From: Serinicoccus sediminis | GTDB taxonomy: Bacteria > Actinomycetota > Actinomycetes > Actinomycetales > Dermatophilaceae | Direction: 5' to 3' | NCBI RefSeq assembly: GCF_004153545.1 | Contig: NZ_SDVA01000016.1 | Span: forward strand, 1 to 62,752 | DNA: 62,752 nucleotides | Shown: one piece after another, positions 1-62,752 of the stretch | Position numbering within the stretch: position 1 is the stretch's first letter | Layout: each line of letters starts with the position of its first letter | The notes under the pieces: model-generated | Told to the model about the DNA's origin: nothing | Database searches by the model: none | The model's input: only the letters and a program-made list of their open reading frames with translations | Position numbers and translations under genes: made by a program

Positions 1-457
<457 letters not shown>

Positions 458-478
458 TCAGGGGTCGAGTACAGGGGG

Positions 479-505
479 GAGGCCGCAGGACTCGCCCGCG
501 GCCTC
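479..505 (-). promoter_or_regulatory. Hairpin in the 5' leader of rpf
   Basis: GAGGCCGC (479-486) and GCGGCCTC (498-505) are perfect 8-bp arms around an 11-nt loop, about 30 nt upstream of the rpf start codon. Several actinobacterial rpf genes have structured regulatory leaders, but I do not see the conserved boxes of the c-di-AMP (ydaO) riboswitch, so only a generic leader hairpin is claimed. Confidence 0.35.
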
Positions 506-607
506 CATCCACCGTGACGGGACAACCTGGACGTCGCAACCTGGCCACGGTCAGACTCCGGTCAGGAACGCGCGCCGCGGCGCGCTGAGCAGCGCCGACG
601 CCTCACG

Positions 608-625
608 ACGTGAGACTGCTCACGT
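608..625 (-). terminator. Short hairpin at the end of the S51-DinB gene
   Basis: ACGTGAG and CTCACGT form a perfect 7-bp stem with a 4-nt loop. It includes the TGA stop (622-620) of the upstream minus-strand gene and lies about 160 nt before rpf. No U-tract follows, as is common in high-GC actinomycetes, so it is a weak terminator call. Confidence 0.4.
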
Positions 626-2059
626 CCCCTGCTCCAGGACGTCCAGGTCGCGCACGGCGTAGCGCAGGTGCTCCCACTCCTCCTCCAGGATGGTGCGCAG
701 GCAGGAGAGCGTCGACTCGGTGCAGGCCGGTGCCCACGGGTTGTGCCGTGGCACCTCGAGGTCGTCCGCGGTGACGGAGGCGAGGTGCTCGCGGACCATG
801 GCCACCCGCTCGGCCCGGACCTGCAGCACCCGCTCCCAGCTCGGGTCGTCCTCGTGGAAGACCGAGGGGTCGTGGCCGTCGAGGGCGTACTCGGCGTTGG
901 GCTGGCCCACGGGGTGGTAGGGGTCGGGCAGGTCGAGGACGGCCCGGCCCAGCCAGGTGTCGGTCGCCATGACGAGGTGCCGCAGCGTCTGCGCGAAGCT
1001 CCACTCCCCGGCGACGGAGGCGTCGACCGTGCCCGGCGGCATACCCTCGGCGCGCTGCACCGCACCGGCCCAGGTCGTCTCCAGCGCGGCCCAGGCCTCC
1101 CGCAGCCCCTCGGGGTCGTCGGCCCGGCGCAGCGCCCGTCCGGGGAAGCGTCGGTCGAGCTCGGCGTCGACGAGCGGCGCGACGTCCACCCCGTTGACGA
1201 GCAGCGTGCCGTCCCCCTCCAGCAGCCACGGGGCGTCGATCTCGGCACCGTCGACGTCGACGGACCGCAGGACCGCACCGGACAGCGAGCAGCCGACGAA
1301 ACGGGCACCGGACAGGTCCTCGCCGCGGAACTCGCGCGGGGCGGGTGGCTGCTCGCCCTCAGCCTCCGGTCCGTCGTGAGACGGTGGTGGCTCCAAGGTC
1401 GCGCGGTCCGCGGCGGGCAGGTGCCGCCAGACCCCTTCGGAGACGACGGTCACCTCGCCGTCGACCACCTGGATCGCGGTCTGGTCGTCCACGGCGTAGG
1501 CCGCCACCCCCAGCGGCTCGACCCACCGGTCGGCGCCCTCCATGGGGTTCATCCCGACGTGCGGGTAGATCGAGAAGTCGACGACGCCGAGTGTCTCGTC
1601 GGTCCAGCCCTCCGGCCGCCAGGTGACGAAGGGCTCGCCGATCCGCGGGGTCAGCACCATGCTGCCGGCGCTCAGGCCGACCCACACGGTGTCGGTGAGG
1701 GCGGGCAGCAGGTCGGCCAGCCCGGACGCGCGCATCCAGTGGGCGAGGTAGGCCGCGTCCCCGCCGTCCACCAGCAGCGCGTCCGCCTGCTCGACCCAGG
1801 GCACCCAACGCTCTCGGGGCAGGCTGGGCAGCGCGGTGAGCTCGAGGACGCCCAGCGAGGCCCACCCCAGGCCGCACATCGCGCCGGACTCACCGGTGAG
1901 GAAGCGCCAGGCGTTCCCGGGGTCGCACATGGTGTGGCCGTAGGTCGCCGTCGGGACGGCCAGCGCCGTCGACGCCGCGACGGGCTTGCCGAGGAGGGAG
2001 ACGAGGGCCCTCTCGATGCTGGGGTTGGTGACCCCGCCCGAGGTGAGCAAGAGCTTCAT
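620..2059 (-). CDS. Fusion of S51 (peptidase E-like), pentapeptide repeat and DinB-like domains
   Basis: A 479-residue protein with three parts. Residues 1-225 match peptidase S51/dipeptidase E: GGDAAYL near 99-105, nucleophile motif GLSAG (S130) and YPHVGMN (H167). A Pro/Glu-rich linker (223-241) leads to a short pentapeptide-like stretch at 244-274 (FRGEDLSGARFVGC). Residues about 310-479 resemble the DinB/YfiT four-helix fold, with RHLVMATDTWL (H361) and EEWEHLRYAVRD as likely metal-site histidines. DinB-like proteins are often thiol-dependent S-transferases (mycothiol in actinobacteria). Pentapeptide-DinB proteins are known in actinobacteria; fusion to a serine peptidase is unusual. The start is ATG 2059, with GAAGGGA upstream, divergent from the next gene. 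The domain calls are firm; the combined role is unknown. Confidence 0.85.
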   Translation of the reverse strand: MKLLLTSGGVTNPSIERALVSLLGKPVAASTALAVPTATYGHTMCDPGNAWRFLTGESGAMCGLGWASLGVLELTALPSLPRERWVPWVEQADALLVDGGDAAYLAHWMRASGLADLLPALTDTVWVGLSAGSMVLTPRIGEPFVTWRPEGWTDETLGVVDFSIYPHVGMNPMEGADRWVEPLGVAAYAVDDQTAIQVVDGEVTVVSEGVWRHLPAADRATLEPPPSHDGPEAEGEQPPAPREFRGEDLSGARFVGCSLSGAVLRSVDVDGAEIDAPWLLEGDGTLLVNGVDVAPLVDAELDRRFPGRALRRADDPEGLREAWAALETTWAGAVQRAEGMPPGTVDASVAGEWSFAQTLRHLVMATDTWLGRAVLDLPDPYHPVGQPNAEYALDGHDPSVFHEDDPSWERVLQVRAERVAMVREHLASVTADDLEVPRHNPWAPACTESTLSCLRTILEEEWEHLRYAVRDLDVLEQGT

Positions 2060-2183
2060 ACCGGTCCCTTCGCCGTCGCGGTCGCCGTAGGAGGCCGTCG
2101 GTCCGACCGACGGCGCGGGTCGGCATGAGGAAGAGTAGACCCGTCCGCGACAGCCGCGCAGCGGCGCAAGGAGGCGAGGACGC

Positions 2184-3116
2184 ATGATGCTGCAGGAGAC
2201 GGCCACCCTGGCCAACGGGGTCACCATCCCCCGGCTGGGGCTCGGGACCTGGTTCATCGACGACAAGGACGTCGTCCCGGCCGTCCGCGAGGCGCTACGC
2301 CTGGGCTACCGGCACGTGGACACGGCCCCGGCCTACCGCAACGAGCGGGGCGTGGGCCGGGCGGTGCGCGACAGCGGGCTGCCGCGCGAGGAGGTCTTCG
2401 TCACGAGCAAGGTCGACGCCGGCGCGAAGACCCACGGCGCGGCCAGGGACGGCATCGACGCGTCGTTGCGCCAGACAGGGCTGGACCACCTCGACCTGGT
2501 CCTCGTCCACAGCCCGACGCCGTGGCGCGCGTTCGGCGGCACGGAGCGCTACCTCGAGGAGAACCAGGAGGTGTGGCGGGCGCTGGAGGAGGCGCTCGCC
2601 GCCGGCAAGGTGCGGGCCACCGGCCTGTCGAACTTCGAGGTCGCCGATGTCGACAACATCCTCGGGGGCTGCTCCGTCGCGCCCATGGTCAACCAGGTGC
2701 TCGCGCACATCGGCAACACCCCGCACGAGCTCATCCGGTCCTGCCAGGACCGCGGGATCCTCGTCGAGGCCTACTCCCCGGTCGCGCACGACGAGCTGCT
2801 CGGGAACCAGCAGGTCGCGCGGGTCGCGGAGCGGTATGCCGTGAGCGTCCCGCAGCTGTGCGTCCGCTACTGCCTGCAGCTCGGCCTGGTGCCCCTGCCC
2901 AAGAGCGCCGACCCGGACCACCTCCGGGAGAACGCGGAGGTCGACTTCACCATCAGCGACGAGGACATGGACCTGCTCCGTGGCGTCGAGCCGCTCACGG
3001 ACTACGGCGACCACCGGGCGCTGACCATCTACGGCGGCCACCGGGACGTGCGCTCCCTGCTGGCCCTGGCGCGGGGCGCGCTGCGCTCACGCCTGCGTCC
3101 CACCCGCGCCCGGTGA
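2184..3116 (+). CDS. Aldo/keto reductase
   Basis: A 310-residue NADPH-dependent oxidoreductase of the AKR superfamily (TIM barrel), probably reducing aldehydes or ketones to alcohols; substrate unknown. The catalytic tetrad is complete: D46 (HVDTAPAY), Y51, K76 (VTSKV) and H109 (LVHSP). The N-terminal strand LANGVTIPRLGLGTW is typical of the AKR5/2,5-diketogluconate reductase-like group. The start at ATG 2184 has a strong AAGGAGG (2168-2174); ATG 2187 is an alternative. The gene is divergent from the S51-DinB fusion with a 125-bp shared promoter region, and ends before a perfect palindrome that should terminate it. Confidence 0.92.
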   Translation: MMLQETATLANGVTIPRLGLGTWFIDDKDVVPAVREALRLGYRHVDTAPAYRNERGVGRAVRDSGLPREEVFVTSKVDAGAKTHGAARDGIDASLRQTGLDHLDLVLVHSPTPWRAFGGTERYLEENQEVWRALEEALAAGKVRATGLSNFEVADVDNILGGCSVAPMVNQVLAHIGNTPHELIRSCQDRGILVEAYSPVAHDELLGNQQVARVAERYAVSVPQLCVRYCLQLGLVPLPKSADPDHLRENAEVDFTISDEDMDLLRGVEPLTDYGDHRALTIYGGHRDVRSLLALARGALRSRLRPTRAR

Positions 3117-3189
3117 GGATGCCGGCCGGGGGTCGGGGCCTGGCCCGGGCCACCGCGCCGACGCCGTGTGCTGCCGACACGCCCGTCCG

Positions 3190-3227
3190 GAACGGCTCAG
3201 GTACGCACGTGCGTACCTGAGCCGTTC
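3190..3227. terminator. Perfect 38-bp palindrome between convergent genes
   Basis: Left arm 3190-3208 and right arm 3209-3227 are exact reverse complements (19 bp each, no unpaired spacer, centre CACGTG). It lies 73 nt after the aldo/keto reductase stop and 33 nt after the AAA ATPase stop, the expected place for a bidirectional terminator. The transcript would fold into a stem of about 17 bp with a 4-nt loop from either strand. A dimeric protein-binding site is the alternative. Confidence 0.75.
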
Positions 3228-3260
3228 TGCATCGGCGCGTCGGCGGCACCCGCCGGTCCC

Positions 3261-4469
3261 TCAGGTGTTCTCGCGCAGGTAGCGGCCGAAGTGCGGCACC
3301 GTGAAGGCGATCCGGCCCCGCTCACCGGAGTAGATGAGCCCCTTCTTGAGCAGCGCGTCGCGGGCCGGTGAGAGCGACTGCGGCTTGCGGCCGAGGTGGC
3401 CGGCGATGTCGGCCGTCGCGACCGACTCGATCTCGTCGACCTCCTGCCCCGACTCGGCCTGCTGGGCGGCGAGGTCGGCCATCGCCCGGAGGTACTCCCG
3501 CTCCCCCGGGGTGGCCCGCTCGTAGCGGCTGCCGAAGAAGCCGACCGCCAGCTCGGCCTCCGCCTCCGGCCCGGCGACCCGCACGTCCTCGGCGGTGATC
3601 GGCGACTCGGGGGCGAGGTCCCACACCTCCTTGCCGTAGGCCTGGAGGAAGTAGGGGTAGCCGCCGGTCGCGGCATACATCGCCGACAGCGCCTCCGGCG
3701 ACCACGTCGCGTCCTCGTCCTCCGCCGGCAGCTGGAGCGCCCGCTCGGCCTGCTCCCGCGAGAGCCGGTCGATCCGGGTGTAGCGGAAGAGCCGCTCCGA
3801 GTAGGACTTGCTCGCCGACAGGACCGCCGGCAGGTGGGGCAGCCCGGCCCCGACCACGATGACCGGGAGCGCCGACTGGCTCAGCTCGTGGCACGCGGCG
3901 CAGATCGCCGACACGTCGTCGGGCTGCAGGTCCTGCATCTCGTCGATGAAGACCGCCACCCCCTTGCCCACGTCGGCGGCGAGCCCGCCCACGTCGGACA
4001 GCAGCTCGACGAGGTCGATCTCGATGTCGCCGGAGTCGGCGCGGCCGGTGACCGCGGCCGCGTCGATGCCGGGGTTCCACCGGTCGCGCAGCTTGGCACC
4101 CGGCTGGTCCTTCTGCGCGAACGCCTTGATGACGCCGAGGACGTGGTCCACCTCCTCGCCCTGGGGGTGCCCGAGCTCGCGCACCGCCACGTGCAGCGCC
4201 GCCGCCATCGGTCGGCGCATCCCCTGCTCCGGACGCGCCTCGTACTTGCCCGTCCCCCACCGGGAGCGCACGGCCGCGCCGCGCAGCGCGTTGAGCAGCA
4301 CCGTCTTGCCGACGCCGCGCAGCCCGGTGAGGACCATGGAGCGTTCGGGGCGGCCGCGCTGGATGCGCTCAAGGACGACCCGGAAGCGGTCCAGCTGCTC
4401 GTCGCGGCCGGCGAGCTCGGGTGGGCGCTGGCCCGCGCCGGGGGCGTAAGGGTTACGGATGGGGTCCAC
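3261..4469 (-). CDS. AAA family ATPase with C-terminal winged-helix-like region
   Basis: A 402-residue STAND/Orc-like ATPase. Walker A is GLRGVGKT at 49-56 and Walker B is VAVFIDEMQD at 171-180. A sensor-like segment VIVVGAGLPHL follows, and after about residue 320 a winged-helix-like tail (IAGHLGRKPQSLSPARDALLKKGLI). Relatives in actinobacteria are annotated only as ATP-binding proteins; some act as nucleic-acid or chaperone-type switches. The start MDPIRNPYAPG (ATG 4469) is typical of the family. It lies just downstream of the WXG100 gene on the same strand but behind a strong terminator, so a functional link to type VII secretion is only positional. Confidence 0.85.
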   Translation of the reverse strand: MDPIRNPYAPGAGQRPPELAGRDEQLDRFRVVLERIQRGRPERSMVLTGLRGVGKTVLLNALRGAAVRSRWGTGKYEARPEQGMRRPMAAALHVAVRELGHPQGEEVDHVLGVIKAFAQKDQPGAKLRDRWNPGIDAAAVTGRADSGDIEIDLVELLSDVGGLAADVGKGVAVFIDEMQDLQPDDVSAICAACHELSQSALPVIVVGAGLPHLPAVLSASKSYSERLFRYTRIDRLSREQAERALQLPAEDEDATWSPEALSAMYAATGGYPYFLQAYGKEVWDLAPESPITAEDVRVAGPEAEAELAVGFFGSRYERATPGEREYLRAMADLAAQQAESGQEVDEIESVATADIAGHLGRKPQSLSPARDALLKKGLIYSGERGRIAFTVPHFGRYLRENT

Positions 4470-4567
4470 GATGGCACCGTATGCGGTTCTCTAGCGGATC
4501 CGTCAGAGACACGCAGACACGGCGATGGTCGAGGTGGGGCCCCGGCGCCCCGCGGCCGGACAGACGC

Positions 4568-4604
4568 CAGGGGCCGGGGTGCGCCGCGCGCACCCCGGCC
4601 CCTG
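4568..4604. terminator. Strong hairpin terminator after the WXG100 gene
   Basis: Arms 4568-4584 and 4588-4604 pair over 17 bp with a 3-nt loop. It begins 15 nt after the WXG100 stop codon. No T-run is present, but stem strength and position fit an actinobacterial intrinsic terminator that isolates the WXG100 gene from the ATPase gene downstream. Confidence 0.8.
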
Positions 4605-4618
4605 CCGGACGGACGACC

Positions 4619-4894
4619 TCAGATGCGGTCGGACTCCCCCGTGGCCGCAGCCAGGTTGTTGTGCTGGGTCTTGATGTCTTCCTTGGCCTCGTTGAGCGCG
4701 TCCATGAGCTTCGGCGTCAGCGTCGGCCGGAAGGTCTGCCAGGCGTCCTTGAACTTCTCCGAGTTGGCACCGGTCCACACGGTGCTGTTGAGCGACTTGT
4801 CGATGTCCTCGGACACCCGCTGGATGTCCAGCGCAGAGGTGTCGAGCGTCTTGTGCAGGTCCCGCAGCGTCGCGAGTTCGCCACCAACGGCCAT
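4619..4894 (-). CDS. WXG100-family protein (EsxA/ESAT-6-like)
   Basis: A 91-residue predicted helical-hairpin protein of the WXG100 family, the small dimeric substrates or components of type VII secretion. The signature W40-T-G42 sits at the turn between two amphipathic helices (about 8-36 and 44-82). No signal peptide is present, as expected. The C terminus lacks a clear YxxxD/E export signal; the nearest candidate is none after residue 80, so it may travel with a partner or belong to a system with another signal. The start is ATG 4894 (GAAGGGG upstream). A promoter-like sequence at 4972-5000 and a strong terminator suggest a monocistronic, highly expressed gene beside the FtsK/SpoIIIE ATPase. 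Confidence 0.92.
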   Translation of the reverse strand: MAVGGELATLRDLHKTLDTSALDIQRVSEDIDKSLNSTVWTGANSEKFKDAWQTFRPTLTPKLMDALNEAKEDIKTQHNNLAAATGESDRI

Positions 4895-4971
4895 GATGAG
4901 TCCCCTTCCGAGGGTCTGTAGAGATGGTCCCGACCGCATCCCCCACACCCTCGGCGGTGCGATCTCCGTCC

Positions 4972-5000
4972 ACCCTAGGCAGGCCCCGCTGCGGTGTCCA
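4972..5000 (-). promoter_or_regulatory. Sigma70-like promoter for the WXG100 gene
   Basis: On the minus strand TGGACA (5000-4995) and TAGGGT (4977-4972) are separated by exactly 17 nt, about 75 nt upstream of the WXG100 start codon. The match is good for an actinobacterial housekeeping promoter and it lies in the 243-bp gap between the ATPase stop and the WXG100 start. That gap holds no other feature I can support. Confidence 0.5.
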
Positions 5001-5137
5001 CCCCATCAAGGTCATGTTGCGGCCAGCACGGCGAGCTGGCAGGTGCCTGCCATTGCTGCTGGACCGGCCGCTCTGACCCGCCCCGCACCTGGCGTGACGC
5101 GGACGGCGACCCCCCTCCGTCCCTGCCGCGTCCGACC

Positions 5138-8100
5138 TCAGCCGGGCCAGACGACCTGCACCCGCTCCGCCTGCCCGGCCACCACGAGGTAGCCACCGCC
5201 CGGGGGCAGGGACTGGCCGTAGGCGGACCGGTTGAGCCGGGCCCCGACGAGGTCCGCGTCGGCGCTGGACTGCGGGTTGAGCAGGATCCCGGTGCCGGCC
5301 TTCTTGAGCACCGCCGAGGGGCCGCGGTAGTGGCTCTGCATGTCGGAGGCCGTGCCGGCACCGACGAGCATGCTGCTGGAGTCGCGCATCTGCTCGACGG
5401 CCTTCACGAGGGCGTCGGCCAGCCACCCGTCCGAGCCGACCAGCTCGGTGTCGTCGACGAGGACGACCACGGGGTCCTCGTCACCCACCAGGGCGGTCAG
5501 CTGCCCGGTGACCTCGCCCTGGTCGCTGCCGAGGTCCCACGGGCCGTGCACCCCGGGCGTGCCGGCGAGGTCGCGCAGCGGGCTCTTGCGCGGCGTGACG
5601 AGAGCGACCTGCGCACCGGCCCGCAGGGCCTCGTCGGCCAGCCGGCGCAGGACCGTCGAGCGCCCGCTGCGGCGAGGACCGGTGACCAGCACCGCCGGCC
5701 CGTGCTCGACGGGGTCGAGATGTCGCAGGCCGAGGGTGTCGCCCCCCACCGCGACGGCGAGCGCGGTCTCGGGCACGGCCAGCCCCTGCGCCTGCTCCTC
5801 CTCGCGCAGCTGCTGCGCCTCCTGCGCCGTGAACCGCACCGGCAGCAGGTCCACGTGGAAGGGTCGACGCGAGCGCGGCAGCTGGGCGAAGCGCTGGGTG
5901 GCGGCCCGGCCGAGGGCCTGGAGCGCCCGCACCTGGGCGGTGCCGGCCGGGTCGGCGTCCAGCAGCGCGAGCTGGGTCTCCCGCAGCCCCTCGGCACGGA
6001 AGCCACGGCCCTCCGGCATGTGCTCCGGGACCTTCCTGGCCGACATGCCGATGGTCGAGAAGTCGCTGGGGTCGGTCATCCGCAGCATGATGCGGTCGTC
6101 CAGCAGCGTGCCCATGCGGCCCATGACCACCGACCGGTCCCCGGTCACGACCACCCGCACGCCGACGGCGGCGCCCTCCTGCAGGATCTGCTGGACGGCG
6201 GTGACCAGCGTGCCTCCGTCGAGCGCGTCGTAGACGCCGAAGAAGCCCTCCCAGCGGTCGAGGAGGACGAGCACGTAGGGCAGCCGCTCCTCCTGGGGGA
6301 CGGCCGCCCGCTGCTCGGCGACGTCGGCGTAGCCGGCCTGCGCCAGCTGCTGCTGGCGTTCGCCGATGAGCCCCCGCAGCCGCCCGACGAGGCGCTCCAT
6401 GCGATCGGTCTGGTCCCGCAGGACGACCGCGCCGACGTGCGGGAGGGCCTGCAGCGGCAGCAGGGCGTTGTTGCCGCAGTCGATGCCGTAGACGTGCACG
6501 TCCTCCGGCGACAGGTCGCGGGCGACCGCCCCGGCGAGCAGCCGCAGGGCGCTCGACCGCCCGGTGCGGGCCGCCCCGACGATCGCGAGGTGGGACCCGG
6601 TGGCGAGGCTGTAGGCCGCGACGTCGCGGCGCTGCTCCGCGGGCAGGTCGACCACCCCCAGCGGGAGCCGCATCCGACCGGGTTCGGGCGCCGCGTCCGG
6701 GAACTGCTCGAGGAGCTGCTCGAGGGTCACCCGGTCGTCCAGCGCGGGCAGCCAGGGGCTGGAGGGTGCGTGCACCCCCGACTCCTCGCTCGCCTCCCGG
6801 CAGGCCTGCACGAGGGCGGCCAGGTCGGTCGGGACCGAGACGTCCTCCTCGGCGGCCTGCGCCCGCGGCGGCGCGACCCCGAGCTCGGCGAACGGCATAC
6901 CCCGCAGCTCCACCTGGGCCGCGCGCCCCTCCCCCCGCGGCCGACCGCCGACCCGGGAGGACTGGAAGGGGATGAGGCTGGAGTGGCCGAGCCGGGCGTA
7001 GGCACGGCCGGGGGTCGCCGCGGAGATCTCGGCGGCGTCGCGGGCCTCGACGACGTCCTGGGAGTCGCTGGCGTCGGTCACCCGCAGCGCGATGCGCAGG
7101 TTGGTGTTGGACTTGATCTCGGCGCTCACGACCCCCGCCGGCCGCTGCGTCGCCAGGATGAGGTGGACCCCCAGGGACCGTCCGCGCCGGGCGATGTCGA
7201 CAAGCCCGGTGACGAAGTCGGGCAGCTCGGCGACCAGGGCCGCGAACTCGTCGATGACGATGAGCAGCCGGGGCATCGGCTCGTCACCGGGCCCGCGGGT
7301 GGCGAGGTAGTCCTCGATGTCCTTGGCGTCGGCCGCTGCCAGCTGGTGCTCCCGACGGCGCAGCTCGGCCCCCAGCGACTCCAGCGCCCGTCCGGTGAGG
7401 TGGCCGTCCAGGTCGGTCACCATGCCGACGGTGTGGGGCAGCCGGTGGCAGTCCTTGAAGGCCGCGCCGCCCTTGTAGTCGACGAGGACGAAGGTCATCT
7501 CGTCGGGGCGGTTGTGCACCGCCAGCGAGGCGATGACGGTCTGCAGCAGCTCGGACTTGCCCGAGCCCGTGGTGCCGGCCACCAGGCCGTGCGGGCCGTC
7601 CGTGACGAGGTCGACGGCGAAGGCACCCTCGGTGCCCTCCCCGATGACGGCCCGGGTGGTCCGGCCGACCGACCCCCACCGCTCCTGCACGGCAGCGCCG
7701 GTGGGCGGGTCCAGCCGCAGCACGTCGAGCAGGCGGCTGGACGTCGGGATGGACGCCGCGGCGTCCTCGGCCGAGACGTCGCGCACCGGGGCCACGGCGC
7801 GGGCGACCCGCTCGCCCCAGGCGGGGTTGACCAGGTCGGGGCGCACCCCCTCGACGACCCACTGCTCGCTGACCGTGACCCGCATGAGCGGCTCGTCGGC
7901 CTGGACCACCGCCCGGCACTCCTCGGGCAGCAGCCGCTCGTCCTCGTCCAGGCACAGGAAGGTGATGCCCACCGACGGGCCGCGCTGCAGCAGCGTGACC
8001 ATGCCGGGCAGCAGGCGCAGCCGCCGAGAGCCGTCGAGCACGACGAGCAGCGGGGGAAACACCACACCCTTGCTCGAGAACGACCCGGAGTCGGCGACCT

Positions 8101-9838
8101 CCAGGCGCCGCTCCAGCTCGCCCGCCAGCTCGGCGATGCGCCGGGCGGTGGTCTCGTCGTCCACCCCGACCTGGGCCAGCTCGGGGTCGCCCTCGTCGGC
8201 GCGCAGGTGCGGCAGCCAGCGGGCCCAGTGCCAGTCGGCCTCGCCCTCGGGCGAGGTGAGCAGGGTCATGTCGAGGTCCACCGGTGAGTGCAGGACGGCC
8301 AGCTGGGCCACCACCCACCGGCCCACCGCACGACGGGCCGGGCCGGCCAGACCGGTGACGCCCGCCTCGAGCAGCCCGACCGTGACCGGCACGTCGGGCG
8401 CCGTCCAGGCCAGGTCGCCCTCGTGCTCCTCCCGGGCGTTGGACTTCACCGTGACCGACGACACCTGGTCGGCCGTCCCGAAGCGCGCGACCAGCCAGTC
8501 CGGGTCGCTGCGACGTCGCTCCCACAGGCGTCGTCGCGGGCCGATGGCGGTCATGAGCACCTCCCCGGGGTCCGCGAAGTCGCGTCGCCGGGCGGCCCGC
8601 TCGTCGGCCAGACCGTCCAGGGCGCTCTGCTGCACCTTGTGCATGCGGGTGGTGTACTCGGCGAAGTCGTTGCGGTACCGCTTGCGCTCCTGCGAGCGCC
8701 CACTCACCCAGTTGGAGATCGCCATGAGCGGGGTCAGCGCGATGAAGATGAGGGTGTAGAGGCGCCCGGTGATGAGGTACATCGCCAGCCCCGCGAAGGC
8801 CGGCAGGAAGATGAACGCCCAGGGGATCTGCTGGCCCAGCGGTCGACGGGGCTCGTTGGGAAGGGTGAACTCGGTCTGGCGTGCGGCGGGGAGCAGCCGC
8901 GGCGGGCGGTTGTAGTCGAGCGTGGCACCCTGCGGGCTGGGCGAGAGCGAGGCGTCCGGCGAGGTCGGGACGGTGAGCTCCAGGAGGCAGGGGCCGACGA
9001 CGAGCGCCTGCCCGGGCTCCCACACCTGGCCGGGACGGACCTCCTCCCGGTCGAGGTGCACCAGGGGGACGGGGGCGTCGGCGCTGACGACCCGCGTCCC
9101 CGGGGGCAGCTCGCTGTAGGTGCTCTCCCCGGCCCGCCGCTGCCGGATCTCTGCCTCGGCGTCCAGCACGATGGGTCCGGGCAGCGGCCGGCTGCGCCAC
9201 ACCGGCTGCTGCAGCACCCCCAGCACGTCCAGGTCCGGGTCCAGCGCGACCGTGCCGTCCGGGCGTACCAGGACGGTGAGGCAGACCTCGGGCAGGCCCA
9301 CGGGCGGCAGGGCGACGCCGGCGTGCACCGAGCTGCCGACGACGTGCTCCCCGGTGCTGAGCCGGGCCACGGTGCCGGCCCCCGGCCCGGAGGAGATCCG
9401 GACCTCCACCACCCCCTGGGGCTCGGCCAGGGGGTCGCCCACCGATCCCCCCACGCCGACGAGCGAGCCGTGGCGCACCGGGCTCGCGGCGAGCGGCATC
9501 CCCGGGTCCAGCCGCCGGTCACCGACGTAGAGCGCGGGTGCGTCCCCGGCCTGCGGGCGCCCGTCGGGGTCGGCCAGCGCGACCGGGGCCGAGGACCGCG
9601 CCTCGTCGTCCCCGCGCACCACCCGCAGCTGCGGCACCTGGCTCTCGGCCCCTGCCCCCACGCCCGCGGCGGCGCGCGCGGGGTGGCGCGGGGTCGCCGT
9701 GGCCACCCGCCGGGCGAGCGCCGAGGCCAGGTCGCCGACGGTGGCGTCGTCCTCGGTGTCCACCACGAGGTCGAGCGGCGGGGAGGACCCGTCGCCGGCA
9801 GCCGCTCCCGCCGCGATGGCCGTGATCAGCAGCCGCAC
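5138..9838 (-). CDS. FtsK/SpoIIIE-type type VII secretion ATPase with FHA-like N terminus (EccC/EssC-like)
   Basis: A 1566-residue membrane ATPase, the motor of type VII secretion. Residues 1-330 contain ubiquitin/FHA-like folds (GPGAGTVARLSTGEHVVGSS is an FHA-type strand), as in EssC/YukB rather than mycobacterial EccC. Two transmembrane helices lie at about 338-378, followed by a basic linker (RSQERKRYRNDF). Three ATPase domains follow. The first has a canonical Walker A (GTTGSGKS, K761) and VLVDYKGGAAF; the second (GAARTGRSS, near 1092) and third (GPRRSGRST, near 1390) have Arg in place of the P-loop Lys. Only the first site therefore looks catalytically complete. It starts 4 nt after the LysM-BTAD gene stop, so the two are co-transcribed. 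No EccB, EccD, EccE or mycosin gene is in the window. Confidence 0.93.
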   Translation of the reverse strand: MRLLITAIAAGAAAGDGSSPPLDLVVDTEDDATVGDLASALARRVATATPRHPARAAAGVGAGAESQVPQLRVVRGDDEARSSAPVALADPDGRPQAGDAPALYVGDRRLDPGMPLAASPVRHGSLVGVGGSVGDPLAEPQGVVEVRISSGPGAGTVARLSTGEHVVGSSVHAGVALPPVGLPEVCLTVLVRPDGTVALDPDLDVLGVLQQPVWRSRPLPGPIVLDAEAEIRQRRAGESTYSELPPGTRVVSADAPVPLVHLDREEVRPGQVWEPGQALVVGPCLLELTVPTSPDASLSPSPQGATLDYNRPPRLLPAARQTEFTLPNEPRRPLGQQIPWAFIFLPAFAGLAMYLITGRLYTLIFIALTPLMAISNWVSGRSQERKRYRNDFAEYTTRMHKVQQSALDGLADERAARRRDFADPGEVLMTAIGPRRRLWERRRSDPDWLVARFGTADQVSSVTVKSNAREEHEGDLAWTAPDVPVTVGLLEAGVTGLAGPARRAVGRWVVAQLAVLHSPVDLDMTLLTSPEGEADWHWARWLPHLRADEGDPELAQVGVDDETTARRIAELAGELERRLEVADSGSFSSKGVVFPPLLVVLDGSRRLRLLPGMVTLLQRGPSVGITFLCLDEDERLLPEECRAVVQADEPLMRVTVSEQWVVEGVRPDLVNPAWGERVARAVAPVRDVSAEDAAASIPTSSRLLDVLRLDPPTGAAVQERWGSVGRTTRAVIGEGTEGAFAVDLVTDGPHGLVAGTTGSGKSELLQTVIASLAVHNRPDEMTFVLVDYKGGAAFKDCHRLPHTVGMVTDLDGHLTGRALESLGAELRRREHQLAAADAKDIEDYLATRGPGDEPMPRLLIVIDEFAALVAELPDFVTGLVDIARRGRSLGVHLILATQRPAGVVSAEIKSNTNLRIALRVTDASDSQDVVEARDAAEISAATPGRAYARLGHSSLIPFQSSRVGGRPRGEGRAAQVELRGMPFAELGVAPPRAQAAEEDVSVPTDLAALVQACREASEESGVHAPSSPWLPALDDRVTLEQLLEQFPDAAPEPGRMRLPLGVVDLPAEQRRDVAAYSLATGSHLAIVGAARTGRSSALRLLAGAVARDLSPEDVHVYGIDCGNNALLPLQALPHVGAVVLRDQTDRMERLVGRLRGLIGERQQQLAQAGYADVAEQRAAVPQEERLPYVLVLLDRWEGFFGVYDALDGGTLVTAVQQILQEGAAVGVRVVVTGDRSVVMGRMGTLLDDRIMLRMTDPSDFSTIGMSARKVPEHMPEGRGFRAEGLRETQLALLDADPAGTAQVRALQALGRAATQRFAQLPRSRRPFHVDLLPVRFTAQEAQQLREEEQAQGLAVPETALAVAVGGDTLGLRHLDPVEHGPAVLVTGPRRSGRSTVLRRLADEALRAGAQVALVTPRKSPLRDLAGTPGVHGPWDLGSDQGEVTGQLTALVGDEDPVVVLVDDTELVGSDGWLADALVKAVEQMRDSSSMLVGAGTASDMQSHYRGPSAVLKKAGTGILLNPQSSADADLVGARLNRSAYGQSLPPGGGYLVVAGQAERVQVVWPG

Positions 9839-9842
9839 CGGC

Positions 9843-12758
9843 TCACCCGAGCTCGCGCAGGTCCGGGGACAGGTGCTGGACCAGCGAGACGGTCTCCGGC
9901 TCCAGGGACGTGTCCCCGAGCGAGGTCCTCATCTCCCCCACCACCCCGGCGGCGTGGTCGGGGTCGGACCCGCCGATGAGCCGCAGCAGGTCACGCCACA
10001 GCGCCTGCGCCTGCGGCACCAGCGTGAGCCCGTCGCGCAGCACCTGCTCGGCGGCCGCCCGGTCCCCCGCGCCGGCCAGCGCCGAGGCGGTGTGCCGGGC
10101 CACGGCGGTGGCGACGACCCGGGCGTCCCGCGCCGCCTGGTGGAAGGCCAGCCAGCTGTAGCGCGTGCCGGGCGTGCCGGAGAAGGCGGGACCCCGGGCC
10201 TGTCCCAGGACCTCCGCCAGGCGGTGGGGCTCGGTCCCGGGCCGGCCGGCCAGGACAGCCAGCTCGAGCCAGTCGACGTGGACCTCGCGGCCCAGCCGCC
10301 ACCGACCGGCCTCGTCGCGGTCCAGCAGCGGGGTGCCGTCGTCGCCGGTGCCGAGCCACTGGGTGGCCGAGGCCAGGGTCGCCTCCACCACGTCGTCCTC
10401 CACCCCACGGGGCCACAGCGAGATGCGCAGCACCGCGTCGTGCACCCCCTCCGGGTGGAGGGCGACCAGGGTGACGAGCTCGGTCAGCAGCTCCTCCCGG
10501 GCCGGCTTCACCTGGCCCGGGGCGTGCACCGTGACCGGACCCAGCAGCCCGACGTGGACGGGGGCGGACCGTCGCTCCGGCAGGGAGGCCGCTGCGTCGA
10601 GGTGGCCGCGTCCCTGGTCGGGCAGGGTGGCGACGGCGTCGACCGGGCCGAGCGCGGCGGTGCGGGCCGCGGCCTGCACGCCGTCCTCATCGGCGTCGCG
10701 CACCCACCCGGCGATGCGTTCGAGGTCGCCGTGCCGCAGCCGACGGGCGGTGCCGGACAGCCCGAGCACCCCGAGGTCGAACTGGCCGGAGCCGTCCACC
10801 GTGAAGCGCCAGCGCGCCGAGACGGACGGCCCGACGCACAGCACGGCCAGCCCGGTGCGCCCGGCCGCGAGCAGCTCGCCCAGCTGCTGGGCCTCCTGCG
10901 GCCCGGGGCTGCCGGACAGGACGATCACGTGTGGCTGCAGGTCCCTGCTCGCACCTGCCGCACGGCCCGCCAGGACACCCTCGACACCGAGCCCGCGCAG
11001 CCGTGCCCGGTGGGCCTCGGCGTCGCGTCGGCCGACCTGCAGCGCCTCCTCGATCGAGCGCACCTGGTGGATCCGGCCAGGGGCGAGGTCGACCATCGCC
11101 TCGGTGCCGCGTCCGGCGAAACCGACGAGGGTCGCGCGCGCGCCGTCGGACCAGGGGTGGGTGACGAGGTCGACGACCGTGGACAGCGCGACCTCACGGG
11201 CGACCTCGGGGTCGCCGCCGATGCTGACGAGGCCCGGGGCGTACTCCAGGTCGACGAGCAGGTCGAAGCCGTGCGAGGTCGCGACGTTGACGAGGGCGGG
11301 CCAGGGCGCCGGTCCGGACACCGGGTAGCCGTCGAGGTCGCCGGCCCGCAGGACCCAGACCCCGCCCTCCTCGGTCTGCTGCCACGGCGCCGGTGGTGCT
11401 GGGTGGCCGGTGCCGCCCGCGAGGTGGACGACGACCTGCTCGTCGCCGACGTAGACGGCGGCGGCGTCCGGCAGGCTCGTCCCCTGGGCGGCGCAGCCGG
11501 CGGCCAGCACCCGCAGCCCCCGGTCGAGCAGCTCGGCCCGGCCACCGTCGGCCGCCAGCCGGAGCGCCTGCTCCGGGGCACCCGGCGCACCGTAGGGTCC
11601 CCGGCGGGAGGACAGCGCCAGGGCGAGCCCGGCCAGCACCATGCCGCCACCGAGGACGAGGTCGCCGAGGGGGACCTGCTCCCCGTCGACGGCACGGTCC
11701 GTGGCGGTGCCCGCGGCGACCTCCCCGGGGGCCTGGTCACCAGCGGGCACGGCCACGTCGGCCACCCGCTCGACGGCACCGGCACCGGCTCCTGCCGTGG
11801 CCCGGGAGACGGTGTCCGCGGTGCGCCTGCCGAGCTCGTCGAGGGACTCCTGACCCGCGTCCGGAGCGGGAGCGGGCGCGGGGGACGGCGCCTGGGTGCG
11901 CACCGAGGTGATCTCGGGGCCGGTGGCGTCGGCCGGCATGACCAGCTGCCAGCCCGGCTGGATGAGGTCGGCCTCCTGCAGCCGACGGCCGTCGGGCTGC
12001 ATCCGGCCCTCGTTGAGCTGGTAGAGCTCCTTGTAGCGGTAGGGGTCACCCAGGGTGCGGTCGGCGATGTCCCAGAGGGTGTCGTGGTGGCGGCCCGAGG
12101 GCGGCTTGACCTCGTAGAACTTGGTGACGGTCGCGGTGGGCGCCGGGGCGGTGCCCTCGTCGACCGGTCCGGCGGACACGTCGTCCACAGCCTCTGCCGT
12201 CCCGGGCTCCCCCACCCCGACCCCGCCCCTGGCCCCCTGCTCGGCAGCCGCACCGGCCGGCGCCGTGCTGACCACGGACGCCACCGGCGCACCGGACTGG
12301 CCGGGCGCCTGCCCGGTCATCGTGGCCGAACCGGCGAGGAGCAGGACGCCGGCGATGAGCCTGCGGGCCACCAGCTGGGACCCGGCTCCCGCGGGCACCA
12401 TGCCGGGCAGGCGTCCGGCGCGCACCGCGCGCCACTCGGCGACGAGGCAGACCACGAAGTGCGCCCACACCACCCAGACGAGGGCCGCCACGATGTCGAT
12501 GAGCGCCCCGGCGGTCACCGGGGCGGTGAGCCAGTCGAGGCTGGGCGCCGCACCGGGCAGCGGGTTGCCGACGAGCAGCACCAGCCCCACCGGGACGCCG
12601 ACCACGAGGACCAGCAGCCCCAGGAGGGCGGCGAGGCCGCGGGGGACCGACCGCTCGGTCCGCTCGGGGCGGGGCAGGTGGTCGGCCGCGGTCCGCGGCG
12701 AGAAGCCGGCCGGGGCGCCGCGACCTGACCTCGGGCGCCTGGGTGTGGTGGTGCTCAT
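9843..12758 (-). CDS. Membrane protein with LysM and C-terminal BTAD-like domain
   Basis: A 971-residue multi-domain protein. About three hydrophobic segments lie at 40-150, then a Pro/Ala-rich stretch. A LysM-like domain occupies about 213-275 (DTLWDIADRTLGDPYRYKEL). Another hydrophobic segment is near 365-385, and the C-terminal 240 residues carry a winged-helix plus BTAD-like TPR region (VHVGLLGPVTV onwards) as in AfsR/SARP-type regulators. The combination suggests a wall-tethered sensor with a cytoplasmic BTAD module. Similar LysM-BTAD proteins accompany Tad loci in some Micrococcales. The start is ATG 12758 with GGGGAGGA upstream. It sits between the Tad genes and the type VII ATPase on one strand. 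Confidence 0.82.
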   Translation of the reverse strand: MSTTTPRRPRSGRGAPAGFSPRTAADHLPRPERTERSVPRGLAALLGLLVLVVGVPVGLVLLVGNPLPGAAPSLDWLTAPVTAGALIDIVAALVWVVWAHFVVCLVAEWRAVRAGRLPGMVPAGAGSQLVARRLIAGVLLLAGSATMTGQAPGQSGAPVASVVSTAPAGAAAEQGARGGVGVGEPGTAEAVDDVSAGPVDEGTAPAPTATVTKFYEVKPPSGRHHDTLWDIADRTLGDPYRYKELYQLNEGRMQPDGRRLQEADLIQPGWQLVMPADATGPEITSVRTQAPSPAPAPAPDAGQESLDELGRRTADTVSRATAGAGAGAVERVADVAVPAGDQAPGEVAAGTATDRAVDGEQVPLGDLVLGGGMVLAGLALALSSRRGPYGAPGAPEQALRLAADGGRAELLDRGLRVLAAGCAAQGTSLPDAAAVYVGDEQVVVHLAGGTGHPAPPAPWQQTEEGGVWVLRAGDLDGYPVSGPAPWPALVNVATSHGFDLLVDLEYAPGLVSIGGDPEVAREVALSTVVDLVTHPWSDGARATLVGFAGRGTEAMVDLAPGRIHQVRSIEEALQVGRRDAEAHRARLRGLGVEGVLAGRAAGASRDLQPHVIVLSGSPGPQEAQQLGELLAAGRTGLAVLCVGPSVSARWRFTVDGSGQFDLGVLGLSGTARRLRHGDLERIAGWVRDADEDGVQAAARTAALGPVDAVATLPDQGRGHLDAAASLPERRSAPVHVGLLGPVTVHAPGQVKPAREELLTELVTLVALHPEGVHDAVLRISLWPRGVEDDVVEATLASATQWLGTGDDGTPLLDRDEAGRWRLGREVHVDWLELAVLAGRPGTEPHRLAEVLGQARGPAFSGTPGTRYSWLAFHQAARDARVVATAVARHTASALAGAGDRAAAEQVLRDGLTLVPQAQALWRDLLRLIGGSDPDHAAGVVGEMRTSLGDTSLEPETVSLVQHLSPDLRELG

Positions 12759-12791
12759 CGGTGATCCTCCCCGGATCGCTGTCGGCTCAGG

Positions 12792-13754
12792 TCACGGGCG
12801 GACCAGAGCCTGGACCTCGTTGACCTGCATGAGTCCCTCGCCGCTCTTGACGAAGGAGTGGAAGGGCTGCCACTCGCCCCGGATGCGCGCGTCGATCTGC
12901 CACTGGGCGTGGATCTCACCCTGGTAGGCGTCGTCCGGCTGGGTCTGGCTGGCCTGCTCGTAGGCGTGCCAGCAGGCGTCGGGGACGGACTGCGGCGTGT
13001 CGTCCTCGTCGACCTCACGTCCGCCGCCGGGGCAGCGCACCACGGGTCCGCCCCGGCCCTCGGGGTAGACGAGCAGCTCGGTGATGCGGCCGCGCATCTC
13101 CACGCCCGGGATGGACAGGTCGACGTGCAGCTCGTCCTCGCCCGCGTTGTAGAAGGCCACGTCGTCGTTGACCCACGGGACGGCGCTGGGCGAGGAGAGC
13201 ATGACCGGGTCGGGCACGTTGCCACGCCGCACGAAGCGGGCGATGAAGGCCTGCTGGTTCGGGGTGAGCTCGGTGAGCTCGGGGTCGTCGGGCTCGTAGA
13301 TCCAGATGCCCACCGCGAAGAAGAGCCCGCCGGGCTCGATGGCGAAGGTCTTGCGGTCGATGCCGCGCAGGCACCGGTGCCAGTAGTAGAACGTCCCCTC
13401 CGGGGGCGCCTGCAGCTCGGTGTCGCGCAGCTCGTCCTCGGTGAGCCGCTCGTGCCAGCAGTCCGGCAGGTCATCACCCTTCAGCACCTCGCGGATGCTC
13501 GGGCCGTCGGAGGCGTTGGCCGAGACGCACACGCCCCCCACCGAGTTGGGCGAGGCGATGAGCGAGCACGCCCCTCCACCGGTCTGGTAGGTCTTGATGC
13601 GGGTGCGGTTCTCCGCCGGCCAGACCACCGGCTGACCCTCGCGCGGCTCGGTGTCGACCCCGGCGTGGGCGGCCAGCGGCAGGACCGAGAGGAGCAGGGC
13701 CCCCGCGAGGGTCGTCGCGGCACCGCGGGTGCGCAGGGTGGTCGTGCCTACCAT
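12792..13754 (-). CDS. Secreted protein of unknown function in the Tad/T7SS locus
   Basis: A 320-residue exported protein with an N-terminal signal peptide (hydrophobic 12-28, AHAG cleavage) and no transmembrane helix afterwards. It has several cysteines in pairs (GGACSLIASP, GVCVSAN, DCWHE, HRCLRG, VRCPGG, DACWHAY), suggesting disulfides, and a middle beta-rich part. I do not recognise a family. The start ATG 13754 overlaps the stop of the preceding lipoprotein gene, and the LysM-BTAD gene begins 33 nt after its end, so it belongs to the same transcription unit as the pseudopilin genes. It may be an extracellular pilus accessory protein. Confidence 0.75.
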   Translation of the reverse strand: MVGTTTLRTRGAATTLAGALLLSVLPLAAHAGVDTEPREGQPVVWPAENRTRIKTYQTGGGACSLIASPNSVGGVCVSANASDGPSIREVLKGDDLPDCWHERLTEDELRDTELQAPPEGTFYYWHRCLRGIDRKTFAIEPGGLFFAVGIWIYEPDDPELTELTPNQQAFIARFVRRGNVPDPVMLSSPSAVPWVNDDVAFYNAGEDELHVDLSIPGVEMRGRITELLVYPEGRGGPVVRCPGGGREVDEDDTPQSVPDACWHAYEQASQTQPDDAYQGEIHAQWQIDARIRGEWQPFHSFVKSGEGLMQVNEVQALVRP

Positions 13755-14512
13755 GATCGTGTCTCCACCTCGGTGGTCGAGCAGTTGATGGTCCCGGAGT
13801 ACAGCGCCTCGACGAGATAGTCCCCCTCCGCGCCCGGGTCGTCCACGAGCGAGTACTCGATCGAGGACACCTCCAGGCCCGTCATGCCGTCGTCCGAGCG
13901 CGTGGGGTCCGCCGAGAACCCGTCCGTCACCATACAGCCCTGGACCGACCATGTCCCGTCCTCCAGCTCGGTGACCTGCAACGGCGTGTAGGGCAGCGGG
14001 CCCGGGTAGGCGCGACCGAACTCCTCCGCGAAGACCTCGACCAGACCCGCGTGGCCGGCCTCGTCCAGGGTCGCCAGCCACTCCTCGTCGCGCGGGTCGT
14101 CGGCCGTGGCGGCCCGCGCGAAGGCCTCGTTGAAGCGCGCGACCGCCAGGACGCGCGGGTCGTCCTGGAGCGCCTCCTCGTCGACGGCCAGCGGTGGTGG
14201 CTCGGCGGTGAAGGTGGCCCACGTCCCCGGCTCGTCCCCGGTGCCTTCCTCCGGCCCCGCGTCCGCGGGGGGCTGCTCCCCCGTGGCCTCCTCGGTGTCC
14301 GCCGAGGTGGGTGCCGGCTGCTCGGTGCTCGGTCCGCCGGTCGACCGGCCCGCGTCGTCGGAGGCGAGCGGGGTCGGGGAGCTCTGCGGCACGTCCGCCG
14401 ACCCGCCGCAGGCGCCGAGCAGCACCGGCAGGGCCGCGGCGAGGGTCAGCAGCGGGCGGTGCCGACGCGGCGCGGGCGCCGCAGTGGGGGTGCTCGTCAT
14501 CGTCGTCCTCAT
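13748..14512 (-). CDS. Lipoprotein of unknown function in the Tad locus
   Basis: A 254-residue lipoprotein with lipobox LGAC at about residue 35, then a 60-residue Ser/Thr/Pro/Glu-rich spacer and a folded domain of about 120 residues (from RVLAVARFNEAFARA) resembling small alpha+beta NTF2-like modules of actinobacterial lipoproteins. Cysteines in VQGCMV and INCSTT may pair. The ATG at 14512 overlaps the upstream stop (ATGA); an internal ATG at 14500 is possible. Translational coupling to the TadG-like gene suggests a role on the outer face of the membrane during pilus assembly. No specific function is claimed. Confidence 0.75.
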   Translation of the reverse strand: MRTTMTSTPTAAPAPRRHRPLLTLAAALPVLLGACGGSADVPQSSPTPLASDDAGRSTGGPSTEQPAPTSADTEEATGEQPPADAGPEEGTGDEPGTWATFTAEPPPLAVDEEALQDDPRVLAVARFNEAFARAATADDPRDEEWLATLDEAGHAGLVEVFAEEFGRAYPGPLPYTPLQVTELEDGTWSVQGCMVTDGFSADPTRSDDGMTGLEVSSIEYSLVDDPGAEGDYLVEALYSGTINCSTTEVETRSW

Positions 14513-15063
14513 GGGTCAGGGAGAGGGTCCGGATCGGGGTCGGGGCCTGGGCCTGGGTCGGGACCTGGTCCTGGGTCGGGACCTGGTCCTGGGCCTGGAT
14601 CGGGGTCGGGCGGCAGCAGCTCGCCGGCGACCGGCTCGGCACGTCCGACACCGGAGGCGCTGAGGCTGCGCACCCCCACCATGCCCAGCAGGGTGGTGGG
14701 GATCTGCGTCTCCACCCGCACCACCATCGTGTAGGGCCGGGGGCTGTCGTCGGCCGGCTCGATGTCGGTGACACCGCAGCTGGTCACGGCGGTGCGCTGC
14801 AGCACCTGCGCGCAGTAGTCGCCGACGTTGCGCCGCGCCTGCTGCGGGTCGAGCGTGGCCGGCGGCTGGGGCTCGACGGCCTGCGCCCCCGCCCGCGCGG
14901 CCTCCTCGGCGTACGCGACCGCCTGGCTGCGGGCGTTGAGCTGGCGGGAGGCGTCGATGACGAGCCCGGCGATGAGCAGCAGCGACAGCGCGACCACCGG
15001 GATGACCGGCAGGATCGACCCCCGTTCCCGCGCGGCGCCCAGCGTCCGGAGCAGCCGGCTCAC
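14509..15063 (-). CDS. TadG/TadE-like pilus assembly protein with acidic Pro-Gly tail
   Basis: A 184-residue protein starting with GTG 15063, which overlaps the TadE stop by 4 nt (GTGA). The N-terminal ERGSILPVIPVVALSLLLIAG is a TadE/TadG-type transmembrane segment followed by an extracellular domain with two cysteines (YCAQ, TSCGV). The last 30 residues are a low-complexity Asp-Pro-Gly repeat encoded by an 18-bp tandem repeat (14553-14588). It is much shorter than full TadG proteins with a vWA domain, so it is a minor pseudopilin-like component. It lies in one operon with two TadE genes and the Flp pilin. Confidence 0.8.
   Translation of the reverse strand: MSRLLRTLGAARERGSILPVIPVVALSLLLIAGLVIDASRQLNARSQAVAYAEEAARAGAQAVEPQPPATLDPQQARRNVGDYCAQVLQRTAVTSCGVTDIEPADDSPRPYTMVVRVETQIPTTLLGMVGVRSLSASGVGRAEPVAGELLPPDPDPGPGPGPDPGPGPDPGPGPDPDPDPLPDP
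14553..14588. repeat. 18-bp tandem repeat in the TadG-like tail
   Basis: Two exact copies of the unit CTGGGTCGGGACCTGGTC occupy 14553-14570 and 14571-14588, with degenerate copies on both sides (14526-14610). They encode the Asp-Pro-Gly tail, so copy-number change would alter tail length without a frameshift. Confidence 0.8.
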
Positions 15064-15482
15064 GGGTCCACCCCGCGGTACTGGTCGACGACCGAGGCGA
15101 AGGAGGAGGAGGGCGAGACGCGGCCGGGGGCGCCCGGCAGACCGATGTCGGACAGCGCGTAGCTGCAGCTCGCCTGGACGGTCAGGGTCGAGCCGGGCTC
15201 GAAGTCGCCGGAGATCTGCACCGTCAGGCTGGCGGGGCACCCCTCGATCGCCCGGGTGTTCTCCTGCAGCACCGTCATCGCGCTGCTGCGCGCCTCCGGC
15301 ATCGACCGCGCCTGGGTGGCGACCCGGGCGGCGTCCCGGGTGCCGGCCTCGAGGTGGCCGTTGGCCCAGGCGACCCGCCCGAAGGTCCAGGCCAGGGCGA
15401 GCATGAGGAGCACGATGGGCGCGGCGAAGGCGAACTCGAGCGCGATGGACCCGCGCTCGCGGGTGGCGGTATGCCGTCCCAT
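15060..15482 (-). CDS. TadE-like pseudopilin
   Basis: A 140-residue TadE-family protein. The TadE motif ERGSIALEFAFAAPIVLLM (residues 9-27) is a prepilin-like segment with the conserved Glu after a hydrophobic start, followed by a small extracellular domain with two cysteines (EGCPAS, QASCSY). TadE/TadF-type pseudopilins are processed by the Tad prepilin peptidase and initiate or anchor the Flp fibre. Its stop overlaps the next start. A 73-bp gap separates it from the upstream TadE gene, but the strand and content agree with one operon. Confidence 0.88.
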   Translation of the reverse strand: MGRHTATRERGSIALEFAFAAPIVLLMLALAWTFGRVAWANGHLEAGTRDAARVATQARSMPEARSSAMTVLQENTRAIEGCPASLTVQISGDFEPGSTLTVQASCSYALSDIGLPGAPGRVSPSSSFASVVDQYRGVDP

Positions 15483-15555
15483 GTCGTCCTCGTCTCGGTG
15501 TGCCCGCGGGCCGCTCGGCGCGGGTGCTGGGGTGGTGGTCTGCTCAGGTGGTCGG

Positions 15556-16014
15556 TCAGGGGGCCTGCCCTGGCTCGAGGAAGCGCTCGACGGTCCCGGA
15601 GGCGTCGGCGGAGGCGGTCAGCCGCAGCCCCGGCACGAGGGTGATGACCCGCCCGCTCACGGTCACCGTCACCCGGGCGGTGCCGTCCCCCTCCTCGACG
15701 TAGGTGCTGCCGACCTCGGGTGCCGTCAGCCCGGGGCCGCCGACGCCGGAGGCGAAGCGCTCGGTCCGGGCGAGGGCGTCCGGCTGCAGCGCGGCGTAGT
15801 CGGAGCGGTCCTCGGCGAGCCGGAGCATCGACACCCCCTCCCGGGCCGCGTGGGTGGCGGCCGCCCGACCGTAGAAGAAGAACGCCGCCTGCAGGCTGAA
15901 GAAGATCAGCGAGAGCAGGACGGGTGCCACGATCGCCAGCTCCAGGGCCGAGGTGCCGCGCTCGGCGGGCCGCCCGGCCTCCCGCCGCGTCCGCGGGCGA
16001 CGGGGGCGGGGCAT
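15556..16014 (-). CDS. Second TadE-like pseudopilin
   Basis: A 152-residue protein with the TadE signature ERGTSALELAIVAPVLLSL at about residues 19-37, after a very basic N terminus (PRPRRPRTRREAGR) that faces the cytoplasm. A beta-rich extracellular domain follows (TARVTVTVSGRVITLVPG). ATG 16014 shares one nucleotide with the Flp stop (TGATG), which fixes the start and shows translational coupling to the major pilin. It is probably a minor pilin or TadF-like partner. Confidence 0.87.
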   Translation of the reverse strand: MPRPRRPRTRREAGRPAERGTSALELAIVAPVLLSLIFFSLQAAFFFYGRAAATHAAREGVSMLRLAEDRSDYAALQPDALARTERFASGVGGPGLTAPEVGSTYVEEGDGTARVTVTVSGRVITLVPGLRLTASADASGTVERFLEPGQAP

Positions 16015-16223
16015 CAGCAGGTTTCGCCCGGCCCCAGGTTGCCGCACGACTCGACCTGCGCCGCCCGGGTGGAGATGACGTTGTAGACCGCGGCGCCGAT
16101 GAGCGCCGCCGCCACGACGACGACCGCCGCGATGAGCGCCCACTCCAGTGCGGACGCCCCTCGGTCCCGGTGGGTGAGCAGGTCGCGGCGGACCCGCAGC
16201 GCATACGCTCTCATCGACTTCAT
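16014..16223 (-). CDS. flp: Flp/Fap-type major pilin precursor
   Basis: A 69-residue prepilin. A basic leader of 22 residues precedes the processing site G-ASALEW: cleavage after Gly gives the type IVb Flp mature N terminus with Glu at +5; Trp replaces the usual Tyr at +6. One hydrophobic helix follows (ALIAAVVVVAAALIGAAVYNV), then a short tail with two cysteines (ESCGNLGPGETC) that could form a disulfide, which is unusual for Flp pilins. It lies first in the pseudopilin operon, directly downstream of the TadC gene on the same strand. The prepilin peptidase gene is not in the window. Confidence 0.9.
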   Translation of the reverse strand: MKSMRAYALRVRRDLLTHRDRGASALEWALIAAVVVVAAALIGAAVYNVISTRAAQVESCGNLGPGETC

Positions 16224-16325
16224 GGACGCCCCTCTGTCATGGTCATGGCCCCGGGAACACCGCAGGGCTGCAGCTCAGGATAGTTGCACACCTCGCTGGA
16301 CGGCGCCAGCGCGGGAGAGGTTCCC

Positions 16326-17270
16326 TCAGATGGCCTGCTCGCTCATGAGCGCGACGAGCGCCGGGTAGGCGAGGTAGACCAGGAAGGCGACCACGAGCAG
16401 CATCTGGGCGATGAGCATGGACTGCGAGCGCTCGCCCTCGTCACCCTCGGCCTCGGAGAGCGCCTTGCGACGCATGGTCGTGGCCCGCGCGGTGAGGGAC
16501 TGCCGGATCTTGGCCCCGTCGTCGGCGGCCAGGACGAGCGCCCCCGACAGGCTCTCCAGCTCCTCCAGACCGATGTCCTTGCCGAGCCGCCCGAGCGCCT
16601 CCCAGGGGGTGGTGCCGAAGAGCCGGGCGTTGGCCAGGGTCTGCCGGATGCGGACCACGGACCAGTGGTCGCTCACCGAGGAGGCCGCGAGGAGCGCCTC
16701 GGGCAGCCCGCGGCCGCCGGCGAGGTTCATCGCGACCAGGTCGAGGAAGATCCCCACCGTCCGGCGGAACTCACGCCGCCGCCGCTCGGCCTCGGCCCGC
16801 AACGAGAGGTCGGGCAGGAAGAAGCCGAGCAGCCCCAGCAGGAGCCCGAGGCCGAGCGGCATGGAGGGGCCGACGTCGAGGCCGCCGAGGCGCAGCGCCC
16901 CCCAGACGAGCGGTCCGACGAGCAGCAGGACGGTGCCGCTCACCACCTTGAGCGCCAGCATGGCCCCGACGCTGCGGTTGAGGATGGTGAGGTCGGCGCG
17001 GTGGCGGCTCAGCTGCCAGCCCCGCTGGGCGGCCAGCACCTCGAAGCGGTCGGCGAGGCCGGTCATGACCGACCGGCCACGGCGGCTCATGTCGGCGAAG
17101 GACGTGTCGTAGTCCGACAGGGTGTGCGTCTGCATGGAGCGCGAGCCGGCGTCGATGCGCGCGACCAGGGTGGCCACGCCCGGCCGAGGGCGCAGCAGCG
17201 TGCGGATGAAGAGGTAGACCCCCAGGCCGACGAGACCGCCGGCCAGCATCGGCCAGACCATGGCGCTCAC
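16326..17270 (-). CDS. tadC: Tad pilus inner-membrane platform protein TadC
   Basis: A 314-residue T2SSF/GspF-domain protein. One N-terminal helix (residues 5-22), two mid helices around 105-160, a GspF cytoplasmic helical domain (RRTVGIFLDLVAMNLAGGRGLPEAL) and a C-terminal helix (LLVVAFLVYLAYPALVALM). TadB and TadC form the membrane platform for pilin polymerisation driven by TadA. GTG 17270 overlaps the TadB stop (GTGA) and is preferred over ATG 17261. The gene ends 102 nt before the flp start. Confidence 0.9.
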   Translation of the reverse strand: MSAMVWPMLAGGLVGLGVYLFIRTLLRPRPGVATLVARIDAGSRSMQTHTLSDYDTSFADMSRRGRSVMTGLADRFEVLAAQRGWQLSRHRADLTILNRSVGAMLALKVVSGTVLLLVGPLVWGALRLGGLDVGPSMPLGLGLLLGLLGFFLPDLSLRAEAERRRREFRRTVGIFLDLVAMNLAGGRGLPEALLAASSVSDHWSVVRIRQTLANARLFGTTPWEALGRLGKDIGLEELESLSGALVLAADDGAKIRQSLTARATTMRRKALSEAEGDEGERSQSMLIAQMLLVVAFLVYLAYPALVALMSEQAI

Positions 17271-18208
17271 CGTCGGCCTCCCCTTCCGGTCCCCCCCGTC
17301 CGGGCACCCTCCCGGACGTCGTCGAGCAGCTGCTCCATGTCGCGGGCCCGGGCCTGCCTGTTGACCACGAGGAACCGGCTCAGCTTCTGCGGCTCGGACA
17401 GCCGGCGCATCCACAGCAGGCCACCGGCGAAGAGGGCGGCCACCACGAGCAGCACGCCCTGGCCGGCGAGGCTGCCGTAGGGCTCCACGTAGACCCGGTT
17501 GAACAGCGCCAGGCCCCCCATGACGGAGAGCACGATGACGACGATGATCTTCACCGAGCGGCGGATGGACCGCCGGCTGGCGGAGATCCGTCGGCGCATG
17601 TCGAGCTCCTCGCGGGTGGACACCGCGAGCGCCCCCAGCACGTCGCGCAGGCCCGGGCCGCGGAGCCGCGCGTTGAGCACCAGCGCGGAGCAGATCACGT
17701 CGGCGGAGGGGTCGTCGAGGTCCTCGGCGAAGTCGATGAGGGCCTCCGACAACGGCTCCCGGATGCGCAACCGGTCGACGAGCAGGTTGAGCGAGGAGCG
17801 GATCGAGGGGCCGGCGTTGACCGCGGTCGCGGGGATCGCCTGCTCGAGCCCGACCGCCCCGGCGATGGTGTCGCGCAGCGACTCGGTCCACGTCGCCAGC
17901 GCCTCCAGCTTGTTGATGCCGGCGGTCTCGGCCCGGGCGTCACCGGTGAGCTGGTCCCACAGCCCGGCGAGCAGCCCCACCCCGACCGCGGCCACCACCC
18001 AGCGGGTCAGGAGCAGCACGAGCAGACCGACCGCGACGCCGACGACGAGGCGGCGGCTGACCCCGCCCGGCGTGAGGTGCTGGAAGCGGCGCGGGGTGGA
18101 CGGGTCCCGCTCGGGCAGCCCGACCACGGCCAGGACGGCGACGTAGAGCCCCAGCCCCACGACCGCGCCGGTCGCCATGGGCATGAGCAGCGTGTAGAGC
18201 TGGCCCAT
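17267..18208 (-). CDS. tadB: Tad pilus inner-membrane platform protein TadB
   Basis: A 313-residue T2SSF-domain membrane protein, partner of TadC. Helices lie at about 10-30, 55-90 and 250-290, with the cytoplasmic domain between (ALATWTESLRDTIAGAVGLEQAI, conserved in TadB). ATG 18208 shares one nucleotide with the TadA stop (TGATG), and its stop overlaps TadC, so tadA-tadB-tadC are translationally coupled. Confidence 0.9.
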   Translation of the reverse strand: MGQLYTLLMPMATGAVVGLGLYVAVLAVVGLPERDPSTPRRFQHLTPGGVSRRLVVGVAVGLLVLLLTRWVVAAVGVGLLAGLWDQLTGDARAETAGINKLEALATWTESLRDTIAGAVGLEQAIPATAVNAGPSIRSSLNLLVDRLRIREPLSEALIDFAEDLDDPSADVICSALVLNARLRGPGLRDVLGALAVSTREELDMRRRISASRRSIRRSVKIIVVIVLSVMGGLALFNRVYVEPYGSLAGQGVLLVVAALFAGGLLWMRRLSEPQKLSRFLVVNRQARARDMEQLLDDVREGARTGGTGRGGRR

Positions 18209-19566
18209 CAGTCCCACCGGGTGACGGGCGTCGGCGTGTAGCCGAACGGCACCAGGTCGTCGATGCACTCGATGGGCGCCTTGGCCCGGGCCACGCCGTC
18301 CGGCCCGGCGGCGAAGACCTCCGAGGAGAGCACCCGGCCGTCCACGCCGGTGACCTCCCGGATGGACTGCACCCCGCGCATCAGGCCGCCGCCGACGGCG
18401 TGCTCGTTCTTCTTCCGCATGAAGACGACGAAGTTGATCGACCCCGCGATGAGCATGTGGGTCGCCTCGACCGGGAGGTTCTCCTCCGCCTGCAGCGCAT
18501 ACGTCGCGATGCGGTTGAAGACCTCCATCGAGGAGTTGGCGTGGATCGTCGACAGCGAGCCGTCGTTGCCCTGGCTCATGGCGTTGAGCATCGTGACGAT
18601 CTCGTCGCCCAGCACCTCGCCCACGATGACCCGGGAGGGGTTCATCCGCAGGCTGCGGCGGACCAGCTCGGCCATCGTCACCATGCCGACGCCCTCGGAG
18701 TTGGGCAGCCGCTCCTCGAAGGCGACGACGTTGGGGTGCTGGTCCTCGAACGCGTCGAGCCCCAGCTCCAGCGCCCGCTCGACGGTGATGAGCCGCTCCT
18801 CGGGCGGGATCTCCGCCGCCATCGCCCGCAGCATGGTCGTCTTGCCCGAGTTGGTGGCCCCGGCGATCATGATGTTCTTGCGGGCCGCGACCGCCGCCTT
18901 GAGGAAGCGCATGACGTCCTCGCTGAAGGTGTTGGTCGCGAGGAGGTCCTCCAGGCTGACCTGGCCCAGGCGGGCCCGGCGGATGGACAGCGAGGGTCGC
19001 CGGCACACCCCCATGACGGCCGAGAGCCGCGACCCGTCGGGCAGCCGCAGGTCCAGCTGGGGGTTGGCCGAGTCGAAGGGGCGCGAGGTGAGGCCGACGT
19101 TGGCCGCGAGGATCTGGATGAGCTCGATGAGCTCCTCGTCGCTGTCCGCGACCGGGGGCGCCGTCTCCTCGTGACCGTCGGCATACCCCACGAAGACCCG
19201 GTCGTAGCCGTTGATGTCGATGTTCTCGACCTCGCGGTCCTCCAGCAGCGGCTGCAGCCGGCCGACGCCGAACAGCGCGGCGTGGATCGCCCCTGCGACC
19301 CGCTCCTCCTCCTCGGCGGTCGGGGGCACCCTGCCCTCGGTGATCATGAGGGTCGCGTGGTCCTCGAGGACCTGGACGATGAGGGAGCGGGCGAAGTGAC
19401 GCTCGTCCTCGCTGCTCATCGGCGAGCGCCCGGCGACCTCGTCGCGGCGTCGCTGCTGGTTGAGCCGGTCGGCCACCTGCGAGCGCAGGGTGCGGACCAG
19501 CTGGTTCATCTCGGCCTGCTGCTCGGGGCTCGCGCCCGCCAGCAGCGGGCTCGGGTGCGTGCTCAT
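18208..19566 (-). CDS. tadA: Tad pilus assembly ATPase TadA/CpaF
   Basis: A 452-residue secretion ATPase of the VirB11/CpaF family that powers Flp pilus assembly. Walker A is GATNSGKT (236-243), Walker B SRVIVGEVLGDE (311-322) and the His box STIHANS is near 339-345. The N-terminal 90 residues hold the helical segment usual for CpaF. ATG 19566 overlaps the TadZ stop by 4 nt; a GTG 12 nt upstream (19578) is a weaker alternative. All catalytic motifs look intact. Confidence 0.94.
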   Translation of the reverse strand: MSTHPSPLLAGASPEQQAEMNQLVRTLRSQVADRLNQQRRRDEVAGRSPMSSEDERHFARSLIVQVLEDHATLMITEGRVPPTAEEEERVAGAIHAALFGVGRLQPLLEDREVENIDINGYDRVFVGYADGHEETAPPVADSDEELIELIQILAANVGLTSRPFDSANPQLDLRLPDGSRLSAVMGVCRRPSLSIRRARLGQVSLEDLLATNTFSEDVMRFLKAAVAARKNIMIAGATNSGKTTMLRAMAAEIPPEERLITVERALELGLDAFEDQHPNVVAFEERLPNSEGVGMVTMAELVRRSLRMNPSRVIVGEVLGDEIVTMLNAMSQGNDGSLSTIHANSSMEVFNRIATYALQAEENLPVEATHMLIAGSINFVVFMRKKNEHAVGGGLMRGVQSIREVTGVDGRVLSSEVFAAGPDGVARAKAPIECIDDLVPFGYTPTPVTRWD

Positions 19567-20492
19567 CGCCGGCTCCACCTCTTCCTCCTGGGCCGCTCAC
19601 GGCGCTGCGGGGTGTCGTCGTCGGGGCCGTCCTGCCCGGCCGGCGTCCCGGGGTCCGCGGTCTGCGCGTCCTCGGGTATGCCGTCCGCCGGCTCCTGCTG
19701 GTCGCCCACCGGCGGCGGGGCGGGGACCAGGTCGGGGCCGAGCACCGCGACGAGCCGCTCGACGAGGGAGCGGCCCGAGCGCACCAGCATGGTGCGCTCG
19801 GGACGCGACACCGGGTCGCCGTGGAACATCCGCTCCGGGCGCGGGTCGAGGGCGACCTGCCCCAGGTCGAGCACGTCCGGGACGTCCGCCCGCACCGTGG
19901 CGATGGCCGAGGTGGCCTCGTCCTGCCGGTGCACGCCGGACAGGGCGACCAGCCCGATCCGCGGGGCGTCGGCGCCGAGGGCGGCGAAGGTCTGCGTCAG
20001 CACGGTCAGCCGCTGGCGCAGGTGCATGACGCTGGCCGGCTCGGCCCGCACGACGCCGACCACGAGGTCGCTGCGCTGGACCAGCGAGAGCTGGCCGGAG
20101 CGCGCGGCGAGCTGACCGGCGTCGACGACGACGTCGGTGCCCGGCACCTCGCGGAAGGCGCGGGCCAGCGTCGGCCACAACGCGGCCGAGGCCTCGGCCT
20201 GCTCCGAGGTCTCCAGGCCCACGAGGACCTGCTGGCCACCCGCGGCGACCTGCGAGTGGTCCATGACGACGCCCGAGGAGAGCCCGTGCCGGGCGAGCGG
20301 CAGGAGGGTGAGCAGCCCGGGGTGCTGGGTGAGCGGCATACCCGAGTCCGCGGGCAGCCGCATGAGCAGGTCCCCGCCGTTGCCGTCGGCGTCGACGAGC
20401 AGCGTCGGGCGCGGCCAGAGCGCGGCCACCAGCATGGCGGTGCTCGTCACCCCGGGGGCACCCTTGGCGCTGAAGAAGGAGATGAGGGCCAT
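19563..20492 (-). CDS. TadZ/CpaE-like ParA-type protein with degenerate P-loop
   Basis: A 309-residue MinD/ParA-like protein in the position of tadZ/cpaE, which localises the Tad machine. The N-terminal FFSAKGAPGVTSTA aligns with the deviant Walker A (KGGxGKT): the first Lys (K10) remains but the usual GK(T/S) is replaced by G-V-T, so nucleotide hydrolysis is doubtful, as in other atypical TadZ proteins. A DADGNGGDL motif (switch-like) and VVVDAGQL follow. The last 50 residues are Pro/Asp/Arg-rich and disordered. ATG 20492 lies 8 nt after the CpaB stop. Confidence 0.82.
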   Translation of the reverse strand: MALISFFSAKGAPGVTSTAMLVAALWPRPTLLVDADGNGGDLLMRLPADSGMPLTQHPGLLTLLPLARHGLSSGVVMDHSQVAAGGQQVLVGLETSEQAEASAALWPTLARAFREVPGTDVVVDAGQLAARSGQLSLVQRSDLVVGVVRAEPASVMHLRQRLTVLTQTFAALGADAPRIGLVALSGVHRQDEATSAIATVRADVPDVLDLGQVALDPRPERMFHGDPVSRPERTMLVRSGRSLVERLVAVLGPDLVPAPPPVGDQQEPADGIPEDAQTADPGTPAGQDGPDDDTPQRRERPRRKRWSRR

Positions 20493-20499
20493 CGTGCGC

Positions 20500-21177
20500 T
20501 CAGTCCGTGCGCCAGTCGACCACCGGCGCGGTGTCGCCCGGCAGCAGCGACAGCGCCACGGTGCCGGTCGCGCTGGCCGCGACGACCGCCGGCGCGGCGT
20601 CCTCGGGCAGCAGCAGCGTGACGTGGATGGTGTCGCTGGTGTCGACGACGGGTGCGACGGCGACGACCTTGGCGGCCTCGACGAGCTGCTGGGCGTCCTC
20701 GACGGAGGCCACCGCGGACTCGGGGGCGGTCGCGAAGACGCGGACGATGTCGCCGGCCTCCATCGCGTCCGCGGGCCGGCCGGGAGACGCCACGACCACC
20801 CCGACCTGCTGCACGCCGGGCTCGGCCAGCTCCGAGGGGGTGAACATCTGGCCGGAGACGAGGCTGCCCTGCGGGATGGTGCTCACCGCCTGCGAGCCGA
20901 CGAACTGCGGGAGCGACGCGGCGCTCACCACCTGGGCGCCGTCCTCGAAGGCGATCTCGGCGACGGTGAAGTCCTCCTCGGTCACCTCGGCCCCCTGCTG
21001 GATGGTCTGGGCCGCGACCAGGACCTGCACGCGGTCGCCGGTGCGGTAGACGAGGAGCGCGCTGCCCAGGGCCCCGACCAGGACGAGCAGCAGCGCGAGC
21101 AGCGCGAGGGCGGGCCGCTTGTCCCGGCTGCGCGCGGGCAGACGTGACGCGGTCGCGCCAGAGGTGGCGGTGGTCAT
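20500..21177 (-). CDS. SAF-domain Tad pilus protein CpaB/RcpC-like
   Basis: A 225-residue membrane-anchored protein: one N-terminal helix (about 26-46, LALLALLLVLVGALGSALL), then a SAF domain (VQVLVAAQTIQQGAEVTEEDF, about 52-115) and a C-terminal RcpC/CpaB beta domain (GDIVRVFATAP). In Tad systems CpaB/RcpC acts in the periplasmic or wall-facing part of the apparatus. It is first in the Tad gene order, starting at ATG 21177 with GGGAGGGG 13 nt upstream, and therefore near the operon promoter. Confidence 0.85.
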   Translation of the reverse strand: MTTATSGATASRLPARSRDKRPALALLALLLVLVGALGSALLVYRTGDRVQVLVAAQTIQQGAEVTEEDFTVAEIAFEDGAQVVSAASLPQFVGSQAVSTIPQGSLVSGQMFTPSELAEPGVQQVGVVVASPGRPADAMEAGDIVRVFATAPESAVASVEDAQQLVEAAKVVAVAPVVDTSDTIHVTLLLPEDAAPAVVAASATGTVALSLLPGDTAPVVDWRTD

Positions 21178-21323
21178 ACGGTGTCGTCCCCTCCCGGCCC
21201 AGCCGGAGCATCGTGGCGATGGTGCGGCGATCACCCCTGTGCGGTGCTCAGCCGCGCTCACTCTATCCCTGGCCAGGGCCTTCCCCTAGCGACGCGGGGC
21301 GTCCACGGTGACATAGTGAGGGG

Positions 21324-21656
21324 ATGAGCGACATCCCCAGCATCGCCGTGACCGACCTCCCGGACGACGCGGTCGTCGTGGACGTCCGTGAGCCCGAGGA
21401 GTGGGCGGCCGGGCACGCACCCGGCGCCGTCCACCTCCCCCTGGGCGACCTCCCCGCCCGCATCGACGAGCTGCCGGAGACGGACGCGTCGTTGCCCGTC
21501 GTCTGCCGCAGCGGCGGTCGGTCCGGTCGGGCCGTGGAGTGGCTGGTCCAGCAGGGTTTCGACGTCGTCAACGTCGAGGGCGGGATGCAGGCCTGGAACC
21601 GGGCCGGCAAGAGCATGGTCGGCGGGCCGGACGGCCAGGAGCCGACGGTCGCCTGA
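21324..21656 (+). CDS. Rhodanese-like domain protein
   Basis: A 110-residue single-domain rhodanese. The active-site loop is CRSGGRSGRA with Cys61 carrying the persulfide; DVREPEEWAAGHAPGAVHLPLG is the conserved first half. It probably shuttles sulfane sulfur or detoxifies in the cytoplasm; no neighbouring sulfur gene refines this. ATG 21324 has GAGGGG directly upstream. The gene is divergent from the Tad operon with a 146-bp intergenic region. Confidence 0.92.
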   Translation: MSDIPSIAVTDLPDDAVVVDVREPEEWAAGHAPGAVHLPLGDLPARIDELPETDASLPVVCRSGGRSGRAVEWLVQQGFDVVNVEGGMQAWNRAGKSMVGGPDGQEPTVA

Positions 21657-21735
21657 GCCCTCTGACGCTCTCTCGGCATGTCTTGTCCTGAGTCAAGAGT
21701 CACGGATACTCTCCTCGCGAAGGTCGGGCAGCGCG

Positions 21736-22560
21736 ATGGGTGAGGCGCATCCCGGCTCGCTGCGGGTGGGGGTGCGCGTGGTCGTGCGGCACCTCATCGA
21801 GGGCGGCGAGCGGGCGACCGACACCGTCGGCGAGCTCCTCACCTCGACGCCGGACGAGCTGGTCGTCCGCGGGCGGCACGGCGACGTGCGGATCCTGCCG
21901 GCCGACGTCGTCGCCGCCAAGCCGGTGCCCCAGCGCCCCTGGCGGGTCGCCGCGTTCCTCCGACGCGCCGAGGTGGCCGTGCTCGACCTCGACGGAGTGG
22001 TGCGGGAGTTCGACGTCGGGGGTGCCCGCACCCGCGTGGAGCGCGAGCTGGGCCTCGGGCCCTCGGGGCTCATGGGGATCGCCTCCGAGCTGCCCGAGGC
22101 ACAGGCGATGGTGCGGGGCAGGAGCACGTACGCCGCGTGGGTCGCGGCCCTGCGCACCCGCCTCCTCGACCTGGGCCACCCGCCGCCGCTCGTCGACCTC
22201 GCGATCGAGCGCTGGCACGCCGACCGCGGCACGCCGGTCCGGTGCACCGTCGACCTGGTGGACGAGCTCACCGCCGCGGGGACGCCCACCTTCGTCTTCA
22301 CCAACGGCACCGACCAGGTCCCGGCCGAGCTCGGGCAGATCGGCCTCGGGCACCTCGTGCCGCTGCTGCTCAACACCCACGACCTGGGCGTCGCCAAGCC
22401 CGAGCCCGAGGCGTATGCCGCGGCGCACGCGGAGATCGAGCGGCGCCTCGGCCGCCCGGTGGGGCGGGCGGAGGTCGCCTTCACCGACGACCGCGCCGAC
22501 CACGTGGACGCGGCCCGTGAGTTCGGCTGGCGCGGCCAGCTGTTCACCCTGCCCCGCTGA
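21736..22560 (+). CDS. HAD-superfamily hydrolase with N-terminal SH3-like domain
   Basis: A 274-residue protein. The C-terminal 195 residues are a HAD hydrolase: motif I DLDGVV (D84, D86), motif II VFTNGT, motif III lysine in GVAKPEPEAY and motif IV FTDDRADH, so it should be an active phosphatase or dehalogenase-like enzyme of subfamily IA. The first 65 residues (RVVVRHLIEGGERATDTVGELL and GDVRILPADVVAAKPVP) look like the small SH3-like barrel that precedes GNAT acetyltransferases of the Rv0428c type. Finding it on a HAD enzyme is uncommon. ATG 21736 is chosen because the frame upstream is antisense-like. Confidence 0.82.
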   Translation: MGEAHPGSLRVGVRVVVRHLIEGGERATDTVGELLTSTPDELVVRGRHGDVRILPADVVAAKPVPQRPWRVAAFLRRAEVAVLDLDGVVREFDVGGARTRVERELGLGPSGLMGIASELPEAQAMVRGRSTYAAWVAALRTRLLDLGHPPPLVDLAIERWHADRGTPVRCTVDLVDELTAAGTPTFVFTNGTDQVPAELGQIGLGHLVPLLLNTHDLGVAKPEPEAYAAAHAEIERRLGRPVGRAEVAFTDDRADHVDAAREFGWRGQLFTLPR

Positions 22561-22628
22561 CCCCTCCCCACGACGGCACGTCCGGTGCGCCTCGCCTCGG
22601 CGCGGCCTGATCCGTGTCGGGTGGTGGT

Positions 22629-22692
22629 GCGCGACTGCAGCGGAGGTGTCGCCCGGCAGGGCGACCCCACGACATACCCGGTGCAGTCGCGC
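22629..22692. terminator. Branched hairpin between convergent genes
   Basis: An outer 11-bp stem (22629-22639 with 22682-22692) encloses a second hairpin (22645-22654 with 22659-22668, 9 of 10 paired, 4-nt loop). It lies between the HAD stop (22560) and the Fpg stop (22711), suiting a bidirectional terminator. Confidence 0.6.
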
Positions 22693-22710
22693 CCTTCGGG
22701 ACCGGAGACG

Positions 22711-23571
22711 TCAGCGCAGGAGGCGGGACATGCGACGGTCGGCGAGCGGCTTGCCGCCGGTCTGGCAGGTGGGGCAGTACTGCAGGGAGGAGTCGGCGAA
22801 GGAGACCTCCCGGACGGTGTCCCCGCACACCGGGCACGCCTCCCCGGCGCGGCCGTGGACGTTCATCCCCGCCCGCTTGGCGTCCTTGAGGGCGGTCGCC
22901 GGCTTGCCCTCGGCCGCCATCACCGCGGCCTGGAGGGTCGTGCGCAGCGCCTGGTAGAGGGTGCTGACCTGCTCGGGGGTGAGGCCGGCCGCCAGGGCGA
23001 AGGGGGAGAGCCGGGCCGCGTGCAGGATCTCGTCGGAGTAGGCGTTGCCCACCCCGGCGATGATGGACTGGTCCCGCAGCACACCCTTGACCTGGGTCCG
23101 CCGCCCCTGCAGCAGCGCCGCCAACGCCTCCTCGTCGAAGTCGTCGGCCAGGGGGTCCGGGCCCAGCGAGGCCACCCCGGGCACCTTGGCCGGATCGGTG
23201 ACGACGTACGCCGCCAGGCCCTTCTTGGTCCCGGCCTCGGTGAGGTCGAAGCCGGCCCCGTCGTCGAGCCGCACCCGCAGCGCGATCGGGCTGCGCCCGG
23301 GCCTGACCTGGGTGCGCGGGACCTCGTCGTACCAGCGCAGCCACCCCGCCCGGGCCAGGTGGAAGACCAGGTGGGTCCCGTCGACGTCGAGGTCGACGAA
23401 CTTGCCGTGGCGCCGGACGGCGTCGACCGGCGCCCCGACCAGCGCACCCGGCGGCGGGTCGAAGGTCTTGAGCACCGCGATGGAGCCGAGCTCCACGTCG
23501 GTGACCACCCGGCCGGTGACGCGCTCGGACAGGAAGTCCGTCAGCGCCTGCACCTCGGGCAGCTCGGGCAT
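22711..23571 (-). CDS. Formamidopyrimidine-DNA glycosylase family protein (Fpg/MutM)
   Basis: A 286-residue base-excision repair glycosylase/AP lyase. It begins MPELPEVQ with catalytic P2 and E3 and has K57 (RHGKFVD), the helix-two-turns-helix (GVGNAYSDEILHAARLSP) and a C-terminal zinc finger with C246, C249, C266 and C269. All catalytic features are present, so it should remove oxidised purines. ATG 23571 shares a nucleotide with the stop of the upstream phosphatase gene. A second family member at 60065 lacks the catalytic proline, making this one the likely functional enzyme of the window. Confidence 0.92.
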   Translation of the reverse strand: MPELPEVQALTDFLSERVTGRVVTDVELGSIAVLKTFDPPPGALVGAPVDAVRRHGKFVDLDVDGTHLVFHLARAGWLRWYDEVPRTQVRPGRSPIALRVRLDDGAGFDLTEAGTKKGLAAYVVTDPAKVPGVASLGPDPLADDFDEEALAALLQGRRTQVKGVLRDQSIIAGVGNAYSDEILHAARLSPFALAAGLTPEQVSTLYQALRTTLQAAVMAAEGKPATALKDAKRAGMNVHGRAGEACPVCGDTVREVSFADSSLQYCPTCQTGGKPLADRRMSRLLR

Positions 23572-24635
23572 CAGCCCTGCTCCCCCGACCGCACCCGGGC
23601 GCGCGCCCCGACCAGCAGCTGGTGCAGGCCGAACCCGTTGGACGCCTTGAGCATCGGCACCTGGACCCGCTTGCCGAACAGCTCGTCGGTGGCGACTGGG
23701 AGACCGCTGGAGAGCACCTGCTCGGCCGGGGTCAGCTCGCGCAGGCAGATCGCCTCGACCGCCTCCGGGTGCTCCTGGGCGAACTCGCCGTAGATCACCG
23801 GGTCGTGCTGGCCGTCGTCGCCCACGAGGATCCACCGCATCCCGGGGAAGTCCTCGCGCAGCCGCCGCAGCTCGGCCTCCTTGTGCTCCTGGCCGGACCG
23901 GAACCACCCGGTGTTGGTCGGGCCCCAGTCGGTGAGCAGCATCGGCCCCACCGGGAAGTCGTGGCGCCGTAGGAAGCGGGTGAGGGCAGGCGCGGTGTTC
24001 CAGGCCCCGGTGGAGAGGTAGAACACCGGCATCCTGCGGTCCTCGGAGAGCAGGGCGCGGTACATCGAGCTCATGCCCGGCACCGCCTGGCGCACCTGCT
24101 CGGATCGGACGAAGGTGTTCCACCCCGCGATGAACATGCGCGGCAGATGCGTCACCATCACCGTGTCGTCGATGTCGCTCACGAGCCCCACCTCCACGGC
24201 CGGGTCAACGACGAGCACCGACACGGTGAGCGAGTCACCGTTGCCGAGGTCGAGGTGGGCCTCCTGCCAGCCCGGCCCCAGGCCGTGCCCGTGCAGCTCG
24301 ACGTCGAGGTAGCCACCGCGGTCGGTGCGCGCCGTGGCCTGCGCCTGCCCGAGCCGGACGTGCACCCTCACCCCCACCGCCGGTGCGGTGAGGAACAGCC
24401 GCCAGCCGCGCTGGGCGATGTCGAGCAGCGAGTCCTGCGCGTGGGTCTGCGCCGTGCGGGACTCGTCCGGCTCGTGCCGGGACAGCAGGACCCTGCTGAA
24501 GACGCGCGCGCGGTCGGGCGTGCCGTATCCGGTGTAGCCGAAGAGCCGCTCGTGCCAGCCGCGCCGGCGCAGACTGGCGCCCAGACGCCGTCGGACCGTG
24601 TCCTCGAGCTGGGCGGCGATGTGGGGACGCGCCAT
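23571..24635 (-). CDS. APP1-like phosphatidate phosphatase (DUF2183)
   Basis: A 354-residue protein with the App1 catalytic domain: DxDDT-type motif VSDIDDTVMVT near 152-160, then FYLSTGAWN and VGDDGQHDPVIY, the HAD-like motifs of the family. The N-terminal 120 residues are a beta-rich accessory domain. Family members dephosphorylate phosphatidic acid in yeast; the bacterial role is less clear and may concern membrane lipids. ATG 24635 is preceded 10 nt upstream by the stop of the interrupted membrane protein, so it may be the last but one gene of the Mau-like operon. Confidence 0.87.
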   Translation of the reverse strand: MARPHIAAQLEDTVRRRLGASLRRRGWHERLFGYTGYGTPDRARVFSRVLLSRHEPDESRTAQTHAQDSLLDIAQRGWRLFLTAPAVGVRVHVRLGQAQATARTDRGGYLDVELHGHGLGPGWQEAHLDLGNGDSLTVSVLVVDPAVEVGLVSDIDDTVMVTHLPRMFIAGWNTFVRSEQVRQAVPGMSSMYRALLSEDRRMPVFYLSTGAWNTAPALTRFLRRHDFPVGPMLLTDWGPTNTGWFRSGQEHKEAELRRLREDFPGMRWILVGDDGQHDPVIYGEFAQEHPEAVEAICLRELTPAEQVLSSGLPVATDELFGKRVQVPMLKASNGFGLHQLLVGARARVRSGEQG

Positions 24636-24645
24636 GCCGACCACC

Positions 24646-25452
24646 CTATCCGCCCAGCCGCGCCCAGGCGGCCGCGAGCAGCAGCACGCCGGCCAGCACG
24701 CTGCCCGCCCGCTCGAGCAGGCGCGAGTGCCCCGCGAGGAAGGCCTGCCACCCGGGCGCCCCGAGGACGATCCACAGCAGCACCGCCCACGACCGGGACA
24801 GTCCGAAGGCGGCCCCCAGGACCACGGCCACCCACCACGGGGGCACGACGAGCAGCACGAAGACGGCGGCCAGGTAGGCCGTGGCGGACGGGACGAGGGT
24901 GCGCCAGCCGCAGCCGTACTCGAGCCCGAACCGCAGACCGCCCCGCGCCATACCGCGGTGGAACACCTCCTGCGGGATGAGCGTCGAGCGTTGCGGCAGG
25001 GGCAGCCGCGCCGAGAGCACGTCGAGCGCGACCAGCGCGGCGACGAGCAGGGCGAGCAGCACGAGCCGCACCTGCGGCGGGACCGGGCTGACCAGCCCCG
25101 CCAGCACACCGAGGGCGGCCCCGGTGGCGGCGCCGCCCAGGGTCGTCCCGGTGGCGAAGGCTCCCCAGAGGGAGAGCTGTCGATGTCGGCCCCGGACCGA
25201 GGCCACCAGCGCCCACGCGCTGTTGACGCCTCAGGTGGAGCCGGACAGCGCCACCCCGGACACGGTGACGGCGAAGAGCGCGGGGACGACCCACAGCGCA
25301 CCGGTGACGGGGAGCAGCACCAGGCAGGCGAGACCGCCCGCGGCGAGCAGGAGCAGCAGCGGCAGCGGGTCGGCGGCCCACCGGCGGCGCAGGGGTATGC
25401 CGGTCGCGGCGTCGGCCACGACCGGCAGGTCCGGGTCCTCTAGACCGCCCAC
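24646..25452 (-). pseudogene. Polytopic membrane protein interrupted by an in-frame TGA (possible nonsense mutation or recoding)
   Basis: The frame opens at GTG 25452, overlapping the end of the Cys/Trp-rich protein gene by 13 nt, and reads 73 codons with two hydrophobic helices to SGST, then TGA (25233-25231). The same frame continues without another stop for 195 codons: GVNSAWALVASVRGRHRQ, then about five helices and the motif LEYGCGWRTLVPSATAY, to TAG at 24646. The downstream part could start at GTG 25206. Codon bias (G/C third positions) is equal on both sides, so one ancestral gene is likely. Explanations are nonsense mutation, sequencing error, split translation or selenocysteine at the TGA; a 9-bp imperfect hairpin follows the TGA. 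Function is unknown; context suggests redox or membrane partnership with MauD/MauE-type proteins. Confidence 0.6.
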
Positions 25453-25949
25453 GGGCAGATCGTCGCGACGCAGGAGCCGGACCCGGAGCAGGTCCAGCCG
25501 TCGGAGCAGCGGTAGGTGCGGCCGTCGCTGAACTTCCAGTGCCAGGAGTCGTAGACGCCACCCCAGCAGTCGTCCGGACGGTGCGTGTAGTACCGGTCGG
25601 CCCCGGGACCGTTCTTGTGCCAGCCCACGACGTTGCCGGCACCGGAGCGGTACTTCCAGCAGCAGGACCCGTCGCGGCACATCGGCGAGGGCCCGCACTG
25701 GATGCCGTTCTCGGTGTGGTCGCGGGCGTAGGTCGCGCACGGCCCGGTCGAGGTGTCGGTGTAGTCCAGGAAGTAGGCGGCCTGCGCCACCTGGCTGCCG
25801 CCCCGGTTGACCAGCGCCAACGACCCGACCCCGACGGCGGTGCCGGCCCCCAGGACCCGGGCCAGGAAGCCGCGCCGGCTCGGCCGCTGCCGCAGCCGGT
25901 CCCGCAGCCGGCCGGTGTCGGCCTCCGGGAGGTCCTCGAAGCGCATCAT
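25440..25949 (-). CDS. Tat-exported Cys/Trp-rich protein (methylamine dehydrogenase light-chain-like candidate)
   Basis: A 169-residue protein with a twin-arginine signal (SRRGFLA, R25-R26, hydrophobic 29-48) and a mature part of about 110 residues with ten cysteines (71, 85, 91, 96, 97, 128, 148, 154, 160, 165) and seven tryptophans (98, 110, 129, 136, 138, 152, 167). Tat export, size, Cys density and neighbouring MauD/MauE-like genes resemble MauA, the tryptophan tryptophylquinone subunit of amine dehydrogenases, whose crosslinked Trps lie among disulfides. Direct sequence similarity is weak (only short motifs such as TYRCSDGW), and no heavy chain or MauG gene is present. It may be a new type of disulfide-knotted, perhaps quinone-modified, exported protein. 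ATG 25949 overlaps the MauD-like stop. Confidence 0.7.
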   Translation of the reverse strand: MMRFEDLPEADTGRLRDRLRQRPSRRGFLARVLGAGTAVGVGSLALVNRGGSQVAQAAYFLDYTDTSTGPCATYARDHTENGIQCGPSPMCRDGSCCWKYRSGAGNVVGWHKNGPGADRYYTHRPDDCWGGVYDSWHWKFSDGRTYRCSDGWTCSGSGSCVATICPWAV

Positions 25950-26542
25950 GACGGGTCGGCCTCCCTGGTCGACGACGACGCCCCGGTCGGGCGCAGCGGC
26001 AGACCGCTCGCGCGCAGCCACCCGCCGAGGTCGGTGTCCTCCTCGGGCAGCAGGGCCGCCCGGAGGGTGCCCGACCCGTCGAGGAGCGCGAGGTAGGGCG
26101 TGGCCGGGACCGCCAGCCGGTCCATGACGGCGCGGCCCCGGTCCAGGCAGCGCAGCCGGGCGGCCCCCTCGGCATCCGCCAGCCCGGGCTCGCACGACCC
26201 GACCGAGACGAGGGTCAGCGCGGTCGAGCCGTCGCGGACCTGGGGGTCGGCGGCGAGCGCGCCCAGGGTGAGGGAGCAGGAGCTGCAGCCGGGTGAGACG
26301 AAGGCCAGGAGGGTCTGCCGCGCCGCCGGGTCGACGAGCTCGGCGGCGAGGTCGTCGGGCAGCCGGAAACCCACCAGCTCCCGCGTGGTCCGCGCGCCGG
26401 TCGTGCCCCCGCGGGGTCCCGGCCCGCCCCCCTCGAGCTGCCGGGTGAGCAGGGTGACCTGCCGCAGCAGGCCCGCGAGGCCGAGGGCCAGCAGGGCGAT
26501 GGCGACGAAGGCGAGCACCAGGGCGGACGCGGTGAAGGTCAT
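25946..26542 (-). CDS. MauD-like membrane-anchored thioredoxin-fold protein
   Basis: A 198-residue protein with one N-terminal helix (about 6-28) and an extracytoplasmic thioredoxin-like domain. The active site is CSSC (C86, C89) in FVSPGCSSC, and the cis-Pro region is VPATPYLALLD. MauD and TlpA-type proteins act as thiol oxidoreductases or isomerases for exported disulfide proteins. It is translationally coupled to the MauE-like gene (ATG 26542 overlaps its stop) and to the Cys-rich protein downstream, the most likely client. Confidence 0.85.
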   Translation of the reverse strand: MTFTASALVLAFVAIALLALGLAGLLRQVTLLTRQLEGGGPGPRGGTTGARTTRELVGFRLPDDLAAELVDPAARQTLLAFVSPGCSSCSLTLGALAADPQVRDGSTALTLVSVGSCEPGLADAEGAARLRCLDRGRAVMDRLAVPATPYLALLDGSGTLRAALLPEEDTDLGGWLRASGLPLRPTGASSSTREADPS

Positions 26543-27111
26543 CGGGCCACCCCGGAGAGCGTGGTGAGCCCGGCGGGGACGGCGCGGGCGGCGGGCAGCG
26601 CCGCGGCGCCGGCGGCGAGCGCCAGCCCGCCGCAGACCGCCACGACGAGCTGCGCCCAGACCGGCGCACCGGGGACCGCTTCCCACGGCCCGGTCGGCAG
26701 GAGCAGCGGCGCGAGGGCGAGGGCACCCAGCAGGCCGGCACGGACGGCGCTCCAGCGGGTGACCGGGGTGGCGCCGAGCCCGCAGCCGCAGGGCACCTCC
26801 TGCCCCGCGGTGACCCGACGCACGACGCGCAGGTAGGCCGCGAAGCCGCCGCAGAGCACGACGGCCCCGAGGGCAGCCGCGCGGGTCGGGCCCCGGTCGA
26901 GCACACCGAGCCCGCCCAGGAGCAGCCCGGCCGCCAGCAGGAGCTCCACCGGGCCGAGCACGGGCACCACCCACCGGTGCCAGCGGCCCGGCAGGACCCG
27001 GTGCGCCCGCAGCGCGGCCCGGGTCGCGGCCGGTGCCCGGGTGTGGGCCAGGCCGGAGACGAGCAGCACGAGGCCGACCCCCCACGCGCCGGCCGCCGCG
27101 AGCACGTTCAC
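26539..27111 (-). CDS. MauE/DoxX-family redox membrane protein
   Basis: A 190-residue, five-helix membrane protein with the MauE signature VPCGCGLG (C108, C110) between helices 3 and 4 and an Arg-rich RVVRRV before it. MauE belongs to the DoxX/VKOR-like group and is thought to exchange electrons with MauD during disulfide formation in the amine dehydrogenase light chain. GTG 27111 overlaps the stop of the preceding gene (GTGA). A MauE-MauD-client series on one strand supports a dedicated oxidative folding line. Confidence 0.87.
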   Translation of the reverse strand: MNVLAAAGAWGVGLVLLVSGLAHTRAPAATRAALRAHRVLPGRWHRWVVPVLGPVELLLAAGLLLGGLGVLDRGPTRAAALGAVVLCGGFAAYLRVVRRVTAGQEVPCGCGLGATPVTRWSAVRAGLLGALALAPLLLPTGPWEAVPGAPVWAQLVVAVCGGLALAAGAAALPAARAVPAGLTTLSGVAR

Positions 27112-27830
27112 CGGACCAGCTCCACGGCGACCTGTGCCATGGAGGTGACGACCGCGTCGAGGACGTCCTCGCTGCCCGGCATGCCGTAGGTCACGAAGTC
27201 GCCGCTCTCGAGCACGGCGTAGGGGTGGCGCTCCTCGCCCGAGGCCCGGGACAGCAGCCCACCGCGCACCGGGGCCCCGGAGGACCTCCCGGGCTGCAGC
27301 TGGCCGGTGCGGGCGCGCCGGATGTCGAGGAGGTAGCCCGGCCGGCCCGTCCCCGGGTCCTCGCTCGGCTCCGCCCCGGCCAGCTCGACCACCTGCGCCA
27401 GGGTCTGCGTGCGGTAGGGCGACCAGCTCGTCCTCCCGGCCGGGGTCAGCACCGGCCCGAGCGGGTCGGCCTGGACGTCCACGTCGGCGAGGTAGCCGGT
27501 CAGCGCCTCGACGTCCATCGTCGGCACGGTCGAGCCGTAGACGTGGTGCCCGCTCACCTCGACCGACCAGCCGAGGCCCTGCTGCGGGTCGCCGCCGAGG
27601 CGGCCGTAGCGCAGCACCCGGCCGGCGCGCAGCGCGACCTCCCGGTCGAGGGCCGTCCCGGTGACCTGGAGGTAGAAGGCCAGATCGGGCTCGGTGCCGG
27701 AGGTGACCTCGAGCTGGCCGGCACCGTCCAGGGCCAGGACGGCCAGGGCGGTGCCCCCTGGCAGGGCGGTGGCGTCCGGGACGTCGACGCGCACGCCGTC
27801 GCCGTTCAGCAGGCGGTGGGTGGTCTGCAC
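27108..27830 (-). CDS. Unknown protein, first gene of the Mau-like operon
   Basis: A 240-residue protein without signal peptide or transmembrane helix. It looks beta-rich in the first half (ALAVLALDGAGQLEVTSG, FYLQVTGTALDREVALRAG, GLGWSVEVSGHHVYGST) with no recognised motif; there are no cysteines, unlike its neighbours. GTG 27830 has GGAGGG with good spacing, and its stop overlaps the MauE-like start, so it is the first gene of the MauE-MauD-Cys/Trp protein series. It is not a beta-propeller heavy chain (too short). It could be a cytoplasmic maturation or scaffold protein for the Tat client, but that is a guess. Confidence 0.65.
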   Translation of the reverse strand: MQTTHRLLNGDGVRVDVPDATALPGGTALAVLALDGAGQLEVTSGTEPDLAFYLQVTGTALDREVALRAGRVLRYGRLGGDPQQGLGWSVEVSGHHVYGSTVPTMDVEALTGYLADVDVQADPLGPVLTPAGRTSWSPYRTQTLAQVVELAGAEPSEDPGTGRPGYLLDIRRARTGQLQPGRSSGAPVRGGLLSRASGEERHPYAVLESGDFVTYGMPGSEDVLDAVVTSMAQVAVELVR

Positions 27831-27840
27831 GGGTCCCTCC

Positions 27841-29364
27841 TCATCCGACCTGCGCGCCGACCTGGTCCATGACCACCGAGCTGAGCGCCCCCTGCCCACC
27901 GAGCAGCACCCCGCGGCGCGCGTCCAGGGCCTGGAGAGCGGTCCGCGCGTCGTCCACCAGCTGGTCCTGACGGGTCAGCACCACCGGGACCCCCTGGCTC
28001 CCCGCCCGGGCGGCACCGACGAGGGCGTCCGGGAAGGAGGTGCCGGTGGCGACGTAGACCCGCGCCGGCTCGGTGTCGAACTGGCGCGCGACGGCCGAGG
28101 CCACGGCATACCGGTTGGTGCCGGTGATGCGGGAGACCGAGCCCGAGGTGTGCCGGCGCAGCTGCCCGAGCACGGTGTCGGAGACGGCGCCCGGACCACC
28201 GACGACGACGATCCGCCCCGGGTCGAGACGGGCGACCTGCTCCTCCACCGCCGGGTGCAGCCCGCCCGGAGGGGTGAGCAGCACCGGGGCGCCCTGGTCG
28301 CCCGCGAGGGCACCGATGGCCAGGGCGTCGGGGAAGTTGGCGCCGCTGGCGACGTAGAGGACCGGGCGTCCCGGGGAGTAGGCCGCGGCCAGCGCCGCCG
28401 AGACGTCGTAGCGGGTGCTGCCGGTCACCCGGCTCGTCGTGCCGGCGTAGGCCCCCGCCTCCCGGGCGACCGTCGAGCTCACCGCCCCGGTCCCGCCGAG
28501 GACCACGAGGCGCTGCGGGGCGAGCCGGTCCAGCTGGGCACGGGTGGCGCCGGGCAGGCTGGTCGAACGGGTGAGCAGGACCGGCGCGTCGCGCTGGGCC
28601 GCCAGGGCCGAGGCACCGACGGCGTCCGGGAAGTTCTCCCCCGTGGCGAGGTAGGCCACCGGCACGCCGGCGGGGTAGGTCGCCGCGACCCGGGCGGCGG
28701 AGGCGTAGCGGTCCGTCCCGGCGAGGCGGGTGACCGGGGCGTCACGGCACGTGTAGAGCTGGACGTTGTCGACGTCCCAGCGGGCGGTGACGCCGCGCCG
28801 GCTGGTGTGCTCGAACCAGGTGCCGAGGTCCCCGCCCTCGTCGTCCGTCGCGGCCGTGACGTCGTAGACCCGGCCGTCCCAGGAGTCCCCGGCGTAGACC
28901 CGCAGGTCGACCGAGTTGACCTGCGCGCGGGTGTAGGCGGAGTTGCCCTGGGTCCCCCGGGTGGACAGGGCGAGCATCGTGCGGCGGTCGACCGACACGG
29001 TCACGTAGGGCAGGAAGAAGTGGTCGCCGGGGTCCGCGGAGGAGACCACCGACCGGGCGGCCGAGCCGTCCCGCGACGACACCAGGCCCCAGCCGTCGTT
29101 GAAGCGCGACTGCGGGACCGCCGAGTCCATGCCGTAGCCACCGACGCTGACCCGGCGCGTCATGCCCTCCGGGCAGGGCGCCTGGCCCAGGCCGGACCAC
29201 TCGACCGCCCCCGGGGTGGCCGCGTCGGTCTCACCCCAGCCCGGGTCCCCCTCGGCCCCGGGGTCGGCGGCGGACGTGGCGGCCAGGCCACCCGCCGTCA
29301 GGACCGCCAGGAGCAGCGCCGAGGCCAGCGTGGCACGTCCGTGACGTCGTCGACGGTGGCTCAT
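27841..29364 (-). CDS. Secreted protein with three CWB2 (cell wall binding 2) repeats
   Basis: A 507-residue exported protein: signal peptide 1-32, an N-terminal beta-rich domain of about 170 residues (RRVSVGGYGMDSAVPQS, YVTVSVDRRTMLALS) that I do not recognise, then three CWB2 repeats from about 215 to the end (RLAGTDRYASAARVA, RVTGSTRYDVSAALA, RITGTNRYAVASAVA), each with the LATGENFPDA and VVLGGTGAVS motifs. CWB2 repeats attach proteins non-covalently to wall polymers. Start ATG 29364 has AAAGGGGAG. It lies 10 nt upstream of the Mau-like operon on the same strand and might share its transcript. Confidence 0.9.
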   Translation of the reverse strand: MSHRRRRHGRATLASALLLAVLTAGGLAATSAADPGAEGDPGWGETDAATPGAVEWSGLGQAPCPEGMTRRVSVGGYGMDSAVPQSRFNDGWGLVSSRDGSAARSVVSSADPGDHFFLPYVTVSVDRRTMLALSTRGTQGNSAYTRAQVNSVDLRVYAGDSWDGRVYDVTAATDDEGGDLGTWFEHTSRRGVTARWDVDNVQLYTCRDAPVTRLAGTDRYASAARVAATYPAGVPVAYLATGENFPDAVGASALAAQRDAPVLLTRSTSLPGATRAQLDRLAPQRLVVLGGTGAVSSTVAREAGAYAGTTSRVTGSTRYDVSAALAAAYSPGRPVLYVASGANFPDALAIGALAGDQGAPVLLTPPGGLHPAVEEQVARLDPGRIVVVGGPGAVSDTVLGQLRRHTSGSVSRITGTNRYAVASAVARQFDTEPARVYVATGTSFPDALVGAARAGSQGVPVVLTRQDQLVDDARTALQALDARRGVLLGGQGALSSVVMDQVGAQVG

Positions 29365-29483
29365 CGCTCCCCTTTCCCGCGGCCCGACCCGCTCACGGTA
29401 TGCCGTGGCGGGCGTCCCGCGCCGTCGCCCCGCCGCGCGGGTCGACGGTCGGTCACGGCCGTCGTGGTCAGCGCCGGCCGCGG

Positions 29484-31352
29484 TCAGCGCCCGGCGTCCT
29501 CGACGGCCGCGTCGTGCGCCTCCTGGGCCCGCTGGCGCTCCTGCTCCGCCTCGCGCTCCTGCTGCTCCTTCTTCTCCCGGGCCGCCTCCTCGCGCGCCCG
29601 CTGGGCCTCCAGCCCCGGAGCCCCGGCGACGCGCCCGGCGTCCACCGCGGCCTCCTCGACCGCCACCCAGGTGGGTCCGTCGACCTCACCGGTCGCCTCG
29701 AGCCCGGCCTCCTGCTGGACCGTCAGGACGGCCTTCGCGGTGAGGGGGCCGAAGCTGCCGTCGGCCTCGACGCCCAGCAGCTCCTGCAGGACCGCGACCG
29801 CACCCCCGGCGTAGGGGCTCTCCTCGCTGCCCTCCAGGGCGGCCCGCGCGGCGAGCTCGCCCTCCGGGTCCGCGCCGATGTCGCGGCTGCCCTCGGCGAG
29901 CTCGACGTCGCGCAGCACCATGGTCGGGTGCGCGGCCCGCTCGAGCTCGAGCCAGGTCAGCGGGGTCACGACGGCGGGCTCGTCCTCGCCCCGTCGGCGC
30001 GCCTGCTCGGCGAGCACCGGGACGGTCTGCTCCCACTCGGACAGGGCCTGCGCCGTCTTCGGCCCGAAGTCGCCGTCCGGCTCGGCGCCCAGCGCCTCCT
30101 GCAGCAGGGTGACCGCAGCACCCTGGTCGCCCTGGGTGAGGGTGGTGCGCTTGTAGGGGGTGAACGGGGAGACCTGCCACTTCTGGGGGGTGACGGCCTG
30201 CGCCGAGGCGGGGATCTCGCCCAGCTCCTGGCCCTGCGCCGCGGCGTAGGTCAGGGCGTCCGCGACCCCGGTGGCCGGCAGCTCGTGCTCGTCCTGCCAC
30301 TCGAGGAGCGCGAGCCGGGTGGGCCCGTCCAGGACGCCGGTGGCCTCGACCCCGAGGACGCCCTGCAGCATCGCGACCCCCTCACCGGCCTCACCGGGGC
30401 GCACCCGGGCGAACCCGGAGGCGGGCGCGGGCACGGCCGGGTCGGCGCACGGCTCGAAGCGCGGGAAGGTGTGCAGCGCGGCGTACTCCCGCGCCACGGC
30501 CTCGCACGGCCCCAGGTCGGGCCGGGTCACGGCCACGCCCGTCCACCACGACGTCCGCATCATCGCGCCGTCCCAGGTGAAGGAGAAGTGCACGTGGTCG
30601 GTGTGCGGGCTCGGGCCGACGTAGTGCCGCCACTCGTTGTCGTCCTTCATGAAGACGAGGCCGTTCCAGATGATGTACTCGATGCCGAAGCGGCGCATCA
30701 TCTCGCCGTCGTCCTCGGTCAGCCAGGCGACCGCGGCGTCCCCGATGCGGCGCTCGTGCGGGTCGGAGGCGTCGATGGCCCAGTCCATGGCCCGGCCGTC
30801 GTGGTGCTGGCTCATGTAGTCGACGCACGGGCGGGCGCCGGACCAGCCCTCACGGCCGTAGTGCTCGGTGATCAGCAGCGCGAAGGCGGTGACGCCGGGC
30901 CGGTCCTCGGGGTCGCACGAGAGCTGGTTCTGGTATGCCGTGTCGGCGTCGACCTCGACCGGCAGGTCCTCGTTCTCCGGGGGCGCAGGGACGGGGTAGG
31001 CCGGGTCCTGCGGCAGCTGGGTGAAGGTCGCCGCCCCGGCGGGCGAGCCGCTGTGCCAGAAGCCTCCGCCACCGGGGGGCGGTGCGACAGGGGCACCGTC
31101 GCCTGCGCCACCGCCCGCGGGGTCCTGCCCGGCGGGCGCGGACGGGCCGGTGCCGTCACCGGCGGGAGCGGGCGCGTCCGTGCCGTCACCGGCGGGGGCG
31201 GGCGCGTCCTGAGCGCCACCGGCCACCGGAGCGGCCGGCGTGGTCTCCTCGTCCGCGAACGCCAGCGACGACGACAGCGCGAGCGCCCCCGTCAACATCG
31301 ACGTCGCGAGCAGGCGAGCCCCGCCCCGACGTCGTCCCCCTGTGCCTGCCAT
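29484..31352 (-). CDS. Secreted M15-like/peptidoglycan-binding protein with coiled-coil tail
   Basis: A 622-residue secreted protein. Signal peptide 1-33; a Pro/Ala/Gly-rich linker with a 10-residue repeat (DAPAPAGDGT); a domain at about 130-290 with HHDGRAMDW (near 180-190) and HTDHVHFSF (near 249-257), as in M15/VanY-like hydrolase folds; three PG_binding_1 repeats at about 300-360, 400-455 and 500-560 (VLQELLGVEADGSFGPLTAKAV); and a charged C-terminal coiled coil (AREEAAREKKEQQEREAEQE). It probably binds or trims wall peptides. The ATG is 31352. A leader hairpin lies about 60-100 nt upstream, and the gene is divergent from the CWB2-nucleotidase gene. Confidence 0.85.
   Translation of the reverse strand: MAGTGGRRRGGARLLATSMLTGALALSSSLAFADEETTPAAPVAGGAQDAPAPAGDGTDAPAPAGDGTGPSAPAGQDPAGGGAGDGAPVAPPPGGGGFWHSGSPAGAATFTQLPQDPAYPVPAPPENEDLPVEVDADTAYQNQLSCDPEDRPGVTAFALLITEHYGREGWSGARPCVDYMSQHHDGRAMDWAIDASDPHERRIGDAAVAWLTEDDGEMMRRFGIEYIIWNGLVFMKDDNEWRHYVGPSPHTDHVHFSFTWDGAMMRTSWWTGVAVTRPDLGPCEAVAREYAALHTFPRFEPCADPAVPAPASGFARVRPGEAGEGVAMLQGVLGVEATGVLDGPTRLALLEWQDEHELPATGVADALTYAAAQGQELGEIPASAQAVTPQKWQVSPFTPYKRTTLTQGDQGAAVTLLQEALGAEPDGDFGPKTAQALSEWEQTVPVLAEQARRRGEDEPAVVTPLTWLELERAAHPTMVLRDVELAEGSRDIGADPEGELAARAALEGSEESPYAGGAVAVLQELLGVEADGSFGPLTAKAVLTVQQEAGLEATGEVDGPTWVAVEEAAVDAGRVAGAPGLEAQRAREEAAREKKEQQEREAEQERQRAQEAHDAAVEDAGR
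31151..31210. repeat. 30-bp tandem repeat in the linker of the M15-like protein
   Basis: Two near-identical 30-bp copies (31151-31180 and 31181-31210, two mismatches) encode the repeated Asp-Ala-Pro-Ala-Pro-Ala-Gly-Asp-Gly-Thr linker. Being a multiple of three, expansion or loss would keep the frame. Confidence 0.8.
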
Positions 31353-31708
31353 CGACCGCTGACCCCTGACCTGTCTCGTGGGCGCCGCAGCGACCTGAGG
31401 TGTACATGACGAGCGCCGACCGCCACCACGGTGGGACGGCTCGGCGCTGGTGACAAGACTACGACGCGGGTCCGGACCGCGGAACCCCTCGCCCGACCTT
31501 CTTTACCAACTCGTCATCCGTCGCACCACATACGTCACATGAACCACCTGAACCACGTGCGCCTCACCGCTCATCCCGCCGCGACCACCGGGGTTCACCG
31601 GACCGTGACCTTCTCGTCAGGTGGGGCACGTCCACGATGGGCTACGTTGCTCCCGGCGGGTTCGCCGAGGAACCTGCGACGGACACCCTCATGAGGAGAA
31701 CACCACGC
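31353..31708. promoter_or_regulatory. Gene-free 356-bp divergent region with a leader hairpin
   Basis: No coding region is supported here. It separates two divergent envelope genes. A hairpin with arms 31412-31419 and 31441-31448 (AGCGCCGA/TCGGCGCT) and an inner paired part (31420-31426 with 31431-31439) lies 60-100 nt upstream of the M15-like start. Since no gene ends here it may be a regulatory leader rather than a terminator. The stretch 31490-31560 is the most AT-rich part of the window and may hold the promoters, but no hexamer pair is convincing. Confidence 0.4.
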
Positions 31709-34411
31709 ATGTCCCCACGAACCCCCTCCGCACGTCGAGGCCTCGTGGCCGTCGGCGCGGCGGTCGCCCTCGTCGGTGGCGGTGCCGCCGCCGCGACGAG
31801 CGCGCCCAGCCTGCCCACGGCTCCCGAGATCGAGGACCCGACCGAGGTGCACCGCATCGCGGGCACCGACCGCTACGAGACCGCCGCCGAGATCGCCCGG
31901 GCCTTCCCCGCCGAGGCGACGGACACCGTCGTCATCGCGTCCGGGCAGTCCTTCCCGGACGCCCTGAGCGCCCAGATGCCGGCGGGCTCCGCGGGCGCGG
32001 CGCCCGGGCTGTCCGCCCCGGACAACACCGAGGCCGCCGGTCTGCCGGTGCCGATGCTGCTCACCAAGCAGGACGCGCTGCCCAGCGCCACCGCCGAGGC
32101 GCTCACCGACCTGGCCCCGAGCCAGATCCTCGTCGTGGGCGGCCCCGGGGCCATCTCCGGCACGGTCGAGACCCAGCTGCAGGGCTTCGGGGCCGAGGTG
32201 GTGCGGGTCGCGGGTGACGACCGGTACGAGACCTCCGCCGCGATCTCCGCGCTCTTCCCGACCGGCCTCCCGGTGCTCTACCTGGCGACCGGCACCGACT
32301 TCCCGGACGCCCTGACCGGTGGTGCCCGGGCGGGCCGCGAGGGCGCGCCCCTGCTGCTCACCGACCCGGACGAGCTGCGCCCCAGCACCGCCGAGGTCAT
32401 CGCCGCGCTGCAGCCGCAGTCGGTCGTCGTCCTCGGGGGGTCCGGTGCCGTCTCCGAGGACGTCGTCGGCGCCGTCACCGAGCTGGTGCCCGACACCACC
32501 CGAGTCTTCGGCACGAACCGCTACGAGACCGCCGCCGCCCTGGCCGAGTCCTACGAGTACGACTCGGTGTCCTACCTCGCGAGCGGCCAGGACTACCCGG
32601 ACGCGCTCGCCGGAGGCTCGCTCGCGGCCTACCACGGCGGACCCCTGCTGCTCAGCCGGGTCGACGGGGTGCCGGAGCCGACGGTCGCCGAGCTCGACCG
32701 GCTCTCGCCGCAGGGACTCGTGCTGTTCGGCGGCGACGGGGCCCTCTCGCAGACGAAGGTCGCCGAGCCGCTCGACAGCTGGCTGCCGGTGTGGGTCGAC
32801 GAGCTCGTCGTGCAGATGCTCTCCTTCAACGACTACCACGGCCACATCGAGGAGGAGGACGGCACGCTCGACGAGGAGCAGGACCCGGACCAGAACCTCG
32901 TCGGCGGCGCGGTCAACCTCAGCTCGACGCTGGACGCCCTGCGGACCCGGTCCTTCGAGGACCAGACGCTGACGGTGGCCGCCGGTGACCTCATCGGCGG
33001 GTCGACCTTCGTCTCCGGCCTCTTCCAGGACGAGCCCTCCGTGGAGACCCTCGAGGTCGCGGGCCTGGACATCTCCGGTGTCGGCAACCACGAGTTCGAC
33101 GAGGGCGTCGAGGAGCTGCTGCGCATGCAGGACGGCGGCTGCCACCCCGTGCGCGGGTGCTTCGGCGACGAGCCCTACGACGGCGCGGACTTCCAGTGGC
33201 TCGCCGCCAACGTCGTGGACAAGGAGTCCGGCGAGTCCATCCTGCCGGCCACCGAGGTGCGCACCGTCGACGGCGTGGACGTGGGCTTCATCGGGATGAC
33301 CCTCGAGGAGACCCCGACCCTGGTCAGCCCCGGTGGTGTGGCCAGCGTCGACTTCCTTGACGAGGTCGAGACCGCCAACGCCCAGGCGGCCGAGCTGCGC
33401 GGCCAGGGCGTCGAGTCGATCGTCGTGCTGCTGCACGAGGGCGGCTACCAGACCGGCACGTACGACCAGTGCGAGGGCATCTCCGGTCCGGTCGTCGAGA
33501 TCGCCGAGAACCTCGACCCGGCCATCGACGCCGTCGTCACCGGCCACACCCACCAGCCCTACGTGTGCTCGATCCCGGACCCGGCCGGCGCCGACCGGCT
33601 GGTGACCAGCGCCAACCAGTACGGCCGCGTGGTCACCGAGACCGCGCTGACCATCTCCCGCACCTCCGGTGACGTGACCCGCGACCGGGCCTACGCCGAC
33701 AACCACCTGGTGCTCCAGTCCATCGCGGACGACCCGGAGATGACCACCGTCGTGGACAAGTGGGTGGCCCGGGCCGAGGTGCTCGCCGGCGAGGTCGTCG
33801 GCACCGTCGCCGAGGACATCACCGGTGACGCCGGTGGCGACCGCGGCATCGAGACGCCGATGGCCGACCTGGTCGCCGACTCCATCCTCGCCGGCACCGA
33901 CGGCGCCGACGAGGGCGGTGCGCAGATCTCCTTCATGAACGTCGGCGGGGTGCGCGCGAGCCTGCTCGTCGACCAGATCAGCAACGACGAGGAGGCGGGC
34001 GAGGTCACCTACCAGGAGGCCTACAACGTCATGCCGTTCGGCAACATCCTCGTGTCGATCGACATGACGGGTGAGCAGATCAAGGCCGTCCTGGAGCAGC
34101 AGTACGTGCCGGACCGCGGTCGGCAGTACCTCGCCCTGGGCGTCTCGGAGGGCTTCACCTACACCTGGGACGACAGCCAGCCCGAGGGCAGCAAGGTGAG
34201 CGACATGGCGCTGGACGGCGTCGCGCTCGAGATGGGCGAGACCTACCGGGTCTCCACCCTGAACTTCCTGCAGCAGGGCGGTGACAGCTTCACCGCCTTC
34301 ACCGAGGGCACCAACCTGGTTGGTGGCCCGGAGGACCTGGCCAACCTGGTCGACTACCTCCAGGACAACCCCGGCCTCACCGCCCCGGAGAGCCGCGTCG
34401 ACGGTCTGTGA
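31709..34411 (+). CDS. Cell-wall-bound 5'-nucleotidase/UshA-like protein with N-terminal CWB2 repeats
   Basis: A 900-residue secreted enzyme. Signal peptide 1-32; three CWB2 repeats at about 47-355 (RIAGTDRYETAAEIA, RVAGDDRYETSAAIS, RVFGTNRYETAAALA); a metallophosphoesterase domain from about 368 with D375/H377 (SFNDYHGH), D427 (GDLIG), N460-H461 (GNHEFD) and GHTHQPY near 613; and the 5'-nucleotidase C-terminal domain from about 700 (GVRASLLVDQIS, NVMPFGNILVSIDMTG). It should hydrolyse external nucleotides or related phosphoesters while attached to the wall, for phosphate and nucleoside salvage. ATG 31709 is preferred (GAGGAGA 10 nt upstream); ATG 31691 overlaps this site. Confidence 0.92.
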   Translation: MSPRTPSARRGLVAVGAAVALVGGGAAAATSAPSLPTAPEIEDPTEVHRIAGTDRYETAAEIARAFPAEATDTVVIASGQSFPDALSAQMPAGSAGAAPGLSAPDNTEAAGLPVPMLLTKQDALPSATAEALTDLAPSQILVVGGPGAISGTVETQLQGFGAEVVRVAGDDRYETSAAISALFPTGLPVLYLATGTDFPDALTGGARAGREGAPLLLTDPDELRPSTAEVIAALQPQSVVVLGGSGAVSEDVVGAVTELVPDTTRVFGTNRYETAAALAESYEYDSVSYLASGQDYPDALAGGSLAAYHGGPLLLSRVDGVPEPTVAELDRLSPQGLVLFGGDGALSQTKVAEPLDSWLPVWVDELVVQMLSFNDYHGHIEEEDGTLDEEQDPDQNLVGGAVNLSSTLDALRTRSFEDQTLTVAAGDLIGGSTFVSGLFQDEPSVETLEVAGLDISGVGNHEFDEGVEELLRMQDGGCHPVRGCFGDEPYDGADFQWLAANVVDKESGESILPATEVRTVDGVDVGFIGMTLEETPTLVSPGGVASVDFLDEVETANAQAAELRGQGVESIVVLLHEGGYQTGTYDQCEGISGPVVEIAENLDPAIDAVVTGHTHQPYVCSIPDPAGADRLVTSANQYGRVVTETALTISRTSGDVTRDRAYADNHLVLQSIADDPEMTTVVDKWVARAEVLAGEVVGTVAEDITGDAGGDRGIETPMADLVADSILAGTDGADEGGAQISFMNVGGVRASLLVDQISNDEEAGEVTYQEAYNVMPFGNILVSIDMTGEQIKAVLEQQYVPDRGRQYLALGVSEGFTYTWDDSQPEGSKVSDMALDGVALEMGETYRVSTLNFLQQGGDSFTAFTEGTNLVGGPEDLANLVDYLQDNPGLTAPESRVDGL

Positions 34412-34450
34412 GCCGCACGGTCCCGCGGCGCCTGACGGCGCGGGACGCAC

Positions 34451-34485
34451 CGAGGGCCGCCACCCGCACGGGGTGGCGGCCCTCG
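34451..34485. terminator. Bidirectional terminator hairpin
   Basis: Arms 34451-34465 and 34471-34485 form a perfect 15-bp stem with a 5-nt loop, 40 nt after the nucleotidase stop and 18 nt after the ABC permease stop on the other strand. Confidence 0.85.
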
Positions 34486-34502
34486 GCCGTCCGGGCGGGA
34501 GG

Positions 34503-35393
34503 TCAGCCCTTCTCGGCGCCCGCGTTGGCCCCTTGTGTGAAGTAGCGCTGGAACACGATGAACACCAGAGCCGTCGGGATGGTCATGAGCAGGGCGGCAG
34601 CCATGCTGATGGGGTACTGGTTACCGGACCCCAACCCGCCCGTCGTGAACCCCGCCACGCCTCGGGTGAGGGTGTACAGCCCGGGGTCGTTCGTGGCGAT
34701 GATGAAGTGGCCCAGCTCGTTCCACGAGCCCTGGAACGAGAGGATCGTGATGGTGATGAGCGCCGGCCGCGCCATCGGCAGGACCACCGACCAGAACGTC
34801 CGGAACACGCTGGCCCCGTCGATCCGGGCCGCCTCCTCGACCGAGACCGGGATCGTCTCGAAGAACTGCTTCATGATGAAGATGCCGGCGGCATCCACCA
34901 TGAGGGGCACGAACAGCGCCGGGTAGGTGTTGTAGATGCCCAGGTAGTTGAGCACGAGGAACTTCGGGATGAGCAGCACGATCCCCGGGACCGCGAGGAT
35001 CGCCAGCAACCCGGTGAACAGCGCCCCCCGTCCGGTGAACCTCAGCCGCGCCAGCGCGTAGCCGGCGAGGGAGCAGAAGAACACCCGCCCCGCCGTCACG
35101 CACAGGGTCACGATCGTGCTGTTGAGGAACCACGTCGGGTAGTCCGAGTCGAAGAGCCTGACCCATGCGTCCGTCGTGACCGGGTCGGGCACGAGCGAGA
35201 GTGCGTTGTTCGTCGCATCGGGGTTGGTCTTGAACGCGGTGACCAGCTGGATGACGAAGGGGTAGGTGTAGAGCAGGGCGAAGAAGACGAGCAGCACGTA
35301 GAACACCGCCTGCCCGCCTCGGCGCCGACGGGTGCCGACCGGGCCGGAGGTCGACGGCGATGTCGCCGACCGGGATCGCGTGGTCGTGCTCAT
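34503..35393 (-). CDS. Sugar ABC transporter permease (MalG-like)
   Basis: A 296-residue inner-membrane permease with six helices and the EAA loop EEAARIDGASVFRTFWSVVLPMARP (split here as EEAARIDGA...LPMARP), of the carbohydrate uptake CUT1 type. It is translationally coupled to the MalF-like gene (ATG 35393 overlaps its stop). With the binding protein and LacI gene upstream it forms an importer that lacks its own ATPase; CUT1 systems in actinobacteria usually share a multitask ATPase such as MsiK. Confidence 0.92.
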   Translation of the reverse strand: MSTTTRSRSATSPSTSGPVGTRRRRGGQAVFYVLLVFFALLYTYPFVIQLVTAFKTNPDATNNALSLVPDPVTTDAWVRLFDSDYPTWFLNSTIVTLCVTAGRVFFCSLAGYALARLRFTGRGALFTGLLAILAVPGIVLLIPKFLVLNYLGIYNTYPALFVPLMVDAAGIFIMKQFFETIPVSVEEAARIDGASVFRTFWSVVLPMARPALITITILSFQGSWNELGHFIIATNDPGLYTLTRGVAGFTTGGLGSGNQYPISMAAALLMTIPTALVFIVFQRYFTQGANAGAEKG

Positions 35394-36511
35394 GACAGCC
35401 TCCCCGAGGTCTGGGCTTGGGTCTGGGTCTCGTCCTGCACCGTGGTGCGACGACGCCTCCTGCGCCGGGAGAACCGGCTCGTGCGCGGCTCGTCCTTGTC
35501 GCGCAGGATCCACCGCTGCAGCGTCGTCAGCGCGAAGATGAGCGCGAAGAGGATGAAGGCGATCGCCGCCCCCTGACCCCACCGGCCGGTGTCGAAGGCG
35601 GTCTGGTACGAGAGGTATGCCGGGGTGAGGGTGGTCTTGGCCGGCCCGCCCTGGGTCATGACGTACATCTGGTCGAAGACCTGCCAGGTGCCGATGAAGC
35701 CCAGGGTCACGACGAGCAGGATCGTCGGGCGCAGGTGCGGGACGGTGACGTTGCGGAACCGCTGCCACTTGTTGGCCCCGTCGACGAACGCGGCCTCCTC
35801 CACCTCCGTCGGCAGGTCCTGCAGCGCCGCGAGGAACATGAGCATGAAGGTGCCGGCGGTGGTCCAGATGACCTGCAGCATGATCGCCGAGAGGGCCACC
35901 GAGGGTCCCGCCACCCACTCCCACGGCGACAGCCCCAGGACCGTGGGGTCGGTGAGCCACCCCGGCGGTGAGGACGTGCTCCATACCCCCAGACCGTCGC
36001 CGAGGAGGTGGATGAGGCCGCGGGGGTCCTGGAACCAGTTCGGCCCGTTGAGCCCGAACCACCCCAGGACGTTGTTGATCGCGCCGCCGCCCGCGAAGAG
36101 GAAGAGGAACAGCAACGAGATGGCGACCGAGGACACCACGGACGGGAAGTAGAACGCGGTCCGGAAGAACGTGCGCCCCTTCAGGAACTGGTTGTTGAGC
36201 AGCACCGCCAGACTGAGGGCCAGCACGGTCTGCAACGGGACGACCCCGACCACGTAGTAGAACGTGTTGCGGAAGGACAGCATGAGGTCCTGCCGGGCCA
36301 GACCCGGCTCCGCGAGGAGGGCGCTGTAGTTGTCCAGCCCGACGAAGGCGACGTCACCGGAGAACGGGCTGCCCCGCCCCGCCCAGTCGCTGAGGGAGAC
36401 CCACAGCGCCATGCCGATGGGCAGGACGAGGAACAACCCCAGGATGACGATGGCCGGGGTGACGAACAGCCACCCGGCACCCTGCTGGCGACGGGGGTCC
36501 CCGGCGCTCAC
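35390..36511 (-). CDS. Sugar ABC transporter permease (MalF-like)
   Basis: A 373-residue CUT1 permease with about six to seven helices, a long periplasmic loop between residues 145 and 210 (WFGLNGPNWFQDP) and the EAA motif EEAAFVDGANKWQRF. The C terminus is a basic Arg-rich tail. GTG 36511 overlaps the binding-protein stop (GTGA). Substrate is unknown, but the divergent debranching-type glucosidase suggests an alpha-glucan oligosaccharide. Confidence 0.92.
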   Translation of the reverse strand: MSAGDPRRQQGAGWLFVTPAIVILGLFLVLPIGMALWVSLSDWAGRGSPFSGDVAFVGLDNYSALLAEPGLARQDLMLSFRNTFYYVVGVVPLQTVLALSLAVLLNNQFLKGRTFFRTAFYFPSVVSSVAISLLFLFLFAGGGAINNVLGWFGLNGPNWFQDPRGLIHLLGDGLGVWSTSSPPGWLTDPTVLGLSPWEWVAGPSVALSAIMLQVIWTTAGTFMLMFLAALQDLPTEVEEAAFVDGANKWQRFRNVTVPHLRPTILLVVTLGFIGTWQVFDQMYVMTQGGPAKTTLTPAYLSYQTAFDTGRWGQGAAIAFILFALIFALTTLQRWILRDKDEPRTSRFSRRRRRRRTTVQDETQTQAQTSGRLS

Positions 36512-37761
36512 TGGTCCAGGGCGGACGAGGCGTTGGTGTCGAAGGACTCCATCACCTGCTGGAGGTCGGCGTTCGTGATGCCCTCCAGCTGGGAGTTGAG
36601 GTCCTCGACGACCGGGGTCATGCCGGGAGCGTTGACCGGGCCGTGCCCGTAGTCCCCGCCGGCGATGAAGGGGGCGTCCTCGGGGTAGGCCTCCTCGTAC
36701 TCCCCGGCCACCGACTGCCGGCTGGGCATGACCCCGAAGGCGTCGGCGAACTCCATCTGCTGCTCGGGGTCGGTGAGGTGGTTGATGAGCTCCACCGCCT
36801 GGGCCTGGGCGTCGGACGCCGCGGCGACCCCCCAGCACTGCGAGAAGAGCAGGGTGCCCGGCCCTGCCGGACCCTCGGGGACCTCGACGACGGTGTAGTC
36901 CACGTCCGGGTAGTCGTTGCTCATCGCGCCACGGATCCAGTTGCCCTCGATCGTCATGGCCGCGCGCCCGGTGCCGAAGGCCTCCCCGCCCCAGCCGGCG
37001 TCCACCGAGCCGGCGTAGGCGACGTGTCCCTCGGCCATGTTGTCCTGCAGGTACTGCAGACCGGCCAGCACCTCCTCGCTCGTCCCGGTCGGCTCGGTGC
37101 CCTCGTCGTTCAGCCACCAGCCGCCGTTGCCGACGACGAACACGCCGGCCCGGTCGATCCCGGGGGAGAGCACCAGACCCACCTGGTCACCCTCGGTGAG
37201 CTGCTCGGCCACGCTGGAGAGCTCGTCGTACGTCGTGGGGATGTCCTCGTCGGTCAGCCCCGCCTCTTCCCACGCGGCGGTGTTGATCTGGAGCGCGAGG
37301 GTGGAGAAGTCCTTCGGGGCGCACCACTGCGTGTCGTCCCACGTGAAGGTCTCCCGCAGGGACGGGTAGAAGTCGTCGTTGTCGGTGGCCTCGTAGGCGT
37401 AGAGGTTGCCCGTGCTGGCCTGCTGGGCCAGCTGGGCGGCGTCCAGGTAGAAGATGTCCGGCGGGTTGCCGCCGGCGAAGCCCTGCGCGAGCTCCTGGTT
37501 CATGTCGGCGGCGACGCGGACCTCGACCTGGTTGCCGGACTCCTCCGCCCACTCCGCCGCGGCCTCCTCGACCGCCTCGGTCTCGGCGTCGCCGGAGGAC
37601 GCGATGAGCATCGTGAGCTCGGCGGGACCCTCGGCGGAGGCGGGGGCCTCGGAGTCGCCGGCCTCACCGCCGCCGGAGTCCTCGAACCCGCTGCCGCCGC
37701 AGGCGGTGAGGGTGAGGGACCCGATCGCGGCGATCGCGAACAGACGGGGGGTGCGCTTCAT
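36508..37761 (-). CDS. Sugar-binding lipoprotein of the ABC importer
   Basis: A 417-residue extracellular solute-binding protein (family 1). Lipobox LTAC at about residue 21, then a Gly/Ser/Glu-rich linker and the MalE-like fold (QGFAGGNPPDIFYLDAAQ, AAMTIEGNWIRGAM, LFSQCWGVAA). It captures a sugar and delivers it to the MalF/MalG pair. ATG 37761 lies 31 nt after the LacI stop, so regulator and transporter may share a transcript. Confidence 0.93.
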   Translation of the reverse strand: MKRTPRLFAIAAIGSLTLTACGGSGFEDSGGGEAGDSEAPASAEGPAELTMLIASSGDAETEAVEEAAAEWAEESGNQVEVRVAADMNQELAQGFAGGNPPDIFYLDAAQLAQQASTGNLYAYEATDNDDFYPSLRETFTWDDTQWCAPKDFSTLALQINTAAWEEAGLTDEDIPTTYDELSSVAEQLTEGDQVGLVLSPGIDRAGVFVVGNGGWWLNDEGTEPTGTSEEVLAGLQYLQDNMAEGHVAYAGSVDAGWGGEAFGTGRAAMTIEGNWIRGAMSNDYPDVDYTVVEVPEGPAGPGTLLFSQCWGVAAASDAQAQAVELINHLTDPEQQMEFADAFGVMPSRQSVAGEYEEAYPEDAPFIAGGDYGHGPVNAPGMTPVVEDLNSQLEGITNADLQQVMESFDTNASSALDQ

Positions 37762-37792
37762 GACAGGTGCCTTCCTTCTCGAGCGCCGGTGG

Positions 37793-38869
37793 TCACCGGC
37801 GCTTCCCCGGTGCGGGGAGGGGGGTGTATGCCGTCGCCGCCGTGGTCCGGTCCGTGGACGGCCCGGTGGTCAGCGTCGGGGTCAGCAGCCGGCCGCCGGG
37901 GTCGTCGGCGCCTCCGGCCAGCTGGTCGGTGAGCAGACCGAGCAGGGCATCGGCGATGTCCGGCAGCGGCTGCAGGAGCGAGGTGAGACCGTGCCGGGAC
38001 GCGGTGAGCGAGCCGTCGAACCCGACCACCCCCAGGTCCGGGCCGATGCGCCACCCCCGTGCGGCCGCGGCATACATGACGCCGAGCGCGATGAGGTCGG
38101 AGGCGCAGACGACGGCGTCGCCCGGCTCCAGCTGGTCGAGCAGGGTGCGGGCGGCCAGCGTCGCGTCGGCGAGGTCCTGCTCGCAGGCCAGCTCGGGACC
38201 GGCGGTGCCCAGCTCTCCCGCCCGGGTCAGCCATCCCTCGCGACGGGCGTCGGCCACCTCGGAGTCGTCCTTGTGCGGCGGCCACCCGAGGTAGGCGGCG
38301 GTGCGGTACCCACGGTCGTGCAGGTGGTCGACGGCCTGCGCCGTGCCCGCGGCGCCGTCGACGTCGGCCCACCACCCCAGCTCGGGGTGGTCGTAGATGC
38401 GCCCGAAGGCGGCGAACGGGATGCCGGCCTCGAGCAGCCACTCCGGCCGCGGGTCGCCGAGGTGGGTGTCGGAGAGCACGAAGGCGTCGACCAGCCGCCG
38501 GCGGACCATGTCGCGGTAGCCGTCGACGGCGGGGAACCGCGTGCCGTGGGCGAACGGGACGAGGTGCACGTCGTGGCGCGGGGCGGCGACGGTCAGGTCG
38601 GTGAGGAAGGGCTGGGCGACGTCGGAGGCGCCGCGGTGGACCGCGTTGAGCTCGACGCCGATGGCCCCGGCGCGCTGGCTGCGCATGCCCTGCGCCGCCT
38701 GGCTGGGGAGGTAGCCGAGGCGGTCGATCTCGGCGCGGACCCGCTCCAGGGTGGCGGGCCGGACCAGGTGCGGCTTGTTGAGCGCGTTGGACACGGTCTG
38801 CCGGGAGACGTCGGCGGCGCGCGCGACGTCGTTGATGGTCGCCCGGGTGGCGTGGCTCCGGTGGCTCAA
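37793..38869 (-). CDS. LacI-family transcriptional regulator
   Basis: A 358-residue regulator: HTH ATINDVARAADVSRQTVSNALN at the N terminus, hinge-helix region QAAQGMRSQR, then the periplasmic-binding-protein-like sensor domain (VCASDLIALGVMYAAAARG, VVGFDGS). TTG 38869 is the chosen start because AAGGGAGA lies 8 nt upstream and it gives the usual short N terminus; an ATG at 38935 sits inside the operator region. It probably represses the importer and the divergent glucosidase until a sugar binds. The palindromic operator is at 38917-38933. Confidence 0.9.
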   Translation of the reverse strand: MSHRSHATRATINDVARAADVSRQTVSNALNKPHLVRPATLERVRAEIDRLGYLPSQAAQGMRSQRAGAIGVELNAVHRGASDVAQPFLTDLTVAAPRHDVHLVPFAHGTRFPAVDGYRDMVRRRLVDAFVLSDTHLGDPRPEWLLEAGIPFAAFGRIYDHPELGWWADVDGAAGTAQAVDHLHDRGYRTAAYLGWPPHKDDSEVADARREGWLTRAGELGTAGPELACEQDLADATLAARTLLDQLEPGDAVVCASDLIALGVMYAAAARGWRIGPDLGVVGFDGSLTASRHGLTSLLQPLPDIADALLGLLTDQLAGGADDPGGRLLTPTLTTGPSTDRTTAATAYTPLPAPGKRR

Positions 38870-38916
38870 CTGTCGTCTCCCTTGACGGCCGGTGGGTCGG
38901 CGGTGTTGGCTTGGAT

Positions 38917-38933
38917 CGTTCATATGAACGTTC
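38917..38933. promoter_or_regulatory. LacI-type operator in the divergent promoter region
   Basis: CGTTCATATGAACG (38917-38930) is a perfect 14-bp palindrome and shares GAACG with a second palindrome GAACGTTC (38926-38933). It lies 48 nt upstream of the LacI start and 83 nt upstream of the glucosidase start, so one operator could control both directions. LacI sites are typically 14-20 bp palindromes of this kind, though usually with central CG. Confidence 0.65.
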
Positions 38934-39015
38934 AAAAGGCGTTGCTGCGAGCATGGTCCACCACGCCGGGCCTGTCAAGGGGTCACCGGTCCGCCCGAGG
39001 AGAGAAGGCACACCG

Positions 39016-41010
39016 ATGCCCCAGCAGCCCTGGCTGCACGAGTTCGAGATCGCCGTGGACGGCCCCTCGACCGCGTTGAGCGCCCACGACGGTCAGATGG
39101 GTGCGCCCGGCACCGGCTGGTTCCTCGACGACCGCCGGCTCCTCTCCCGGCTCGACCTGCGGCTGGACGACACGCCCCTCACCGCGGTCGCCGCGGACTC
39201 CGCCGGCCCGCGCACCCAGGTGTGGGCGGTGGCCCGCCAGCTGTCCGGACCCACGCCGGACCCGGTCGTGCAGGTGCATCGCGAGCGCCGGCTCGAGGAC
39301 GCCGTGCTGACCGAGACCATCACCGTGGTCTCCCGGTCGGCCGAGCCGGTCTCGACGACCGTCACGCTCGGCTGCGGCGGCGACGGGGCGGCGCTCGCAG
39401 CGGTCAAGGGCGGTCTCGCCGACGCCCTGCCCGTGCTCCCGGTCGGCGTCGACGCGGCCGGCGCCGGGTGGGACGACGAGCACCACCGGACCACGGTCAC
39501 CGCCGATCCCGCCCCCACCGACGTCGACGCGACCCCCGAGGGGGTGCGGCTGGGCTGGCCGGTGCACCTGGCCCCGCACGCGGCCACGACGCTGCGCGTC
39601 ACCGTCGCCGCGCGACGGCGCTCGAGCAGCCCCTTCGACACCCGCCCCGGCCGGCTCGACCTGGGGTCGGTGCGGCTCAGCGCGGACCCGCGCTGGGACC
39701 TCGCGACCCGCACCAACCTGGCCGACGTGGCCCACCTGGCGCAGACCGACCCGGCCGCCCCGGAGGACGTCTTCCTGGCGGCGGGCACGCCGTGGTACCT
39801 CACGCTCTTCGGCCGGGACGCGCTCTGGGCCGCCCGGTTCCTGCTGCCCTTCGCCCCCGGTCTGGCGCTGGGCACCCTGCGGACCCTGGCCCGCCGCCAG
39901 GCCACGACGGACGACCCGGCCACCGGCGCCGAGCCGGGGAAGATCCTGCACGAGGTGCGCCGCGGCACCTTCGGCGAGGGCGAGATCACCCTCCCACCCA
40001 TCTACTACGGGACCGTCGACGCCACCCCGTTGTGGGTGTGCCTGCTGCACGACACCTGGCGCTTCGGCCTGCCCACCGAGGACCTCCGGCCCTTCCTGCC
40101 CTCCCTGCGTGCGGCGCTCGGCTGGATGGAGCGCAGTGCCGCCCGGGGCGACGGCCTCCTACGCTACCTCGACTCCTCGGGGCACGGGCTGACCAACCAG
40201 GGCTGGAAGGACTCCGGCGACGCCATGCGCCGCGCCGACGGCACCGTCGCGCCCGCCCCCATCGCCCTCCTCGAGGCGCAGGGGTATGCCGTGGAGGCGG
40301 CCCGGGGGGCCGCGCGCCTGCTGGAGGCGCTCGGCGAGCCCGGGGCGGAGTCGTGGCGGGAGTGGGCGGACGGGCTGTCCTCCCGGGTCCGCGAGCGCTT
40401 CTGGGTGGGGTCGGGCGAGGACGCCCACCTGGCGATGGCCCTGGACGGTGACGGACGCCCGGTCGACGGCGTCGGGTCCAACATGGGTCACGTCCTGGAG
40501 ACCGGCCTGCTCACCGAGGACGAGACCGACCGGGTGGTGCGTCGGCTCGTCCGACCGGACCTGCTCACCCCGTTCGGGGTGGCCACGCTGTCGTCGCGCA
40601 ACCCCGCCTACAACCCGCTCGGTTACCACACCGGGTCGGTCTGGACCCACGACACCGCCATCGCCCTGCGGGGGCTCGTCGCGACCGGCCACCGGGCCGA
40701 GGCGGACCGGGTCATCGAGTCCCTGCTGCACCTCGCCCAGTCCGTCGACGGCCGCTTCCCCGAGCTCACCTCCGGGGAGCCCCTGGGGTCGACCGCGGTG
40801 CCCTACCCGGCGTCGTGCCGGCCGCAGGCCTGGTCGGCGGCCACCGCCGCGGTGCTCATGACCGCGGCGGTCGGCCTCCAGGTCGACGTGCCGGCGGGCG
40901 TCGTCCGGTCCGTTCCGTCCCGGACACTGCCCGCGGGGTGGAGCCTGCGCGGGGTGCAGGTCGCCGGCACGGAGCTGCCCCTGGGTGACGATTCTGCTCC
41001 AGGAACCTGA
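39016..41010 (+). CDS. Glycogen-debranching-type glucosidase (amylo-alpha-1,6-glucosidase-like)
   Basis: A 664-residue protein: an N-terminal beta domain (about 1-220; WFLDDRRLLSRLDL) typical of the N-terminal domain of some debranching enzymes, then an (alpha/alpha)6 barrel from about 235 (FLAAGTPWYLTLFGRDALWAARFLLP, GLTNQGWKDSGDAM, GSVWTHDTAIALRGL). Conserved acids lie in FGRD, WKDSGD and the HTGSVWTHD stretch. It probably cleaves alpha-1,6 or related glucosidic bonds; no signal peptide, so it acts on imported sugars. ATG 39016 has GAGGAGAGAAGG upstream. It is divergent from the LacI-importer operon and shares its operator region. Confidence 0.87.
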   Translation: MPQQPWLHEFEIAVDGPSTALSAHDGQMGAPGTGWFLDDRRLLSRLDLRLDDTPLTAVAADSAGPRTQVWAVARQLSGPTPDPVVQVHRERRLEDAVLTETITVVSRSAEPVSTTVTLGCGGDGAALAAVKGGLADALPVLPVGVDAAGAGWDDEHHRTTVTADPAPTDVDATPEGVRLGWPVHLAPHAATTLRVTVAARRRSSSPFDTRPGRLDLGSVRLSADPRWDLATRTNLADVAHLAQTDPAAPEDVFLAAGTPWYLTLFGRDALWAARFLLPFAPGLALGTLRTLARRQATTDDPATGAEPGKILHEVRRGTFGEGEITLPPIYYGTVDATPLWVCLLHDTWRFGLPTEDLRPFLPSLRAALGWMERSAARGDGLLRYLDSSGHGLTNQGWKDSGDAMRRADGTVAPAPIALLEAQGYAVEAARGAARLLEALGEPGAESWREWADGLSSRVRERFWVGSGEDAHLAMALDGDGRPVDGVGSNMGHVLETGLLTEDETDRVVRRLVRPDLLTPFGVATLSSRNPAYNPLGYHTGSVWTHDTAIALRGLVATGHRAEADRVIESLLHLAQSVDGRFPELTSGEPLGSTAVPYPASCRPQAWSAATAAVLMTAAVGLQVDVPAGVVRSVPSRTLPAGWSLRGVQVAGTELPLGDDSAPGT

Positions 41011-41035
41011 CCCGCAGCGCCGCACGCGGTAGAGT
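41007..41035 (+). promoter_or_regulatory. Sigma70-like promoter for the CarH-like gene
   Basis: CTGACC (41007-41012) and TAGAGT (41030-41035) are spaced by 17 nt, giving a transcript start near 41042 and a leader of about 50 nt with GGAGAGG before ATG 41093. The -35 box overlaps the stop codon of the upstream gene. Confidence 0.5.
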
Positions 41036-41092
41036 CGCCGGGAGCTGTCCAACGCTCGTCACACTTTTGTCCTACTTGGAGAGGCGGCGGCC

Positions 41093-41971
41093 ATGGGGCA
41101 GGCGCGCTACACGGTCAAGCAGGTGGCTGACCTCACCGGGGTCGCGCCGGCCACCCTGCGCGCCTGGGAACGGCGGTACGCCGTCGTGGAGCCGCAGCGC
41201 AGCAGCTCGCGCTACCGGTTGTACGACGACACGGACGTGCGCCGGCTCAGCCGGATGGCGCAGCTCGTCCGCGGCGGCAGCCCGGCCTCGCTGGCGGCGA
41301 CCCAGGTGCGGGGCGAGGCCGCGGAGCAGGAGGGGACGGTCGAGGTCCGCAGCGCCGACGGACCACCGGTCGGCGACCTCATCCTGGCCGCACAGCGCTA
41401 CGACCAGTCGCTGCTCACCGGTGTGCTCGACCGCGCCATGGCCGGGACGTCCTTCGAGCACGCGCTCGAAGAATGGCTCATGCCGGCCCTCACCGAGCTC
41501 GGCCGGGCGTGGGAGCGCGGGGAGGTCGACGTCGCCAGCGAGCACTTCGTCTCCGCCGCGGTCCACCGCCGGCTGTCGGCGGCCTTCGACGCGGCCGGGC
41601 TCAACGAGGGTGCTCCCGTCGTGCTCGTGGGCCTGCCCCCCGGGGCGCTGCACCAGCTGGGCGCGCTGGCCTTCTCCGTGTGCCTGCGTCGCCAGGGCAT
41701 CGACGTGCGCTTCCTCGGGGCCGACGTCCCGCTGGAGAGCTGGGACCACTCGGTGCGGACGCTGCGGCCGGCCGGCGTGGTGGTCTCGGTCCCGATGCCC
41801 CAGGACGCGTCACCGGCCGCCGAGCTCGTCGCCCTGCTCACCGCGACCCACCCCGCCGTCCGGGTGTGGGTCGGCGGCCACGGGACCTCGTCCCGGACCG
41901 AGGAGCTCGCCCTGCCGCCCTCCGCCGTGGAGGCCGCGCGCACCGTGTCGCGCGACCTCCTGCGGCGGTAG
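41093..41971 (+). CDS. CarH/LitR-like MerR-family B12-dependent photoreceptor regulator
   Basis: A 292-residue regulator. N-terminal MerR HTH (YTVKQVADLTGVAPATLRAWERRY, residues 6-29), helical linker bundle at about 92-170, and a cobalamin-binding Rossmann domain at about 172-270. The CarH signature W-x9-EH is present (W140, E150-H151), which packs over the adenosyl group, and the lower-ligand loop PPGALHQLG has H187 and G190. Together these predict adenosylcobalamin binding and light-controlled DNA release. Targets of known homologues are carotenoid or photolyase genes, none of which lie nearby; the adjacent osmoprotectant importer is convergent. DNA target sites remain unknown. Confidence 0.85.
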   Translation: MGQARYTVKQVADLTGVAPATLRAWERRYAVVEPQRSSSRYRLYDDTDVRRLSRMAQLVRGGSPASLAATQVRGEAAEQEGTVEVRSADGPPVGDLILAAQRYDQSLLTGVLDRAMAGTSFEHALEEWLMPALTELGRAWERGEVDVASEHFVSAAVHRRLSAAFDAAGLNEGAPVVLVGLPPGALHQLGALAFSVCLRRQGIDVRFLGADVPLESWDHSVRTLRPAGVVVSVPMPQDASPAAELVALLTATHPAVRVWVGGHGTSSRTEELALPPSAVEAARTVSRDLLRR

Positions 41972-41979
41972 CCGCCGGC

Positions 41980-42903
41980 TCAGAGGTTCTCGTCAACGAA
42001 CTCCCGGGCGACCTCGGCCGGGTCCTGGCCCTCGGTCTGCACCTGCACCATCATTGAGGTGAGGTTCTCGGTGTTCAGGGCCGCGGAGACCTCGTTGAGG
42101 GTCTCCTCGATGGTCGGGTTGACCGCGTCGGCGCGGATGAGCGGCACGACGTTCTGCGCGGCGAAGAGCGACTCGGGGTCCTCCAGGACGACGAAGTCGT
42201 TCTCCTCGATGGCCGGGTTGGTGGTGAAGATGTTGGCCACGTCGACCTGGCCGTTGGCCAGGGACTGCACGGTGAGGTTGGCCCCGGCCGCGAGCGAGCG
42301 GAAGCCGGCGAACTCCAGGCCGTACACCTCCTGCAGCCCGTCGACGCCGTTGGGCCGGGTCTCGAACTCCGGGGGCCCGCCGAGGGTCAGGTCGCCCGCG
42401 TGCTCCTCGAGGTCGCCGATCGTGGTGAGGTCCAGCTCCTCGGCCGTCTCGCTGGTGACGACCAGCGAGTCCTTGTCCTCGGCGTCGCTGATCTCGAGGA
42501 CCTCGAGGTCGTCGGGGAGGTTCTCCTGCAGGTCGGCGAGGACGTCCTCGGACGACGTGGCGGTGATCTCCGGGTTGAGGTAGGTCGCCAGGCCGCCGGT
42601 GTACTCCGGCAGGGCGTCGATGGACCCGTCCTGGATGCCCGCGATGTAGGCCTCCCGGCTGCCGATGTTGAGCTGGGTGTCGACGTCGACCCCGGCGTCG
42701 GAGAGCGCCGCGGCGTAGATCTCGGCGAGCAGCTCGTTCTCCGGGAAGTTCGCCGAGCCGATGGTGATGCTGCCGGCGTCGTCCCCGCCGCTGGCACCGG
42801 CGTCGGAGTCGCCTCCGGTGTCCATGGGGTCCTCCCCGCCGCCGCAGGCGGCCAGGCCGAGGGTCGCGCTCAGGGCAAGGGTGATGACAGCGGTGCGTCG
42901 CAT
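41980..42903 (-). CDS. Osmoprotectant-binding lipoprotein (OpuCC/ProX-like)
   Basis: A 307-residue lipoprotein: lipobox LAAC at about residue 21, acidic linker, then the OpuAC/ProX domain (IGSANFPENELLAEIYAAAL, NIGSREAYIAGIQDGSIDALPEYTGG, split motifs typical of glycine betaine/choline binders). It feeds betaine, carnitine or choline to the two permeases. ATG 42903 with GGGAGGAC. A 102-bp gap separates it from the permease upstream, but strand and order show one transport locus. Confidence 0.9.
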   Translation of the reverse strand: MRRTAVITLALSATLGLAACGGGEDPMDTGGDSDAGASGGDDAGSITIGSANFPENELLAEIYAAALSDAGVDVDTQLNIGSREAYIAGIQDGSIDALPEYTGGLATYLNPEITATSSEDVLADLQENLPDDLEVLEISDAEDKDSLVVTSETAEELDLTTIGDLEEHAGDLTLGGPPEFETRPNGVDGLQEVYGLEFAGFRSLAAGANLTVQSLANGQVDVANIFTTNPAIEENDFVVLEDPESLFAAQNVVPLIRADAVNPTIEETLNEVSAALNTENLTSMMVQVQTEGQDPAEVAREFVDENL

Positions 42904-43005
42904 GAGGGGTGTCCTCCCGATGGGGTTGGGTTGTCTGGTCGAACGTCGGGTCCGGGTGGGGTATGCCGTGCGCTGGGTCACGATGTGGTCACGAGTGGGT
43001 GGCGC

Positions 43006-43695
43006 TCAGTGCTCCTTGGCGACGACGAGGCCGGGCGAGACCACCAGCCGCTGCAGGCCGGCCATGACCAGGTCGACCAGCAGGGCCAGGAGGGCGACGA
43101 CGATGGCGCCACCGGCCATCACCTCGTACTGCCGCGAGGCCTGACCGTCGATGAGGTAGCGGCCCAGGCCCCCGATGCCCACGATGGCGGCGATGGTGGC
43201 CGTGGCGATGATCTGGAGCATGGCCGAACGCAGCCCGGAGAGCAGGAGCGGCAGCGCGGCCGGGAGCTCCACCTGCCAGAGGATCTGCGCCTCGGTCATG
43301 CCGACCCCGCGTGCGGCGTCCCGGGCGGCCGGGTCGACCGCCTCCACTCCGGCGTACGTGCCGGACAGCACCGGCGGGACCGCGAGCAGCACGAGCACGA
43401 GGACGACGGGCAGCTCGAAGGCGAGGTTGCCGCTGAGCCGCGGGAGGAGCAGCAGCGTCGCGACGAAGAGGACACCGAGCGAGGGGATGGCGCGGAAGGC
43501 GCCGGCCAGGTTGATCGCCAGCCAGCGGCCGCGACCGGTGTGGCCGATGAAGAGCCCGACCGGGACCGCGACGAGCGCGGCCAGCAGCAGGGCGACCAGC
43601 GAGATCCGCAGGTGCGTGATGCTCTGGGAGATGATGCCGCCGGGACCGGTCCACGTGGCGGGGTCGACGAGCCACTGCCAGGTGAGGGAGATCAT
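43006..43695 (-). CDS. Osmoprotectant ABC transporter permease (OpuCD-like)
   Basis: A 229-residue permease with five to six helices and the conserved cytoplasmic loop DPAARDAARGVGMTEAQILWQVELPAALP. It pairs with the second permease (43692-44333), whose stop its ATG overlaps (ATGA). The helix GFFATATIAAIVGIGGLG-type segment (ATATIAAIVGIGGLG) is characteristic of OpuC/ProW permeases. Confidence 0.9.
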   Translation of the reverse strand: MISLTWQWLVDPATWTGPGGIISQSITHLRISLVALLLAALVAVPVGLFIGHTGRGRWLAINLAGAFRAIPSLGVLFVATLLLLPRLSGNLAFELPVVLVLVLLAVPPVLSGTYAGVEAVDPAARDAARGVGMTEAQILWQVELPAALPLLLSGLRSAMLQIIATATIAAIVGIGGLGRYLIDGQASRQYEVMAGGAIVVALLALLVDLVMAGLQRLVVSPGLVVAKEH

Positions 43696-44333
43696 CGGGC
43701 CACCCCCGCCCGCAGCCAGGGCGTCAGCACCCGGGAGAGCAGCGCGATGCCGGCGTCCAGGACCAGCGCCAGCACCACGCAGGCTCCGATCCCCACGAAG
43801 ATCGGGCCCATGTCGTTGCGGTTGAAGCCCTCGGTGAACAGCTGCCCGAGCTGGCTGACCCCGATGAGGGCGGCCACCGACACGATGGACACGTTGCTCA
43901 CCGCGGCGACCCGGAGCCCGGCGGTGATGACGGGGACGGCCAGCGGGAGGTCCACGACGAAGGTGCGGCGCAGCTCGCCGTAGCCCATGGCCGTGGCCGC
44001 CTGCCGGGTGGCACCGGGCACCGACCCGAGGCCGTCGGCCACGGTGCGGGTGAGCAGCGCCACGGAGTAGAGCGTCATGGCCACGAGGACGTTGGCGTCG
44101 TCGAGCACCCGGGTGCCCAGCAGCAGCGGGAGCAGGATGAAGAGCGCGAGGGAGGGGATGGTGTAGAGCAGCCCGGTGCCGGCGATCATCGGCGGGGCCA
44201 GCCAGCGGTACCGGGTCGCCAGCCAGCCGAGCGGCAGGCTGATGAGCAGCCCCAGCAGGAGGGGCACCCCGGCGAGGTAGATGTGGCGCAGCAGGAGGTC
44301 CCCCACGGTGGACCAGGCGACGCCCCCGATCAC
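43692..44333 (-). CDS. Osmoprotectant ABC transporter permease (OpuCB-like)
   Basis: A 213-residue permease with six helices and the permease loop VPGATRQAATAMGYGELRRTFVVDLPLAVPV. TGLLYTIPSLALFILL and NVSIVSVAALIGVSQLG are typical of quaternary-amine uptake permeases. It starts at ATG 44333, overlapping the ATPase stop (ATGA), and forms the membrane dimer with the 43006-43695 product. Confidence 0.9.
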   Translation of the reverse strand: MIGGVAWSTVGDLLLRHIYLAGVPLLLGLLISLPLGWLATRYRWLAPPMIAGTGLLYTIPSLALFILLPLLLGTRVLDDANVLVAMTLYSVALLTRTVADGLGSVPGATRQAATAMGYGELRRTFVVDLPLAVPVITAGLRVAAVSNVSIVSVAALIGVSQLGQLFTEGFNRNDMGPIFVGIGACVVLALVLDAGIALLSRVLTPWLRAGVAR

Positions 44334-45406
44334 CCGTCGCTCCCGCCCTGGGCCCGGATCGCCTCCAGGACCCGCTCGGGCGTGACCGTGCCCACCACCC
44401 GGCCGTCCTGGACCACGACGCCACGCCCCGACGGGGCGGAAAGCGCGGCGTCGAGGAAGACGCGGGCGGAGTCACCGACCTCGGCGAGCGAGCCCATACG
44501 GTGCAGCTCCTCCTCCTGCACGGGGCCTCCGGAGCCCTGCCGGTCCACCCAGCCGAGCGGCTGCTCCTGCTCGTCCGCGACGAGGACCCAGCCGCGCCCG
44601 GCGGGGACGTCCTCGCCGAGCGAGACGGTCCGCTCCGGGTCGGCCTCCACCTGGGTCTCGGTGAACCCGAGCTTGCGGTAGCCGCGGTCCTTGCCGACGA
44701 AGCTGGCGACGAAGTCGTCGGCGGGCTCGGTGAGCAGCTCGCCGGGGCTGGCGAGCTGGGCCAGGTGGCCGCCCTGGCGCATGACCGCGACGTGGTCGCC
44801 GAGGCTGATGGCCTCGTCGATGTCGTGGGTGACGAGCACCACGGTGATGCCGAGCTCGCGCTGGAGGCGGCGCACCTCGTTCTGGAGATCGGTCCGCACC
44901 AGCGGGTCGACGGCGCTGAAGGGCTCGTCCATCAGCACGACCTCGGGGTCGCTGGCCAGGGCCCGGGCGACGCCCACCCGCTGCTGCTGACCGCCGGAGA
45001 GCTGGGCCGGGTAGCGCGAGGCCTGGTCGGCGGTGAGCCCGACCTTCTCGATCGCCTCCATGGCGGCGGTGCGGGCCCGTCCCTTGTCCCACCCGATGAG
45101 GGTGGGGACCGTCATGACGTTGGCCAGCACGGTGCGGTGCGGGAAGAGCCCGGCGTGCTGGATGACGTAGCCGATCGAGCGGCGCAGCCGGGCCGGCTTG
45201 CGGTCGGCGACGTCCTCGTCGTTGATGAGGATCCGCCCCTCGGTGGGCTCGACCATGCGGTTGATCATCCGCAGACTCGTCGTCTTGCCGCAGCCGGAGG
45301 GGCCGACGAAGACGGTGATACCGCCCCGGGGGACCTCCAGACTGAGGTCGTCCACGGCCGTGGTGCCGTCGGGATACCTCTTGGTCACGCTCTCGAAGCG
45401 GATCAT
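44330..45406 (-). CDS. Osmoprotectant ABC transporter ATPase with CBS domains (OpuCA-like)
   Basis: A 358-residue ATPase: Walker A GPSGCGKT (about 36-43), signature LSGGQQQRVGVARAL, Walker B VVLMDEPF, H-loop VLVTHDIDEA. A C-terminal tail of about 120 residues has CBS-like repeats (MGSLAEVGDSARVFLDAAL, GVVVQDGRVVGTVTPERVLEAI) that sense ionic strength in OpuA-type transporters. It heads the operon: ATPase, two permeases, binding protein. ATG 45406 is chosen; upstream codons are not conserved-like. Confidence 0.92.
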   Translation of the reverse strand: MIRFESVTKRYPDGTTAVDDLSLEVPRGGITVFVGPSGCGKTTSLRMINRMVEPTEGRILINDEDVADRKPARLRRSIGYVIQHAGLFPHRTVLANVMTVPTLIGWDKGRARTAAMEAIEKVGLTADQASRYPAQLSGGQQQRVGVARALASDPEVVLMDEPFSAVDPLVRTDLQNEVRRLQRELGITVVLVTHDIDEAISLGDHVAVMRQGGHLAQLASPGELLTEPADDFVASFVGKDRGYRKLGFTETQVEADPERTVSLGEDVPAGRGWVLVADEQEQPLGWVDRQGSGGPVQEEELHRMGSLAEVGDSARVFLDAALSAPSGRGVVVQDGRVVGTVTPERVLEAIRAQGGSDG

Positions 45407-45481
45407 CACCCAGACCCTACGGGGTGGGCCCGCGACCGTCACCCCAAGCGGTCCCGGCCGGCACCGGCAGGGCGCGAACGG

Positions 45482-46429
45482 TCAGCGGATCCCGACGGCG
45501 GCCCGCACCGCGTCGCGGTAGGGCGTGGGCCCTCCGGGGGGCGCGCCGACCATCTCGCGCAGGTCGTCCTCCTGGCACACGACCTCGTGGACGAGCGAGC
45601 CGACCAGCGGTTTGGCCACCCCCGCGTCGACGGGGGTGACCAGGCCGACCCAGTGGCCGGCGAGCCACGGGGTGAGCACCGGCAGGGTGACGATCATCCG
45701 GTGCCGCAGCCCGGTCTCCTCGGCGAAGCCCTGCATCATGGCCTTGTAGGTGAGCACGTCCGGGCCGCCGATGTCGAAGGTGCGGTTCACCTCCGGGGGC
45801 AGGTCCGCAGCCGCGACGAGGTAGTGCAGCACGTCGTCGATGCCCACCGGCTGGATGCGGTTCTTGAGCCACTTCGGGGCGACCATCACCGGCAGCCGCT
45901 TGGTGAGGTGCCGCAGCATCTCGAAGCTGACCGAGCCGGACCCGATGACCGTCGCGGCCTGCAGCACCGCGGTCGGCACCCCGCAGGCCATGAGGATCTC
46001 TCCCACCTCGACCCGGGAGGCGAGGTGCTTGGAGAGCTTGCCCTGGGGGTGCAGCCCCGACAGGTACACGATCCGCCCCACCCCTGCCTCGCGGGCCGCG
46101 CGACCGAACTCGCGAGCCAGCCGACGGTCCCGCTCGACGAAGTCGCCGGAGCCGTCCATGGAGTGGATGAAGTAGTACGCCAGGTCGGCGCCGGCCAGTG
46201 CCCGCTGGAGGTCGGCCGGCTCGTCGGCGTTGCCCTCGGTCACCTCGACGCGGTCGGCCCACTCCCCCGGCAGCTTGTCCGCCGACCGGGTGAGGGCGCG
46301 GACGGCATACCCGGCGTCCAGCAGGCGCGGGACGAGGAGACCGCCGACGTAGCCGGTGGCGCCGGTCACCAGCGCCGTCCGGGTGTCGCCGTCGGGGGTG
46401 GGGGCGTCGGAGGGGGAGGTGGTGGTCAT
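45482..46429 (-). CDS. NAD(P)-binding SDR/NmrA-like protein
   Basis: A 315-residue atypical short-chain dehydrogenase with Rossmann motif TGATGYVGG (about 22-30) and NmrA/complex I 39-kDa-like features (VYLSGLHPQGKLSKHLASR, EVGEILMACGVPTAVLQAATVIG). It may bind NAD(P) without classical catalysis, as a redox sensor or lipid-sugar enzyme. Substrate is unknown. It lies 4 nt after the CPBP gene on the same strand, so the two are co-transcribed. Confidence 0.87.
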   Translation of the reverse strand: MTTTSPSDAPTPDGDTRTALVTGATGYVGGLLVPRLLDAGYAVRALTRSADKLPGEWADRVEVTEGNADEPADLQRALAGADLAYYFIHSMDGSGDFVERDRRLAREFGRAAREAGVGRIVYLSGLHPQGKLSKHLASRVEVGEILMACGVPTAVLQAATVIGSGSVSFEMLRHLTKRLPVMVAPKWLKNRIQPVGIDDVLHYLVAAADLPPEVNRTFDIGGPDVLTYKAMMQGFAEETGLRHRMIVTLPVLTPWLAGHWVGLVTPVDAGVAKPLVGSLVHEVVCQEDDLREMVGAPPGGPTPYRDAVRAAVGIR

Positions 46430-46433
46430 GGTG

Positions 46434-47156
46434 TCAGCTCACGATCGACAGGAGGGGGGGCAGGATGAGGAGCATGCCGGAGGACCAGGTGATGTGGGTG
46501 ATGGCCGGACCGAGGATCCCCCCGGTGACCCGGCGCTGCAGCCCGCACACCAGCCCGAGGCACACGGCGGCGAAGACGAGCAGCGGCACCCCGGCCACGA
46601 CCGTGGTCAGGGCGTAGAGCACCGTGGACGCGATGACGGTCCACCGCTCGGGGATGGCGGCGTAGAGCGCCCCGCGGAAGAAGATCTCCTCGGCGATCCC
46701 GTTCATGACGGTGATCGCGAGGACGAGCGGCACGGAGGCGAAGCGGACGTGGTCGAGCAGCTCGTTGACCGGGCCCAGCAGGAAGGGGACCTGGGCGATG
46801 AGCAGCGCCCCGGCGGTGAAGACGGCCAGCAGCAGCACGCCGAGGGCGAGCGACTGCACGACGGGGCGGGCGTAGGACTTGCCCCGGCGGGTGTTGCCGC
46901 GCCCGAGGTAGAGACGCCCGGAGGCGAAGGCCCCGAGGACCCAGGTCGCGGCCAGCGCCGTGCTGCCCAGGTAGAAGAGCGGGTTGCCGGGCTCGAGGCG
47001 CAGCGACCACCACAGGAGCCCCGTCCCGACGACGAGGGTGAGGCCGGCCACCACCTGCCGGCGCAGCCGGACGGCGGGCGGCTCGCGGTGGTCCCGCGGC
47101 ACCTTGGTCACCAGGGCCGCGCGGAGGAAGGCGCGGAGCTCGGTGACGGGGTTCAC
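46434..47156 (-). CDS. CPBP-family intramembrane metalloprotease
   Basis: A 240-residue membrane protein with about six helices. The abortive-infection/CAAX motif EEIFFRG gives the paired glutamates and Arg, and the second motif is ITHITWSSG (His). CPBP proteins cleave within membranes or maturate peptides; the substrate is unknown. GTG 47156 is the chosen start (AGGGTGGGG upstream); another GTG at 47180 is possible. It is paired with the downstream NmrA-like gene. Confidence 0.85.
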   Translation of the reverse strand: MNPVTELRAFLRAALVTKVPRDHREPPAVRLRRQVVAGLTLVVGTGLLWWSLRLEPGNPLFYLGSTALAATWVLGAFASGRLYLGRGNTRRGKSYARPVVQSLALGVLLLAVFTAGALLIAQVPFLLGPVNELLDHVRFASVPLVLAITVMNGIAEEIFFRGALYAAIPERWTVIASTVLYALTTVVAGVPLLVFAAVCLGLVCGLQRRVTGGILGPAITHITWSSGMLLILPPLLSIVS

Positions 47157-47315
47157 AGCACCCCACCCTGCCGCACCCGTCACCGGACCGCCTCCCGAAG
47201 CCTGTCGCCACACCTACGACAAGGATTGTGCAAGTCACCCCCTCCTGCTGCAACCCGGGGCGCATGGACGCCCAGCAGCACCGGCAGGACGCCAGACACG
47301 ACCTTGGACAGACCC

Positions 47316-47345
47316 TTGACGCAGACCATGCTCCCGCGCCATGAT
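47316..47345 (+). promoter_or_regulatory. Possible promoter for the small secreted protein gene
   Basis: TTGACG (47316-47321) and CATGAT (47340-47345) are 18 nt apart and about 54 nt upstream of ATG 47399. The -35 match is good, the -10 moderate. Confidence 0.35.
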
Positions 47346-47398
47346 CCAGAGCAGCCGAGCCGCTCGGCGACGCCACCGGACTCACCGAGGAGACCGTC

Positions 47399-47710
47399 AT
47401 GATCAAGCCCGCCACCGCCGCTCTCGCCGCTCTGTCGCTGGCCGCCCTGGCCGCCGGACCCGCCGCGGCCGCGCCCCCACGCCCCGACGTCGAGTGCCAG
47501 AAGGCCGGCCTGTCGGTCCTGCGCGAGGCCGGGTTGCTCCCGGCGGTCGCCAAGGACGGCCTGGCCATCGAGACCGCCGTCTCGGTCGGCGTCACCGTCC
47601 GCGACGGGGCTGACCTCTCCGGGGTGCCCGACCCGATCCCGCTGTCGACCGTGCTCGCCGACCACCGCGCGGGGGACGACAGCCTGTTCGTCTATCCCTG
47701 GTGCGGATGA
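47399..47710 (+). CDS. Small secreted protein of unknown function
   Basis: A 103-residue exported protein: signal peptide 1-25 (PAAAAP cleavage) and a mature part of about 78 residues with two cysteines (VECQKAG and PWCG at the C terminus) that probably form one disulfide. Composition is ordinary and the codon bias matches neighbours, so it is a real gene. No family recognised. GAGGAGA precedes ATG 47399. The gene ends before a very long hairpin at 47723-47800. Confidence 0.75.
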   Translation: MIKPATAALAALSLAALAAGPAAAAPPRPDVECQKAGLSVLREAGLLPAVAKDGLAIETAVSVGVTVRDGADLSGVPDPIPLSTVLADHRAGDDSLFVYPWCG

Positions 47711-47722
47711 GCTGAGCACCCG

Positions 47723-47800
47723 GAGGGCTGTGCCGGGGACCGCGGTCGGTACGCGTGGCGGGAAGCACCCGTACCGGCCGCCGTCACCGGCACAGCCCTC
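47723..47800. terminator. Very long stem-loop between convergent genes
   Basis: Outer arms GAGGGCTGTGCCGG (47723-47736) and its complement (47787-47800) are perfect over 14 bp; pairing continues inward to 47757/47766 with only mismatches at 37/86, 41/82 and 54/69 and one G-T pair, giving about 31 paired positions and a loop of about 8 nt. It fills the gap between stops at 47710 and 47837, so it should stop transcription from both sides. Confidence 0.75.
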
Positions 47801-47836
47801 GTGCGGTCGGGACGACCGAGGGTCGACCTCGTGAGG

Positions 47837-48643
47837 TCAGGCGGCCAGGGGCTGCTCGGCGTCACGGCTCCGGGTCGTGGTGACCGCCCACACCCCCGCA
47901 GCAGCGACCAGGAGCGCGGTGAGCCCCGCCGCGACACCGACGACGACGGACTCCGGCTCCCCGCCCAGGCGCCCCGAGGCCACCCACGAGGTCCCCCAGA
48001 CGACGGCGGCCGCGAGCCCGAGCTGGAAGAGCCGCTGGTCGGTCCGGCGCAGCAGGAGGGTCGCGATGGCGACCACGGCGGCGAGCACGGCGACCGTGAT
48101 CCACGTGGACAGGGTGGTGTCCGCCGGGACGCCCAGCCCGACCAGCCAGGACGCGATGTTGGCGCAGGTGGCCACGCAGATCCAGCCCAGGTAGAGCCCG
48201 AAGGTCGCGGACACCCACACGTCCGCGCCCACCCCCTGCCGCGGCAGACCGGCGGTGGCGCGCAGGACCAGTCCCAGCGAGACGACGATGCCCAGCATCA
48301 CCAGGACCGAGACGAAGATCCACCCGGCGAAGACCACGAGCAGCCACAGGCCGTTCAGCGCGATGGCGGCCGCCGCCGGGAGCCGGGTGACGCGAGCCCA
48401 GCGGGACCCGGCCGCCGCCGGGAGCCACTGCCACACGACATACCCGGCGAGCCCGAGGTAGATGACCGACCAGATCGAGAAGGCCGGCCCCTGGGGAGCG
48501 ATGAGGGTGGCGCTGTCGGAGAAGAGGCCGCCCCCCTGGGTCTCCACACCTCCCCCCGCGACGAGACCGGTGCCCACCAGCGTGCCGCCGACCCAGAGGA
48601 CAGCGGCCAGGGTCACCAGGACCTGCTGGGCACGGGTGCTCAC
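47837..48643 (-). CDS. TspO/MBR-like tryptophan-rich membrane protein
   Basis: A 268-residue protein with about seven hydrophobic helices and several Trps. The segment APQGPAFSIWSVIYLGLAGY matches the N-terminal loop-helix of TspO-related tryptophan-rich sensory proteins, but the protein is longer than classical TspO (about 160) and belongs to the enlarged actinobacterial group. Role unknown; family members bind porphyrins or affect stress responses. GTG 48643 overlaps the PPOX-like stop (GTGA). Confidence 0.78.
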   Translation of the reverse strand: MSTRAQQVLVTLAAVLWVGGTLVGTGLVAGGGVETQGGGLFSDSATLIAPQGPAFSIWSVIYLGLAGYVVWQWLPAAAGSRWARVTRLPAAAAIALNGLWLLVVFAGWIFVSVLVMLGIVVSLGLVLRATAGLPRQGVGADVWVSATFGLYLGWICVATCANIASWLVGLGVPADTTLSTWITVAVLAAVVAIATLLLRRTDQRLFQLGLAAAVVWGTSWVASGRLGGEPESVVVGVAAGLTALLVAAAGVWAVTTTRSRDAEQPLAA

Positions 48644-49176
48644 GGCAGCTCGACGACGGTCGGGCCGGCGTCCTCCTGGTCGCCCTTCCCGGTGATCATC
48701 TTGAGCGTGTCGACGGCCGTCCCGATCAGGGATCCCCCGCCCCAGTACATGACCGTGTCGCCGTTGACCTTGAGCACGACGTTGTCCGGGTTGTCCGGCC
48801 CGCCCTCCATGAAGGCGTCGGCGCCCGTGGACCACAGCTCCTCCACCAGGTCACGGTCCTCGATGACGGTGGCCACGCCCGCGAGGGACACCCACGCCTT
48901 CGCCGAGGAGTAGGCGACGTTGACGTTGGGGTGGGCCCGCACGTCGGTGACGACCGCGCTGCTCGCCCGGACGAGGAAGAGCACGTCGCCGTCCTCCTCG
49001 TGGACCTGGGTGGACAGCGGCCTGCTGGTGAGGCGCCCGTCCGCAGAGCTGGCGTCGACGGTGGTGAGCATGGCGACGTCCATGGTGGACATCACCTCGT
49101 GGGCCTTCTCGACCGCCTCCGGGTCGGAGGTGACGGTCACCGGGTCGGACGGGCTGGAGTCGTGGTGCTCGGTCAT
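48640..49176 (-). CDS. Pyridoxamine 5'-phosphate oxidase-like general stress protein
   Basis: A 178-residue split-barrel protein of the PPOX-like/general stress protein 26 group (MLTTVDASSADGRLTSRPLST, DVLFLVRASSAVVTDVRAHPNVNVAY). It may bind a flavin or F420; the C-terminal WGGGSLIGTAVDTLKMITGK is typical of GsiB/YwhH-type stress proteins. It overlaps the anti-sigma stop by 4 nt, so expression may follow the ECF sigma factor upstream. Confidence 0.85.
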   Translation of the reverse strand: MTEHHDSSPSDPVTVTSDPEAVEKAHEVMSTMDVAMLTTVDASSADGRLTSRPLSTQVHEEDGDVLFLVRASSAVVTDVRAHPNVNVAYSSAKAWVSLAGVATVIEDRDLVEELWSTGADAFMEGGPDNPDNVVLKVNGDTVMYWGGGSLIGTAVDTLKMITGKGDQEDAGPTVVELP

Positions 49177-49895
49177 CGGTATGCCTCTCGGTCGGTGCTG
49201 GACGTGCTGGTGAGGTCGTCGGTGGCGGCTGGCGGGGGCTCGCCGGGTCCGGCGTCGGCCGTGTGCAGCTCCCCTCGGACGAGGCTCGTGCCGCCGTGCG
49301 AGGGGTCGCCGTCCAGCTGCTCACGCGAGATGTCGACGACGGGGTACTCCTGCAGGTCGACGGTCGCCGGCAGGCTGAACTCCGCGGTGGTGTCCGCGAT
49401 GACGCCGACGGTCACCAGGCCGCTGACGTCCGGGCGCAGCAGCCAGACCTCCAGGTATCCCTCCCCGGTGTCCGGCAGCTCGTCGAGCTGGACGCGCAGA
49501 CGCCGCTCCCCGTCGACCGACACCACCTCGGCCGTGCCGTCCACGGTCGCACCGGCCTCGGGCAGGTCGCTCAGCGCGGCGTCGGCCACGACGATCTCGT
49601 CACGTGGTGCGCCGGCCCCCACCACCTGCGTGCCGACCCAGGCGACGAGGGCACCGGCCGCGGCCGCGGCGAGCAACGGCCACCGCCCGACGCGACGCCG
49701 GGTCCGGGCGCCCCCGGCCCGTCGACGGGCCTCGAGCTCGTCGCGGCCGACCCCGTCCACCTCGGCCTGGATGCGCTCCCACAGCGGGCCCTCCGGCGCC
49801 GGCGACAGATCACCGGCGCGCTGGAGAAGCTCCTCCGCGCGCCCCGGCGTGGGGTCGCCCGCAGGCCGCTCGGCATACCGGTCAGTCTCGTTCAT
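49173..49895 (-). CDS. RskA-like anti-sigma factor
   Basis: A 240-residue single-pass membrane protein: cytoplasmic part 1-70 (PLWERIQAEVDG), one helix 72-92, then the extracytoplasmic RskA/anti-sigma-K beta domain (LRVQLDELPDTGEGYLEVWLLRPD, ISREQLDGDPSHGG). It should bind the co-transcribed ECF sigma factor; ATG 49895 shares one nucleotide with its stop (TGATG). No zinc-binding HxxxCxxC motif is visible, so it is not a ZAS protein. Signal release would be by regulated proteolysis in the family. Confidence 0.88.
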   Translation of the reverse strand: MNETDRYAERPAGDPTPGRAEELLQRAGDLSPAPEGPLWERIQAEVDGVGRDELEARRRAGGARTRRRVGRWPLLAAAAAGALVAWVGTQVVGAGAPRDEIVVADAALSDLPEAGATVDGTAEVVSVDGERRLRVQLDELPDTGEGYLEVWLLRPDVSGLVTVGVIADTTAEFSLPATVDLQEYPVVDISREQLDGDPSHGGTSLVRGELHTADAGPGEPPPAATDDLTSTSSTDREAYR

Positions 49896-50431
49896 CACGC
49901 ACCTCCGAGGAGAGTTCGGAGCCGTGCCAGGGTTCGGTTCGTATGGGTCTTGACGGTGCCCAGCGGCAGGTCGAGCCGTTCGGCGATCTCTCGCTGGGTG
50001 AGGTCCTCGACATAGGCGAGCAGGATGATACGGCGCTGCGGGTCGCCGATCCGCTCGAGCTCCTCGTAGACGGTGAGCAGGTCGGTGCTGTCGGCCGCCG
50101 TCCAGGCGGCGTCGTCGGGGACGTCGTCCTGCTCCTGGGCGACGGGCGCCTGCCGCTGCCGGGCCCGGAGCTGGTCGGCGATGCGGCGTCGGGTGATGCC
50201 GACCAGCCACGCCCCCAGCGGCGCGGACCCGCGGTCGTAGGTCGTCCGGCCCCGCCACGCCGAGACGAAGACGGCCTGGGTGACGTCGTCCGCGTCGTCG
50301 GGGCCGACCGCGCGTCGGGCGAGCCCGTGGACCAGACCGCCCCACCGGCGGTAGGCGCGCTCGAGGGCGTCGGGCTCGGCGTTCTCCCACGCCACGGCGA
50401 TCTCGTCGTCATCGCCGACCTCCACGCTCAT
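49895..50431 (-). CDS. ECF sigma factor (SigK-like)
   Basis: A 178-residue sigma70-family ECF protein: region 2 at about 24-95 (GPDDADDVTQAVFVSAWRG), region 4 at about 120-175 (DLTQREIAERLDLPLGTVKTHTNRTLARLRTLL). It pairs with the RskA-like protein. Its target promoters are unknown; PPOX- and TspO-like genes downstream are candidates because they follow in one unit. ATG 50431 has a standard spacing from the upstream region. Confidence 0.92.
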   Translation of the reverse strand: MSVEVGDDDEIAVAWENAEPDALERAYRRWGGLVHGLARRAVGPDDADDVTQAVFVSAWRGRTTYDRGSAPLGAWLVGITRRRIADQLRARQRQAPVAQEQDDVPDDAAWTAADSTDLLTVYEELERIGDPQRRIILLAYVEDLTQREIAERLDLPLGTVKTHTNRTLARLRTLLGGA

Positions 50432-50481
50432 GGCGCAACCCTAGGCGACCCGGCAGCCTCGGGTGGGACGGTGCGGCGCGG

Positions 50482-51243
50482 TCAGGGGACCGGCGTGGCC
50501 GTGATGACGAGGTTGTCGGTGTAGCTCCCGGCGCGTTCGGACCACTCGCCGGTGCAGGTGACGAGCTGCAGGCGCGGCTCTCCCTCGCGGTCGAAGAGGT
50601 CATCGACGGGTAGCTCCTTCTTGTCGGTCGTCCGCCGGGCGGTGACGACGTAGTCGAGACGGGAGCCGTCCTCCCGGACGATCGTGACCGGGGTGCCCTG
50701 CTCGGCGTCGTTGAGGGCCATGAAGGCTCCGGGGCCGGCGAGGTCGTCGACGTGGCCCGCGACCACGGCCGACCCGGCCTCCCCGGGCGCCGGACCGTGG
50801 CGGTACCACCCGGCCCGGTCGGCGTCCTCGGGGATCTGCATCAGCCCGTCACCGGTGACGCCGACGGCGTCCAGCGGCACGTCCAGGCCCAGGCTGGGGG
50901 CCAGCAGTCGGGTCGGGGCGGGTTGGCGCTCCTCGCCGACGGCCTCCACGGAGGCGTCCCGGACGTCCGGACGGGGCACCGCCACCCGCGGGGCGGCGCG
51001 CCCCGCGGGTGGCTCGGCCCCACCCTCCCCCGGCAGCGCCGCGGTGGGGACAGGGTCCACCGCGGCGCCGGGTGCTGCCGGACCGGTCGGGGTCGCAGGG
51101 GCAGGCGCCCCGAAGTCGGCAGCAGCGGGGAGCGGTCCGCGCTGCAGGGCCCACAGGGCCGAGACGAGGACCGCGAGGCTGATGAGCAGGGCCGCCGCCG
51201 CGGCCGGTGAGAACCGGCCGCGGCGGGGCTGGGTCCGGGGCAA
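50482..51243 (-). CDS. Class F sortase
   Basis: A 253-residue membrane-anchored transpeptidase: N-terminal helix (about 13-33), a Pro/Ala-rich spacer, then the sortase barrel with H164 (VAGHVDD) and C230 (LQLVTCTGEW); R237 is the nearest downstream Arg, and YTDNLVI follows. All catalytic elements of class F appear present. It is 4 nt after the DUF4397 gene, a pair often seen in actinobacteria, so that protein is the likely substrate. A second class F sortase lies at the window end. Confidence 0.88.
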   Translation of the reverse strand: MPRTQPRRGRFSPAAAAALLISLAVLVSALWALQRGPLPAAADFGAPAPATPTGPAAPGAAVDPVPTAALPGEGGAEPPAGRAAPRVAVPRPDVRDASVEAVGEERQPAPTRLLAPSLGLDVPLDAVGVTGDGLMQIPEDADRAGWYRHGPAPGEAGSAVVAGHVDDLAGPGAFMALNDAEQGTPVTIVREDGSRLDYVVTARRTTDKKELPVDDLFDREGEPRLQLVTCTGEWSERAGSYTDNLVITATPVP

Positions 51244-51246
51244 GGG

Positions 51247-52059
51247 TCAGGCGACCTCGCGACGGACCAGGCGGCTGCCGGCGAGCACCGCGCCCGCAGC
51301 GCCGGCCATGAGGAGCACGGTCAGCACCCCGGTCGAGGTGGCGGCACCACCCAGGCCGGAGGGCACACCACCCGGGTCGCCGTGCAGGCCGTCGATCGTC
51401 TGGACCGCGAGGTCCAGGGTGCCCTCCTCGGCGGAGCCCCACGCGTAGACGATCGTGTTGGTGCCCTCGGCGAGATCGAGGTCGGCCGGGCCGATGACGA
51501 CGTCCTCGGTGCCCGCGAGCACCACGTCCGCCGAGACGGTGCCGGCGTCCAGGTTCAGCACCTCCTCGTTCGGGTTGGTCAGCCCCTCGATGACCGGGCT
51601 GCCCCCCGCACGGACGTCGACCGCCGGGGCGGCGGCGGCGTGCCGGACGGTGAGCCGGGCCTGGCCGGCGTCCAGCGTCGAGGTGTCGTTGACGAAGGCG
51701 GAGAGCATCGGGGTGCCGTCCTCGGCCAGGTGTGCGGCGAGGGTGATGTTGGCACCGGCCGGCACCTCCAGGCCCTCGGCCGAGATCGCCGGCTCCGCGG
51801 ACTCGGGGTCGTCGCCGTCGGCGTAGACCGCGACGTCGTAGCTGCCCTCGGGCAGCATCAGCGGGTCGGTCAGCGTGCCCGGCTCGAAGTCGGGGACGGT
51901 CTCCTCGCCGTTGACGTAGACGTCGACGGTCAGACCGGGCACGGCGTGCAGCACGGAGACGGTGGCCTCGTGGTTGTCGGCCATGGCCGGGGTGGCGAGT
52001 GCCGTGGCGCCGGCGCCGGCCAGCAGGGCCGCCGTGGTGGTCGCAGTGATCTTCCGCAT
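51247..52059 (-). CDS. DUF4397 surface protein, probable sortase substrate
   Basis: A 270-residue exported protein: signal peptide 1-27, two DUF4397 beta domains (VSVLHAVPGLTVDVYVNGE and RLTVRHAAAAPAVDVRAGG), a C-terminal helix near 240-260 and a positive tail RLVRREVA. This is a wall-sorting layout, but there is no LPXTG; the candidate motif before the helix is PSGLGGAATSTG. Start ATG 52059 (AAGGAG). The class F sortase follows at once. It is divergent from the 77-aa/FHA operon. Confidence 0.85.
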   Translation of the reverse strand: MRKITATTTAALLAGAGATALATPAMADNHEATVSVLHAVPGLTVDVYVNGEETVPDFEPGTLTDPLMLPEGSYDVAVYADGDDPESAEPAISAEGLEVPAGANITLAAHLAEDGTPMLSAFVNDTSTLDAGQARLTVRHAAAAPAVDVRAGGSPVIEGLTNPNEEVLNLDAGTVSADVVLAGTEDVVIGPADLDLAEGTNTIVYAWGSAEEGTLDLAVQTIDGLHGDPGGVPSGLGGAATSTGVLTVLLMAGAAGAVLAGSRLVRREVA

Positions 52060-52146
52060 GAGGGGTGCTCCTTCATCGCAGCTGGGGCAGACCTGTTCTG
52101 CCCTCACCGACCACTACGGCCGTACCCCGCCGAGCGGATTCAGCCT

Positions 52147-52166
52147 TTGTCCACAGTTTGTCCGCA
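52147..52166 (+). promoter_or_regulatory. Two adjacent DnaA-box-like sequences
   Basis: TTGTCCACA (52147-52155) equals the consensus DnaA box of high-GC actinobacteria; TTGTCCGCA (52158-52166) differs by one base. An overlapping inverted repeat CCACAGT/ACTGTGG (52151-52157 and 52168-52174) is also present. They lie upstream of the promoter-like site at 52196. Two boxes are too few for an origin. Confidence 0.4.
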
Positions 52167-52195
52167 GACTGTGGATCGTCGGGCCGGACGTGCGG

Positions 52196-52224
52196 TTGCG
52201 CGTGCCGGGGAGCCGGTCCATAGT
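52196..52224 (+). promoter_or_regulatory. Promoter-like sequence for the 77-aa/FHA operon
   Basis: TTGCGC (52196-52201) and CATAGT (52219-52224) have a 17-nt spacer. The predicted start near 52231 precedes an inverted repeat at 52236-52256 and ATG 52277. Confidence 0.45.
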
Positions 52225-52235
52225 GGGAAAACCTT

Positions 52236-52256
52236 GAACACACATTGGACGTGTTC
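52236..52256. promoter_or_regulatory. Inverted repeat GAACAC-N9-GTGTTC, possible operator
   Basis: Six-bp perfect arms at 52236-52241 and 52251-52256. It sits just after the predicted transcription start, a place where a repressor would block elongation or where the RNA would fold near the ribosome site (GAGGAGC). Confidence 0.45.
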
Positions 52257-52276
52257 ATCGACGTGAGGAGCTGAGC

Positions 52277-52510
52277 ATGAGCGAGCAGCACGGACAGATG
52301 ACCGGCACCACCGGTGAGACCGTCTCCTGGACCGACCTGGGCAAGGAGATGTGGAACTACCTCACCGGCCAGGGCGCCGCCATCAACTACACCTTCCGGG
52401 ACATGTCCGTGGAGGTGCCCCGCGACACCGGTCCCGATGCGCCGCGCGCGACGTGGAAGCTGGACGGCACGCTGCGCATCACCACCGAGGACCGCGAGCA
52501 CCAGGGCTGA
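52277..52510 (+). CDS. Small conserved-looking protein of unknown function (77 aa)
   Basis: A 77-residue cytoplasmic protein with an amphipathic helix (TDLGKEMWNYLTGQGAAI) and a beta part (INYTFRDMSVEVPRDT, TWKLDGTLRITTED). No signal peptide, no cysteines, no recognised family. It is followed by the FHA protein after 3 nt. GAGGAGC precedes ATG 52277. Codon bias fits a real gene. It may be an adaptor for FHA-dependent signalling; the WxxxLG spacing does not make it a WXG100 protein. Confidence 0.75.
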   Translation: MSEQHGQMTGTTGETVSWTDLGKEMWNYLTGQGAAINYTFRDMSVEVPRDTGPDAPRATWKLDGTLRITTEDREHQG

Positions 52511-52513
52511 GTG

Positions 52514-53395
52514 ATGGCGGAACAGCTGCGGGTGGACGCCGACCTGACGCTGACGGTCTCGACACCCGCGTCCGGCCCGGGGACGGAGGAGGAGCAGCTC
52601 ACCGCGCGCATCGTCGGCACCGGGGCGGAGATCGAGGTCACCCTCGACCGCCTCGTCGGCCTGCCCGTCGGCATGGGCCGACGCCGGGCGGCCGACCTCG
52701 CCTCCGACGTGGGGACGGTCCTGGCCGACGCCGGGCTCACCGTGGTCGTCTCCGGACCGGACGGACCGGTGCTCGCCGTGGGCGCGGTGCGGTCCCGGTT
52801 CCTGGACCGGGCCGTCACCGGCTCCCGGCACGTCGCGGTCCGGGACCGGCGGGCCGCCCTCCGCCTGCTCCGGCGGTCGGACGGTGAGGGCCCGTCGCTC
52901 GCGGACCTCACCCCGCCCGGCACGCCGTGGCCGCTCGTGCCCGTGGCCCCGCCACGACGGCGACGCCGGGTGACCACCACGCACGACCCCCTGGGCCGCG
53001 GCGAACCCCGGCTGGTCTACTACCTCCCACCCGGACCGGAGCGCGGCAGCCCCCGGCAGACCGCGTTCCTGCGGCGGGGCACGACCACCATCGGCTCCGA
53101 CCCCGGCAACGACGTGGTGGTGCCCGAGCTGGCCGCCCACCACGCCGAGGTGCGCCGCAACCCGCAGGACGACGAGTACCTCGTCCACGCGGTCGACGGA
53201 GACGTCTCGGTCGCCGGGGCCGTGGTCGAGGAGGGCGTCGTGCTCCGCACCGGCGCCACCGTGACCTGCGGCGAGCAGCGCTTCGTCTACGTCCGCGAGG
53301 AGTTCGCCGACCACGGCCGCCCCTACGGCGGACGCGAGGGCGGGGAGTTCAGCCGGCAGCGGCCGCAGCGGCGGCCGGAGCGCTACGAGCGCTGA
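52514..53395 (+). CDS. FHA-domain protein
   Basis: A 293-residue cytoplasmic protein: N-terminal region of about 140 residues without known domain (VDADLTLTVSTPASG, VTLDRLVGLPVGMG), a Pro/Arg linker, and a C-terminal FHA domain at about 185-275 (TTIGSDPGNDVVVPELAAHHAEV, with the Ser/His positions for phosphothreonine recognition). FHA domains read Ser/Thr-kinase signals. ATG 52514 is chosen over GTG 52511. Its stop codon lies in the outer arm of a terminator hairpin. It is the partner of the 77-aa protein. Confidence 0.85.
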   Translation: MAEQLRVDADLTLTVSTPASGPGTEEEQLTARIVGTGAEIEVTLDRLVGLPVGMGRRRAADLASDVGTVLADAGLTVVVSGPDGPVLAVGAVRSRFLDRAVTGSRHVAVRDRRAALRLLRRSDGEGPSLADLTPPGTPWPLVPVAPPRRRRRVTTTHDPLGRGEPRLVYYLPPGPERGSPRQTAFLRRGTTTIGSDPGNDVVVPELAAHHAEVRRNPQDDEYLVHAVDGDVSVAGAVVEEGVVLRTGATVTCGEQRFVYVREEFADHGRPYGGREGGEFSRQRPQRRPERYER

Positions 53396-53458
53396 CCGGG
53401 GCCGCCTGTCGGCGCGCCGCGGTCTCCTCGGGGCGTCCCCGGGCAGGCACCCCGGTCA
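53393..53458. terminator. Bidirectional terminator containing both stop codons
   Basis: TGACCGGGG (53393-53401) pairs with CCCCGGTCA (53450-53458), and GCCTG (53404-53408) with CAGGC (53444-53448). The outermost bases are the TGA stops of the convergent FHA and GntR genes, so the two genes share one compact termination structure. Confidence 0.65.
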
Positions 53459-54157
53459 GGACAGGAAGCCGCGCAGCAGCGCGGCCGTGCCCTCCAGGTG
53501 CTCGTGCATGGCCTCCTCGGCGGCCGCCGGGCGGCCGGCCAGCACCGCTGCCACCACGGCCTCGTGCTGGTCGGTCGAGTGCACGAGGTTGGTGGGCAGC
53601 AGCGGGATGCGGTCGAGCATCGCGTTGACCCGGTCCCGCACGTCGGCCACGACCCCGGTGAGGCTGGGTGATCCACCCAGCTCGGCCAGGGTGAGGTGCA
53701 GCCGGGCGTCCAGGGGCCGGTACTGCTCCACGCCGGCGCCCGCGCAGTCCGTGGCCACCGTGCGCAGCCGCTGCCGTTCCTGCTCGGTCAGCCCCCGACG
53801 GGCGGCGAGCGCGGCCGCCGCCGGTTCGACGATCGACCTGAGCGTGAGCAGGTCCTCGACCTCGGCCGGGTCCAGCGCACCCCCGCCCCGCCGCGTCGGC
53901 AGGACCTGCGAGACGTGCGTGCCGCCATACCTCCCACGGGTGACGGTGACGTAGCCGGCCTGCTGCAGCTCCCCCAGCACCTCCCGCAGGGTGGTGCGCG
54001 ACACCCGCAGCGACTCGGCCAGGTCGCGCTCGGCCGGCAGCTTGGTCCCCGGCGGGAAGGTGCCCAGCCGCAGCAGCCGCAGCAGGTGCTCCATCGTCTC
54101 CTCGAAGACGTTCCCGCTGCGCACGGGGCGGACCTGCGGCACCTCCGACGACGACAT
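53456..54157 (-). CDS. GntR-family regulator (FadR subfamily)
   Basis: A 233-residue regulator: winged HTH at about 14-78 (GTKLPAERDLAESLRVSRTTLREVL) and a C-terminal FCD helical domain (LRSIVEPAAAALAARR, RLHLTLAELGG, HEAVVAAVLAGR) that usually binds a carboxylate effector through a metal. It is divergent from the permease-GS operon and should control it; a palindromic site lies between them. ATG 54157; a basic N terminus upstream is not supported. Confidence 0.9.
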   Translation of the reverse strand: MSSSEVPQVRPVRSGNVFEETMEHLLRLLRLGTFPPGTKLPAERDLAESLRVSRTTLREVLGELQQAGYVTVTRGRYGGTHVSQVLPTRRGGGALDPAEVEDLLTLRSIVEPAAAALAARRGLTEQERQRLRTVATDCAGAGVEQYRPLDARLHLTLAELGGSPSLTGVVADVRDRVNAMLDRIPLLPTNLVHSTDQHEAVVAAVLAGRPAAAEEAMHEHLEGTAALLRGFLS

Positions 54158-54224
54158 GGCACCCAACCTAGGCGCCGCGAACCCTTGACGGGGCCGCCCG
54201 GGGACACCAGACTCACCCGCAGAC

Positions 54225-54248
54225 CAATGGACCATCCCTGATCCATTG
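54225..54248. promoter_or_regulatory. Operator-like inverted repeat for the GntR regulator
   Basis: CAATGGA (54225-54231) and TCCATTG (54242-54248) are perfect 7-bp arms with a 10-nt spacer, in the 109-bp divergent region 19 nt before ATG 54267. A repressor bound here would block the amine operon. Confidence 0.6.
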
Positions 54249-54266
54249 ACTCCAGGAAGGTTCGCC

Positions 54267-55700
54267 ATGGCCAAGCGCAGGGTCGACTACCAGAACGTCG
54301 CGGACGACTACCACCAGCACCGGCAGCTGAAGAAGGGTGCGGCCGGCTGGATCCTGCTGGCCGGCCTGGGGGTCAGCTACGTCATCTCCGGCGACTTCGC
54401 CGGGTGGAACTTCGGCATCGACGAGGGCGGGTGGGGCGGTCTGCTCATCGCCACCGTCCTCATGGCGGTGATGTACACCTGCATGGTCCTCGGCCTGGCG
54501 GAGATGTCCTCCACCCTGCCGACCGCGGGCGCCGGCTACGGCTTCGCCCGGCGAGCGCTCGGCCCCCTGGGCGGCTACGCGACCGGCGTCGCGGTGCTCA
54601 TCGAGTATGCCGTCGCGCCGGCGGCCATCGCGGTGTTCATCGGCGGTTACGTGGAGGCGCTGGGGCTCTTCGGGCTGACCAACGGCTGGCCGATCTACCT
54701 CGTCGCCTACCTGGTCTTCATCGGGCTGCACGTGTGGGGTGTCGGCGAGGCGCTCAAGGTGATGTTCGCCATCACCGCCATCGCCGTCGTGGCGCTCGTC
54801 GCGACCGTGCTGGGCCTGCTGCCCCACTTCCGCGTCGACAACCTCTTCGACATCACCGTCACCGACGCCGCGGGCGCCAGCGCCTTCCTGCCCTACGGGT
54901 TCGCCGGGGCGCTCGCCGCGCTGGTCTACGGCATCTGGTTCTTCCTGGCCGTCGAGGGCGTGCCGCTGGCCGCGGAGGAGACCTCGGACCCCAAGCGCGA
55001 CATGCCGCGCGGCATCATCGTGGCGATGGGCGTCCTGCTCGTCTTCGCCGCCTTCATGCTCGTGCTGGTGCCGGGCTCGGCGGGGGCGGAGACCGTGCGC
55101 GACTCCGACAACCCGCTGCCGCTCGCGCTGCGCACCGCGCTGGGCGACGACTCCGCCATCGCCGGCTTCGTCAACTACGCCGGGCTCGCGGGGCTCATCG
55201 CCAGCTTCTTCTCCATCATCTACGCCTACTCCCGGCAGCTCTTCGCGCTGTCCCGGGCCGGCTACCTGCCCCGAGTCCTGTCGATCACCGGGTCGCGCCA
55301 GACGCCGTGGGTAGCCCTCCTCGTGCCCGGCACCATCGGCTTCCTCCTCGCGGCCATCACCCAGAACGGTGCGCTGCTCATCAACATCGCCGTCTTCGGG
55401 GCGACCGTGTCCTACGTGCTGCTCAACCTCTCGCACATCGTGCTGCGCCGCCGCGAGCCCGACCTCGAGCGCGGCTACCGGACCCCCGGCGGCACGGTCA
55501 CGACCGGCATCGCGCTCGTCCTCAGCGTCGTGGCCGTCATCGCCACCTTCGTCGTCGACATCCTGGCCGCCGGCATCACCGCGGTCGTCTTCGCCGGGTT
55601 CCTCGCCTACTTCTGGTTCTACAGCCGGCACCACCTGGTCTCCTCCGCCCCGGAGGAGGAGTTCGACCAGCTCACCTCAGCCGAAGGAGACCTGCGATGA
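54267..55700 (+). CDS. APC-family amine permease (ethanolamine permease-like)
   Basis: A 477-residue, 12-helix amino acid/polyamine/organocation permease. The region AAGWILLAGLGVSYVISGDFAGWNFG and LVYGIWFFLAVEGVPLAAEET resembles the Eat/ethanolamine permease group. It probably brings in the amine used by the ligase encoded downstream. ATG 54267 (AGGAAGG upstream); its stop overlaps the ligase start (ATGA). It is the first gene of the operon under the GntR site. Confidence 0.9.
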   Translation: MAKRRVDYQNVADDYHQHRQLKKGAAGWILLAGLGVSYVISGDFAGWNFGIDEGGWGGLLIATVLMAVMYTCMVLGLAEMSSTLPTAGAGYGFARRALGPLGGYATGVAVLIEYAVAPAAIAVFIGGYVEALGLFGLTNGWPIYLVAYLVFIGLHVWGVGEALKVMFAITAIAVVALVATVLGLLPHFRVDNLFDITVTDAAGASAFLPYGFAGALAALVYGIWFFLAVEGVPLAAEETSDPKRDMPRGIIVAMGVLLVFAAFMLVLVPGSAGAETVRDSDNPLPLALRTALGDDSAIAGFVNYAGLAGLIASFFSIIYAYSRQLFALSRAGYLPRVLSITGSRQTPWVALLVPGTIGFLLAAITQNGALLINIAVFGATVSYVLLNLSHIVLRRREPDLERGYRTPGGTVTTGIALVLSVVAVIATFVVDILAAGITAVVFAGFLAYFWFYSRHHLVSSAPEEEFDQLTSAEGDLR

Positions 55701-57061
55701 CCCACCCCCGCAGCGAGCGGATGCTCACCGTCGACCAGCTCCGGGCGGGGGTGGCCGACGAGAGCATCGAGACGGTGGTCGTCGCCTTCACCGACATGCA
55801 GGGCCGCCTGCAGGGCAAGTACCTCCACGCCCCGTACTTCGTGGAGCACGCGCTGGGCCACGGCGTGGAGGGGTGCAACTACCTGCTCGCGGTGGACACC
55901 GAGATGAACACCGTCGACGGCTACGCCATCTCCTCGTGGGAGGCGGGCTACGGCGACATGGAGTTCACCCTCGACACCGACACCATCCGTCGGGTGCCGT
56001 GGCTGGAGCGCACGGTGATGATCCAGTGCGACCTCGCGCTCACCGACGGCTCACCGGTGCCGATGTCGCCGCGCTCCATGCTCGCCTCCCAGGTCGAGCG
56101 GGCCGCGGGGCACGGGTGGTCGGCGGTCGCCGGGACCGAGCTGGAGTTCGTCGTCTACCGCGACTCCTACGAGGACGCGTGGGCCAAGGGGTATGCCGGC
56201 CTCACCCCCGCGAACCAGTACAACGTGGACTACTCCATCGTCGGCTCGGGCCGGGTGGAGCCGCTGCTGCGCCGGATCCGCAGCGACATGTTCACCGCGG
56301 GGATGACCGTGGAGTCGGCCAAGGGCGAGTGCAACTTCGGCCAGCACGAGATCGGCTTCCTCTTCGACGACGTCGTGACCACCTGCGACAACCACAGCGT
56401 CTACAAGACCGGCGCCAAGATGATCGCCGCCCAGCTCGGCCAGTCGCTCACCTTCATGGCCAAGCCCAACGAGCGGGAAGGCAACTCCTGCCACATCCAC
56501 CTCTCGCTGCGGGGGCTGGACGGGTCGACCGTCTTCTGGGACGACGGCGGGCGCACGGCGCTCTACGACCACTTCATCGCCGGGGTCCTGGCCACCATGC
56601 GGGAGTTCACCCTCTTCTACGCCCCCAACATCAACTCCTACAAACGCTTCGCCCAGGGCTCCTTCGCCCCGACCGCGGTCGCGTGGGGGCAGGACAACCG
56701 CACCTGCTCGGTGCGCACCGTCGGAGAGGGCAGCGGCGCCCGGATGGAGAACCGCGTCCCCGGTGGCGACTGCAACCCCTACCTCGCGGTCGCGGCCATG
56801 ATGGCCGGCGGCCTGCACGGCATCGAGCAGGAGCTCGAGCTGGAGCCCATGATGACCGGCAACGCCTACGAGTCCGACGCGCCCCTCGTGCCGCACACCC
56901 TCCGCGAGGCCCGTGACCTCTTCGCCGCCTCCGAGGTGGCCCGCGAGGCGTTCGGGCAGGAGGTGGTGGACCACTACGTCAACATGGCCGACGTGGAGAT
57001 CACCGCCTTCGACGCGGCGGTGACCGACTGGGAGCTGCGGCGGGGGTTCGAGCGCCTGTGA
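55697..57061 (+). CDS. Glutamine-synthetase-like gamma-glutamylamine ligase
   Basis: A 454-residue GS-family enzyme of the PuuA/GlnA4 kind: beta-grasp N terminus (VVAFTDMQGRLQGKYLHAP) and catalytic domain with AVDTEMNT, GTELEFVVY (metal-binding Glu), GECNFGQHEIGF, NSCHIHLSLRG (ATP-binding His), APNINSYKRF and RMENRVPGGDCNPYLAVAA. It joins glutamate to an amine with ATP. Lack of the GS adenylylation tyrosine loop and the operon context separate it from true GlnA. With an Eat-like permease and an SDR, ethanolamine is the preferred substrate, as shown for Streptomyces GlnA4; polyamines are the alternative. Confidence 0.9.
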   Translation: MTHPRSERMLTVDQLRAGVADESIETVVVAFTDMQGRLQGKYLHAPYFVEHALGHGVEGCNYLLAVDTEMNTVDGYAISSWEAGYGDMEFTLDTDTIRRVPWLERTVMIQCDLALTDGSPVPMSPRSMLASQVERAAGHGWSAVAGTELEFVVYRDSYEDAWAKGYAGLTPANQYNVDYSIVGSGRVEPLLRRIRSDMFTAGMTVESAKGECNFGQHEIGFLFDDVVTTCDNHSVYKTGAKMIAAQLGQSLTFMAKPNEREGNSCHIHLSLRGLDGSTVFWDDGGRTALYDHFIAGVLATMREFTLFYAPNINSYKRFAQGSFAPTAVAWGQDNRTCSVRTVGEGSGARMENRVPGGDCNPYLAVAAMMAGGLHGIEQELELEPMMTGNAYESDAPLVPHTLREARDLFAASEVAREAFGQEVVDHYVNMADVEITAFDAAVTDWELRRGFERL

Positions 57062-57852
57062 CCGACCGCCCACGCATCGGGCTGACCACCTACTACAAGG
57101 AGGCCGCCTGGGGGGTCTGGCGACGCCAGGCGGCGGTCGTGCCGGCCGTCTACGTCGAGGGGGTCGCCGCGGCGGGCGGCGCCCCGCTGCTGCTGCCGCC
57201 CGTGGGCCTGGACACCTCGGTGCTCGACGTGCTCGACGGCCTCGTCCTCATCGGCGGCGCCGACGTCGACGCGGCGCAGTACGCCGCCGCCCCCCACCCC
57301 AGCACCGCTCCGGAGCCGGTGCGGGACGCCCCCGAGCTCGCGCTGGCGCGCGCCGCCCTGGAGCGGGGGGTCCCGCTGCTCGCGATCTGCCGCGGGGTCC
57401 AGGTGCTCAACGTCGCCCTCGGCGGGACCCTCGACCAGCACCTGCCGGACCGGCTGGGGCACACGGCATACCAGCCGAGCCCCGGCGTCTTCGGCGAGGT
57501 GACCTTCCGCACCGAGCCCGGGTCCCGGATCGCCGACGTCCTCGGGCCGCAGGCGTCCTCGCCGTGCTACCACCACCAGGGGGTCGACCGGGTCGCCGAC
57601 GGGCTCGTCGTCACCGCGCGCTCGGCCGACGGGGTCGTCCAGGCGCTGGAGCCCGCGGAGGCCCCCGGCTGGGCGGTCGGTGTGCAGTTCCACCCTGAGG
57701 AGAACCCGGCCGACCGGCGCCTCTTCCGTGCGCTCGTCCACCAGGCCACCACCCGCACCGCCACCCCCCGACGTGGACAGAGCGCTCCGGGGGACGGGCA
57801 CCAGGAAGCGATGTCCAGCACCACCGCAGGAGAGGAGAGATCGACCGTATGA
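57058..57852 (+). CDS. Gamma-glutamyl hydrolase, class I GATase fold (PuuD-like)
   Basis: A 264-residue amidase with catalytic C111 (LAICRGVQVLN) and H212/E214 (VQFHPEEN), family peptidase C26. PuuD cuts gamma-glutamyl-GABA; here it would free glutamate from the oxidised amine, e.g. gamma-glutamylglycine. GTG 57058 overlaps the ligase stop and ATGA at its end overlaps the aldehyde dehydrogenase start. The C-terminal 30 residues after TTRTATPRRGQ are extra and polar. Confidence 0.9.
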   Translation: MTDRPRIGLTTYYKEAAWGVWRRQAAVVPAVYVEGVAAAGGAPLLLPPVGLDTSVLDVLDGLVLIGGADVDAAQYAAAPHPSTAPEPVRDAPELALARAALERGVPLLAICRGVQVLNVALGGTLDQHLPDRLGHTAYQPSPGVFGEVTFRTEPGSRIADVLGPQASSPCYHHQGVDRVADGLVVTARSADGVVQALEPAEAPGWAVGVQFHPEENPADRRLFRALVHQATTRTATPRRGQSAPGDGHQEAMSSTTAGEERSTV

Positions 57853-59210
57853 GCACGACCGACGTCGTCGACCCGGCCACCGAGGAGGTCATCACGACCC
57901 TCGAGCTCGCCGACGAGGAGCGGACCGACGCCGCCATCGAGGCGGCCCACCGGGCCTACCGGACCTGGCGCGAGGTGGGCCCCGCCGACCGTGCGCGGCT
58001 GCTGCGGCGCTTCGCCGCGGTCGTCGACGAGCACGTCGAGGAGCTGGCCCGGCTCGAGGTCGCCAATGCCGGGCACACCATCGGCAACGCGCGCTGGGAG
58101 GCGGGCAACGTCCGCGACGTGCTCGCCTACTACGCCGGGGCGCCGGAGCGGCCCGCCGGCGAGACCATCCCGGTGGACGGCGGCGTCGCCATGACCTTCG
58201 CCGAGCCGCTCGGGGTGGTCGGCGTCATCGTCCCCTGGAACTTCCCCATGCCCATCGCGGGCTGGGCGATCGGCCCGGCGCTCGCCGCGGGCAACACGGT
58301 CGTGCTCAAGCCGGCCGAGCTCACCCCGCTCACCGCGCTGCGGCTGGCCGAGCTCGCCCTGGAGGCCGGTATCCCCGAAGGGGTGCTGCAGGTCCTGCCG
58401 GGTGCCGGCTCGGTCGTCGGCGAGCGCTTCGTCACCCACCCCCTCGTCCGCAAGGTCGTCTTCACCGGCTCGACGGCCGTCGGCAAGCGGGTCATGGCCG
58501 GGTGCGCCGGCCAGGTCAAGCGGGTGACCCTGGAGCTCGGCGGCAAGAACGCCAACATCGTCTTCGCCGACGCCGACCTCGACGCGGCGGCCGCGGCCGC
58601 CCCCGGCGGGGCCTTCGACAACGCCGGCCAGGACTGCTGCGCCCGGTCGCGGCTGCTCGTCCAGGCCGACGTGCTGGACGCCTTCCTGGAGCGGCTCGAG
58701 CCCGCGGTGACCGGCTTCGTCTGCGGACCACCGGGCGACGACGCGAGCGGTATGGGCCCGCTCATCTCCGCGGGCCAGCGGGAGACGGTCGCCGGCTACG
58801 TCCGGGACGCCGAGGTGCTCCTGCAGGGCGACGCACCGGACGGCCCCGGCTTCTGGCACCCGCCCACGGTGCTGCGCACGCGCTCCGAGGACGACCCCGC
58901 CTTCACCGAGGAGATCTTCGGGCCGGTCATCTCGGTGCTGCCGTTCCGCGACGAGGAGGACGCCCTGCGGATCGCCAACGACACGGCCTACGGGCTCGCC
59001 GGGTCGATCTGGACGCGCGACGTGGGCCGGGCGCTGCGGGTCGCCCGGCGGCTGGAGGCGGGCAACCTCGCCGTCAACAGCCACGCCTCCGTGCGCTACA
59101 CCACCCCCTTCGGAGGCTTCGGGCAGTCCGGGCTCGGTCGCGAGCTCGGCCCGCACGCGCTGGAGTCCTTCACCGAGACCAAGACCGTCTTCATCGCCAC
59201 CGGCGACTGA
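57849..59210 (+). CDS. NAD(P)-dependent aldehyde dehydrogenase
   Basis: A 453-residue ALDH-superfamily enzyme with PWNFP (N131), K154 (VVLKPAE), E229 (LELGG) and the catalytic cysteine C263 in GQDCC. In the operon it would oxidise the gamma-glutamylated aldehyde to the acid. It is somewhat short at the N terminus compared with 480-500 residue relatives, but starts well at ATG 57849 (AGGAGAGGAGA upstream), overlapping the hydrolase stop. Confidence 0.93.
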   Translation: MSTTDVVDPATEEVITTLELADEERTDAAIEAAHRAYRTWREVGPADRARLLRRFAAVVDEHVEELARLEVANAGHTIGNARWEAGNVRDVLAYYAGAPERPAGETIPVDGGVAMTFAEPLGVVGVIVPWNFPMPIAGWAIGPALAAGNTVVLKPAELTPLTALRLAELALEAGIPEGVLQVLPGAGSVVGERFVTHPLVRKVVFTGSTAVGKRVMAGCAGQVKRVTLELGGKNANIVFADADLDAAAAAAPGGAFDNAGQDCCARSRLLVQADVLDAFLERLEPAVTGFVCGPPGDDASGMGPLISAGQRETVAGYVRDAEVLLQGDAPDGPGFWHPPTVLRTRSEDDPAFTEEIFGPVISVLPFRDEEDALRIANDTAYGLAGSIWTRDVGRALRVARRLEAGNLAVNSHASVRYTTPFGGFGQSGLGRELGPHALESFTETKTVFIATGD

Positions 59211-59232
59211 CCTACCAGGAACGAGGCACGAC

Positions 59233-60027
59233 ATGAGCACGAGCATCGACCTGACCCAGCGCCTCGCCGGCCGGGTCGCCGTCGTCACCGGGGGCGCCAG
59301 CGGCATCGGCCTGGCCTCCGCCCGCCGCCTGGCCGCCGAGGGCGCCCGCGTCGTCCTGGCGGACATCTGCGAGCAGCCCGTCGGCGACGCCCTCGCGGAG
59401 GAGCTCGACGGGCTCTTCGTCCGCACCGACGTCACCGACGCCGAGCAGGTGGAGCGGCTCTTCGCCACGGCCAAGGAGACCTACGGCAGCGTCGACATCG
59501 CCTTCAACAACGCCGGCATCTCGCCGCCGGAGGACGACTCCATCCTCACCACCGACCTGGAGGCGTGGCGACGGGTGCAGGAGGTCAACCTCACCAGCGT
59601 CTACCTGTGCTGCCGCGCGGTGCTGCCCCACATGCTGGAGCAGGGACGTGGGTCCATCATCAACACGGCCTCGTTCGTGGCGGTCATGGGTGCGGCGACC
59701 TCGCAGATCTCCTACTCCGCCTCCAAGGGCGGGGTGCTGTCGATGACCCGCGAGCTCGGGGTGCAGTTCGCCCGCGAGGGCATCCGGGTCAACGCGCTGT
59801 GCCCGGGGCCGGTCAACACCCCGCTGCTCACCGAGCTCTTCGCCTCCGACCCCGACCGCGCGCAGCGACGCCTCATCCACGTGCCCATGGGCCGCTTCGG
59901 GGAGCCGGAGGAGATGGCCGCGGCCGTGGCCTTCCTCGCCAGCGACGACAGCTCGTTCATGACGGCCTCGGAGTTCCTCGTCGACGGCGGGATCAGCTCG
60001 GCCTACGTCACGCCCCTGGCCGGCTGA
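59233..60027 (+). CDS. Short-chain dehydrogenase/reductase
   Basis: A 264-residue classical SDR: TGGASGIG (19-26), NNAG, catalytic S147, Y161 and K165 (YSASK) and DGG near the C terminus. In this operon no flavin oxidase (PuuB) is present; an SDR fits oxidation of a gamma-glutamyl amino alcohol (from ethanolamine) to the aldehyde. It starts 22 nt after the ALDH stop with GGAACGAGG upstream, so it is the last gene of the operon. Confidence 0.9.
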   Translation: MSTSIDLTQRLAGRVAVVTGGASGIGLASARRLAAEGARVVLADICEQPVGDALAEELDGLFVRTDVTDAEQVERLFATAKETYGSVDIAFNNAGISPPEDDSILTTDLEAWRRVQEVNLTSVYLCCRAVLPHMLEQGRGSIINTASFVAVMGAATSQISYSASKGGVLSMTRELGVQFAREGIRVNALCPGPVNTPLLTELFASDPDRAQRRLIHVPMGRFGEPEEMAAAVAFLASDDSSFMTASEFLVDGGISSAYVTPLAG

Positions 60028-60064
60028 CCGCGGCGGGCTGAGGAGCGGCGCCTACGCTCACCCC

Positions 60065-60916
60065 ATGGCCGAGGGTCACGCCGTCCACGGGATGGCTGCG
60101 CGGGTGCGCCGGCTGGTCGGTCAGCCGGGGCGGTCCTCCGGGCCACCGAGCGGGTCCTTCGACCCGGTCGTCCTCGACGGGCTGGTGGTCCGGGGCGCCG
60201 AGGCGCACGGCAAGCACCTGCTGGTCCAGGTGGCCGGCTCCCCGTCGACGGTGCACCTCCACCTCGGTATGCACGGTCGCGTCTCGGTGCGTCGCCACCG
60301 GCTGGCCCTCGGCGGGGACGGTCTGCCCCGGACCGACCCTCCGGTGCCCGAGGGTCTGGCCTGGCGGTTCCTCACGGCCACCCTCCTGCTCGAGGTGACC
60401 CGGCCGACCATCTGCGAGGTGCTGGACGGTGCGGGCGTGGCGGCGCTGCACGACCGGCTCGGCCCGGACCCCCTGCGCGACGACGCCGACCCCGAGGCGG
60501 CCGTCGCCCGGCTGCACCGCTCACGGCGGCCGATCGGGGTGCTGCTGCTCGACCAGGGCGTCGTCTCCGGCATCGGCAACATCTACCGGGCCGAGCTGCT
60601 GTGGCGGGCCCGGCTCGACCCGCACTCGCCCGGCCGGGCGGTCCCGGTCGAGGCGCTGCGGGCGCTGTGGCAGGACGCGATCGACCTCATGACGGTCGGG
60701 CTCGGGGCGGGCTGGATCGTCACCGACCCCCGGCAGCTCGACGACGCGCGCGAGCTGCTCACCCGCGGGGAACCCGTACCCCGCTGGCGCCGGCGCTACG
60801 CCGTCTACCTGCGCCGTGGCCGTCCCTGCCCGCGCTGCGGCGAGACGGTCCGCGCGGAGCGGATGGGGCTGCAGACGGCCTACTGGTGCCCCGGTTGCCA
60901 GGTGCTGCACGGCTGA
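60065..60916 (+). CDS. Nei-like DNA glycosylase family protein with Ala in place of catalytic Pro2
   Basis: A 283-residue member of the Fpg/Nei family. It begins MAEGHAVHG where catalytic members begin MPEG; Glu3 is kept, K50 (AHGKHLL) is kept, the helix-two-turns-helix GIGNIYRAELLWRARLDP is intact and the zinc finger has C255, C258, C275 and C278. The N-terminal proline amine is the nucleophile in the family; with Ala2 the protein may be a slower lyase, using the Ala amine, or only a lesion binder. No other start codon restores the proline. The paralogue at 22711 is complete. Confidence 0.85.
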   Translation: MAEGHAVHGMAARVRRLVGQPGRSSGPPSGSFDPVVLDGLVVRGAEAHGKHLLVQVAGSPSTVHLHLGMHGRVSVRRHRLALGGDGLPRTDPPVPEGLAWRFLTATLLLEVTRPTICEVLDGAGVAALHDRLGPDPLRDDADPEAAVARLHRSRRPIGVLLLDQGVVSGIGNIYRAELLWRARLDPHSPGRAVPVEALRALWQDAIDLMTVGLGAGWIVTDPRQLDDARELLTRGEPVPRWRRRYAVYLRRGRPCPRCGETVRAERMGLQTAYWCPGCQVLHG

Positions 60917-60948
60917 GGGTCGGGCTGCCGCCTGACCCGCCCAGGTCG

Positions 60949-62541
60949 TCAGGGATCCGCGCGGACGGGGAGGGTGTCGGCGAAGCCGTCGACCTCGGCC
61001 CCGCCCGGTCGGCTGACGAAGGCGTAGTCGCCCTCCTGGTCCGGTGCCTCGAAGCTGATGAAGGTGCGGGCCGGCACGTCCACGTCGAAGGCGCTCCCGT
61101 CGGCCGTACCACCGGTGCCGTCGACCGAGGTGAGGGTGGCGTCGACGTCGCTGCTGTTGTAGACCGTCACCGGCTGACCGGGCCGGACGGCCGCGCTCAC
61201 GTGGAAGCGCTCGGCGTCGACGAGGACGGTGACCGACAGGTCGCCGTGGTCGTGGCCGCTCATGTCCTCCACCACGGGCTCGTCACCGCGCTCCTGCTCG
61301 GAGGCCGAGACCGGTCCGTCGCCCTCCGGTGCGGCGTCCCCCGCAGGATCCTCCGGCGCGGGGTCTCCGGCAGCCGGACCCGTCGACCCGGCGGGGGCCG
61401 CGGCGCCGGTGGCCGCCGGGGCCGGCGGCGTCGGCGCCGCTGAGGTGCCGAGCGCCACGGAGACCGTGACGGCCAGTGCCATGACGACGACCTCGCCGGC
61501 GGCCAGCCGCACGAACGCCCGGGGCCGCCCGGCGGACAGCGCGGGCAGGGTCGTGCGGCGGTGCCGGGCGCCCATGAGGGCCAGGGCGACCAGGAGCACG
61601 GTCTTCGCGGCGAGCAGGCGGACCCACCCCTCGCCCACCCACGACCAGGACGGCGACCCGGCGACGAGCAGGGCCGACCCGACCCCGGACAGGACGAGGA
61701 GGACGACGCAGCCCAGCGCCAGCGCGCTGAACCGGCGCACCACGGTCACGCTCTCGAACCCGCGTCGTCCGTGCAGCAGCAGCGCCGTCAGTCCGCCGAC
61801 CCAGAGGCTGGCGGCGAGGACGTGGACGGACAGCACCATGACGGCAGCGACGTGGTTGCCGGCCGCCGCGGGGTGGCCGGCGAAGATCCCGGGGACCACG
61901 GCGGCGACGGCCGCGGTCAGGAGCAGCAGGGTCGCCCCGGCCCGCGTGCGACGCGAGGGGCGGCGGGCCAGGGCCGCGCTGCCGCCGGTCACGAGCGTGA
62001 GCAGCAGGGCGACCGCCAGCGACACACGACCGACCGTCAGCTCGGTGACCGCGGCCGCCACCGCCTGGGTGGACAGGCGGGAGACCGGGGCGCCGTAGAC
62101 GGTGCTGACCGTGAGCACCAGGGCCACCGCCTCGGCGACGAGCCACCCGGCCGAGGTCCACGCGCTGCCGCGCAGGGCCCGCAGGGCTCCGGCGGACGGA
62201 CCGGTCCGCGTGGCGGGGACGAGCAGCGCGACGAAGACCAGCTGGCCGATGGTGAGGACCGCCAACGAGCGGACCGCCAGGTGGGCCACGGGCAGCCCCC
62301 AGCCGGTGACGGCGCCGGCGTCCGGCAGGCCCGCCGGGGACGGGGCCGGGGCTCCACCGCCGACGAGCAGCGCCACGACCAGCACGCCGACCGCCAGGGC
62401 GAGGGCGCCCGCGGTCAGGAGGGCTCGGCGTCGGCCTGCGGCCCGACGTGGCGTGCCGGACGGGCCACCGCCGTCTCCTCGAGGCGTGTCGCGGCTCTGG
62501 GCCGGACTGGACGGTGGCCGGTCCAGGGAGGAGAGGGCCAC
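60949..62541 (-). CDS. CopD-like membrane protein with C-terminal cupredoxin-like domain
   Basis: A 530-residue membrane protein with about nine helices. The core (VHVLAASLWVGGLTALLLHGRRG, KTVLLVALALMGARHRR) is the CopD/YcnJ copper-import family with the helix histidine in HVLAA. A Pro/Ala/Glu-rich linker with MSGHDHGD (metal-binding-like) leads to a beta domain of about 95 residues (VTVYNSSDVDATLTSVDG), cupredoxin-like but without the Cys ligand. It might bring copper to the wall or sense it. ATG 62541 is followed by the gene for a class F sortase 4 nt upstream. Confidence 0.85.
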   Translation of the reverse strand: MALSSLDRPPSSPAQSRDTPRGDGGGPSGTPRRAAGRRRALLTAGALALAVGVLVVALLVGGGAPAPSPAGLPDAGAVTGWGLPVAHLAVRSLAVLTIGQLVFVALLVPATRTGPSAGALRALRGSAWTSAGWLVAEAVALVLTVSTVYGAPVSRLSTQAVAAAVTELTVGRVSLAVALLLTLVTGGSAALARRPSRRTRAGATLLLLTAAVAAVVPGIFAGHPAAAGNHVAAVMVLSVHVLAASLWVGGLTALLLHGRRGFESVTVVRRFSALALGCVVLLVLSGVGSALLVAGSPSWSWVGEGWVRLLAAKTVLLVALALMGARHRRTTLPALSAGRPRAFVRLAAGEVVVMALAVTVSVALGTSAAPTPPAPAATGAAAPAGSTGPAAGDPAPEDPAGDAAPEGDGPVSASEQERGDEPVVEDMSGHDHGDLSVTVLVDAERFHVSAAVRPGQPVTVYNSSDVDATLTSVDGTGGTADGSAFDVDVPARTFISFEAPDQEGDYAFVSRPGGAEVDGFADTLPVRADP

Positions 62542-62544
62542 GGC

Positions 62545-62752
62545 TCAGGCCTGCCGGGCGTAGACGATTATGTTGTCGTCGTAGTGGCCGGTGGTGTCGG
62601 AGAAGGTGCCGCCGCAGGTGATGACGCGCAGCTCGGGGCCGGTGGTGTTGCCGTAGACCTGGGTGGTGGGGAAGGTGTCCTTGGGGTACTGCTGCAGGTC
62701 GTAGATCTCGAAGGTCGCGGTGGTGCCGTCGGCGCGGGAGACCTCGACGGTG
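62545..62752 (-). CDS. Class F sortase, 5' part outside window
   Basis: The 68 C-terminal residues of a sortase: TTQVYGNTTGPELRVITCGGTF with the catalytic cysteine in ITCGG, then TGHYDDNIIVYARQA. Its catalytic histidine and membrane anchor lie outside. The stop (TGA at 62547-62545) is 4 nt before the CopD-like start, so sortase and CopD-like protein are co-transcribed. The codon ATA in NIIVYA is rare here. Confidence 0.87.
   Translation of the reverse strand, partial: TVEVSRADGTTATFEIYDLQQYPKDTFPTTQVYGNTTGPELRVITCGGTFSDTTGHYDDNIIVYARQA

Follow-up and report, generated by a model that had tools for sequence, protein, structure and literature searches.

We report a conserved actinobacterial gene set that encodes a predicted membrane protein, very probably containing selenocysteine, beside two MauD/MauE-like redox proteins and an exported Cys-rich protein (hereinafter the cargo). 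The set lies on a 62,752-nucleotide stretch of Serinicoccus sediminis DNA (contig NZ_SDVA01000016.1; hereinafter the window). Taken as a whole, the locus is best explained as a dedicated redox-maturation operon built around the predicted selenoprotein, a reading that we consider reasonably probable. Its features are:

27108..27830, minus strand: first gene, 240 aa, without a known family
26539..27111, minus strand: MauE, a DoxX-like membrane protein carrying a PCGC motif (PF07291, E 2.4e-18)
25946..26542, minus strand: MauD-like thioredoxin-fold protein (CSSC motif and a conserved, cis-Pro-like ATP motif)
25440..25949, minus strand: cargo, Tat-signal protein, 169 aa, with 10 Cys and 7 Trp in its mature part (TIGR01409)
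24646..25452, minus strand: selenoprotein candidate, 268 residues (translated with TGA as U)
25231..25233, minus strand: in-frame TGA at residue 74, motif SGST-U-GVNS (TGA in 73/73 loci)
25207..25222, minus strand: first hairpin 3′ of the TGA, weakly supported (columns 12–27 of alignment A6)
25188..25204, minus strand: SECIS-like hairpin with apical GGU(C) (columns 30–46 of alignment A6)

Organization and conservation of the operon

By their coordinates, the first gene and MauE, MauE and the MauD-like gene, and the MauD-like gene and the cargo each overlap by 4 bases, and the GTG chosen as the start of the selenoprotein candidate overlaps the 3′ end of the cargo by 13 bases. This arrangement bears out the original prediction of a Tat-signal, Cys/Trp-rich protein behind MauE and MauD-like genes: the cargo has a Tat signal (TIGR01409, 17.4 bits versus a cut-off of 16.7), 10 cysteines (positions 71, 85, 91, 96, 97, 128, 148, 154, 160 and 165) and seven tryptophans (98, 110, 129, 136, 138, 152 and 167). 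The "Mau-like" label given to the set holds for MauE (PF07291, 67.1 bits versus a cut-off of 27), while its thioredoxin-fold neighbor scores only 17.3 bits against the TIGR02661 MauD model (cut-off 188.6), and we therefore call it MauD-like rather than MauD. It displays a hydrophobic N-terminus, and its CxxC cysteines (C86 and C89) along with P149 are invariant in 23 of 23 aligned members. The coordinates of the original prediction end one gene short, and the prediction missed the selenoprotein candidate.

The cargo is present in 22 of the 31 genomes of the genus and at 72 public loci of the genome collection with the same neighbors in a conserved gene order; hence, the operon is not a chance assembly. 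A second match in one genome (G241) was rejected as it lies opposite a frame resembling cysteine synthase. With a strict two-sequence profile, a MauE-related gene was recovered in 68 of 73 loci, 63 of which have a visible C-x-C motif; this profile found no MauE in the Pilimelia locus and also misses the two other MauE genes of the window's own genome, around which 14 kb yielded no matches to the profiles of the system at E 0.01. Stretches related by profile to the first gene occur in at most 67 of 73 loci, an upper figure as are all iterated-profile counts for this gene and for MauD, some of the stretches being short or in other frames. Its alignment (A3) comprises 42 sequences; searches of Pfam and NCBIfam with the first gene returned no match, and no signal peptide was seen by eye.

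The in-frame TGA and the case for selenocysteine

The gene next to the cargo encodes one hydrophobic, all-helical protein if read through a single in-frame TGA, which is retained in 73 of 73 loci and flanked both 5′ and 3′ by conserved coding sequence (alignment A7; the L064 row, with a broken reading frame, was dropped from 74). A search of the class gave 20 matches, 19 with TGA and one with Cys at this position. The serine four codons 3′ of the TGA is present in all aligned sequences despite being encoded by AGC in 56 of 65 and by TCG or TCA in the remaining 9, which points to selection on the protein. Modeled as a single read-through chain, the protein yields a confident structure (pLDDT 87.9, pTM 0.88).

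These observations bear directly on the alternative that the TGA is an ordinary stop, so that termination and re-initiation would yield two separate membrane proteins, one small and one larger. While a GTG does lie 9 codons 3′ of the TGA in the window, and in 49 of 65 sequences a potential start codon (ATG, GTG or TTG) follows within 20 codons, the other 16 lack any such codon in that span and the protein is conserved between the TGA and any start codon. Together with the invariance of the TGA and its frame, the single confident model of the joined protein, the homologs with Cys in place of the TGA and the co-occurrence with tRNA-Sec described below, this leaves the re-initiation scenario extremely unlikely.

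Homologs with Cys at the UGA position number six genes in six genomes (L163/L178, L209 and L228–L231). In a distant subfamily with 57 matches, 48 have one in-frame TGA and five have Cys at the site; among the 27 of these 48 TGA-bearing loci that were inspected, the TGA is at the motif in 26, the exception being L223.

The machinery for selenocysteine insertion is encoded by the same genome, which has a tRNA-Sec with anticodon tca and, beside it, SelA, SelB and SelD, all scoring over their cut-offs. Across the class, tRNA-Sec is found in all 16 genomes with the TGA form as compared to a background of 122 of 394, and in 6 of these 16 it lies within 8 kb of the selenoprotein gene; in the one class genome with the Cys form, no tRNA-Sec was found. 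Within the genus, 21 of 22 cargo-positive versus 4 of 9 cargo-negative genomes have a tRNA-Sec; the exception is a metagenome-assembled genome (G416) in 570 contigs, in which the cargo but no tRNA-Sec was found. Conversely, 106 of the 122 class genomes with tRNA-Sec lack the TGA form, and hence the operon cannot be predicted from tRNA-Sec alone. Read-through of the UGA by a near-cognate tRNA would likewise preserve the frame and might also involve a hairpin. However, the stop-free homologs covering the site have Cys rather than Trp or Arg, and the full Sec machinery and its 16/16 co-occurrence with the TGA form render this the least credible of the readings considered.

Two hairpins 3′ of the TGA were assessed in alignment A6, which draws on 87 TGA stretches (74 from the locus set, 13 from among the 20 class matches), of which 71 are distinct in sequence. 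It comprises 65 sequences after leaving out the extra L064 row, L087, L164, L165, L166 and L168; L161 was never extracted. The SECIS-like hairpin is paired in 99.7% of the alignment cells with both-side changes in 5 of 6 pairs, as compared to 80.3% and 1 of 6 pairs for the first hairpin, the shuffle control for such pairing taking no account of sequence kinship. RNAalifold recovered the SECIS-like hairpin unprompted (7 pairs, compensatory changes in 6), and the first hairpin is absent from its consensus. Thus, the covarying hairpin would furnish the stem-loop (bSECIS) typical of bacterial selenoproteins. In the distant SP-U-G family, pairing at the corresponding columns drops to 107 of 168 cells; by eye, the hairpin appears to be shifted in register in many of these members.

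Accordingly, the gene 3′ of the cargo almost certainly encodes one protein with UGA read as selenocysteine. The selenoprotein candidate has no match in Pfam or, at E up to 1, in NCBIfam, and the family matched nothing in the table of the 2026 selenoprotein inventory (PMC13188914). The computational case for a selenoprotein family, one lying outside these three resources, is strong. That table lists other membrane selenoproteins with one UGA-encoded Sec, namely YeeE/YedE, the SO_0444 transporter, SaoP and a putative mercuric transport protein, which its entries set apart as other families with other Sec motifs. It also lists TsoB, a rhodanese/DsbD fusion-like selenoprotein; the likeness, a Sec in a DsbD-related protein, is judged by the name of TsoB alone, and TsoB falls under NF045694 (PMC13188914), whereas our candidate matches no NCBIfam model at E up to 1.

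With CcdA/DsbD, the candidate shares the configuration of a multi-helix membrane protein adjoining a thioredoxin-like partner, and CcdA is the top Foldseek match of its model, albeit without significance (E 1.3, probability 0.21). Its Cys-form relatives have a WSPC motif, which recalls the SPC motif of CcdA. It differs in that no second invariant Cys that could pair with the Sec was found in alignment A7, and a profile comparison with the CcdA-like protein of the same genome found no similarity (hhalign probability 0.3). CcdA kinship finds no support in sequence, and the likeness is a lead only.

The cargo and its relationship to MauA

The original prediction had raised a quinone-cofactor protein. 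One reading of this kind is a MauA-like cargo whose tryptophans would form a TTQ-type quinone, its heavy chain missing or distant. Such a reading would suit a Tat-exported, Cys/Trp-rich protein of similar size adjoining MauE and MauD-like genes, with two tryptophans invariant in 73 of 73 sequences. However, these two, W136 and W138, are the only invariant ones and form a W-x-W motif, two residues apart as against about 50 in MauA, whose TTQ tryptophans are residues 57 and 108. The proposed search with the Me-amine-dh_L profile (PF02975) found no match in the window's own genome or, over the cut-off, in 394 class genomes, 7 of which gave weak matches below it (E up to 0.01). Profile–profile comparison of the cargo with MauA gave an hhalign probability of 0.1, and a PDB search with the cargo profile returned five matches at E up to 10, none of them a MauA chain. 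The structure prediction suggested earlier gave a weak model (pLDDT 61.4, pTM 0.46), and little weight attaches to the Foldseek search with it, which gave no hit at E < 0.001 and whose 50 listed hits, out of 119, include no MauA. By eye, no heavy chain, MauG or electron acceptor was recognized in the translations of positions 20000–33000 of the window. With Pfam, NCBIfam, PDB sequence search and profile–profile comparison all negative, we reject homology to MauA and regard the TTQ reading as very improbable. The locus has in common with the mau operon a PF07291 MauE whose neighbors are a thioredoxin-like protein and a Cys/Trp-rich protein with a Tat signal, but differs in its sub-cut-off MauD match, a cargo outside PF02975, the added selenoprotein and a new first gene.

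The other earlier suggestion, an exported disulfide-knotted protein served by its own maturation line, fares better. All 73 aligned, trimmed cargo cores have an even number of cysteines (10 or 12), the pairs C91/C96 and C154/C160 are each gained and lost together, and the same neighbors recur at the 72 loci. The cargo is hence probably a new exported, fully disulfide-bonded protein, probably matured by the MauD/MauE-like proteins. It also has an invariant His, Arg and Asp.

A proposed selenium-dependent disulfide line and its wider family

We posit, as a moderately likely mechanism, that the MauD-like protein, MauE and the selenoprotein form or isomerize disulfides of Tat-exported Cys-rich envelope proteins. 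The cargo would be exported by the Tat pathway, and the membrane-anchored MauD-like thioredoxin would use its CxxC to form or rearrange the five cargo disulfides outside the membrane. MauE, via its PCGC motif, and the multi-helix selenoprotein, with selenocysteine as a fast redox residue at a helix start, might regenerate MauD by electron transfer across the membrane, a role for which neither the Foldseek search nor the profile comparison with the CcdA-like protein gave significant support. The finished cargo would act in the cell envelope, as suggested by a cargo–PG_binding_1 fusion in Streptomyces, with its peptidoglycan-binding repeats, and by LGFP repeats on other Cys-rich cargos of the wider family. 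A genuine Sec system that forms no disulfides, for example a reductive line that maintains the activity of an exported thiol or metal-binding protein, or a defense of the envelope against oxidants with the cargo as the working enzyme, is rather unlikely: the even number of cargo cysteines and the joint gain of Cys pairs fit stable disulfides, and in known mau systems MauD and MauE serve the disulfides of the light chain. For such a line speak the invariant His, Arg and Asp, which could be an active site, and the many known selenoproteins that, according to the 2026 inventory (PMC13188914), are homologous to thiol oxidoreductases or have redox motifs.

Of 336 genomes sampled from the phylum, 56 contain a match to the wider family. 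Extending the disulfide mechanism to it, we tentatively raise the possibility that the SGSxU-NS and SP-U-G-x-S forms constitute a large, hitherto unrecognized selenoprotein superfamily of Actinomycetota, a selenium-dependent membrane machine oxidizing or rearranging disulfides, and perhaps crosslinking the invariant W-x-W, in several unrelated Tat-exported Cys-rich envelope protein families; it might then rank among the principal roles of selenium in this phylum.

If correct, these proposals would extend the known selenoproteins by a family whose gene a standard caller would split at the UGA, and would reveal a redox line for Tat-exported proteins that depends on Sec and is dedicated to its substrate. 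They make testable which protein needs selenium in these bacteria and how exported Tat substrates acquire disulfides, and would offer a concrete reason for many actinomycetes to retain the costly Sec machinery.

An operon with an in-frame TGA

The cargo, a Tat-exported Cys- and Trp-rich protein, belongs to a set of five minus-strand genes arranged head to tail, of which the first four overlap their neighbours by 4 bases each and the last two by 13 bases, given the GTG start chosen in this analysis.

Genes of the operon in order of transcription
27108-27830, minus: first gene, a 240-residue protein of no known family
26539-27111, minus: MauE
25946-26542, minus: MauD-like thioredoxin
25440-25949, minus: cargo with a Tat signal and no other family match
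24646-25452, minus: membrane protein, the selenoprotein candidate, with a TGA at residue 74 very probably read as Sec

The original prediction's identification of MauE is secure, and its count of ten Cys and seven Trp in the cargo was borne out on recounting; its MauD-like gene stands as a thioredoxin-like protein with a CxxC motif but scores far under the MauD cut-off. Upstream of the operon, proteins with cell-wall-binding-type repeats were noted by eye at 27841-29364 and 31637-34411. Two further MauE-family genes occur on other contigs of the same genome (C6 and C11, loci L041 and L042), and a profile search of the 14 kb around each found no partner of the operon's system.

A gene caller halting at TGA would split the gene downstream of the cargo into two membrane proteins, one small and one larger; these two ORFs share one frame and are parted by a single TGA. 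Across related loci this codon is present in 73 of 73 cases (of 74 rows, one was dropped because the reading frame of its locus is broken), with SGS[TV] before it and a conserved x-x-N-S after it. Among 65 distinct sequences the codon at +3 is invariably AAC, while that at +4 is AGC in 56, TCG in 7 and TCA in 2, encoding Ser throughout. The exchange of AGC for TCG or TCA with Ser retained points to translation of the region past the TGA.

Hairpins and the selenocysteine machinery

The second of two hairpins 3' of the TGA, at 27-43 bases, carries GGU in the loop, with 99.7% of its cells paired and changes on both sides in five of six pairs; we take it to resemble the bSECIS with a GGU loop recognised by SelB. 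The first hairpin by itself is weakly supported, at 80.3% paired. When both hairpins were assessed as one structure, the observed value was reached in 0 of 500 shuffles on four measures and in 1 of 500 on the fifth, in a control that ignores kinship, and sliding the structure along the alignment lowers pairing from 90% to 29-54%. RNAalifold, unprompted, recovered the second hairpin with compensatory changes in six of seven pairs; the first is absent from its result.

The genome itself encodes a tRNA-Sec (anticodon tca) adjoined by SelD (362.5 bits), SelB (255.5) and SelA (386.8), all over cut-off; judged by this gene content, the host can use a Sec codon. The membrane-protein profile matched 17 of the 394 genomes sampled from the class, the 20 matches comprising 19 with TGA and one with Cys (genome G109). 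A tRNA-Sec is present in all 16 TGA-form genomes, against a background of 122 of 394 (hypergeometric 3.5e-9, ignoring kinship), and a search of G109 found none. The converse does not hold, the TGA form being missing from 106 of the 122 tRNA-Sec genomes. Within the genus, tRNA-Sec occurs in 21 of 22 cargo-positive versus four of nine cargo-negative genomes (Fisher 0.004); the sole cargo-positive genome in which none was found is a MAG of 570 contigs (G416). The tRNA-Sec gene lies less than 8 kb from the operon in six of the 16 TGA-form class genomes (G369, G307, G183, G275, G285 and G043), and likewise within 8 kb in G414 of the genus. In some actinomycete genomes, G275, G307 and G257 among them, a further gene resembling tRNA-Sec scores over the Rfam cut-off. 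At one locus of G183 (L172) each strand carries a selenoprotein gene; the two have diverged and are separated by about 4 kb, with a tRNA-Sec about 3.4 kb away.

Distribution and a wider family of probable selenoproteins

The cargo is present in 22 of 31 genus genomes and, counting its own genome, in five of the 394 class genomes. A single scan of the species collection with the cargo alignment A1 yielded 72 loci, in Serinicoccus, Ornithinimicrobium, Janibacter, Propioniciclava, Actinomadura, Thermomonospora, Actinoallomurus, Streptomyces, Pilimelia and others, the closest named matches being from Serinicoccus (89-96% identity), which makes this genus the probable source of the window. Over these and the window, iterated profiles found both the cargo and the membrane protein in every one of the 73 loci and, as upper figures, the first gene in 67 and the MauD-like gene in 71; a strict profile found MauE in 68. 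Of the five loci lacking MauE, L054, L095, L098 and L099 are truncated by contig ends, and L115, from Pilimelia, shows none by the strict profile though not so cut. Upstream of the operon in this one Pilimelia terevasa genome (L115, 5332-6411), a Tat-signal lookalike of a PQQ-type beta-propeller was noted by eye.

A profile built from the three most distant membrane-protein matches recovered a wider family: 57 matches in 56 of 336 phylum genomes, 48 with exactly one in-frame TGA, five with Cys at the site (L209 and L228-L231) and four beginning past it. The motif [WLF][SGF]P-U-G-x-S-[ML] surrounds the TGA in 26 of the 27 TGA-bearing loci inspected, and in one genome (G515) a Cys copy occurs together with a second copy that holds a single TGA. 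Several of these loci encode another Tat-signal Cys-rich protein; five such proteins were scanned, with LGFP repeats over cut-off in two and under it in one. The candidate selenoprotein thus goes with Cys-rich exports from more than one family. At L222, L225, L226 and L227 a different RR-signal protein with ten Cys lies beside an SP-U-G selenoprotein; that of L225, the one scanned, matches nothing in Pfam and, in NCBIfam, only MauA, weakly and in the signal region.

At E up to 1 the selenoprotein has no match among Pfam or NCBIfam models. Table 1 of PMC13188914, a 2026 inventory that covers 119 families or subfamilies of prokaryotic selenoproteins, lists the family neither by name nor by motif. 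The comparison also took in passages of PMC12013277 and PMC9312934 selected by term, and among the titles listed for the openly published literature none describes it.

The cargo and a putative redox system

Kinship of the cargo with MauA, the TTQ light chain of mau systems, had been put forward as a candidate; every test run was negative, leaving that assignment without support. Its structure model is too weak for use. In 73 trimmed cores (alignment A2), six Cys and two Trp (W136 and W138) are invariant; Cys 91 is paired in occurrence with 96 (58 cores), as is 154 with 160 (18 cores), four other Cys columns co-occur in 55, and every core totals 10 or 12 Cys. This joint gain and loss, together with the totals, fits a protein in which every Cys is disulfide-bonded. 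In Streptomyces, the cargo domain of one scanned protein (L091) is fused to two peptidoglycan-binding repeats, and a C-terminal tail of such repeats was seen by eye in L077, L078, L096, L101, L106, L109 and L112, pointing to a role in the envelope.

The operon combines a CxxC thioredoxin-like protein with a conserved Pro, a MauE with PCGC, a Cys-rich Tat substrate and a probable Sec protein with many hydrophobic helices. In a confident model of the last (pLDDT 87.9, pTM 0.88; Sec replaced by Cys), residue 74 begins a helix (73-84) past a break after helix 51-70. We propose that the MauD-like protein, MauE and the selenoprotein form or correct the disulfides of the cargo, and that these three redox proteins carry electrons through the membrane.
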